A DNA stretch of 34,775 bases from Clostridium sp. (GTDB lineage Bacteria; Bacteroidota; Bacteroidia; Bacteroidales; Muribaculaceae), in the NCBI GenBank assembly GCA_023666615.1, contig JAMPBQ010000015.1, positions 1 through 34,775 on the forward strand, written 5' to 3'. Numbering within the stretch: position 1 is the first letter of the stretch; each line of letters begins with the position of its first letter. The notes beneath the pieces were generated by a model that was not told where the DNA came from, did no database searches, and was given only the letters and a program-made list of their open reading frames with translations. Below, in pieces: positions 1-34,775 of the stretch. A program made the translations under genes and the position numbers.

Positions 1-51
<51 letters not shown>

Positions 52-74
52 ATTGCGTATTTCAATCTTCTTTG

Positions 75-147
<73 letters not shown>

Positions 148-185
148 ATTCTTCCTTTTAAACGTTCTCTTCGTTTTTGACGTTG

Positions 186-217
186 CAAAGTTAGTCACTT
201 TTCTTGAACCAACCAAA
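186..217 (-). promoter_or_regulatory. Predicted promoter of the tRNA-Gly pair
   Basis: The minus strand carries a perfect Bacteroidota -7 box, TAACTTTG (186-193), with TTTG at 214-217 as the -33 element and a 20-nt spacer. This matches the known TTTG-N19..21-TAnnTTTG consensus. Transcription should start near 179, about 30 nt before the first tRNA. A prediction from the motif only. Confidence 0.7.
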
Positions 218-302
218 TTTTTTCCGCACTTTTTTCAAAAAATTTTATTTCTATACCCACATCCAATTGCTGCTCAAACCATTCCAATCACATCAATATT
301 TT

Positions 303-345
303 TGCGGCCGATGAAAATCCGCAATGCGCATTCCCATCGGCCGCA
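303..345. repeat. Nested inverted repeat at the 3' end of the PUL
   Basis: Two perfectly complementary 11-bp arms (303-313 TGCGGCCGATG and 335-345 CATCGGCCGCA) enclose a 21-nt loop, and the loop itself contains the palindrome AATGCGCATT (323-332). It starts 17 bp below the stop codon of the last PUL gene. It may end or stabilise the PUL transcript, but on the minus strand it is followed by AAAAATATT rather than a U run, so it is not a textbook intrinsic terminator. Confidence 0.7.
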
Positions 346-361
346 ATGATGCCAAATCGCC

Positions 362-2815
362 TTACAGCCTCACCACTGCGCTCAACGGCAGCGACGCCGA
401 CGAATCGCCTACGCTTATGCGGAATTCCCCGGGCTCTAGCACCCATTCATCCGCCGATGGCGAGAAATATTTGAATGCCTCCTCGCCAAGTTTTATCGCC
501 ACTCGCTTCGTCTCCCCGGGCTGAAGGCTCACTTTCTCAAATCCCTTCAGTTCTTTCTCCGGCCTCGGCGCTGACGACTCAATGTCCGTGACGTAAACCT
601 GCGCCACTTCTTCGCCTGCGCGCTTGCCCGCGTTCTTTACGTCAAACGTCACCTCCACTGTGCCATCAGCCTGCTTCTCTGCCGCCAAATTCGAAAACTC
701 AAATTTAGTGTATGACAATCCGTATCCGAACGGATAGCGGGGCTCCTTCCCCATTCTGTCATAGCCCCGGTAGCCTCCAAACACGCCCTCTTTGTAGTCG
801 ATGCGCTTATATTCGCTCCCCTTCAGGTTGTCATAATAGTTCTCAAAGCTCGGATTGTCCTCCCATGCGCGGTCAAATGATATGGGCAGTTTTCCCGAAG
901 GATTCACCTTGCCGGTGAGTATGTCGGCCAGAGCCGTGCCCCACTGCTGTCCGCCGTACCAGGCCATGATTATGCCCTTAGCGTATGGCTCCCAGCTCTC
1001 CATCCCGATGCCGCCGCCGGCGTTGATCACAACCACGGTATTCGGGTTCGCCTCCCCCACTCTTTTTATCAGCTCTTGCTGGAACTCCGGCAGTTCAAAG
1101 GGTCGGTCGAATCCCTCGCCCTCCATATCGCTGTTGAATCCCACGCACACCACGGCGTTGTCCGCCTTGCGCAAAGCCTTCATCAGCTTGTCTTCATCCA
1201 GCATCGAAAGACTGCAATGTATCGCTGCCGACGAAATATTGTCAAAATATTCCAGCTCCAAATTGTACACGCTGTCCGCGTTCACATGCATCTGCTTTTG
1301 ACGCGACGAATACGCGTGGTTGCCCCAGTCTCCGGCCACGGTCTTGCCGTTTACCTTCAGCCGGTAGCCATCGTCTCCGCCCATGTCTATTTTGATTACG
1401 CCTGATTTCCGCGGCTTGTACACTCCGGTCCACCTCACTGAAAAATGATCTTCCGGCATGTCCTCAAACGCCTTGCCGTATTCCCAGTCAAAGCTCGGCT
1501 TGGCGTCTATGCGCACATGCGCCGGCTCTCCTTCAAAGTTCTGGTTGCTGAAATATTCTCCCTTGAGCCCCGGCGCGCTGAGCTCCGCGTCGGCATAAAC
1601 CATCGGCATCGCATCTTCATAAAGCACATCGTCTGTCAACACGATTGTGGATTTGCGAGCCGCCTTCATCGCCTCTGCGGGCGTTGTCGACGAAAACGGG
1701 CTGACAAATCCGCTGCCTCCGCCCGTCGGCGTAATGCCCGCGTTGGGCCCTAATATCACGGTGGTGCCCTTCAGCGGCAGCAAGTCGCCCTCGTTCTTCA
1801 AAAGCACCATTCCCTGCCGCGCCATTTCCAGGGCCACTTCGTCCGACTCCGGATTGTTCATCGGAATCGCCTCCATCTTCGCATCCTCGTCAAGCGCCCC
1901 GATAGCTATGAGCGTCTGCAGCATATGCTGCGCCTTCAGGTCAATCGTGGCCATGTCCACGCGCCCGGCCTCTATCTCCGGCACAAGCTTCTCCATATTG
2001 AAGTATACCCCCTTGGGCATCTCCAGGTCTAGCCCAGCGTTGGCAATCCCTACTGTGGAGTATGTCGACGTCCAGTCGCTCATCAATATGCCGTCAAATC
2101 CCCACATGTCGCGAAGCACATCTTTGTTGAGCCACGAATTCTCCGACGCATGCACTCCGTTCAGAAGGTTGTAGCTGTTCATCACAGCCCCCACGCCGGC
2201 CTCTTCCACAGCCTTGCGGAATGCCGGAAAGTAAATCTCATGCATCGTCCTGCGGTCTACATCACTGCTGGCGTGGTGCCTGTCCCATTCCTGGTTGTTG
2301 GCCGCAAAGTGCTTTATCGTGGCCAGAACGCCCTTGTCCTGCACCCCAAGTATGTATTCCTTGGCCATCTCGGAAGCCAAATACGGGTCTTCGCCCATAT
2401 ATTCAAAGTTGCGTCCGCAGAGGGGCGAACGATATATGTTCACGCCCGGCCCAAGAAGTATCCTTACGCCTCTCGCTCTCGCGTCATTGCCAAGGCTCTC
2501 GCCGTATTTGCGCATCATCGGTCTGTTCCACGACGCCGCGGCCAGCACGCCCGAAGGGTACAGCGTCGAATGCGGCGCGTGGTTGCGTATGCCCTGCGGG
2601 CCGTCCGCCAAGAGAATCCGCGGAATCCCCAAGCGCTCTATCGGCCGAAGCGAGAACGATGTCTCACCCGAAAGATAGCTCACCTTTTCCTCTAGCGTCA
2701 TTTGCTCCACCAGCGCCCGAGCCCTATCCTTATGCTCTTGCGTTATCACCAGCTTGTCGGCGCGTGCTCCGCAAAAAACAGCCGCCGCCGCCGCAAAAAT
2801 CAAAAATCTTTTCAT
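362..2815 (-). CDS. GH3 beta-glycosidase with inserted PA14 domain
   Basis: An 817-aa exported enzyme with an N-terminal signal peptide (MKRFLIFAAAAAVFCGARA). The GH3 barrel spans about 30-310 and contains GEDPYL (141-146), KHFAANN (168-174) and the nucleophile motif SDW with D247. The C-terminal alpha/beta domain starts near 325 and is interrupted by a PA14-like module (about 415-540, beginning LKGEYFSNQ and containing GGDDGYRLKVNG). It resumes with EGEGFDR (565-571), which carries the likely acid/base glutamate, and ends in a fibronectin-III-like domain (about 700-817). PA14 insertion at this place is known in GH3 beta-glucosidases, where it shapes the active-site entrance. It is the last gene of the PUL, probably acting in the periplasm on beta-linked oligosaccharides. 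The exact sugar cannot be read from the sequence. Confidence 0.94.
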   Translation of the reverse strand: MKRFLIFAAAAAVFCGARADKLVITQEHKDRARALVEQMTLEEKVSYLSGETSFSLRPIERLGIPRILLADGPQGIRNHAPHSTLYPSGVLAAASWNRPMMRKYGESLGNDARARGVRILLGPGVNIYRSPLCGRNFEYMGEDPYLASEMAKEYILGVQDKGVLATIKHFAANNQEWDRHHASSDVDRRTMHEIYFPAFRKAVEEAGVGAVMNSYNLLNGVHASENSWLNKDVLRDMWGFDGILMSDWTSTYSTVGIANAGLDLEMPKGVYFNMEKLVPEIEAGRVDMATIDLKAQHMLQTLIAIGALDEDAKMEAIPMNNPESDEVALEMARQGMVLLKNEGDLLPLKGTTVILGPNAGITPTGGGSGFVSPFSSTTPAEAMKAARKSTIVLTDDVLYEDAMPMVYADAELSAPGLKGEYFSNQNFEGEPAHVRIDAKPSFDWEYGKAFEDMPEDHFSVRWTGVYKPRKSGVIKIDMGGDDGYRLKVNGKTVAGDWGNHAYSSRQKQMHVNADSVYNLELEYFDNISSAAIHCSLSMLDEDKLMKALRKADNAVVCVGFNSDMEGEGFDRPFELPEFQQELIKRVGEANPNTVVVINAGGGIGMESWEPYAKGIIMAWYGGQQWGTALADILTGKVNPSGKLPISFDRAWEDNPSFENYYDNLKGSEYKRIDYKEGVFGGYRGYDRMGKEPRYPFGYGLSYTKFEFSNLAAEKQADGTVEVTFDVKNAGKRAGEEVAQVYVTDIESSAPRPEKELKGFEKVSLQPGETKRVAIKLGEEAFKYFSPSADEWVLEPGEFRISVGDSSASLPLSAVVRL

Positions 2816-2878
2816 ATTATAATTTCTTATCTTCTCAAAAATTCCGTGTAATCCGTATTTATCTCCCGTTTATCTCCC

Positions 2879-2900
2879 GCGCGGGGTTTGCAACCCGCGC
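2879..2900. repeat. GC-rich intergenic hairpin
   Basis: In the 114-bp gap between the two GH3 genes the arms GCGCGGG (2879-2885) and CCCGCGC (2894-2900) can pair around an 8-nt loop, and a slipped register GGGTT/AACCC is also possible. No U run follows on the minus strand, so it looks like a processing or attenuation hairpin or a REP-like element rather than a terminator. Confidence 0.5.
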
Positions 2901-2929
2901 GCAATCCAACTCAATCCCGCAGCCCACAC

Positions 2930-5908
2930 TCAATCCTTAATGTTAATCCTCACCTTCTTCGGCCCGACCTCCACAAAATACTCGCCATCCTCCAAGAATC
3001 GGTCGCCCTTGTCATCGACAAACCCGAAATCCCTCATCAGATTCACGTCAAACCTGTAGGTCCGGCTCTCTCCTGCCGGTATCACCTGTTTCTCAATATG
3101 TTTGAGCTCCTTCTCCGGCCGAGTAATGCTGCAGTAAGGGTCGCTCACATACCAAAGCGCCGCCTCAGCTCCGTCAACTTCGCCCACATTCTTCACAGTC
3201 ACCTCCAGCGAAAGCTTTCCGTTCCTAGAAATCACAGTGTCCGATGCCGCAATGTCTGAATACTCAAAGTTCGTATAGCTCAGCCCATGCCCAAACTCAT
3301 ACAGCGGCGTGCTCGGTATATCCTGGTAAAATCCCTGATGGTGTCGCCCGCTCTTGCGCCTATTGTAGTAAATGGGTATCTGCCCCGTGCCGCGCGGGAA
3401 GGTTATCGCAAGCTTGCCCGATGGATTCGTCTTGCCGCTCAATATGTTCGCTATGGCATTTGCCCCTTCTGTGCCAGGCTGCCAAGCCTCAAGTATTGCC
3501 TGGCTCAGCGGCTCCAGCCTCGTCAAGTCCAATGGCCTGCCGTTCACAAGCACCAGCGCGATCGGCTTGCCGGTCGCCGCTATGGCCTGCGCCAATTCTT
3601 CCTGTATCTTCGGCATCGATATGTCTGATCTCACCGCGTTCTCCCCGCTCCACGTCAGCCTCTCGCCAAGGCAAAGCACCACTATGTCTGCCTCCTGCGC
3701 GGCCTTCACGGCATCCGCCAGCATAGACCTGTCATCGCCGTGCAGCGGGGAGCCCTGAGAATATGTCACCTGGACGTCGCCGAATTTCTCCTTGATGCCC
3801 TCATAAATTGTCTTCACGTCTGTGTCCTTGCCATGTCCTAGCCAGTTGCCCAGAAGGTCCCAGCGGTTTTGCGCCAACGGGCCAATCACGGCTATCTTCT
3901 TTGCGCCCTTCATCGGCAGCATTTTTGCGTCATTCTTCAAAAGTACCATCGACTCTTCCGCCATCGTCCGGGCCAATTCCCTATTTGCGGTGGTCAGGAA
4001 CGTTGCCTCCCTTTCAAGAGCCGGGGTGTAAGGATTCTCAAACAGCCCTAATCGCATCTTCACCCTCAGCACTCGCCTTACGGCCTCGTCAACCTGGTCC
4101 ATCGAAATCGCTCCGCTCTCCACAAGCTCCGCCAAGTGCCGGTCGTATGCATGGCTCATCATGTCCATTTCCAGCCCGGCGTTGAATGCCGCCTCTGCCG
4201 CCGCGCGCTTGTCTGCGACGCGTCCTTGGTTCTTCAGCTGCTCTATCGCCCCCCAGTCGCTCACTATGAATCCGTCATGCCCCCACTTCTCTTTGAGGAT
4301 TTCAGTCATGGTGTATCGGTTGGCCGATGCCGGCACGCCGCTTATGTCGTTGAATGCGCTCATCAAGGTCGCCGCTCCGGCCTGCACGCCTCTTTGGTAA
4401 GGCAATAGGTAGGTATCCCACAGCGTCTGCCTCGATATTTCTGTGTAGACGTAATCCCTGCCTGCCTCTGATGCCCCGTAGCCAACGTAATGCTTCAGGC
4501 ACGCCGCTATTTTCCCGGGCTCTCTCAAGTTCTTGCCCTGGTAGCCGCGAACGCTTGCGTCGGCGAATACGCCGTTGGCGTAAGGGTCTTCCCCATACCC
4601 CTCGGATACTCGGCCCCACCTTGGGTCGCGCGCCACGTCTATCATCGGCGAGAATGTCCAATCAATGCCCGCGGCTTTGGTCTCAGCCGCGCTCATCCCG
4701 CAAGCCTCTTGCACCAGCGCCTTGTTCCACGAGCAAGCCTGCGCCAGCCCTATCGGATAGATGGTGCGGAATCCGTGGATTGCGTCAAAGCCAAACAACA
4801 CGGGGATTCCCAGCCTCGATTGCTCCATAGCCTTTTTCTGCATGGCGTTGCGCAGCTCGGGCACGGTATCGAAATAAATCAGCGACCCTATCTCGGCGGG
4901 AATGTCCAGCACCTCTTCGCCCACGTTGTTAGCATTGTTGTTGCGCCCAAGCGTGTATTGGTTCAGCTGCATCACCTTCTCTTCCATCGTCATCCTTCTG
5001 AGCAAGTCTTCTACCCTTATCTCATCTGGCGCCGACGCGTCTTTGTAGAGCGTGCTTGACGGCTGCATCTCCGACAGGTCAGTCACCGCCAGCGGATTCT
5101 TCACGGCCTCATGCGCTGCCCGCTGGGCCACAAGCTTTAGGTCGGCGTTCATCCCTTCCGGCGCATAGGCGTTGCCCACTGCATTTCTTCCGGTCAGCGC
5201 TTCGTACCACGCGCATGCCGCAGTGTATCTGCCCAGGCTCTCTTCCAGGTGGTACCCGTCGCGGTTGAGGTTGTCGCCCACAAACGTTGTGCGGGCGTTC
5301 TGTATCGCGGCTCCGGCCGGAGCGATTTTCTTGATCTTGTTCTCCTTGGCCACGCGGTCCACTGTCTTGGCCACCATCCTGAACATCGAATCCTGGTCTC
5401 TGCCGTAGTCGCGGAATGCTCCGTGGTTAGAATTTTTTGCGTATGACCACGTCTGGTGCATCATGTATTTTGCCTTCTTGGGCGCCTTGGCCTTCACAAG
5501 GCTGAGTAGCTCGGGAAAAACGCCCTCATATGTCGCGTAGTTCCCCGCCTTGCCGCTCACCTGCTGAAGGCTGATGTAATCCCAAGGCTCATCCGCCAAT
5601 GCCTCGGCAATTGTCGTCTTGTCCTTGTCTATCCTGTTCCCGTCAACCTCTACCTTGCGGTAATAGTATGCCGGCGCGTCGCTCTTCATATTGCGCAAAT
5701 GGCGGTCAAGGTCGCAACCGCCAATGAATAGGTTGCCCACCACGATCTCTACGCCGTCGGCCACCCCGAGCTCGTGCAGGTTCTGCTCTATGGCGTCGCG
5801 CGAAAAGCTGTTGCCTATCGCCAGCACCCTCAGCGTCTCCGCCTGCCCCAGCGCCCACGCCAGCGCCAAAATCACCGCCATTGCATATCTCTTGCAGTTC
5901 ATCCTCAT
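2930..5908 (-). CDS. DUF4886 (SGNH-like) - GH3 fusion, BglX-like
   Basis: A 992-aa two-enzyme polypeptide. After a signal peptide (about 1-23) comes a DUF4886/SGNH-hydrolase-like domain (about 25-270), with the nucleophile block IGNSFS (S34) and a DGYH motif (D217, H220) matching the DxxH dyad of GDSL/SGNH esterases. A complete BglX-type GH3 follows: DAIHGF (375-380), DPRWGR (428-433), SEGYGEDPY (435-443), KHYVGYG (472-478) and the nucleophile SDWGA (D551), with an Ig-like C-terminal domain. The start is supported by an AAAGGA ribosome-binding sequence; a second ATG two codons later is possible. DUF4886 and GH3 usually occur as separate proteins. The fusion suggests de-esterification coupled to removal of the exposed beta-linked sugar, but the esterase activity is inferred. 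Confidence 0.93.
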   Translation of the reverse strand: MRMNCKRYAMAVILALAWALGQAETLRVLAIGNSFSRDAIEQNLHELGVADGVEIVVGNLFIGGCDLDRHLRNMKSDAPAYYYRKVEVDGNRIDKDKTTIAEALADEPWDYISLQQVSGKAGNYATYEGVFPELLSLVKAKAPKKAKYMMHQTWSYAKNSNHGAFRDYGRDQDSMFRMVAKTVDRVAKENKIKKIAPAGAAIQNARTTFVGDNLNRDGYHLEESLGRYTAACAWYEALTGRNAVGNAYAPEGMNADLKLVAQRAAHEAVKNPLAVTDLSEMQPSSTLYKDASAPDEIRVEDLLRRMTMEEKVMQLNQYTLGRNNNANNVGEEVLDIPAEIGSLIYFDTVPELRNAMQKKAMEQSRLGIPVLFGFDAIHGFRTIYPIGLAQACSWNKALVQEACGMSAAETKAAGIDWTFSPMIDVARDPRWGRVSEGYGEDPYANGVFADASVRGYQGKNLREPGKIAACLKHYVGYGASEAGRDYVYTEISRQTLWDTYLLPYQRGVQAGAATLMSAFNDISGVPASANRYTMTEILKEKWGHDGFIVSDWGAIEQLKNQGRVADKRAAAEAAFNAGLEMDMMSHAYDRHLAELVESGAISMDQVDEAVRRVLRVKMRLGLFENPYTPALEREATFLTTANRELARTMAEESMVLLKNDAKMLPMKGAKKIAVIGPLAQNRWDLLGNWLGHGKDTDVKTIYEGIKEKFGDVQVTYSQGSPLHGDDRSMLADAVKAAQEADIVVLCLGERLTWSGENAVRSDISMPKIQEELAQAIAATGKPIALVLVNGRPLDLTRLEPLSQAILEAWQPGTEGANAIANILSGKTNPSGKLAITFPRGTGQIPIYYNRRKSGRHHQGFYQDIPSTPLYEFGHGLSYTNFEYSDIAASDTVISRNGKLSLEVTVKNVGEVDGAEAALWYVSDPYCSITRPEKELKHIEKQVIPAGESRTYRFDVNLMRDFGFVDDKGDRFLEDGEYFVEVGPKKVRINIKD

Positions 5909-5935
5909 TTCCTTTCCCTTTAGTCTTTTCGGATT

Positions 5936-7744
5936 CTATTTTTCGTATTGTTCTTTCTTTTTCTTGTAGTAGTCTCGCATAAATCGCCATGCCTTTTTCC
6001 TCTCGCCGCGGTCCGATACAAGCCCTTTCCTGTTCCAGCCCTGCTGGTTCTTTGGGTGAAAGCGGAAGGGCGAGCGGAAATCGAAAAGCACCCACGGCGA
6101 AATTCCCCGCAAGTTAGCGATATTTTCGAACATTGCAACGTTATCTTGAAAAAGTTTTAGCTGATATTTTTCGCCCCATGACCATGCGGCCTCCTCATCG
6201 CCATCCTGCCCGGCCAGTGCCTCGCCGCCAAACTCGGAGATTATCAGAGGTTTGTCCATATTCACCTCCCACCTGCAGTCTTTCGGCTCCATAGGCCATG
6301 GATGGTACCATCCCATGTATTTGTTCACGGCCACCACGTCCAGGTTCTCGGCAAAGTCATCGTCCATCGTGAATATTCCCTTTTCTTTGTCGAAATACAC
6401 CAGGTCGAAAGCCGCAACGTAAAGCCTCGTGTCGTCCATCCCTCGCCCTATCTCCAACAGCGATTTCAGAAAGTCGTTCCTCTCTGCCGATGGCTTGGTC
6501 TCATTGGCCACGCCCCAAAATCCTACTGCGCACCTGTTCCTGTCTCGGCTTATCATCTCCCTAAGCATCGTCTGCGCCTTTTCTCGGGTTGCGTCATCCG
6601 CAAAATCGATGCCCTGCCAAATAGGTATCTCTTCCCATAGCACGATTCCCATCTCTTCGGCCATCCTTACGATGTGCTCGTTCTGCGGATAGTGCGCCAG
6701 CCTGATCATGTTCACGCCCAGCTCTTTTGCCTCGTTCAGCAGCATCGTGGCGTCGGCTTTTGAGAATGCCCTGCCCATCCGCTGCGGTATCTCTTCGTGG
6801 AAGGATACTGACCGCATGAATTGCGGCTTGCCGTTGATCAAGATTTCTGTCCCGTCAACTTCTATCGTGCGGAATCCAATCCTCTCGCTTACGGTGTCGG
6901 TCCGGCTCGCCAGCGTCACGTCATACAGCATCGGAGCCCCGGGCTCCCACAGCCGCAGGCCATTCCCCGCGTCAATGCTTCCGCTCGCTTTTCCTTCCGC
7001 GTCGGTGGTGAGCGTCACTGTCTTGTTGAGCTCGGGAATGCTCACGCATATCATCTCGCCCTCCAACGGCTGCGCCAAGGCGGCGTCAACCAGTATGCGG
7101 TTCGGCTTCTCTTTGTCAAGCCTCACGAAGTATTCTGAAATGCCTCCCTCGGGCAAGTCCAAAAGCATCACGTCTCGCGTGATGCCGCCGTAATTCCACC
7201 AGTCAAAGGCCATCGCCGGGATGGCGTCTTTGGCCCTGGTGTTGTTGGCCTTCACGACCAAAAAGTTCTCCCCGTCCAAAAGCTTGTCGGTCACGTCAAA
7301 CTGGAAGGGCGTGAAGCTGCCTTCATGGCTGCCTATCTTTTCCCCGTTCAAATATACGTCGGCTCTGTAGCTCACCCCGGCAAAGTAGAGGATTGCCCGC
7401 CTGTCTGCCTGCTTCTTAGCGTCGAATTTCCTCCCGTACCACACCGATCCTTCGTACAGCTGCAGCTCGGGCCTTTGGCTGTTCCAGTCGCCGGGCACGT
7501 TTAGCCTGTCCGTCCCGTCAAACGAATACTCAAAGAATTGCTCCCCGCTCTCGGGCTTCTGGTTTTTCCATACTTCCATGCGCTCGCCTTGGTCGTATTG
7601 GTCCACTATCGCCTCCCATTTTCCGTTAAGCGATACGCCCTTGCGCCCATAGGCGTTGGTGATCAACTCGGCCGCGCAGCTCTGCCCTATTGCCAAAAGC
7701 CAGGCGGCAGCGAGCGATAGCCGAATAAGTTTACTTGCCTTCAT
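5936..7744 (-). CDS. GH2 beta-glucuronidase
   Basis: A 602-aa exported GH2 enzyme of about the size of classical beta-glucuronidases. The signal peptide covers about 1-25. The jelly-roll domain spans about 30-200 (WYGRKF, YLNGEKIGSHEGSFTPF, NYGGITRDV), the Ig-like domain about 200-300, and the TIM barrel 300-602. The acid/base is E415 in WGVANE and the nucleophile E504 in ISEFGGE. Near the C-terminus WNRKG gives N571-x-K573, the NxK motif that contacts the uronate carboxylate in GH2 beta-glucuronidases and separates them from beta-galactosidases. The start codon lies inside the end of the CE7 gene (14-bp overlap), which implies translational coupling. Beta-galacturonidase activity is the main alternative. 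Confidence 0.92.
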   Translation of the reverse strand: MKASKLIRLSLAAAWLLAIGQSCAAELITNAYGRKGVSLNGKWEAIVDQYDQGERMEVWKNQKPESGEQFFEYSFDGTDRLNVPGDWNSQRPELQLYEGSVWYGRKFDAKKQADRRAILYFAGVSYRADVYLNGEKIGSHEGSFTPFQFDVTDKLLDGENFLVVKANNTRAKDAIPAMAFDWWNYGGITRDVMLLDLPEGGISEYFVRLDKEKPNRILVDAALAQPLEGEMICVSIPELNKTVTLTTDAEGKASGSIDAGNGLRLWEPGAPMLYDVTLASRTDTVSERIGFRTIEVDGTEILINGKPQFMRSVSFHEEIPQRMGRAFSKADATMLLNEAKELGVNMIRLAHYPQNEHIVRMAEEMGIVLWEEIPIWQGIDFADDATREKAQTMLREMISRDRNRCAVGFWGVANETKPSAERNDFLKSLLEIGRGMDDTRLYVAAFDLVYFDKEKGIFTMDDDFAENLDVVAVNKYMGWYHPWPMEPKDCRWEVNMDKPLIISEFGGEALAGQDGDEEAAWSWGEKYQLKLFQDNVAMFENIANLRGISPWVLFDFRSPFRFHPKNQQGWNRKGLVSDRGERKKAWRFMRDYYKKKKEQYEK

Positions 7745-9026
7745 TTCCCCTATTCTTTAAGTAGTCCAAAATCCAATTCCATGCCTTGGCCGAATATTCC
7801 GATACGCTGTAGTGGCCCGTTGTCTCGGCCACCCATAGCTGCTTGGGAGCGTCTATCACGTTGTACACCGACATCGTGGTCGTCGGCGGGCACACCATAT
7901 CGTTGTACCCGAAGATGTAAAATCCCGGCTGCTTCACCCTTCTGGCCAGGTTAGCCGTGTCGTAGTAGGCCAATGTATGCAGGTTTCCCTTGGTTTGCAA
8001 TGTCTTGTCCCGCAGTGCGTGGGGCCAGCCTCCTGCCCTGCCATGCGCGTATCCGGCCATGTCGCTCATCGCCGGGTACATGCTCACCAGCGCGCAAATC
8101 CTTGGCTCCAGCGCGGCTAGCATGATCGAGAGCATGCCTCCCTGGCTGCCTCCCCACGATGCCATCTTGCCGTTGTATTGCGGCAGCGTTTCTATGAAGT
8201 CTGCCCCCTTCACGCAGCCGGTGAACACATGCTTGTAATAGTATCTGTCCCGGCTGTCCATGTTTATCGCCGGATAGTCCTTCAGCATTCCCTGGCGCAG
8301 GCGGTGGTATATCTCATTGTCGTGGTCCACGGGGATCCCATGCACCCCAAGCTCCAGCACTATCACGCCTTGCGCCGCGTGGTCGACGTCGCCGTTGTAG
8401 GGCCTGATGCCGGCTCCGGGAACCTTGATGATCGCCGGATATTTCCCCGGCGCCTTGGGCATCGCAAGCATCCCGTAGAACCTCGCATCGGTGGAATTGT
8501 TGGTGTATGATATGTGGTACACATCCACCTTGTCGGTGCATTTCTCAGGCATGAGCGTCATCTTGGCGTTCAGCGGCAGCTTGCGCGTCCTTTCGATTGT
8601 CTCTTTCCAAAATTCGTCAAAGTCCTCGGGCTGCTCCGTCACAGGGCGCAGTTCGTCAGGGTTGTACCCTACTGTGGAATATGCCTCATAGTTCTTGCCC
8701 TCAAATTTCAGCTTGGCCTTCACTCTCAAGAATCCTGGCTTATCCATTGTACCCGCGTTTATGGTGGTCTTGCCGCTCTTCAGGGTCTCGCTCCAGCTCT
8801 TGCGCGGCTCCATCATGTCCTCCGACACCTCAAATGTCATCTCCGCTCCCTTTATAGGCACATTGCACCTGAATGCCTGCACCTCAAACGTCGCCTTTTC
8901 TCCCGCCTTGTAATGGTAATCGTCATGGTCAGGCGTAATAATCAGCTTCACCAAAGTCTCTTGCGCTGAAGCCATGAAAGACCCCAGCGCCATTGCAAAA
9001 ATTAAAACAAATCTCAAATATCGCAT
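7731..9026 (-). CDS. CE7-type acetyl (xylan) esterase, exported
   Basis: A 431-aa protein with a signal peptide ending near MASAQ (about 22). An N-terminal beta-sandwich (about 25-125) precedes the alpha/beta-hydrolase domain of the acetyl xylan esterase/cephalosporin-C deacetylase family (CE7). The catalytic triad can be read as S294 in WGGSQGG, D376 in FGYNDMVCPP and H405 in TTGHY. The conserved CE7 stretches PEDFDEFW and RDRYYYKHV are also present. It should strip acetyl groups from oligosaccharides in the periplasm before glycosidases act. It is translationally coupled to the GH2 gene. The gap to the preceding GH36 gene is about 100 bp and repeat-filled, unlike the tight spacing elsewhere in the operon. 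Confidence 0.92.
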   Translation of the reverse strand: MRYLRFVLIFAMALGSFMASAQETLVKLIITPDHDDYHYKAGEKATFEVQAFRCNVPIKGAEMTFEVSEDMMEPRKSWSETLKSGKTTINAGTMDKPGFLRVKAKLKFEGKNYEAYSTVGYNPDELRPVTEQPEDFDEFWKETIERTRKLPLNAKMTLMPEKCTDKVDVYHISYTNNSTDARFYGMLAMPKAPGKYPAIIKVPGAGIRPYNGDVDHAAQGVIVLELGVHGIPVDHDNEIYHRLRQGMLKDYPAINMDSRDRYYYKHVFTGCVKGADFIETLPQYNGKMASWGGSQGGMLSIMLAALEPRICALVSMYPAMSDMAGYAHGRAGGWPHALRDKTLQTKGNLHTLAYYDTANLARRVKQPGFYIFGYNDMVCPPTTTMSVYNVIDAPKQLWVAETTGHYSVSEYSAKAWNWILDYLKNRGNEGK

Positions 9027-9050
9027 AAATAAATCTTTTTAAAATAATCA

Positions 9051-9127
9051 AATCAAGATTCCACAATAAAATCAAGATTCCTCAAGATTCCACAAGAAAA
9101 ATCAAGATTCCACAAGCAAAATCAAAA
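9051..9127. repeat. Tandem low-complexity array, ATCAAGATTCCACAA units
   Basis: Four degenerate copies of ATCAAGATTCCACAAnnAAA (unit 18-20 bp, one shortened to 12 bp) fill the gap between the GH36 and CE7 genes. The core CAAGATTCCACAAG recurs in the intergenic array near 33402, and the CAAGATT core in the array near 29600. On the transcribed strand it reads as repeats of TTGTGGAATCTTGAT and forms most of the leader of the CE7 gene. Confidence 0.85.
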
Positions 9128-9129
9128 TC

Positions 9130-11196
9130 CTAATCCTCCACCTGATACCGATACAAAGCAAATGTATTCTCCCCCGGCAGTCTCACCGTCAAGCTTCCGC
9201 CTTCCCCGAGAACCACCATCTCTTCTCGCCCATATCCAAGCACAGGCGTTAGCCTTACATTCGCTCCCTCATTCAGATATGTCCTTATCTTCCCAGTTTC
9301 ACCCTCAGTATCTTCCCTGAAAATCAGCAGGAAGCCCGCGTCATCTCCGGTTATGCTTTGGAATCCGGTCCATGATCTCCCGCTTGGCTCCTCGCCTATC
9401 GGCAGCACTGCCCCGCTGTGAAATTCATGCTGCACTTCCCGGTATGCCCTCACCAGCGGAGCTATCCCGAAAGCCTCTTCGGGCAGATTCGACGCCTCCA
9501 TCCATGCCAGCGGCTGTCCGGCCATCGTTATGGCGAAAAGGTAGTCAAATCCATATTGCCCCGGAGCAAACGGGTCGCCCTCGTCATATTTCTCCGCATT
9601 GCGCCACGGATTCAGAAATTCCACTTGCAGATTCTCCGCCGGCACGTATTTTACAAGCTGCCAAAGGTTGCGCAGCGTGTGGTAGGGGTAATAATTCCCC
9701 CAGTCGGTGTAGCGGTTTTCAAGGAAGATGTTGCCGTAGCGGTTGAAGAAATGGTATCCGCCCCTGCGCCCTGCCGTTGCGTCGAGGTTGAATACCGCCG
9801 AGTCGCCGGTCTCTTCCTGCACCCTGTCAAAGAGCTTGCGCAGGTTCGTCTCCGCCTTCTTCGTAGGTATGTTTAGCCCGTCGATCTTGAAGGTGCGTAT
9901 CCCGTATTCGCGGTAAAGCCCCGTCAAGGTGGCCGCATCCTTCTCCCAGTCGGCGAAGTCATCCTGCACGCTTGGGTTGAACCACAGGCCTATCTCTACG
10001 CCCAGCTCGCGCCCCCTGTCCACTATGGGCTTCAGCCCTCGCGGATATTTCGCCGCGTCAGGCACCCAGTAAGCTGAATCTCTCCAAATGTCCTTGAACG
10101 ACCCTTTGGCCACGGCCGAGTTGGGGCTCTTGCCCTTCTGCCACCCGTCATCGATCTGAAACAGCGATATGCCCAGCCTTCCGCAAAGTTCCAGCTCTTC
10201 AAGGCAAAATCTTTCGTTCACCTTTGCGTCTTGTGATCTGTCGCCCCACGTGTTCATCATCACCATCTCATCGCGCTCCGGCAGATGCCTGCGCAGCTTC
10301 TTTTGGTATGATCGCAGCGCCAAAAGCGCGTCTTTCTCGCTCCCGTCATGCACTCCAAGCACTGTGCTGTAAGCCGGCGTCCACTCATCTTCCTTCAGGT
10401 CGCTTGCCCTAAGTCCAAGCCCTGTCACTGCGAAATCCCCAAATTCAGCTATGAAGTCCGCATTGTCATATCCAAGCTGCACGCCGGAACATGGCGCTTC
10501 TTTCAGGAAAAAAAATCCAGCTCCGGGCCGGCGGCTGACCCCGTCTGTCGCCAACATCACGTTTCCGCGATAATTCGTGCGCCGGTATGCTATGGCTTCG
10601 CGCTCTGCCACCAGATTGTTGTTCCAGTCTGTTACATCCCAAAATTCAACGGCCTTCAGCCTCCAGTGCTTGCCTGCCAGGCTTAGCCTGTCTAGCACGG
10701 GCGTCACGGCCTTCACCTTCATCGCCTCGGCGCTCTCGATATTGCTGCGGTCAGCCGCATCCGCCGCGTCGGCATGCGCAAAGGCTCCGTTAAGATTGCC
10801 CTTGAGCCAGGTGTCGGTGGCTATGGCGGGAACGCCATCGTAGATGCGGTAGCGCCTGCGCACGTCCAGCCCTCCCAATGAATATTCAATGGTGGCCTCA
10901 AGCGTCTCGGGGGAAATCGACGTCTCTCCCACCATTTCAACCTTAAGTCGCCCTGCCCTACTCACGCTCTGCCGGTTCACCTGAAAATCAGGCGCCGAGC
11001 CCTTTGAATGCAGCTCTACGCCGGTAGCCTTATTCTCGATGCGCACTGTTTTCACATTGCCGCCGTTCCACAGCATCACGCGCTCTATGCGGTCGTTGCC
11101 CATGCGCAGCGTGTCGCCCTCAAGCCTGCAATAGCTCTCTCCATGCGCAGTGACGGCCACGGTTGCGGCCAATATCATTGAAAGGGTCTTATTCAT
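9130..11196 (-). CDS. GH36/clan GH-D alpha-galactosidase-like, exported
   Basis: A 688-aa protein with a signal peptide of about 19 residues. An N-terminal beta-supersandwich (about 20-290) precedes a TIM barrel (about 300-600) and a small C-terminal beta domain. Clan GH-D landmarks are FQIDDGWQ (346-353), IGLWFNPS (402-409), the nucleophile in FKIDG (D439) and the acid/base in RYTDWGNYYPYHTLRN (D498). The LWFNP and KID segments fit the retaining alpha-galactosidase mechanism, although substrates in this subgroup vary and alpha-N-acetylgalactosamine or arabinopyranose cannot be excluded. It follows the FAD oxidoreductase gene after 18 bp. An Ala/Asp-rich stretch (ADAADAAD, 141-149) lies in the N-terminal domain. 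Confidence 0.85.
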   Translation of the reverse strand: MNKTLSMILAATVAVTAHGESYCRLEGDTLRMGNDRIERVMLWNGGNVKTVRIENKATGVELHSKGSAPDFQVNRQSVSRAGRLKVEMVGETSISPETLEATIEYSLGGLDVRRRYRIYDGVPAIATDTWLKGNLNGAFAHADAADAADRSNIESAEAMKVKAVTPVLDRLSLAGKHWRLKAVEFWDVTDWNNNLVAEREAIAYRRTNYRGNVMLATDGVSRRPGAGFFFLKEAPCSGVQLGYDNADFIAEFGDFAVTGLGLRASDLKEDEWTPAYSTVLGVHDGSEKDALLALRSYQKKLRRHLPERDEMVMMNTWGDRSQDAKVNERFCLEELELCGRLGISLFQIDDGWQKGKSPNSAVAKGSFKDIWRDSAYWVPDAAKYPRGLKPIVDRGRELGVEIGLWFNPSVQDDFADWEKDAATLTGLYREYGIRTFKIDGLNIPTKKAETNLRKLFDRVQEETGDSAVFNLDATAGRRGGYHFFNRYGNIFLENRYTDWGNYYPYHTLRNLWQLVKYVPAENLQVEFLNPWRNAEKYDEGDPFAPGQYGFDYLFAITMAGQPLAWMEASNLPEEAFGIAPLVRAYREVQHEFHSGAVLPIGEEPSGRSWTGFQSITGDDAGFLLIFREDTEGETGKIRTYLNEGANVRLTPVLGYGREEMVVLGEGGSLTVRLPGENTFALYRYQVED

Positions 11197-11214
11197 GCAA
11201 TTAGCTATATTTTT

Positions 11215-13116
11215 TTAATAATCGTATGCTTCAGCGTCTGACTTGTAGAATATCCGCGGACGCTCCAAAAGTCTGTTGGCGCAGTTGAATCCCTGGTTGT
11301 CAGGCGCGTCTTTCCTTCCCACGCCTTCCGCCATAAGATCTTTCAGCTCAGCCAGCCGGTTTTGGTACACGCCCCGCGGCGTTTCGCCATGCTTTTTGCA
11401 TAGCGACGCGGCCATCCCCACTACCTCGCCCATCATGCCGGTGGTGCGCATCACCCTCACTGTGCCAAGGGCCACATGCGTCACGCTGATGTCGCGCCCC
11501 GCCATAAACAGGTTGTCCACATTCCTTGAATACAGGCAGCGGTAAGGCACCGCGCAAGGATAAATCCACCTATGCTTTGTAGCGGCCTTAAATTCTTGCC
11601 CCGGCCAGTTCGCGGAATTGAGCGAATCGGGAAAATGCAGGTCTATGGCCCACGATGCAGTAAAGGACGCGTCCTCATGCCGCATGTTTTTGTCTATGTC
11701 ATCCTGCTTCAGCACGTAGTCGCCCAAAAGGCGACGGCTCTCTCTCCTCCCCGCAATGTAGGCTGCCCAGTCCAATTCCCGGTTGGCCCAGCGATCGTTG
11801 TCTTTGAGGTCGTTCTTCAGAAAGCTCCAGTTGTTGAAGATCACCAGTAGGCCATAATCCCTAATGAGCTCTCCATCTTCGATTTGGTTAAAGTTCATGC
11901 CAGTCTCCCATTTCCATTCGCCCATGGTCACGCGCTCGCAGTTACCTTCGTTAAATTCCATTCCGTACTTGAATCGCGGAAATTTCGCCTTTTTGCCCAG
12001 GTCTTTGCTGTACCATTGCACCGAGGCGCCCATCACAAGCGAATCAGCCTTCTCTGGCGCAAGGCTTTCGCCATATTCGGCGCGGGCTTCCCGGCCCATC
12101 AGATAGTCGGCTCCCGCCAAATACCCAATTGTGCCGTCGCCTGTGCAGTCGGCGAATTGATCGCCATAAAGGCTTATCTCTCTCCCGTCCTCAATATGCT
12201 TTATCGTCACGGCCTTTATTCTATTCCCTTCTTTTTCCAGAGTTATTGCCCTGAAGGAGGGGTAAAGGTCTATGCGCTCTTCCGCCATTATGATGGAATC
12301 TTTGCGATTGTCCTCATATACCTCCGCCGGCTGGGCGTTGCCTGGCCGGCTATGCCCAAATTCTCGTATCAGGCGCCCCAGGCCCTCGTTGGGCCCAAGC
12401 CCTATGTGCCCGCCAAGATGCACGCGCACCTCAGCGCTGTTGTTGCCTCCAAGCACTGGCCGGTCGTTCACAAGCGCCACGTCGCAGCCAAGTCGCGCCG
12501 CCGATATCGCCGCGCACATCCCCGCTATGCCTCCGCCTATCACCACCAAGTCGTAATGTTTTTCTGATGCCGCGGGGCAGTCGGGCCAACTATTGAGCTG
12601 CCTACGCATCACGGCTAGCTCCATACCGCTCTCAGCCGGCGCCTTGCCCTCGGTTGTCAGGTATATGGCATCGCACCTCCCGTTGAATCCCGTCAGGTCA
12701 TGCAGCGCTATTTTCGTTTCCCCGGCCTTGAGCTTGGCTTCTCCGGCCTTCTGCCATTCCCAGCAATCGCCTTTGCAGCCCAACGTCTGCGGCAGCCTGC
12801 GCGTGCCGATCTTCACCTCAAAGCGCCCGGGGCCTTCTGCCTGGTCCCACGGTGAAGTCCAGTTGTAGGTGCGCGTCCACACGCTGTACGTCCCGTCCTC
12901 GGGTATGTCTATCGTTGTCGATGCGTCCTCTACTGGCTTGCCAAGGCCATGCGCCATCAGATAGGGAGACCCCATTTGGTCCACAAACTGTTGGTCTACT
13001 ACCCAGCCGCCCTTCTCGGCGAAGGCTTCGCACTCCACCATCAGCTCGGCGCATGGGGCCGCCAACGCGGTCCCCATGGCCATGCCGATTGTAAATATGG
13101 CTTTTGATATTTTCAT
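11215..13116 (-). CDS. Exported FAD-dependent oxidoreductase (FAD_oxidored type)
   Basis: A 633-aa protein with a Sec-type signal peptide (MKISKAIFTIGMAMGTALA). A beta-sandwich, carbohydrate-binding-like domain spans about 22-155. A PF12831-type FAD domain follows, with the dinucleotide-binding glycines in VVIGGGIAGMCAA (GGGIAG at 194-199), then LGGNNSAEVRVHLGG and DCTGDGTIGYLAGA. The start was chosen because its ATG overlaps the upstream stop codon as ATGA; a longer reading (start at 13143) would put charged MQNRRRDDK ahead of the signal peptide. Family members are often labelled xanthan lyase, with no firm activity. In this PUL it could oxidise a sugar to ready it for elimination or cleavage. 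No twin-arginine motif is seen, so FAD would have to be loaded after Sec export. Confidence 0.85.
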   Translation of the reverse strand: MKISKAIFTIGMAMGTALAAPCAELMVECEAFAEKGGWVVDQQFVDQMGSPYLMAHGLGKPVEDASTTIDIPEDGTYSVWTRTYNWTSPWDQAEGPGRFEVKIGTRRLPQTLGCKGDCWEWQKAGEAKLKAGETKIALHDLTGFNGRCDAIYLTTEGKAPAESGMELAVMRRQLNSWPDCPAASEKHYDLVVIGGGIAGMCAAISAARLGCDVALVNDRPVLGGNNSAEVRVHLGGHIGLGPNEGLGRLIREFGHSRPGNAQPAEVYEDNRKDSIIMAEERIDLYPSFRAITLEKEGNRIKAVTIKHIEDGREISLYGDQFADCTGDGTIGYLAGADYLMGREARAEYGESLAPEKADSLVMGASVQWYSKDLGKKAKFPRFKYGMEFNEGNCERVTMGEWKWETGMNFNQIEDGELIRDYGLLVIFNNWSFLKNDLKDNDRWANRELDWAAYIAGRRESRRLLGDYVLKQDDIDKNMRHEDASFTASWAIDLHFPDSLNSANWPGQEFKAATKHRWIYPCAVPYRCLYSRNVDNLFMAGRDISVTHVALGTVRVMRTTGMMGEVVGMAASLCKKHGETPRGVYQNRLAELKDLMAEGVGRKDAPDNQGFNCANRLLERPRIFYKSDAEAYDY

Positions 13117-14717
13117 CTTATCGTCACGTCTGCGATTTTGCACCAGCCTTCTTTCGTCAGGTTGTCAAACCTCGGCGACATGTTGATGCCTATGGCGTTG
13201 TCGCGGGTAGTGTCCACCAGGCCAACAGCCCATACGTAGTGCCCGGCCGCCACCGAAGGCACCTTCACCACGGAGTTGTAGGTCTTGGGCTTGTCCTTGA
13301 TCCACTCGTTGAGCTTGGTCTCTTCCACCACGGTCAGTCCCGCGGGCTTAAGCGTATTGGGGTCAAGTAGCGCGAACGCCACTCTGTATTTCTGATTCCA
13401 CTGCGGCAGGTTGGTTGGGCAATATCCCCATCCAAGGTTGTTCCACCTGTGTGTAATCTGCACGCTCTCTCCGGCCTTGGCCGTCGTCGGCACGGAAATC
13501 TTGTCGGCGTAGAGCCTATAGCCGCCCTCGGCTATGAATTCCTTCACCAGGTCAAAGCAATCATGGAACCACATCGCCGTCTCCCCATTCTTCAGGTCTG
13601 AGCTGTAGCGGAAGTCCATCATGTTCACGTTGGCGCCCTTGGCCTCAAGGTATTCGCCTCGGCGCACGTCTACCCAGTCCTTATAGTTGTCTTGGTTCAT
13701 CGGGCTGTTGCCGTGGCTCGAGCGCACCCAGCCGCCTTCCATGATAATCGGCCGGTCGTAGCGGTGGGCCGCCGCGTAGTTGCGCTCCCAGTCCTTGTAG
13801 TATTGCTTCATGCCGAATGCGTCGTGGCGCAGCGAGAACCCATGCTCTACGCAATAGTCCAGGTATTTCTCAGCCGATGCCGTGCTGGCGTTGCTGAAGT
13901 CATTCTTAGCCAAAATGCAGCGGTGGTAGTTGATAAACGTTGGTACCTTGGTGAAGAGTCTCTCCATTAGCGTCACTATCCACTCAAAGACTCCTTCGCG
14001 AGGGTCATCATTGCCCGTGGAATAGATTATTGTGTGGGTTTCTCCCCACATGCCAAGCCCAAAGCCGCTTACGTATGCCGTAACCTCAGGGTCGTTGTAT
14101 TTGGCCGCGAAGTCTGTGAGGAATTTCTCGTAGCACTTCTGGAATATCGGATCGTCTACGTATGGGCTCCACACCTGCACTGAGCCTGTGGTGGACCAGA
14201 ATCCAGCGCAGCCTTGCTCCTTCACGTAGTCGGGAGTGAAGTTATAGTGCTTGTCGCGTGAGTCCACAATGAACGTAAACGCCAGCTGCATGCCGCGCTC
14301 CTTGGCGCCTTCCACCAACATCTTGAATCGCTTCGCCGGCTTGGTGTCAAGGACGCCATCGTCCCAAACGTATTTGCCCTCTTCGGGGTTGAAGTCGCTC
14401 CATGCTCCGCGGATGTAGAGCGTATTCGAATATTCGCTCACCTTCACGTTGCCCTCGGGAGTCTGCATATTGTCATAATCGTCCCAAAAAGAATCCCGCA
14501 GGCCGTCGCCAAGCCCCGTGTAGGTGTTCCATCCGTTGATGGGGTTGCGTATGTAGGCCAAGCGCTCCGGTTTGAAGTCTACTATCGTGTTGCCCGAGAT
14601 ATCCCAATTGTTTTGCGAGGGATCAGCTGGGCCGTCATCGTCTGAGCATGACGCCATGGCCATCCCCAGAGACGCTATCATTGCGGCGGTGATGCCGCCG
14701 TGGATATATTTGTTCAT
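13113..14717 (-). CDS. DUF4874/DUF4832 lipoprotein, putative GH-A-like glycosidase
   Basis: A 534-aa lipoprotein with lipobox AMASC (C24) followed by SDDD, an acidic stretch typical of surface-exported Bacteroidota lipoproteins. Residues about 50-400 look like a TIM barrel (DUF4874-type N-terminal part) and about 405-534 like the DUF4832 Ig-like part. Blocks shared with the other DUF4832 protein of this locus are WGETH (E226), YHRC, LRHDAFGM, PIIMEGGW (E327), NMMDFR, EGGYRLY and RWNNLGWGYCPTN. Glutamates at the ends of two predicted strands fit a clan GH-A acid/base and nucleophile pair; this is my inference, as the family has no activity that I can name. The gene follows the SusE-like gene by 18 bp and overlaps the FAD gene by ATGA, so it is a core member of the operon. 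Confidence 0.85.
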   Translation of the reverse strand: MNKYIHGGITAAMIASLGMAMASCSDDDGPADPSQNNWDISGNTIVDFKPERLAYIRNPINGWNTYTGLGDGLRDSFWDDYDNMQTPEGNVKVSEYSNTLYIRGAWSDFNPEEGKYVWDDGVLDTKPAKRFKMLVEGAKERGMQLAFTFIVDSRDKHYNFTPDYVKEQGCAGFWSTTGSVQVWSPYVDDPIFQKCYEKFLTDFAAKYNDPEVTAYVSGFGLGMWGETHTIIYSTGNDDPREGVFEWIVTLMERLFTKVPTFINYHRCILAKNDFSNASTASAEKYLDYCVEHGFSLRHDAFGMKQYYKDWERNYAAAHRYDRPIIMEGGWVRSSHGNSPMNQDNYKDWVDVRRGEYLEAKGANVNMMDFRYSSDLKNGETAMWFHDCFDLVKEFIAEGGYRLYADKISVPTTAKAGESVQITHRWNNLGWGYCPTNLPQWNQKYRVAFALLDPNTLKPAGLTVVEETKLNEWIKDKPKTYNSVVKVPSVAAGHYVWAVGLVDTTRDNAIGINMSPRFDNLTKEGWCKIADVTIR

Positions 14718-14735
14718 TGTTTGTCGCTGTTTTAT

Positions 14736-16385
14736 TTATTTCACATCAAACACTACCGTTCCATTTTCTATGTCAAGCACCACGTAGTTGCAGCCCTCAG
14801 GTATCACGAAATAGGCATAGCGGTTGTCGCCCTGTCCGCCAAGTATTGGCATCGGCGAGCCAAGAGTGGCCGGAGTATACGTAGAGTGGTCGTTGCGCTT
14901 CGCGTCTGTGCCCGCCGCGCCGTAGCAATACACGTTGTTCTCAATATTGCTTACCATAAATTTCACCGTAGCCGCCACCGCCGCATTCTTGTTGTTGGCG
15001 TCATTGCCCGTCTCACGCGGCAAAGCTGTGCCCTTGTATGCGAATACCTTCGGATTCGCCAGGCTTTGCGTCAGCCTGTACTTGGCCTGGAAGCCTGCCT
15101 TCGATTGGTCGGCGTCGCGAGCAAAGTTGTTGTACGTGCCCCACATCCAAAGTTCGGTCACTTCTTGCTTGTACGGATTGATGCCCGCCACGGTATTGTT
15201 GTAGCTTACCTCTGCGTTCTTCAGGTCTGTTGCCGCCGAGCGGAAGGTCATGGTGCGGTTCTGCGTGTCAACCACCACGCGGTATATGCCATCAGCGGGA
15301 ATAGTCCAATAAGATGTCTTCGTGCCTGATTCTGTGCTCACTTGCGTAAATTCCATCGGCTCGCCGTCCGCTATTTCAGTCTTTCCCGCCTTGGGGGCAA
15401 GGCTCACAGCCGTATTCTCCTCAAAGCCTACGGGCAGCCAGAATGCGCCGGACTTAAGCTCGCCCTTCCAGGCGTATAGGTTCTCGTCCTCCAGCGTCTG
15501 CTCTATCTCTATCATATCGTCGCCGACTGCCGCGCCCGCCATGTACAGCTTGTCAAGCTCTAGCGTTGCGCCTGCGTCCACGATCTTCACAGTCTTCTTA
15601 TCAAGGTTGAGCGTGATGCGGTAGTTGCCCTCTTCCGGTATGTTCCAATAATGGGCCTCCGCCCTGTCCACGATCACGAAGGGCATCTCTTCCGCCGTGA
15701 TGTCGCGGTCTTCCCCTTCAGCCGGCGAGACAGCGTTGCTCTCATCAGCGTAAAGCACCGGGAAGTTGATCTTGCCCGCCTGCAGCTTGCCGTTGTATCG
15801 GTATATTTTCCCGTTGTTGGCATCTGCAGTCAGCTCTACGTCGCCATCTCCTGTGGCGTTTCCACCCATGAACAGCTGGTCTGCCAGGTACTGCTTCGGC
15901 CCGTAGGTCTTCACCCTTACTCGCAAGGTGGAAATGTCTGGCACCACGGTGCGAGGGCCCTGGAAGGTGGTGGTGAGGGTGAACCTCAGCTCGCCCACCA
16001 TGCTCGTGCCCTGCCCAAACTTGCCCACAAGCATCTCCTGCAGCTCGCGGTTTGTATAGGAGCGGTGGAAATTTCCGTCATCCTCGTATTCCTTTATGGC
16101 GTTGGCCTCGCTCCCTATAAGCTCGGTCTCCAGCTTGTAGGTGCATAGGAAGTCGTTGCCGTAGTCCGCCGCCGGCGTCCAGTCGATGCTCAATGCCTCG
16201 GCTTCGGGATTGGCCTCTGACAGCACTACGTACTCCTGCGACCCCGTCAGCTGCACTATTGAATTGTTGCGAGAGTATGAATTGTCTATGTCATCCTCTT
16301 GGCATGAAGCCAGGCCCCAGGCGAGAGCGATTCCCGCCAAGGCCGCATAGCTTCTGAATATATGGTTCTTCATCTTAAATTCCAT
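14736..16385 (-). CDS. SusE/SusF-like surface glycan-binding lipoprotein
   Basis: A 549-aa lipoprotein with lipobox GLASC (C28) followed by QEDD, a surface export signal. Residues about 40-165 match the SusE N-terminal Ig-like domain (EALSIDWTPA). Three tandem SusE/F-type binding modules follow: about 168-270 (DQLFMGGNATGDGDVEL..YWNIPEEGNYRITLNLDKKTVKI), 278-382 (DKLYMAGAAVGDD..YWTIPADGIYRVVVD) and 409-549 (ELWMWGTYNNF..YFVIPEGCNYVVLDIENGTVVFD). Such modules hold glycan at the cell surface beside SusCD. A second possible start (MKNHIF) lies four codons in and would give an equally good signal peptide. Its position directly after susD is typical. Confidence 0.92.
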   Translation of the reverse strand: MEFKMKNHIFRSYAALAGIALAWGLASCQEDDIDNSYSRNNSIVQLTGSQEYVVLSEANPEAEALSIDWTPAADYGNDFLCTYKLETELIGSEANAIKEYEDDGNFHRSYTNRELQEMLVGKFGQGTSMVGELRFTLTTTFQGPRTVVPDISTLRVRVKTYGPKQYLADQLFMGGNATGDGDVELTADANNGKIYRYNGKLQAGKINFPVLYADESNAVSPAEGEDRDITAEEMPFVIVDRAEAHYWNIPEEGNYRITLNLDKKTVKIVDAGATLELDKLYMAGAAVGDDMIEIEQTLEDENLYAWKGELKSGAFWLPVGFEENTAVSLAPKAGKTEIADGEPMEFTQVSTESGTKTSYWTIPADGIYRVVVDTQNRTMTFRSAATDLKNAEVSYNNTVAGINPYKQEVTELWMWGTYNNFARDADQSKAGFQAKYRLTQSLANPKVFAYKGTALPRETGNDANNKNAAVAATVKFMVSNIENNVYCYGAAGTDAKRNDHSTYTPATLGSPMPILGGQGDNRYAYFVIPEGCNYVVLDIENGTVVFDVK

Positions 16386-16407
16386 GATTTCTCAATGTTT
16401 GGGATAA

Positions 16408-18123
16408 TCAGTTTCTCAAATTGGGGTTTAGCTCAAAGTCATGCGTGGGCACCGGCCATGTGTATTGGCTTTCGGGGAATACGCGCTTGGCTCCCACCGC
16501 GATTGTGCCGGCGTTGAGCAGCGCGGAGAAGTCGGCCAGGCCGTCTTCGTCTATCTGCGGCGTGTGGCTCCAGAACCACAGATTCTTGTTCACCACCTTG
16601 TCAAGGCATTCGTCTGCCGGCAACATGATGTAGTTGTACCCGTTCAGGGCCTTCGTGGCCAGCTTCCAGCGGTAAAGGTCGGGCAGGCGAAGGGCCTCGT
16701 TGGCCAGCTCCACCCTGCGCTCCAGGCGCACTGCCCTGCGAAGGGTCTCGCGGTCGGACATCTTTACTGCCGGGTAAAGGTCTTCTGCCGTATAGGATAC
16801 GCCGTAGGCCCTGGCCCGCACCATGTTGATGGCGTTTATCACGCTGTCGTCAATCTTGTCCAGCTCTATCATTGCCTCGGCGTACATCAGCAGCACGTCG
16901 GCGTAACGCATCATCACGTAGTCGCGCTCCACCTTCTTGCCGTTCTCTGTCCAGCTAGCGTCAATGCCCTTCTTCCATATCAGGCCGTTGTATGAAGCGT
17001 ATTGGTTCACTTTGCGAGTATCCTGGTTGGCCTGCATCGCCCCGGTGTTGTAGTTCATAACCTTGGTGGCGGCCGGCGACGGGTCAAACTCAAATCCGCA
17101 ATGCACGGTGTTAAATTCCACAATTGTCATCGTGCAGCGCGGGTCGCGGTTTTCAAACGGCCTGCGAGGGTTGAAGAGCGGCGATTCGTCTATTGGAAGG
17201 CCGTCGGTGCATAGGTAGGCGGCCAAGAGGTCCCAAGAGGGGGTGTCGGCCGCATAGCCGCCGGCGTTGCGCGGAAGACCGTTGTTCACAAACCATTGGT
17301 CAAGTATCACGTCATTCTCCAGCGAGCGGGGAATGTAGAACACCTTTTCGTCATTCTCCTTCGTGCTCTGCAGGAACAGCTTCGCGTAGTCGGGCTCCAG
17401 CGAATAAATCTTCAGGTCCATGCACTGCTTGGCCGCCTCCGCCGCCAGCTCATAGTCCCCGAAATATAGCGCGTACCTGGCCTTCATCGCAAGGGCCCCG
17501 CCCTTGGTGATGTGCTTAGCCTTTGTGCCCCAGTCTGTGGGCAGCGACGCTATGGCCATGTCAAAGTCTTCGTACACATGCTTCACCACTTCAGCCTTGG
17601 GGGTGGGCGTCTGCGCCAGGGCCTCGCTGATGGTCAGGGAGTGGTCGTTGAAGGGAACGTCTCCAAAGTAGAACGCCAAGTCTCCGTATTTGCATGCCCT
17701 GCAGAAGTATGCCTCGGCGTTGAAGCGGTCCAGCGTCTCCTGGCTCACAGCCCCAAGGGCCTTGTGGCTGTTCTCCAGCATGGAGTTGGCGCGCGCTATC
17801 AGCTTGTAGCTTTGCTGCCATAGGGCGTAAACCTCCCATTGGTTGCCGGTCATTGTGCCGTCCAAAAGCGTGCCGTTGCTCCCGGGGTTGCGGTTCTGGT
17901 TGCGGTATGTGAAGTTGTCGGTCCACTGCTCTGACGATTCCAGCGGCTCTTTCCAATAGCCAAGTATGTAGAATTCATTCACGGCCATCTGCAGCTCTGT
18001 CTCGTTTGAGTACCAAGATTCGCTGTTGCCCTGCGCCTTAGGCACCATGTCCATGTCCTCGCATGAGGTCATCGTTGCGCCAAGAGCCGCGCAGGCTGAT
18101 ATGATTGTGATTATTTTTTTCAT
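16408..18123 (-). CDS. SusD-like outer-membrane glycan-binding lipoprotein
   Basis: A 571-aa protein with signal peptide MKKIITIISACAALGATMTS and lipid-modified C21, then EDMD. Typical SusD/RagB content follows: an N-terminal helical TPR-like region (about 40-330; YWKEPLESSEQW, RANSMLEN, EAYFCRACKYGDLAFYFGDVPF) and a C-terminal RagB/SusD region (about 330-571) with DPRCTMT, DYVMMRYADVLLMYAEAMIELD and the closing NPNLRN. It forms the lid of the SusCD transporter and captures the target glycan. Its gene follows susC after 18 bp. The specific glycan cannot be predicted from the sequence alone. Confidence 0.96.
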   Translation of the reverse strand: MKKIITIISACAALGATMTSCEDMDMVPKAQGNSESWYSNETELQMAVNEFYILGYWKEPLESSEQWTDNFTYRNQNRNPGSNGTLLDGTMTGNQWEVYALWQQSYKLIARANSMLENSHKALGAVSQETLDRFNAEAYFCRACKYGDLAFYFGDVPFNDHSLTISEALAQTPTPKAEVVKHVYEDFDMAIASLPTDWGTKAKHITKGGALAMKARYALYFGDYELAAEAAKQCMDLKIYSLEPDYAKLFLQSTKENDEKVFYIPRSLENDVILDQWFVNNGLPRNAGGYAADTPSWDLLAAYLCTDGLPIDESPLFNPRRPFENRDPRCTMTIVEFNTVHCGFEFDPSPAATKVMNYNTGAMQANQDTRKVNQYASYNGLIWKKGIDASWTENGKKVERDYVMMRYADVLLMYAEAMIELDKIDDSVINAINMVRARAYGVSYTAEDLYPAVKMSDRETLRRAVRLERRVELANEALRLPDLYRWKLATKALNGYNYIMLPADECLDKVVNKNLWFWSHTPQIDEDGLADFSALLNAGTIAVGAKRVFPESQYTWPVPTHDFELNPNLRN

Positions 18124-18141
18124 CGCTGTTTGTTTCCTTGC

Positions 18142-21100
18142 TTAGAGGTTAATATTGATGCCGCAGATCAGCGACTTGGTTATCGGGTATGCGCTCACGC
18201 CCATTTCGGGATCCCACCCGTCGGGATAGTGGTCGATCGAAAATAGGTCGTTGGCGCTGAAGTAGATGCGGCATGACCGCACGCCGATCTTGCCCATCCA
18301 TTTCGCGGGCAGCGTGTAGCCCAGCGTCACGTTCTTCAAGCGGAAGTATGAGCCATCGAACATCCAAAAGTCCGACACCGCATAGTTGTTGCCTTTCGTG
18401 GTGTTGGTTAGGCGAGGATACTTGGCCGCGGCGTTCTCCGCGTCTGTATTGAACACGCTCCAATAGTTGCCGTCAAGGATTGCCGGTATGTTGCCATAGT
18501 TGTCCCTGAGAGCCTCTACCATGGCGCGGTCGTAATAGACCTTCTGCTTGCCGATGCCCTGGAATGCGAGGCTCAGGTCGATGCCTTTCCACGATGCGTG
18601 CAGGTTGCCGCCGTATTGGAACCGCGGCAGCGAGTTGCCAAGCACTACGCGGTCGTATTCCGCCGAGATGATGCCGTCGGGTACTCCGTCCGGACCGGAA
18701 ATGTCGCGGTATTTCAAGTCGCCGACAGTCACGGTGTTGTTCAGCCTTGCCGAGTTCTTCACCTCGTCCTGCGTCTGGTAAATGCCGTCGCAAATGTAGC
18801 CGTACCATGCGTTGAAGTATTCTCCCGCGCGCTTGATTTTGCCGCCGCTTATTTGGTCTGCGTCATTCAGGTAGTCCACCTTGCTCTTGAAGTCGCTCAC
18901 ATTCACCGACAGGCCATAATTCACGTTTCCGACCTTGTCGTTCCACGACAGCTCCACGTCCCAGCCTGTCGTCTTCATGCGTCCGGCGTTGGTCGACGGA
19001 TTCGAATATCCCATCGTGTAGGGTATCTCTATGTTCAGGAGCATGTCGCGCGTAGTCTTCCAGTAGTAGTCGCCGGTGAAGCGCAGCCGCGAGTTGAACA
19101 GCGCCAGGTCTACGCCGATGTCGGTCGATTCGGTTGTCTCCCAGGTGATGTCCTGCACGGCCAATGTGCGGATGGCCGCGGTCTTGTCGCTCACTATCAC
19201 GCCGTTCTCATAAAAGTAAGAGTCTCCGAAGGTGATTAGCGACATGAAGGGGAAGTAGTTGCTGCCGATGCGCTCGTTGCCCAGGCGTCCCCAGCTGGCG
19301 CGGATCTTGCCGAAGTTCAGCGCGCTCCCGGCCAAGGCCTCTTTCAGGAATTTCTCTTCCGTCACTACCCAGCCCGCCGAGAAGGACGGGAATGTGCCCC
19401 AGCGGTATTTCTTGTGGAATCTCGACGATCCGTCCCTGCGCACGTTGGCCTGCAGCAGGTAGCGTCCGTCATAGTTGTAGAGCAGGCGTCCGAAATATGA
19501 GTTGGACGAATATTCCGACCCTGTGCCGTTGTTGTCCTTGAAGTCCTCCGGTCCGATGTTCAGATAGGGATAGTTGGTCAGCTCGTACTGGTCGCGCGCG
19601 GCCCCGAGGCTTTCGGTGCGCATGATGTAGTATTCGTAGCCGAGCATCAATGTCAAGTCGTGCTTGCCGAAGCTCTTCATGTAGTTGGCTATTACCTGCG
19701 ATGTGATGTGCCAGTTGTCGTTGCGCGTCTCTGACAGCTTGTTGGTGGCCCACGATGATCCGCTGCCTTCCATCCAGCCGCCGAATACCATTGGATCGTC
19801 AGCTATCGTGTAGCTCACGGCCTTGCGAAACGACTTGCCTTTCGTGTAGTTAATGAAGGGGGATACGATGCCTTGCAGCTGAAATCCGTCAAAGGGCTTG
19901 AACGTCAGCGCGGCCTTGCCTCCTACCTGAGTTGACCATGATTTCGAGATGCCGCCCTCTTTCAGCAGCGCGTACGGATTGGCGCCGTTCTTGCCCTCGG
20001 CCATGCGCCCGTCGTCCCACACTGCGGGGTAGATCGCCGGCATCTTGCGCATGTCGGAAAAGGGTGAGTAGATGGTGCTCACGCTTTTGGCCCTGCGCAC
20101 GTTCACATCCACCGTCAGCCCAATCATCTTATGCACGTTGATGTCGGTGTTCGACCGAAACATAAAGCGGTTGAAGTTGCGTCCTTCATACAGGCCGTCC
20201 ACCTTGTCATATGACATTGACACGTTGGTACGCACTGTCTTGTTGCCGCCGCTCACGCTCACGGTGTGCGTCATGCGCGGCGCCGAGTCCTTCATCATCA
20301 TCCCCTTCCAGTCGGTGATGGGGTAATTGTTTGGATCTGTGGCGTTGTTGCTCACCCAGTTCTTGATTTGGTCTGATGTGTATTGCTGGAAGTATCCGCC
20401 TGCCGGATTGTCGTTGTACAACAGTTCGTTATACATCTCCAGGTAGCGCGTCACGCCCACCATCGAGGGCTGCGCCGTGGGTATCTCCCACCCAAATTCA
20501 CCCTGGTAGCTGAGCTTGAGCTCGGTCTCGCTGCCGCGCTTGGTGGTGATGAGGATCACGCCGGCCGCGGCCTTCGATCCGTAGATTGACGAGGATGCCG
20601 CATCCTTTAGCACCGACACGCTCTCCACGTCATTGGGGTTTACATAGTCTATGTTGTCGCACTGCACTCCATCAACGATAATCAGCGGCGAGGAGTCGCC
20701 AATGGTGGTAACGCCGCGCACGTGCATGCTTCCGGCCGACGCACCCGGCGCGCTGTTGTCCCTGCGCACCATCAGGCCGGAAACCGACCCCTGCAGCGCC
20801 GTGGAAAGCGTCGTGGTCTTCTTGGCGGCCAAGTCTTCGCCCTTCACCGCGGCCACCGCCCCGGTGAGGTCTTTTTTCTTCACTGTGCCGTAGCCGATGA
20901 CCACAACTTCATTCAGCACGTTCTCGTTCTCCGACATAGTTATGTCCATGCCTCCGGCCTTGGCGTCGATTTCCTTCGGGCTGTATCCGATATAGCTCAC
21001 CTCCAGCTTCTGCCCGGGCTTGGCCATTAGCGTGAAGTTGCCGTCAATGTCAGTCAGAACGCCTTCCGCGTTGCCCTTCAATTTCACCGACGCGCCAATC

Positions 21101-21531
21101 AGAGGCTCGCCGGTCTCGTCTGTCACCATGCCGGTTATTTCCTTCACCTCTCCTTTACTGGCGTTTTCACCGCCTTCTTTCGCTCCTTTGGGTGCTATCG
21201 TCACCTGCCTCCCCGCTATCTTATAGGTTAACCCTGCCTTTGAGCACATGTCGGCTATCAGGGCGTCTATGGATTTCCCGTTCAAGTCTACATCGACCTT
21301 CTTGCCCAGCTGGCTGTTGGCTTCGTCTGAATAGACGAATACATAGTCGCTGTGGCTCTCAATGTAAGAGAGCACCTCCTTCACGGTGGAGCCGCTGCTC
21401 TTCATCGAGTAAAGTCCCGAGGCCGGGTCTTGGCTGAGCGTTGTGGCGGCTTGAGCCTGCATTCCGGCTCCCATAGCCCAACATAGGCTGATGGCGCCGA
21501 TGCCCAATGCTCGTTTCAATGTTTTCTGCAT
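18142..21531 (-). CDS. SusC-like TonB-dependent transporter with STN signalling domain
   Basis: A 1129-aa outer-membrane transporter. The signal peptide covers about 1-28. An STN (secretin/TonB N-terminal) domain spans about 44-114 (VKEVLSYIESHSDYVFVYSDE..VDVDLNGKSIDALIADM). A CarboxypepD_reg-like extension spans about 131-197 (ITGMVTDETGEPLIGASVKLKG). The plug starts at NEVVVIGYGTVKKKDLTGAV (about 207-226), and a 22-strand-type barrel fills the rest, ending in LICGININL. It imports oligosaccharides using TonB energy with SusD as lid. The STN domain is typical of transporters that signal to a FecR-type anti-sigma factor, and such a pair is encoded just upstream, which supports a sigma-relay circuit for this PUL. 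Confidence 0.96.
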   Translation of the reverse strand: MQKTLKRALGIGAISLCWAMGAGMQAQAATTLSQDPASGLYSMKSSGSTVKEVLSYIESHSDYVFVYSDEANSQLGKKVDVDLNGKSIDALIADMCSKAGLTYKIAGRQVTIAPKGAKEGGENASKGEVKEITGMVTDETGEPLIGASVKLKGNAEGVLTDIDGNFTLMAKPGQKLEVSYIGYSPKEIDAKAGGMDITMSENENVLNEVVVIGYGTVKKKDLTGAVAAVKGEDLAAKKTTTLSTALQGSVSGLMVRRDNSAPGASAGSMHVRGVTTIGDSSPLIIVDGVQCDNIDYVNPNDVESVSVLKDAASSSIYGSKAAAGVILITTKRGSETELKLSYQGEFGWEIPTAQPSMVGVTRYLEMYNELLYNDNPAGGYFQQYTSDQIKNWVSNNATDPNNYPITDWKGMMMKDSAPRMTHTVSVSGGNKTVRTNVSMSYDKVDGLYEGRNFNRFMFRSNTDINVHKMIGLTVDVNVRRAKSVSTIYSPFSDMRKMPAIYPAVWDDGRMAEGKNGANPYALLKEGGISKSWSTQVGGKAALTFKPFDGFQLQGIVSPFINYTKGKSFRKAVSYTIADDPMVFGGWMEGSGSSWATNKLSETRNDNWHITSQVIANYMKSFGKHDLTLMLGYEYYIMRTESLGAARDQYELTNYPYLNIGPEDFKDNNGTGSEYSSNSYFGRLLYNYDGRYLLQANVRRDGSSRFHKKYRWGTFPSFSAGWVVTEEKFLKEALAGSALNFGKIRASWGRLGNERIGSNYFPFMSLITFGDSYFYENGVIVSDKTAAIRTLAVQDITWETTESTDIGVDLALFNSRLRFTGDYYWKTTRDMLLNIEIPYTMGYSNPSTNAGRMKTTGWDVELSWNDKVGNVNYGLSVNVSDFKSKVDYLNDADQISGGKIKRAGEYFNAWYGYICDGIYQTQDEVKNSARLNNTVTVGDLKYRDISGPDGVPDGIISAEYDRVVLGNSLPRFQYGGNLHASWKGIDLSLAFQGIGKQKVYYDRAMVEALRDNYGNIPAILDGNYWSVFNTDAENAAAKYPRLTNTTKGNNYAVSDFWMFDGSYFRLKNVTLGYTLPAKWMGKIGVRSCRIYFSANDLFSIDHYPDGWDPEMGVSAYPITKSLICGININL

Positions 21532-21566
21532 GTGTTGTGATATTTTTGGTTTTTATTATTTGTTTC

Positions 21567-23093
21567 TCAATCTATTTCCACATCCGATACGCGCAGCCAG
21601 CCATCCTCTGTCAGAAGATTCGCGTCTACCGCCATCTCAATGGCCGGCATCTCGCCGCCGGTCGCGTCCACCAAGGCCACTGCCCATGTGTATTTCCCTT
21701 TAGTCAGCCCTTGCGTGGAGATTTCTGTGGTGTATTCTGTCTCCGCCTCGCGCAGCCACTTGCTAAGGTCGGTCTTATCGTCAACCCATATCTTGGAGGC
21801 ATTTCCGCTGGCGTCCAGCAGGGCTATCCCCACTTTGTAGCGCTGTTCCATCTGCGGCACGTTGGTCGGGCAGTACCCCCACCCCATATTGGCCCAGCGG
21901 TGCGATACTTTTGCGCTCTCGCCCGCATTAACCTTGTCGGGCGCCGAAATTGATACGGGATACAGCCTATAACCGCCTTCTTTTATGAATTTGCGCACCA
22001 ATGGCATCGAGGTCCCGAACCATGACCGCACTTCGTCGTTGATGCGGAAGTCCATCATGTTCACCCTTGCCTCAGCTGATGCTTCATATTCTCCCTTGCG
22101 CACGTCCTCTGAGTGCCCTTCACGGTATAGCCCCGAGGGGTCCCTCCAATATCTGTGGTGTGCCCCGGTGATCCACCCGCCTTCCATTATTATGGGGCGG
22201 CGGAATCTCCAGCGATTCGCCATTTCCTTTTCCCAATCCTGATAGTAGCCGTGCATGCCAAAAGCGTCATGCCGCAATATGTAGCCATAATCGGCCGCCT
22301 TCTCTATTATGGCCTCTGACGAGGGCGTGGGCTCGCCCCAGCCTTCATGCGTTGGGTCGCCTATGCAACGATGGTAGTGTATCGCCAGCGGCACTTTCTT
22401 GAAGGCCTTTGTGTATAAGTCCATAACCCAGTCAAACACCTCCATCTTATTCTCCGCGTTTTCGTATATCATTGAGTGGCTTTCTCCCCATTTGCCCAGC
22501 GAGTAGGCGTCAATGAAGCATACTCTCTCCGGATCGTCATATTCCTGCGCGAAGGCCTTGATGAATTTTGAGAATTTCTCCTGAAACACTTTGTCGTCAG
22601 GATAAGGCGAGGGATTCTGCCCCGGCGCAGCCTTGGGGTCGTCATAGTATTTAGCCCCGGCGTCGAACACGTATTGCGGCGTGTTCTTCCCCTGGTCGCG
22701 GCCGTCAACCACAATTCTGAACGCTATGCGCAGCCCCCTGTCGTTTACGCTCTTTATCAGCCTTGAAAGCCGCGAGTTGGGGTCATTCCATGCGTATTTC
22801 CCCTCTTCGGGCTCAAATGAGCTCCACGAGGTGCGCAGATACGCGCAGGTCGCGTAGTCGGATACGCGCACAGTGTCGCCGTCCGATGTGGGCATTCGGT
22901 CATAGCCCTGCTCTTCCCAAAAGTTTTCGTCGTATGTCCTGCCCAGATACATCACCCAACCCTGCATGGGATTGCGCAGCACTCGCGCGGTGTCGGGCGC
23001 GAACTTCACCTCTATGTCTTTGCCTTCGGCCGAGGCCGAGGCCCCGGCCATCATTGCCAATGTAAGCGATAAGATTGTCGTTTTAATTTTCAC
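21567..23093 (-). CDS. Secreted DUF4874/DUF4832 protein, putative GH-A-like glycosidase
   Basis: A 508-aa protein and paralogue of the lipoprotein DUF4832 protein further down the operon. It has an ordinary signal peptide (MKIKTTILSLTLAMMAGASASA, no lipobox cysteine), so it is probably periplasmic or released. Conserved blocks are RNPMQGW (40-46), SSFEPEEGKYAW, WGESHS (E204), IHYHRC, ILRHDAFGM, PIIMEGGW (E304), NMMDFRIN, EGGYRLY and HRWANMGWGYCPTN, then a C-terminal Ig-like domain with KYTWAVALVD. E204 and E304 are the candidate catalytic pair (inferred). It lies between fecR and susC, 35 bp ahead of susC, and is the first structural gene of the PUL, an unusual place for an enzyme. Confidence 0.85.
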   Translation of the reverse strand: MKIKTTILSLTLAMMAGASASAEGKDIEVKFAPDTARVLRNPMQGWVMYLGRTYDENFWEEQGYDRMPTSDGDTVRVSDYATCAYLRTSWSSFEPEEGKYAWNDPNSRLSRLIKSVNDRGLRIAFRIVVDGRDQGKNTPQYVFDAGAKYYDDPKAAPGQNPSPYPDDKVFQEKFSKFIKAFAQEYDDPERVCFIDAYSLGKWGESHSMIYENAENKMEVFDWVMDLYTKAFKKVPLAIHYHRCIGDPTHEGWGEPTPSSEAIIEKAADYGYILRHDAFGMHGYYQDWEKEMANRWRFRRPIIMEGGWITGAHHRYWRDPSGLYREGHSEDVRKGEYEASAEARVNMMDFRINDEVRSWFGTSMPLVRKFIKEGGYRLYPVSISAPDKVNAGESAKVSHRWANMGWGYCPTNVPQMEQRYKVGIALLDASGNASKIWVDDKTDLSKWLREAETEYTTEISTQGLTKGKYTWAVALVDATGGEMPAIEMAVDANLLTEDGWLRVSDVEID

Positions 23094-23131
23094 GGCTTTA
23101 TGTTTTGTTTTTGTTTCTTTCTTTAAGGCGA

Positions 23132-23158
23132 AAGCCGATTCATTTTTCGGCTTTTTTT
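23132..23158 (+). terminator. Intrinsic terminator pointing against the PUL
   Basis: On the plus strand AAGCCGA (132-138 of this kilobase) pairs with TCGGCTT (147-153) around an 8-nt loop, and a run of T follows. This is a textbook Rho-independent terminator, but no gene on the plus strand leads into it. On the minus strand the A run precedes the hairpin, so it cannot serve the operon. It may end an antisense RNA covering the leader or start of the secreted DUF4832 gene. Confidence 0.65.
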
Positions 23159-23169
23159 CTCTATCTTTT

Positions 23170-23264
23170 TCGTTTCATTAAGGCAAAGGACGCTCCGTGC
23201 AGACCTCTATGGCCTTCATCACGCTGATGCCCCGAAAGGCATCCTTCCCTTATGTTTCAGTTTG
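23170..23264 (-). promoter_or_regulatory. Structured leader between fecR and the PUL structural genes
   Basis: The transcribed strand just below fecR can form GATGCC/GGCATC (arms at 226-231 and 238-243 of this kilobase) or the overlapping CATCA/TGATG hairpin (218-230); they share bases and exclude each other. A 13-codon reading frame, MKAIEVCTERPLP, follows. A clear TAnnTTTG box was not found in this gap, so the promoter here may be one read by the PUL's own ECF sigma factor. All of this is inferred from base pairing seen by eye. Confidence 0.35.
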
Positions 23265-24206
23265 TTATTTGGTGGCGGTTAGATTATAGGCTGTGCTGTC
23301 GGGCGACGCCTCTACATCCATTGGCAATATGTTGGAGAGTGTGATGAGCACTCCGTCTATATCGCTCTTCAGCTCCAGGCTGCCGTATAGCCGGCTGTCC
23401 CAAAGTCCGGGGTCTATGTTGATGTCCACTCCATAATGGTCGCTCAGGTGCCTGGCTATGTCGCCAAGGGTTTGTCCGTCCAGTGTCAGCACCCCGCGCG
23501 TCCAGGAGGTGTAAAATTCTGTATTGACCTTTGTCACAGAGGCTATGAAGCCGTCTTCTATCTCCGCCTTCTGGCCGGGCTTGAGCTTTACGCGCTCCTC
23601 GCCATCGCCGCTGCTCACCGCCACGCTGCCTTCTACAAGCACCACCGATGTGGCCAGCGAATCAAAGGTGTTGATGCAAAATGTCGTGCCCAGAACCTGC
23701 AGGTCAAATCCCTTGCTCTGCACCACAAAGGGATGGTCGGCGTCTTTGGCCACTTCAAAGTACACCTCGCCTTCGGCGTACACGTGCCGCACTCCTCCCG
23801 TGAATTGCTGCGGGTATCTTACCGTCGAGCGCGAGTTGGCGATTACCTTGGTGCCGTCGGCCAAAATCAATGTTGAGGTCTGGCCCACCGGCACGCTGAA
23901 TTGCAGATAGTCTTCTGTAGACAGCTCATTCGACGCCAGCATCCGGCTTGCGGCCTCCGATGGCGATTCCGCGTCGCGCCATATAAAGAATCCAACTATT
24001 ATAGCCACGCAGGCTGCCGCTGAGAGCGCCGACATCCACGCCGCGCGGTGATGCCTCTTTATGCGCATGTTCTCCCGGGCGATCTTTGCCCGTGTGAGCT
24101 GCTTCACTCTTTCGGGGTCTACCGGCGGAAGCTCGGCTATCTCAAGAAAACGCTCTACGGCGTCCTCTGAAACGTTTGGATTTATATGTCGCGGTTCTTT
24201 TTCCAT
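23265..24206 (-). CDS. FecR-family anti-sigma factor
   Basis: A 313-aa protein. A cytoplasmic N-terminal segment (1-56) ends in a basic stretch (RIKRHHRAAW). A single transmembrane helix spans about 57-76 (WMSALSAAACVAIIVGFFIW), followed by a periplasmic FecR domain (about 105-225; VPVGQTSTLILADGTKVIANSRSTVRYP, VYAEGEVYFEVAKDADHPFVVQS, VLGTTFCINTF) and a C-terminal DUF4974-like segment (about 230-313; LTLDGQTLGDIARHLSDHYGVDI). It should hold the neighbouring ECF sigma factor and release it on a signal from the STN domain of SusC. It is encoded 72 bp after the sigma gene. Confidence 0.95.
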   Translation of the reverse strand: MEKEPRHINPNVSEDAVERFLEIAELPPVDPERVKQLTRAKIARENMRIKRHHRAAWMSALSAAACVAIIVGFFIWRDAESPSEAASRMLASNELSTEDYLQFSVPVGQTSTLILADGTKVIANSRSTVRYPQQFTGGVRHVYAEGEVYFEVAKDADHPFVVQSKGFDLQVLGTTFCINTFDSLATSVVLVEGSVAVSSGDGEERVKLKPGQKAEIEDGFIASVTKVNTEFYTSWTRGVLTLDGQTLGDIARHLSDHYGVDINIDPGLWDSRLYGSLELKSDIDGVLITLSNILPMDVEASPDSTAYNLTATK

Positions 24207-24278
24207 TGCTTTCTATAATTAAGACGCATTTTCTTGAGCAATCTATAGTATCTTTTGGAATTTTTTTCTAAAAATTTC

Positions 24279-24869
24279 CTAAAATAGGAAAAAATTCATT
24301 GCCAACAGCAATACCAGCGCTTTTTCACCCCCTCCGGGCTTCAGGGCTTTCTTCAGTTTGTCCATCGCGTAAGCCACATGGTAGTTCACCGTCGGCAAGG
24401 TTATGCCCAGCATTTCAGTAATCTGCTTGTATGGCACCTTGTCTATTTTCGCCAAGTAGAACACATGCTTGCATTTCTCGGGCAGCGATTCTATGGCCTT
24501 GTTCAAGTTGTCTTGCTCTTCTTTGCTTATGATTGTTTCGTCCGGCGCCCCTACCGGCGCTATGGTAAACATCTCCACATCGTCAAGGCTCACCCTCGTC
24601 GGCTCCGTGCTTTCATGCCTTAGCATGCTCACAGCCTTTCGGTACGTCACAGTCCGCAGCCATTGCCCTATGCTCTCTATCTCCAACAGTTCTTTGCGGT
24701 GCTTCCACGCTTCAAAAAACACATCGCTCACCACTTCCTCGGCGCTCTCCTTGCTCCCCACTATTCCATAAGCGTAATAGTAGAGGCGCTGAGTCCATTC
24801 GTCCATAAACTGGTTGAACGCACGCTCATTGCCCTTGCTTATCTTGTAAAGGATATTTTCAAAACTCAT
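24279..24869 (-). CDS. ECF RNA polymerase sigma factor (sigma-70 family)
   Basis: A 196-aa sigma factor with region 2 at about 12-85 (AFNQFMDEWTQRLYYYAYGIVGSKESAEEVVSDVFFEAW) and region 4 at about 118-175 (LPEKCKHVFYLAKIDKVPYKQITEMLGITLPTVNYHV). It belongs with the FecI-like sigma factors that activate Bacteroidota PULs. The C-terminus is unusual: after a GGG stretch (179-181) the last 14 residues (EKALVLLLAMNFFL and F) are almost all hydrophobic. Related Bacteroidota ECF factors can carry such tails, which may bury against the anti-sigma factor or the membrane. It is the first gene of the regulatory pair. Confidence 0.95.
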   Translation of the reverse strand: MSFENILYKISKGNERAFNQFMDEWTQRLYYYAYGIVGSKESAEEVVSDVFFEAWKHRKELLEIESIGQWLRTVTYRKAVSMLRHESTEPTRVSLDDVEMFTIAPVGAPDETIISKEEQDNLNKAIESLPEKCKHVFYLAKIDKVPYKQITEMLGITLPTVNYHVAYAMDKLKKALKPGGGEKALVLLLAMNFFLF

Positions 24870-24968
24870 TGGTCTGATTCTCGGTGACGCCGGTTAGGCT
24901 TGATGTTTTCTTTGATTTTCGCAACATGATTCTTGCGCCATCCCATGGCCCAATTCATGTATATGATG

Positions 24969-24976
24969 CAAATATA
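24969..24976 (-). promoter_or_regulatory. Predicted -7 box for the sigma/fecR transcript
   Basis: The minus strand reads TATATTTG, a perfect TAnnTTTG box, which would start transcription near 24961 and leave a leader of about 90 nt before the sigma gene. No convincing TTTG -33 element is seen at the expected distance. Confidence 0.5.
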
Positions 24977-25010
24977 AGGGCTTTTGGTTAATTTTGAGGG
25001 ATTTTTTCTG

Positions 25011-25045
25011 TTAAAAAAATAGGCCCGCGCGGGATTTTAGCCCGG
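25011..25045 (-). terminator. Possible terminator of the beta-helix gene
   Basis: About 70 bp past the stop of the beta-helix gene, the minus strand has a GC-rich segment (CGGG-CTAAAAT-CCCG, then the palindrome CCCGCGCGGG at 25024-25033) followed by CCTATTTTTTT. The U run is good, but the best stem is short and several foldings compete. Confidence 0.4.
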
Positions 25046-25117
25046 CGAACCTGATTTTTTACCTAAAACACTTTTTTACCTTTATCTAATCTTTTTTCAT
25101 GAATTTCGCTTGATTCC

Positions 25118-26554
25118 TTATCGCACAGCCACTTTCTTGCCGTTGACGATATAGATGCCGGCCGGCAGATTGCTTATTTCCTCCGCGCTTGCGCCCGCCG
25201 CTACGCGGATGCCCTGCATGTTGTAGACGTCCGCCCTGTCCTGCGCACCGTTAATGACCGCCGAGGATATGCCGGAGGTTGCCTCTATCGCCAACGCTCC
25301 ATTGGTGGAATTGTCGCTGCGCGGGTTGCCCAGCTGGTCCACCTTAGCGTCTACAGCATATACCGTTGCCGTGGCGCCGTCCGCGGTTGGATACCATGCG
25401 TCGGCAATAGCCTGAAGCTCGGTAGGCAGCGCTCCTTTTGTCTTGGCCGAGGGGGTAAGGGTGCCGTTTGTGGCAAGCTCCGCCGTTCCAAACACTGACG
25501 CGTACGTGTTTTCCGCCTTCACTGCCTCGTTGTCAATTTCGGCCGAGCATTTGCCTATCACATTGGCGCCGCCTATGCTCATTGCCGTCGGGCTCTCCCC
25601 GCATGATAGGGCCAAGGCCTCATCTTTTGCCACAATAATGGAATTGCACACGGCGAAGGGGGTAGCGGCGTTGATCATTACCTCGCCATTCTCTGATTCA
25701 TTTCCCGCTATCGTGCAGGAAAGCAAGTTAAGCCTGCGCTCAAATTGCCCGCCCTGCGGAGCCGTCGGCACCGCGATGGCCCCGCCTCGGTTGCCGCTGC
25801 CTTCCGCCTTGTTGCCCGCAAAGGTGCAGTTGAGAAGGTTCAGTTCTTGCCCGTTTGTCATGGCTATCGCTCCGCCCATCGCGCCGTTCACCTTCTCTCC
25901 GCCAACGGTGTTGTTTGCGAAATAGCAGCGCTCAAATGTGGCATAGCCCTTGACGTTGCTCTCCGACGTAATGCGCACTGCCCCGCCGGTGCGGTGCCCA
26001 TGGTTGTCAGTGAAGGAGCAGTCTATGAAATGGCAGTTTGAGTTTTTCATCCACACTGCGCCGCCGCCATTTCCGTTGTCGCTTAGCGTGCTTGAGTTGT
26101 TGCTGAAATTGCATCCCATCACTTCAAGGAAGGGCGTGTTGTCTACGCGCAGGGCTCCCGTGTTGTTGTCCTTTTCATTGCGGTAGTTCACAAAGTCCAC
26201 ATTCGAGATGTAGGCCTTGGCCTGCGGATTTTGCTCTGGGGCGGCAGCGGTGCGGATCACCACGGGGCTTGCCGCCGTTTCGCTCCCGTCGATGATTGAG
26301 CGCCCGTCTGTGGCGCCGATGATGCTCACGGCTGCGAAGACCTTCGCGGCTGTGGGCTTGTAGGTGCCGGCTGCCAGATATATCGCGTCGCCGTTCGCGA
26401 AGGTCCCGGCCTGTACTCCGGCCCAGTTCATAGGGCTGGAGGCCGATGTGCCGTCGCCTGTGCCATCAGGTGATGCGTAGTAGTCGGCCGCTTGCGTTGC
26501 GCCAACGTTTGCCGCGGATGCGACCGCAAAAAGAAGTAGAGTTTTAAAATTCAT
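25118..26554 (-). CDS. Secreted right-handed beta-helix protein
   Basis: A 478-aa protein with a signal peptide of about 22 residues. The segment YYASPDGTGDGTSASSPMNWAG is a typical opening of pectate-lyase-like beta-helix proteins. Repeated coils follow (about 110-310), with GGAVWMKNSNCHFIDCSFTDN, GGAVRITSESNVKGYATFERCYFANN and GGAIAMTNGQELNLLNCTFAGN. The C-terminal 50 residues (DVYNMQGIRVAAG..LPAGIYIVNGKKVAVR) match the sorting-like domain found in many secreted Bacteroidota proteins. No lyase active site can be picked out. It may be a polysaccharide lyase, a binding protein or an adhesin. It lies 248 bp upstream of the PUL sigma gene with its own terminator-like sequence between, so PUL membership is uncertain. 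Confidence 0.85.
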   Translation of the reverse strand: MNFKTLLLFAVASAANVGATQAADYYASPDGTGDGTSASSPMNWAGVQAGTFANGDAIYLAAGTYKPTAAKVFAAVSIIGATDGRSIIDGSETAASPVVIRTAAAPEQNPQAKAYISNVDFVNYRNEKDNNTGALRVDNTPFLEVMGCNFSNNSSTLSDNGNGGGAVWMKNSNCHFIDCSFTDNHGHRTGGAVRITSESNVKGYATFERCYFANNTVGGEKVNGAMGGAIAMTNGQELNLLNCTFAGNKAEGSGNRGGAIAVPTAPQGGQFERRLNLLSCTIAGNESENGEVMINAATPFAVCNSIIVAKDEALALSCGESPTAMSIGGANVIGKCSAEIDNEAVKAENTYASVFGTAELATNGTLTPSAKTKGALPTELQAIADAWYPTADGATATVYAVDAKVDQLGNPRSDNSTNGALAIEATSGISSAVINGAQDRADVYNMQGIRVAAGASAEEISNLPAGIYIVNGKKVAVR

Positions 26555-26603
26555 AGAGATTCCGTTTTATATGGTATTTCTTAAAGTTTTGTCCTGATAG
26601 CCG

Positions 26604-26618
26604 GCCCCGCTTTGGGGC
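26604..26618. repeat. Small GC hairpin in the dnaG / beta-helix gap
   Basis: GCCCC and GGGGC flank GCTTT in the 132-bp gap. There is no T run on either side in the useful direction. It could mark the 3' end of the dnaG transcript or the leader of the beta-helix gene. Otherwise the gap shows nothing recognisable. Confidence 0.35.
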
Positions 26619-26686
26619 GTTTACACTATTAAAGACGCGCTTGTAGAATTTTTATATAGGGCGGAATCAAAAAAATTTTCTTTTTT

Positions 26687-28831
26687 CTATCGCGGGTTGA
26701 CTATCCGCTCTCCCAGTATCTTGGAAAATTCGGCCTTGAGCTTGTAGAGATCAAATATTTCTTTCATCAGCTCGCTTGCGGCCGCCGGGTCAAGGCCGGG
26801 CGCGCTGATCGCGGCGTTCAGCTCTTCTATCTGGTTTTCAAGTATGGTGTATTTCAGCTCATGCACGGCCCGAAGCACAAGGTCAGACAGCCGCTCGCGC
26901 TCTGTCTCCACATGGGCGTATTTCGTATGCACCTTGCTCAGCTTGTACTTCTCCGCCGCCAATTGCGTGGCCGTCTTGCGTATGTCGTCGTCGGGCGACG
27001 ACAGGAATATCTCTTCGAGGTATTGGGCCTTGAAGTCGTCAAGGCTCTGCTTGTACTCTTCCTCTACGCTCTCCCCAAGCCTCTGCTCGCGTGCTTGTAT
27101 GTCGGCTAGTCCGTTGGCCTCTACGCGGATTTTCTCCATCCCCTGCTCCATAGCGGTACGGCGGTGGCGGTCAAGGTTGGCCTGAGCCGTGGCCAAGTCC
27201 GCCGGCCATTGGGTCTGGCTTATCTCTATAGCTGCCAGGTATATCTTTTCGCAAGCCTCCGATGTGAAGGAAATTTCGTCGCCGTCCAGCTCTGCCTTGA
27301 TGAATGAAAGTACAGTCACGCCTGCTTCCTCCTCCTCGCCTTCCTCATCCATGTTTTGGGCTATGGGCAAAAGCCCATATTTCACTATGAATTTTGCCAA
27401 GGTCAGCTCGGCCTTCTTCAGCCTTGACACCTGCGCCGAGCCCTCCACGGCTATGACCGGCTCTTTGTCTGGCCTTGTCGCCTCTGTCTTTTTCTCGGCG
27501 GTGATTCTTTTCTCGGCGTTTTGCGCTGAAATCTTGTCAAGCTGCAGCGATAGCGTGCGCTCGTCGATGTCGAGCATCCTTGAGCATTCCTGGATATAGA
27601 TTGTGCGCGTCACCGGGTCGGAAATCAATGATATCGACCTTACGATGTCGTTGATCACATGCGACCGCTGTATCGGGTCGTTCCCCGCGTCCTTCAGGAG
27701 TATTCGCGTCTTGAACCTTATGAAGTCGGTCTCGTTCTGCGCTATGTAGTCTTCAACTTCGGCCGACGAATGCGACTGCGCGAAGGAGTCTGGGTCGTCC
27801 CCGTCCGGCAGCAATAGCACTTTTATGGCCATGCCCTCCGCCAAAAGCATGTCGATTCCTCGCAGCGACGCCTTGATGCCAGCCGCGTCTGAATCGTAAA
27901 TCACGGTCACGTTCTCCGTGAATCTGTGCAGAAGCCTTATCTGCCCTTCGGTGAGCGAGGTGCCCGACGACGCTATCACGTTCTCCACCCCGGCCTGGTG
28001 CATGGAGATTACATCCATGTACCCCTCCACGAGGATAGCCTTGTTTTTCTTCGCTATCGCGCTCTTGGCTTGGTAGAGGCCGTAGAGCTCGTAGCTCTTT
28101 CGGTAAATCTGCGACTCGGGAGAGTTCACGTACTTGGCCACCTGCTTGTCGCTCCGCAGAGTGCGCCCGCCAAAGGCCACCACGCGGCCCGACACGGTGA
28201 AAATCGGATAGATTACACGCCCCCGGAATCGGTCATAGAGCTTGCCGTCGCGCTCCGATTTTGAGCATAGGCCCGTCTCTATCAAATATTTGTCGTGAAA
28301 TCCCTTGTTCAGCGCCGCATTCACCAGGTCGTCGCTCTTGTCTATGGCGTAGCCAAGATGGAATTTCTTGATCATCAAGTCGTTGATGCCGCGATGCCTG
28401 AAATATGACAGCCCTATGTCCCTGCCGTCTGCCGTTTCCGTGAGGTTGCGCTCAAAGTGCTCCGCCGCGAAGGCGTTGACCGCAAGCATCGATTCGCGCT
28501 CGTTGGCGCTCTCGCGCTCTTCGTCGGTCAGCTCGCGCTCCTGTATGTCAATGTGGTATTTCTTTGCCAGGTATCGCAAGGCCTCGCCGTATGTCATTTG
28601 CTCAAGCTCCATCACGAACCCTACGGCCGAACCGCCCTTGCCGCAGCTGAAGCATTTGCAGTACCCCTTCGCTCGCGACACGGAAAATGAAGGCGTACGC
28701 TCGTTGTGGAACGGGCACAGCCCTATGTAGTTGGCGCCGCGCTTCTTCAGGCTCACGAAGTCGCTCACCACCTCCACGATGTCGGCGGTGTCGAGTATCC
28801 TCTGCACGGTCTGCTTGTCTATTACCTTCAT
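26687..28831 (-). CDS. dnaG: DNA primase DnaG
   Basis: A 714-aa primase that makes RNA primers for DNA replication. The N-terminal CHC2 zinc finger is complete: C39, H42, C60, C63 in CPFHNERTPSFS..CKCFSCGKGG. The catalytic core follows, with YFRHRGI, GRVIYPIF..GRVVAFGGRTL, and the Toprim metal-binding residues in VEGYMDV (E269, D273) and YDSDAAG (D313, D315). The C-terminal region (about 440-714) is acidic and charged with predicted long helices, and should contact the replicative helicase. It is longer than the E. coli protein (581 aa), mostly in this C-terminal part. The gene lies 20 bp downstream of tdk, so the two are probably cotranscribed. Confidence 0.98.
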   Translation of the reverse strand: MKVIDKQTVQRILDTADIVEVVSDFVSLKKRGANYIGLCPFHNERTPSFSVSRAKGYCKCFSCGKGGSAVGFVMELEQMTYGEALRYLAKKYHIDIQERELTDEERESANERESMLAVNAFAAEHFERNLTETADGRDIGLSYFRHRGINDLMIKKFHLGYAIDKSDDLVNAALNKGFHDKYLIETGLCSKSERDGKLYDRFRGRVIYPIFTVSGRVVAFGGRTLRSDKQVAKYVNSPESQIYRKSYELYGLYQAKSAIAKKNKAILVEGYMDVISMHQAGVENVIASSGTSLTEGQIRLLHRFTENVTVIYDSDAAGIKASLRGIDMLLAEGMAIKVLLLPDGDDPDSFAQSHSSAEVEDYIAQNETDFIRFKTRILLKDAGNDPIQRSHVINDIVRSISLISDPVTRTIYIQECSRMLDIDERTLSLQLDKISAQNAEKRITAEKKTEATRPDKEPVIAVEGSAQVSRLKKAELTLAKFIVKYGLLPIAQNMDEEGEEEEAGVTVLSFIKAELDGDEISFTSEACEKIYLAAIEISQTQWPADLATAQANLDRHRRTAMEQGMEKIRVEANGLADIQAREQRLGESVEEEYKQSLDDFKAQYLEEIFLSSPDDDIRKTATQLAAEKYKLSKVHTKYAHVETERERLSDLVLRAVHELKYTILENQIEELNAAISAPGLDPAAASELMKEIFDLYKLKAEFSKILGERIVNPR

Positions 28832-28851
28832 CTTCTATCTCCCTGGCCTTG

Positions 28852-29502
28852 TCAATGGGCGAATAAGGGCAGGGCTCCGCGCTCGGCCTGCTCGATGCGC
28901 TTGTTGCGCCAGCATTTGCGGCATACCGCCACATAGCGCTCGTCACCGCCGATCTCAACCTGCGCCCCTTCCTCTACTATGTCTCCATTCGCGTCAATGC
29001 GGGCGTTCACAATCGTCTTGTGCCCGCAATTGCACGTGCTCTTGATCTCATCAATGGTGTCGGCTATCTCAAATAGCCTCCGCGACCCCTCAAAGAGATG
29101 GCTCTGGAAATCGGTGCGAAGCCCATAGCAGATCACGTTGCTGCCAAAGTCATCCACTATCCGCGCCAGCTGGTCCACCTGGCCCTCGGTCAGGAATTGC
29201 GCCTCATCCACAAGGTACCAGTCCACAACCGACCCCGAACGCTCAAAAAGCTCGTTCGCCAAATCATAGAGGTTCGTCTCGGGATAAATCCAGTGGCACT
29301 GACGCTCAATCCCGATGCGCGAACGTATCACGCTGTCGCCCTCGCGAGTATCAATAACAGGCTTCAGGCAGAGGAAGCTTAGCTTCCTCTCCTCAAAATT
29401 ATAGGCCGTAGCCAAAAGTATGGCCGTCTTGGCCGACCCCATAGTCCCGTACCTGAAATACAATTTTCCTTTCCGGTAATGAGGTCTATTGTTTATTTCC
29501 AT
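28852..29502 (-). CDS. tdk: Thymidine kinase (type II)
   Basis: A 216-aa cytosolic enzyme that phosphorylates thymidine for salvage. The P-loop is GTMGSAKT (19-26), the catalytic glutamate is in LVDEAQFL (E100), and a zinc site is formed by CNC (C157, C159) and CRKC (C194, C197) around the lasso. The start at MEINNRP is preferred over an ATG 20 codons upstream, because the family begins there and because the extra residues would cover the predicted promoter. The P-loop has Ala where Gly is more usual before KT. It precedes dnaG in a likely two-gene operon. Confidence 0.96.
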   Translation of the reverse strand: MEINNRPHYRKGKLYFRYGTMGSAKTAILLATAYNFEERKLSFLCLKPVIDTREGDSVIRSRIGIERQCHWIYPETNLYDLANELFERSGSVVDWYLVDEAQFLTEGQVDQLARIVDDFGSNVICYGLRTDFQSHLFEGSRRLFEIADTIDEIKSTCNCGHKTIVNARIDANGDIVEEGAQVEIGGDERYVAVCRKCWRNKRIEQAERGALPLFAH

Positions 29503-29523
29503 TGCAATTAATTTTTCAAGCCC

Positions 29524-29531
29524 CAAAGGTA
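29524..29531 (-). promoter_or_regulatory. Predicted -7 box of tdk-dnaG
   Basis: The minus strand reads TACCTTTG, matching TAnnTTTG, 22 bp before the chosen tdk start codon, so transcription would begin about 14 nt ahead of the ATG. The -33 element is not clear. Confidence 0.55.
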
Positions 29532-29594
29532 GCAACAAATTTTGAAAAAACCACCGCCCCAAAAGTTAAAAATCCCCCAACCCACAAACCCAAA

Positions 29595-29700
29595 CCAAGA
29601 TAAAACAAGATTCCCAACCCACCCAAGCTCCAACAAGATAAAACAAGATTCAACAAGCTTAAACAAGCTTAAACAAGCCCCCACAAGATTAAAAATGCCA
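29595..29700. repeat. 10-bp tandem array, AAACAAGATT-like units
   Basis: From 29641 the sequence runs in exact 10-bp steps: AAACAAGATT, CAACAAGCTT, AAACAAGCTT, AAACAAGCCC, CCACAAGATT. Upstream of this are looser ACAAGAT units back to about 29595. The plus-strand translation is a low-complexity Lys/Gln-rich string without stops, but that is a result of the repeat and not a gene. It lies just upstream of the tdk promoter. Confidence 0.9.
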
Positions 29701-29740
29701 CAGCAAATCCACAATCCTTATGTCAACATTAAGCAGAAGC
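29692..29740. repeat. Conserved repeat tail, copy 1
   Basis: It starts AAAATGCCACAGCAAATCC, runs through CACAATCCTTATGTCAACAT and ends TTAAGCAGAAGC. It is nearly identical to the block at 33439-33485, with one substitution and a 2-bp indel before the last few bases. In both places it directly follows a CAAGATT-type tandem array, so array plus tail look like one composite element in the same orientation. Confidence 0.9.
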
Positions 29741-29750
29741 GCCATCCGCA

Positions 29751-30941
29751 TTAATATAAACGACAAGCCCCAATAATCGATCGTTCATGAATGCCCAATA
29801 TATTCTTAGGCTGCCAGGATATATTTAAAAAACTTTCATTTATCCCAAGAATAGAGCTGCAATAAAGCATAAATTTCAAATTGGCAAAATGTGAAAAGTT
29901 CTCGTCTGTGGAATATGTTATTACAAAAGTTTCTTTATACGGAGATTCCTCCTCAGAAAAGTCATTCACACTCCAACAAGGCATGTCAGATTCAAGATAA
30001 CAATAAAAATAGTCGTAATTTGTGTAATAGTTCTTCCCTATCAAAACTTGATAAGGCGGCAATTCAACAGTTCCGTGTGGCGGAATGGCCAAAATGCGAC
30101 TGTTTATTTTCGTTCGGGATACCCCCTCTCCCGACTCTTTCCCAACCGATATGCCATTCATTAAATTGCCAACCTTCCCCCCTATGCCCAATGTTGACGC
30201 AACGCTTCCAAGCCCAAGCGCAATCGAACTGCTGGAGGATGTACTGGTGGAATATATGTCTGAATCAAAATAAATTCGTCCAAAAGCGTCTGTCCAATCA
30301 TTATTATAATATGACTGAGCAGAACCATCCGACTCATTAAAATGACAACGATATCTCTTATCGCCGTATATTCTGAACGTGTTGCCAAGGTCGACATAAA
30401 GAATCTTGTCCGAACTGCTCTTAATTAGGATTTTATATTGTGGAATCATCCTCGTGGAAGGATCCCAGACCATTTCTCCCAGCTCCCTTTTCTCTAGTTC
30501 ATAAAGCTGGACTTTAGGACAAATCTCAATCGTGACATTAGCGTCCTTAAGAATAGACTCTTTGCCTAAATCAAAGGACATTATGCCGCTTTTTGATTTC
30601 TTTTTAGACACCTTTTTTCCATTATATCCGGAAATGTCAGAATGATACTGGCCAATCAGCGACATATTTTCATCAACAGAAGCCGCCCCATATTCCGTTT
30701 CCGCCAATCCGTAAAACTCATCGACTTCCCCATTGTCGTAAACAATAGACTTAACATCAGAATTATTAATAACAAATAGCGGTCCCTGGGGATTTGAAGC
30801 TCGCTTGTATTTGACCTCTGTAGGCGTCACTTCCTGTATTATGGCCTTTACTGTCCGCCCATCTCGCAATGAAATTAAATCTTCAGCCCAAACAGAAGAC
30901 CAAATAATTATCATACATAAAACAATCCATAGCTTTTTCAT
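29751..30941 (-). CDS. Exported protein of unknown function, AT-rich gene
   Basis: A 396-aa protein. The start at MKKLWIVLCMIIIWSSVWAED gives a clean signal peptide; a start 11 codons upstream (30974) would overlap the end of the nucleotidyltransferase gene. The N-terminal segment (LISLRDGRTVKAIIQEVTPTEVKYKRASNPQGPLFVINNSDVKSIVYDNGEVDEF) resembles a small beta domain common at the front of Bacteroidota secreted proteins. Then come a Lys/Ser-rich linker (KKVSKKKSKSG), a beta-rich middle, and a Ser/Gly-rich stretch (STSTSSSSSIALGLGSVASTLGIGG) that could lie in or against a membrane. I do not recognise the family. The gene is much more AT-rich than its neighbours and follows the nucleotidyltransferase by 25 bp. 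Confidence 0.8.
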   Translation of the reverse strand: MKKLWIVLCMIIIWSSVWAEDLISLRDGRTVKAIIQEVTPTEVKYKRASNPQGPLFVINNSDVKSIVYDNGEVDEFYGLAETEYGAASVDENMSLIGQYHSDISGYNGKKVSKKKSKSGIMSFDLGKESILKDANVTIEICPKVQLYELEKRELGEMVWDPSTRMIPQYKILIKSSSDKILYVDLGNTFRIYGDKRYRCHFNESDGSAQSYYNNDWTDAFGRIYFDSDIYSTSTSSSSSIALGLGSVASTLGIGGKVGNLMNGISVGKESGEGVSRTKINSRILAIPPHGTVELPPYQVLIGKNYYTNYDYFYCYLESDMPCWSVNDFSEEESPYKETFVITYSTDENFSHFANLKFMLYCSSILGINESFLNISWQPKNILGIHERSIIGACRLY

Positions 30942-30966
30942 ATCATACAGATATACCGCAATATAT

Positions 30967-31272
30967 TCATCCATAAATCATCCGCTTTTTCTTGTCTACT
31001 GATGCCTTGAAAAGAGGGTTGAGCTGATTGCCGTATTCAATAAGGTCAACTGTGCGGTTGAACAATGCCTCCAAAGAATCGCGTAGCCCAAAGTAATTGG
31101 CGACATAATCAAATGTATCGGGATTCTGTGGTTCAAAGTCTACAAGCAAATCCACATCGCTTTTGTCATTAAATCTATCGGTAAGTATAGACCCAAAGAC
31201 GGCAAGAGTTTTTACTTTATGCTTTCGGCAAAGGTCGAGTATTCGTTGCAGGTTGAGCTCAATCAGTTTCAT
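30967..31272 (-). CDS. MNT-type minimal nucleotidyltransferase
   Basis: A 101-aa protein of the minimal nucleotidyltransferase family. The catalytic signature is complete: G27-S28 in VFGSIL, D39 and D41 in SDVDLLVDF, and a third carboxylate, D76, in RTVDLIEYG. These proteins usually act as antitoxins that AMPylate a partner HEPN ribonuclease. No HEPN gene (RX4-6H motif) is found on either side; the next gene downstream encodes an unrelated exported protein. The start is at MKLIELN because the ATG seven codons upstream lies inside the predicted promoter. AT-rich, like the next gene, which suggests transfer. Confidence 0.85.
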   Translation of the reverse strand: MKLIELNLQRILDLCRKHKVKTLAVFGSILTDRFNDKSDVDLLVDFEPQNPDTFDYVANYFGLRDSLEALFNRTVDLIEYGNQLNPLFKASVDKKKRMIYG

Positions 31273-31290
31273 AAGACTTGATTTATGTTG

Positions 31291-31320
31291 CAAAATTAAT
31301 CATTATTTCTGATATTACAA
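31291..31320 (-). promoter_or_regulatory. Predicted promoter of the nucleotidyltransferase gene
   Basis: On the minus strand TTG (31318-31320), a 19-nt spacer and TAATTTTG (31291-31298) make a full Bacteroidota-type promoter. Transcription should begin about 12 nt before the chosen ATG and run through the exported-protein gene. Confidence 0.65.
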
Positions 31321-31387
31321 CGATTCACAGAGAATTAATGTTCTTAATGAGCTCTCTCAATAAGAAGCCCCCAAACCAATTCCTCAA

Positions 31388-31552
31388 TTACCCAGCCCCC
31401 GCAACATGCCGCGCCGTCTCATTGATGGCGGCCTCATACCCCGCCAGCGCCGCAAACGGGGCGAACTGCGCCGCCCGGTTCTCTAGGCTCATGCGCCTTC
31501 TTGTCGTCACGCCCTCATAGCGCCGGCCTATTATGTCTTCATATCTATTCAT
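31388..31552 (-). CDS. YolD-like small protein, partner of the Y-family polymerase
   Basis: A 54-aa protein beginning MNRYEDIIGRRYEG. Its core (MSLENRAAQFAPFAALAGYEAAINETAR) is the signature of YolD-like proteins, which are encoded beside UmuC-type polymerases in Firmicutes and Bacteroidota. Its reading frame overlaps the last codons of the polymerase gene by 8 bp and has a strong ribosome-binding site, so the two are translated from one message. The role is not settled; a UmuD-like accessory part in translesion synthesis has been proposed for this family. It is short compared with bacillary YolD (about 110 aa) and consists almost only of the conserved core. Confidence 0.82.
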   Translation of the reverse strand: MNRYEDIIGRRYEGVTTRRRMSLENRAAQFAPFAALAGYEAAINETARHVAGAG

Positions 31553-33032
31553 GGTGTCCTCCTATTTGTTGATTGCGTTCTTTCTGCGTAGCGCCTTCGG
31601 CGTAATTCAGCCCCTTCAGAAGGGCATTCTTGCCGAACCGCTTCTTTATCTTCAAAATCGCTTCCTGCCTGCGACGCTCCCTCTCCAGCCTTGCGGCTTC
31701 CTCCCTTTCCCTTCTGGCTAGCTCCTCATAGTCTACGAATAGCCTCAGCTGCGCAGGGCGCGCATGCCCTTTGGCGTAATCCTCATTCGCGACATGGTTG
31801 GCCGAAAGCGTTATGCGCCGGAATAGCAAGTTAGGGTTGGCGATCCGGTCAAACAGCTCGCCAATCGTTTCGGCGATAACCTTTGACGACGACGTCGGCC
31901 GCGGCAGCCGCGCCGACCCGTGGCCATGGATAGGCACCGCCCGCCCATAATGGTCCGCGACTATCCTCCCGGCGTATAGCCCGCGGATTGCGGGATTGGA
32001 CAAAGATTCAGCGTCATACCCTACCTCCAGCGCTATCTGGTCCGTCACCAACTCCTTTTCCACAAGGTCCAAAGCCAGAGTATCGGCCATCTCCAGCGCC
32101 ACGATTCTCGCCTTCTCAAAAGTGTAGGGCGATGTCAGCACTTGACCGGTGCTCATAGAGCGCGTCGCCGGCCGGTAAGCCTTCACCTGCGCCATCGTCA
32201 CAGGCTCCCAGCCCCAGGCATGGTCTATGAGAAGCTCGGCGTTTACCCCAAACGTCTTGTACAGAAGTGCCTCCCGCTCAATTGAGCATCTCGCCACATC
32301 GCCCATCGTGAGCATTCCGCACGCCGCCAGCTTGGCGGCGATCCCTCTGCCCACCCTCCAAAAATCGGTGAGCGGAGTATGGTCCCATAGCTGGCGCCGG
32401 TAGCTGTTCTCGTCCAGCTCAGCTATGCGCACCCCGTCCTTGTCTGGATTCATCTTCTTCGCCACTATGTCCATCGCCACCTTGCACAGATACAGGTTGG
32501 TGCCTATGCCAGCGGTGGCCGTTATGCCAGTCTCCTTCAGCACACTCCGTATCATGGCCATGGCAAGCTCGTGGGCCGTCATGCGGTAGCTCCTCAGATA
32601 CGGCGTGGCGTCAATAAACACCTCATCAATGGAATATACATGTATGTCCTCTGGCGCCACGTACCTCAGGTACACCTCATATATTCGTGCGGAATACCTA
32701 ATGTAAAGAGCCATGCGCGGCGGTGCCACAAAGTAGTCCACCGCCAGCTGGGGATTCTCCGACAAAATCCTTCCCGAAGTCGACTTGCCCATCCGCCCAC
32801 GCCCGCGGTTCACCTCCCTTACGCGCTGCGTCACCTCAAAAAGCCTCGGGCGCCCGCCAACCCCAAACGCCTTAAGAGAAGGAGACACCGCCAGACATAT
32901 CGTCCTTTCAGTGCGGCTCGCGTCGGCCACCACAAGACAAGCGTCAAGCGGGTCAAGCCCCCTCTCCACGCACTCCACCGACGCATAGAAGCTCTTCAAA
33001 TCTATAGCTATGTACTGCCGCTCCTCACTCAT
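31545..33032 (-). CDS. Y-family DNA polymerase (UmuC/UvrX-like)
   Basis: A 495-aa translesion polymerase. The palm carries IDLKSFYASVE (metal ligand D11) and YSIDEVFID (D136, E137). The thumb helix-hairpin-helix region includes LTDFWRVGRGIAAKLAACGMLTMGDVA (about 225-255). The little-finger domain extends to about 420, and QLRLF (428-432) fits the beta-clamp-binding consensus QLxLF. A charged helical tail (about 434-465; EELARREREEAARLERERRRQEA) follows. The start at MSEERQ is preferred to an ATG seven codons upstream. It resembles the UvrX/YqjW type of accessory polymerases found with a YolD-like partner on mobile DNA, rather than chromosomal DinB. The leader is a 17-bp tandem repeat. Confidence 0.93.
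   Translation of the reverse strand: MSEERQYIAIDLKSFYASVECVERGLDPLDACLVVADASRTERTICLAVSPSLKAFGVGGRPRLFEVTQRVREVNRGRGRMGKSTSGRILSENPQLAVDYFVAPPRMALYIRYSARIYEVYLRYVAPEDIHVYSIDEVFIDATPYLRSYRMTAHELAMAMIRSVLKETGITATAGIGTNLYLCKVAMDIVAKKMNPDKDGVRIAELDENSYRRQLWDHTPLTDFWRVGRGIAAKLAACGMLTMGDVARCSIEREALLYKTFGVNAELLIDHAWGWEPVTMAQVKAYRPATRSMSTGQVLTSPYTFEKARIVALEMADTLALDLVEKELVTDQIALEVGYDAESLSNPAIRGLYAGRIVADHYGRAVPIHGHGSARLPRPTSSSKVIAETIGELFDRIANPNLLFRRITLSANHVANEDYAKGHARPAQLRLFVDYEELARREREEAARLERERRRQEAILKIKKRFGKNALLKGLNYAEGATQKERNQQIGGHHE
31558..31563 (-). promoter_or_regulatory. Strong ribosome-binding site of the YolD-like gene
   Basis: A perfect AGGAGG lies 5 nt ahead of the ATG, inside the end of the polymerase gene. 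Most starts in this window lack a good Shine-Dalgarno sequence, as is usual in Bacteroidota, so this one stands out and supports the 54-aa gene. Confidence 0.75.
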
Positions 33033-33040
33033 AAAAATCC

Positions 33041-33140
33041 AAATCAATCGCAAGCCAAAATCAATCGAAAGTCAAAACTAATCGCGAGCCAAAATCAATC
33101 ACGAGCCCAAATCAATCAAAAACCAAAATCAATCACAAGC
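33041..33140. repeat. 17-bp tandem repeat in the polymerase leader
   Basis: Six head-to-tail units of AAATCAATCGCAAGCCA, each exactly 17 bp except the last (15 bp), with 0-4 changes per unit. The array begins 8 bp from the polymerase start codon and ends 6 bp from its predicted -7 box, so nearly the whole 5' leader of the message would be repeat. On the message the unit reads UGGCUUGCGAUUGAUUU. Confidence 0.95.
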
Positions 33141-33146
33141 TTTGTG

Positions 33147-33154
33147 CAAAGTTA
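33147..33154 (-). promoter_or_regulatory. Predicted -7 box of the polymerase operon
   Basis: The minus strand reads TAACTTTG, the same box as ahead of the tRNA-Gly pair. Transcription would start near 33140, at the first base of the repeat array. A T-rich stretch lies upstream, but a clear TTTG -33 element at the right distance is lacking. Confidence 0.55.
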
Positions 33155-33320
33155 CATCAGCCCCCGCGCAAAAAACATTCCCCTCCACGCTAAAAAACAT
33201 CAAACAAACATCATCCCCAAACCCCGTCCATCAAACCTCTCCAGCCCCTCACCCCCCCAAAAAAATCGCAGGGACGAGCCTTCTGCACGCAAACCGCCCC
33301 TTTCAAAAACAAGCCCCCCC
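33155..33320. other. C/A-rich intergenic stretch without a gene
   Basis: The plus strand is almost free of G for long runs and rich in homopolymers (for example CCCCCCC then AAAAAAA near 33251). Reading frames that cross it are low-complexity Pro/Lys/Ser strings. I see no RNA gene, promoter or coding sequence here. Confidence 0.5.
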
Positions 33321-33413
33321 CAAGATTAAACAAGATTAAACAAGATTAAACGAGATTAAACAAGATTTACCAAGACTAAACAAGAACCCCTAGATTAAAC
33401 AAGATTCCACAAG
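33321..33413. repeat. 10-bp tandem array, CAAGATTAAA units
   Basis: Three perfect CAAGATTAAA units, then CGAGATTAAA, CAAGATTTAC, CAAGACTAAA and CAAGAACCCC, all in exact 10-bp register. A looser part follows that ends in ACAAGATTCCACAAG. It is the same family as the array at 29595-29700, and is likewise followed by the conserved tail. Confidence 0.93.
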
Positions 33414-33438
33414 CCTCCCCAAGCTCCCCACAAAATTT

Positions 33439-33485
33439 AAAATGCCACAGCAAGTCCACAATCCTTATGTCAATTAAGCAGAAAC
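33439..33485. repeat. Conserved repeat tail, copy 2
   Basis: It starts AAAATGCCACAGCAAGTCC and ends TTAAGCAGAAAC. It matches the copy at 29692-29740 except for one G/A change, a 2-bp deletion and the last bases. Similarity stops where the IS21-family element appears to begin. Confidence 0.9.
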
Positions 33486-33505
33486 AGCTGGAAAAGGCAC
33501 GGCGG

Positions 33506-33591
33506 TTTGACCCTTTGGGGCACGCACGATTTGACCCTCAGGGCAAAATAATTTTGACCATGTAAAAGTCCTGGCAGAGGAGGGTCAATTT
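33506..33591. repeat. Terminal repeats of the IS21-family element
   Basis: TTTGACCC occurs at 33506 and 33530, TTTGACCA at 33553, and the inverted form GGGTCAATTTT at about 33582. The spacings of 24 and 23 bp resemble the multiple terminal repeats that IstA binds in IS21-type elements. Confidence 0.6.
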
Positions 33592-33612
33592 TATTTTACC
33601 TTATTTTTATTT

Positions 33613-34211
33613 TCAGCCTTTCCTGGCTTTGAGTTTGCGGAGACTTTCTCCTGTCAGCTCGATGTTGTGCGCTGAGTGGATGATTCTGTCGAGGATGGCG
33701 TCAGCCATGGTCTGGTCACCGACCATGTCATACCAGCTTGTGTGCGGATATTGTGAGGTGATGATGACGGATTTGCGCTCGTGGCGGTCCTCGAAGATTT
33801 CGAGAAGCATTGCCCGTTCTTTGGGATCAAGCGGCACGAGGAAGAGGTCGTCGAGGATAAGCAGCTGTGCGCGTTCGATTTTCTTCATCTCAAGGTCAAG
33901 GATGTTCTTGACCTTGGCCACCTTTAGCTGTCCTAGGAGTTTGGAAGCGTTTGCGTATAGTGTGCGGATGCCTTTTTTGCATGCCTCATGGCCGAGGGCG
34001 CATGCGAGGAAGCTCTTGCCTGTGCCGGATGGGCCGGTGATGAACAGGTTCTTGCCGTTTTTAGCGAAGTCGAGTGTAGAAAGTCGCTCCATCTGATTGC
34101 GGTCAAGGCCTCGGACATCCCGCGCATTTTCATTCGGTTCATCAAGTCCAGCGAGACTGAGTTCTGATCCGGCTGCTGGCTTACCGGAGATGTTTTTTCA
34201 TTTATTTCCAT
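33613..34211 (-). pseudogene. istB: istB, IS21 helper ATPase, broken by internal deletion
   Basis: The N-terminal part begins at MEINEKTSPVSQQPDQN and runs through LDLMNRMKMRGMSEALTA; the C-terminal part begins near GLDRNQMERLSTLDF, in a different reading frame. The C-terminal part carries the Walker A motif GPSGTGKS, the Walker B motif LLILDDLF, and ITSQYPHTSWYDMVGD to the end. Intact Bacteroides-type IstB is about 245 aa and has some 55-60 more residues between these parts. The junction is the 12-bp GGCCTTGACCGC (34099-34110), which can be read in both frames, as expected if recombination between two such stretches removed the DNA between. A 159-aa C-terminal fragment could still start at 34092, but the DNA-binding front is lost. 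Confidence 0.85.
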
Positions 34212-34775
34212 TGTTGTTGTCGTTTTTGAGATTGCTGGTGTGGCCGTAATATTCGCAGCCACGGATGTTCTTGTGTTGTGGTGTGTCTGTCATTCTTTGA
34301 GGTGTCTGGGCGTTGCCTTCCTCGTCAGGCAGGAAGTCCACGTCGTCTCCACGTTCAAGCATCCGCCTGACGGCCTGGTAGCCGAAGTAAGATTTCTCTG
34401 TGGCACACGCGCAGGCGGCGATGAGACGGTCGGCGCCATACTTCTTTTGCAACGACATGATGCCGCGGCAGCTGCTAAAGGACTTGGGCGGATACTGCAT
34501 CGTCTTGTCCACCTCAAGGAGGCAGTTGTGGACTATGTTGTCTATTTGCGCCGCTTTTTTGAACAGCTCGTCAAGATCTTTGTCATACGGGCCGTAATGT
34601 CCGGGCAGGTTGTGCTCCTTTTTCCACGAGTAGGCGTATGGCATGTCGCATCTGTCATGGGAGGCCACCAGATTGAACCCGCAGTAAATCTCCACCGTAT
34701 CGGCATCGTAAAGCAGGACGACGCGCTTGCCCACGTGTTCACGCGGCACACTGTAGTGATGCTTGAACAGGGAGA
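34198..34775 (-). CDS. istA: istA, IS21 transposase, C-terminal part
   Basis: The open frame enters from beyond the window edge (SLFKHHYSVPREHVGKRVVLLYDADTVEIYCG) and gives the last 192 or so residues of an IS21 transposase. YDADTVEIYC and the following beta-rich part match the C-terminal domain that follows the DDE catalytic core; the catalytic core itself is outside the window. The region continues with HYGPYDKDLDELFKKAAQID and GYQAVRRMLERGDDVDFLPDEE. The stop overlaps the istB start by 14 bp, the usual coupling in this family. Intactness of the rest cannot be judged. Confidence 0.88.
   Translation of the reverse strand, partial: SLFKHHYSVPREHVGKRVVLLYDADTVEIYCGFNLVASHDRCDMPYAYSWKKEHNLPGHYGPYDKDLDELFKKAAQIDNIVHNCLLEVDKTMQYPPKSFSSCRGIMSLQKKYGADRLIAACACATEKSYFGYQAVRRMLERGDDVDFLPDEEGNAQTPQRMTDTPQHKNIRGCEYYGHTSNLKNDNNNGNK

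Follow-up and report, generated by a model that had tools for sequence, protein, structure and literature searches.

Two paralogous DUF4832-like proteins beside SusCDE look like candidate depolymerases of a gut Bacteroidota operon

A conserved operon of gut Bacteroidota combines a transporter with esterases and exo-enzymes, yet lacks any recognised enzyme for opening a polymer, which raises the question of which of its proteins makes the first cuts. One example lies in the window analysed here, a stretch of 34,775 nucleotides from Clostridium sp. (Muribaculaceae in the GTDB lineage; contig JAMPBQ010000015.1). Its minus strand encodes a SusC-like TonB-dependent transporter (18142..21531) and a SusD-like lipoprotein (16408..18123), both assigned to their families by reading the sequence and both with relatives at related loci, together with a SusE-like surface glycan-binding protein (14736..16385; PF14292, 42 bits). 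On the same strand are a FAD-dependent oxidoreductase (11215..13143; PF12831), a GH36-like predicted exo-glycosidase of the alpha-galactosidase type (9130..11196; Melibiase, 28.4 bits), an acetyl-xylan-esterase-like protein (7731..9026; AXE1 match), a GH2 exo-enzyme resembling beta-glucuronidases and beta-galacturonidases (5936..7744; Pfam and NCBIfam scans) and, from the domain scan, a DUF4886 domain fused to GH3 (2930..5908) and a GH3 enzyme with a PA14 insert (362..2815). The minus strand also encodes a FecR-like anti-sigma regulator (23265..24206; it scores 60.4 bits with the FecR model, which is below the cut-off) and an ECF-type sigma factor (24279..24869), the latter named by reading and conserved adjoining FecR.

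The families of the operon's other glycosidases are exo-acting by habit. In effect, the remark of the first-pass annotation that these enzymes look exo-acting agrees with the exo-type families found both in the window and in 11 longer orthologous regions. No other recognised endo-enzyme was found with Pfam and NCBIfam among the scanned operon genes of the window, nor was one seen when ORFs of the 11 longer regions were classified. The lack of a recognised endo-acting enzyme in the window operon and, as far as classified, in the orthologous operons is a new observation. A literature search returned nothing in support of glucuronoxylomannan as the substrate.

Two related proteins flank the SusC, SusD and SusE genes, as had been described, and are separated from them by 35 and 18 bases. 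The first, here called D1 (P0002; 21567..23093, minus strand), is a DUF4832-like predicted glycosidase that starts at GTG; the second, its paralogue D2 (P0001), occupies 13113..14717 on the same strand. The oxidoreductase ORF overlaps D2 by 31 bases when it is started at its GTG, and an in-frame ATG nine codons downstream looks the likelier start. D1 and D2 are 40% identical over 498 amino acids (BLASTP, E 3e-130). They have 15 six-letter words in common, whereas 200 shuffles gave 0.015 on average, and so their likeness is not due to chance. The motifs WGE(T/S)H, YHRC, LRHDAFGM, PIIMEGGW and NMMDFR are present in both proteins, as claimed, and both are minus-strand ORFs at the positions given for them; read on the plus strand, the translations are interrupted by stops. 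The annotation had also placed the glutamates of WGE and EGGW about 100 residues apart. They are separated by 100 residues in D1 (E204 and E304) and by 101 in D2 (E226 and E327). Counted from the gene starts, and all on the minus strand, the codons lie at 22482..22484 (E204, in WGESH), 22182..22184 (E304, in PIIMEGGW), 14040..14042 (E226, in WGETH) and 13737..13739 (E327, in PIIMEGGW).

To which family these proteins belong is only partly answered by curated models. PF16116 (DUF4832) scores 21.2 and 23.6 bits against the pair, below its gathering cut-off of 29.2, and the match is limited to the C-terminal part of each protein, while an NCBIfam scan of both gave no match at E 0.001. Among 40 family members, 38 match PF16116 at E 1 or better, and DUF4874 is matched in just one (E 0.16). 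Profile–profile comparison gives a stronger tie. The family and eight DUF4832 relatives align across 466 columns at 99.9%, and their glutamates coincide at both positions; the seven of these relatives that were scanned, all but L027, exceed the Pfam DUF4832 cut-off. The eight relatives in turn match five strong DUF4832 proteins at 98.1%, again with both glutamates aligned. When the family is compared directly with these five strongest proteins, the C-terminal domain alone aligns, at 76.6%. The DUF4832 label thus stands through a whole-protein profile tie to proteins over the cut-off, although the pair's own Pfam matches are C-terminal and sub-threshold. In the same way, D1 and D2 resemble the Pfam DUF4832 proteins over the full length of the eight relatives, and differ in lying under the curated cut-off, the strongest members matching their C-terminal domain alone.

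A relative of this kind has been described. Pel is an alpha-1,4-galactosaminan. SIR_1591, a DUF4832 protein of Streptococcus intermedius studied with the Pel operon, was reported in 2025 to be an active glycoside hydrolase able to disperse aggregates of Pel (PMC12345266). It is described as extracellular, with a TIM barrel predicted at residues 60-350 and a DUF4832 beta-domain after it, and the section describing it names no catalytic residues (PMC12345266). As a DUF4832 protein whose predicted fold is a TIM barrel is already reported to be active, the word "undescribed", which the first-pass annotation had applied to the pair, is too strong (PMC12345266). SIR_1591 as described is similar to D1 and D2 in length and domain order, and its setting is Pel biosynthesis in a Gram-positive bacterium instead of a SusCD operon (PMC12345266). 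A sequence search of the PDB found nothing credible, the best E-values being 0.034 for P0002 and 0.8 for the family profile.

The annotation had proposed an alignment of the family to see whether both glutamates are invariant. They are kept in all 118 aligned members, with no loss seen, and also in five ORFs that had been left out of the alignment by length and in L070. The residue preceding the WGE glutamate is glycine (Gly203 in D1) in 118 of 118, and E304, equally invariant, is preceded by a hydrophobic run. The spacing between the two glutamates ranges from 98 to 128 residues with a median of 101. For distant members, in which plain MAFFT alignment misplaced the second glutamate, the two glutamates were matched by profile alignment. 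Many further residues are invariant across the same 118 sequences. These data bear on the idea that D1 and D2 are non-catalytic glycan binders, at the surface and in the periplasm, on a kept barrel scaffold. SusE-like proteins in such positions are binders, and the lipoprotein D2 adjoins SusCDE. Nevertheless, a binder would be expected to drift, whereas both glutamates and so many other residues are invariant here, and we consider this explanation improbable. Activity has, moreover, been reported for a DUF4832 protein (PMC12345266).

The relationship of the barrel to known glycosidases was approached with the profile of the 118 sequences, which scores 90.0% with GH42 and 91.1% with GH35, compared with 3.8% for GH13, 2.3% for GH18 and at most 1.5% for five reversed controls. 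A wider DUF4832 profile of 20 sequences reaches 97.5% with GH42, and the scores of the N-terminal barrel half with GH42 and GH35 are 90-94%. In addition, the Pfam cut-off of Glyco_hydro_42 is reached, over the first third of the model, by seven of ten scanned proteins (eight distant relatives and two family members); P0002 itself scores 15.7 bits, under the cut-off of 21. E204 aligns with the NE glutamate of GH42, the acid/base, and the result is the same for the wider set, for the combined set and for a subgroup of two sequences; in the combined set, its position also falls on the NE of GH35. By contrast, the family-only alignment to GH35 places WGE off that NE, and the alignment of GH42 to just the eight relatives ends before WGE. 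The second barrel half, which holds E304, scores 0.2-3.0% against GH42, GH35, GH5 and GH2, E304 thus finding no counterpart in the GH-A profiles tried, and the five strong DUF4832 proteins alone score less than 4% against GH42 and GH35. The true GH-A family GH2, for which the profile was built from P0009 relatives only, scores 3.5% against the whole barrel and 8.2% against its first half, and GH13, the non-GH-A control, rises to 18.3% with the first half. Given the low GH2 score and the rise of GH13, the method is neither sensitive nor perfectly specific.

In clan GH-A, an asparagine directly precedes the acid/base glutamate, which stands at the end of strand 4. Profile alignment to GH42 puts the WGE glutamate at this position, with glycine in place of the asparagine in 118 of 118. 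Consequently, the annotation's reading of the pair as GH-A glycosidases survives in the homology of the N-terminal barrel half and in the placement of E204 on the GH42 acid/base, but not as strict clan membership. D1 and D2 are like GH42 beta-galactosidases in the first barrel half and in the acid/base position. They differ from them in the GE motif in place of NE, in a second half without detectable match, and in glutamate spacing, as the catalytic glutamates of GH42 lie roughly 170 residues apart and the family median is 101.

The same glycine would also suit an inverting mechanism similar to that of the GH14 beta-amylases in place of the retaining one of clan GH-A. The glutamates would then be used at strands 4 and 7, on a glycan with alpha linkages that contains, for instance, galactosamine or galactose. 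The operon carries a GH36-like enzyme, and in 10 of 78 neighbourhoods there is a protein family with a representative over the NCBIfam cut-off for GH97-type retaining alpha-galactosidases. In addition to the dispersal of Pel aggregates by SIR_1591, the model of that protein is said to resemble both beta-amylases and beta-galactosidases (PMC12345266). Set against this, sequence does not tell inverting from retaining enzymes, and the search of 395 genomes for GH14 members to compare yielded no more than weak, partial matches, in 6 of them; we regard the GH14-like alternative as rather unlikely.

Where the two proteins act may be suggested by their N-termini. D2 has a lipobox at Cys24 (codon 14646..14648, minus strand, counted from the gene start) followed by the acidic, surface-export-like signal CSDDD, whereas D1 has a signal-peptide-like N-terminus without a lipobox and is predicted to be periplasmic. 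This arrangement of a surface lipoprotein and a periplasmic copy beside SusCD, which the annotation had put forward, is borne out at related loci: a lipobox is found in 12 of 12 proteins in the D2 slot and is lacking in 13 of 15 in the D1 slot, the window included in both counts, by a wide pattern that admits Gly at -3. Proteins of the two slots form separate groups on the family tree. That the surface/periplasm pairing recurs across orthologous operons, the two paralogues forming groups of their own, is a further new observation. On the same tree the lipoprotein state needs at least 15 changes, and thus location is labile outside this operon type.

The pattern of locations also bears on whether D1 and D2, with the same fold and glutamates, are exo-acting or debranching enzymes, the backbone being cut by another unrecognised protein or being short enough to import. 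Members of GH42 and GH35, the closest profile relatives, are mostly exo beta-galactosidases, and the presence of up to four family copies in one region (L062) suits an attack on several linkages. However, a surface-type lipoprotein in all 12 D2 slots is better suited to a first endo cut, and the ORFs classified in the longer regions offer no other endo candidate. This alternative is unlikely in our judgement, yet it deserves to be taken seriously.

Alternatively, the chain might be cleaved by the FAD-dependent oxidoreductase, whose cluster occurs in 24 of 78 loci without an assigned role, or by the beta-helix protein P0014 (25118-26554), with D1 and D2 trimming only. Polysaccharide lyases occur among beta-helix folds. 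P0014, however, matches just generic beta-helix and repeat-type Pfam models, has a weak T9SS-type tail and a best solved relative at E 0.011, and has homologues in only 6 of 78 loci. On its generic matches, its weak tail and its rarity it was set aside as the backbone-cleaving enzyme, and cleavage by either protein appears very improbable.

Taken together, D1 and D2 are probably glycoside hydrolases that use the two glutamates, as judged from sequence. By analogy with SIR_1591 for the domain bounds, each would consist of a (beta/alpha)8 barrel at about residues 60-370, its first half akin to GH42 and GH35, and a C-terminal beta-sandwich at about 371-508. The general acid/base, where strand 4 ends, would be the glutamate of WGE (E204/E226), with that of EGGW (E304/E327) as its putative partner carboxylate. 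If they are hydrolases of this kind, endo-acting cleavage of the backbone is somewhat favoured, on gene content only. With regard to hydrolysis and the order of attack, we infer that the surface lipoprotein D2 would make the first cuts in the polymer, that SusCDE would import the resulting fragments, that periplasmic D1 would cut these further, and that the predicted esterases, together with the GH36-like, GH2 and GH3 exo-enzymes, would finish the process. The complete proposal, in which D1 and D2 are DUF4832-superfamily glycoside hydrolases serving as the depolymerases of the operon, seems to us evenly balanced between right and wrong. They likely form a new subfamily within a little-described glycosidase family. 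A bolder version can be offered only tentatively: that they found a new glycosidase family whose acid/base strand carries an unusual "GE", with two ancient paralogues splitting the work between outer surface and periplasm, and that in Bacteroides, Prevotella/Segatella and Muribaculaceae they act as sole depolymerase for a widespread, unassigned operon directed at an acetylated glycan with uronate and galactose.

From their sequences, D1 and D2 look like the best candidates for opening the sugar polymer of this operon. Since two candidate depolymerases can now be named, with two testable residues in each, the substrate of the operon becomes findable. If the proposal is true, it would give a function to part of DUF4832, a domain family that spans from gut commensals to Pel-making streptococci.

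Two related open reading frames lie on the minus strand of the window, D1 (P0002, predicted periplasmic) at 21567-23093 and D2 (P0001, a predicted surface lipoprotein) at 13113-14717, with 40% identity over 498 aa. The first-pass annotation had placed them around SusC, SusD and SusE and had assigned them five shared motifs and two glutamates each; this gene order, all five motifs in both proteins, and glutamates 204 and 304 of D1 and 226 and 327 of D2 were confirmed. Upstream of D1-SusCDE-D2 are an ECF-type sigma factor and FecR, while downstream lie an oxidoreductase, a GH36-like enzyme, an acetyl esterase-like protein, GH2, a DUF4886-GH3 fusion and GH3. The window is a complete contig of 34775 bases from an assembly of 2.87 Mb, rated 94.6% complete, in the rest of which no further D1 or D2 copy was found at E 0.001. 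Just upstream of the sigma factor, a beta-helix protein (25118-26554, minus strand) carries PMP-type repeats and a weak T9SS-type tail, with relatives at 28-32% in 6 of the 78 loci described below. Near the contig end (31545-34749, minus strand), a UmuC/DinB-like polymerase and an IstB/DnaC-like ATPase were named by reading the sequence.

Of 325 pattern matches found on GTDB contigs, 255 were relatives, the best 80 of which, representing 78 loci, were kept; this sample of best-scoring relatives excludes more distant family members. In these loci, 121 ORFs have P0001 or P0002 as their nearest match; once 5 were dropped because of their length, the remaining 116 and the two proteins of the window form a family of 118 sequences, numbered here after D1. 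Both glutamates, E204 and E304, are invariant in 118/118, as are, among others, W202, G203, H206, H241, G279, M280, G305, G306, R332, E335, D348 and R350. Both glutamate motifs also occur in the 5 length-dropped ORFs and in locus L070, for which the ORF step gave no copy. The glutamates are 98-128 residues apart (median 101). Among 295 genomes of an order-level survey, P0002 was matched at E 0.001 in 13, distant DUF4832 proteins included, and below 1e-80 in five of those, the window's own among them; among 296 genomes across the phylum, P0001 was matched in 4, in 3 of these only distantly.

The proposed membership of clan GH-A is only half supported. In profile-profile alignment, the family matched GH42 at 90.0%, GH35 at 91.1%, GH5 at 28%, GH13 at 3.8% and GH18 at 2.3%, with five reversed control profiles at 1.5% or less; the method is not very sensitive, as GH2, also of clan GH-A and here represented by relatives of the window's GH2 protein (P0009) only, reached 3.5% with the whole barrel. 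A wider set of DUF4832 relatives gave 97.5% for GH42 and 94.5% for GH35, and the first barrel half alone gave 93.6, 93.3, 56.8, 18.3, 8.2 and 6.4% for GH42, GH35, GH5, GH13, GH2 and GH18, respectively. Seven of ten proteins scanned pass the Pfam GH42 cut-off, one matches below it and two have no match. E204 falls on the NE glutamate of GH42 with the family alignment, the wider set, the combined set and a two-sequence subgroup, and on that of GH35 with the combined set, but not with the family alone. With eight relatives alone, the GH42 alignment ends before WGE, and five strong DUF4832 proteins alone stayed under 4%, no match, with GH42 and GH35. Against the assignment, the barrel half bearing E304 matched none of four GH-A families (0.2-3.0%). 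Moreover, in clan GH-A an asparagine immediately precedes the acid/base, whereas glycine precedes E204 in 118/118, which counts against the clan as defined. Such a glycine would be compatible with a different sugar occupying the cleavage site, or with an inverting mechanism like that of GH14.

Pfam DUF4832 matches to the pair (21.2 and 23.6 bits) fall under the 29.2 cut-off and cover the C-terminal part only; when 40 of the 118 sequences were scanned, 38 matched DUF4832 and 5 matched Glyco_hydro_42 (E 1 or better). The family aligned at 99.9% over 466 columns with the profile of the eight relatives (the seven that were scanned, all but L027, being over the DUF4832 cut-off), E204 coinciding with their WGE and E304 with the second of their glutamates. 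Between these relatives and the five strong DUF4832 proteins, which score 138-244 bits, the match was 98.1% over 265 columns, both glutamates again aligned, while directly the family matched those five in the C-terminal domain only (76.6%). Thus, judged by its sequence profiles, the family is a separate subfamily within the wider DUF4832 superfamily. Weak matches to the pullulanase X25 domain, in 10 of the 40 members (best E 0.00053), would suit a carbohydrate-binding-like C-terminal domain.

The two paralogues occupy distinct slots, each defined by the gene that comes next on its strand, at most 400 bases away, and counted with the window proteins. Between SusE and the oxidoreductase, 12/12 proteins are lipoproteins by lipobox pattern, and 10 of the 12 begin with CSD and further acidic residues, the exceptions being L042 (CSSDK) and L096 (CSCST); in Bacteroidota, acidic residues after the lipoprotein cysteine are a surface-export signal. 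Between FecR and SusC, 13 of 15 lack a lipobox; in the other two, L045 and L068, one may be present around residue 50. In a tree of all 118 rows (from a short search, with SH-aLRT support values and with three rows flagged for long branches), one branch (support 95) parts the proteins of the two slots when the 91 rows in neither are left out, and a 13-row clade with P0001 (support 99) holds 11 of the 12 D2-slot proteins, L096 lying elsewhere. Across all rows, lipoprotein state changes at least 15 times, location thus being labile. In L062, L039, L051 and L041, the presence of two to four DUF4832-like paralogues per region suggests diversified cleavage specificity.

BLASTP of the window proteins against the 78 loci, many clipped by contig ends or the 10 kb flank, found relatives of the D family in 77, SusC in 50, SusE in 45, SusD in 39 (Sus counts including weak matches), GH2 in 33, DUF4886-GH3 or its parts in 25, FecR in 24, the sigma factor in 23, the GH36-like enzyme in 22 and GH3 in 19. 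The FAD-dependent oxidoreductase (PF12831; 11215-13143, minus strand) is a steady companion, with relatives in 26; its solved relatives match around the FAD-binding motif only, and it is not known to take part in glycan breakdown. Longer downstream regions, which 11 of the 12 genomes reached supplied, contain the GH36-like gene (11/11) and the esterase (8/11), then GH2 and GH3-type genes; six have a second GH2-like ORF, and the three scanned are GalB-like, just under the model's cut-off or further. Another sigma-FecR-SusC-SusD set follows in L268 and L271 and is interposed in L273. The counterparts of the window's DUF4886-GH3 fusion (2930-5908, minus strand) are separate ORFs in L264 and L267, the stretches that follow the L062 and L063 operons. 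Across these 11 regions no recognised endo-enzyme appeared; ten of their ORFs were scanned against Pfam, and others were classed from their resemblance to proteins of the window or stayed unclassified.

In the literature, SIR_1591 of Streptococcus intermedius, which combines a predicted TIM barrel with a DUF4832 domain, is reported to disrupt Pel aggregates when purified (PMC12345266), streptococci and clostridia are noted to carry DUF4832 genes beside pel clusters (PMC7112168), and a cellulosomal DUF4874-DUF4832-dockerin protein is catalogued (PMC7480376). With SIR_1591 in print, the family, which had been proposed to be undescribed, is not wholly so. A search of openly accessible papers found none on the SusCD-linked subfamily.

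For the GH2 enzyme (5936-7744, minus strand), the solved structure 6d8k is a very close relative (895 bits) and the beta-galacturonidase 7vqm matches too (498 bits), which makes galacturonic acid no less possible than glucuronic acid. Neighbour families at other loci, each identified from one representative, include GH97 (10 loci), a GH35 C-terminal part (13), GH88 (8 and 6) and glucuronyl-esterase-like proteins (7). The best reading is that D1 and D2 are a glycosidase pair using these glutamates, for which we infer an endo role, and the neighbouring enzyme families suggest, as the candidate substrate, an acetylated glycan that contains uronic acid and both alpha- and beta-galactose.
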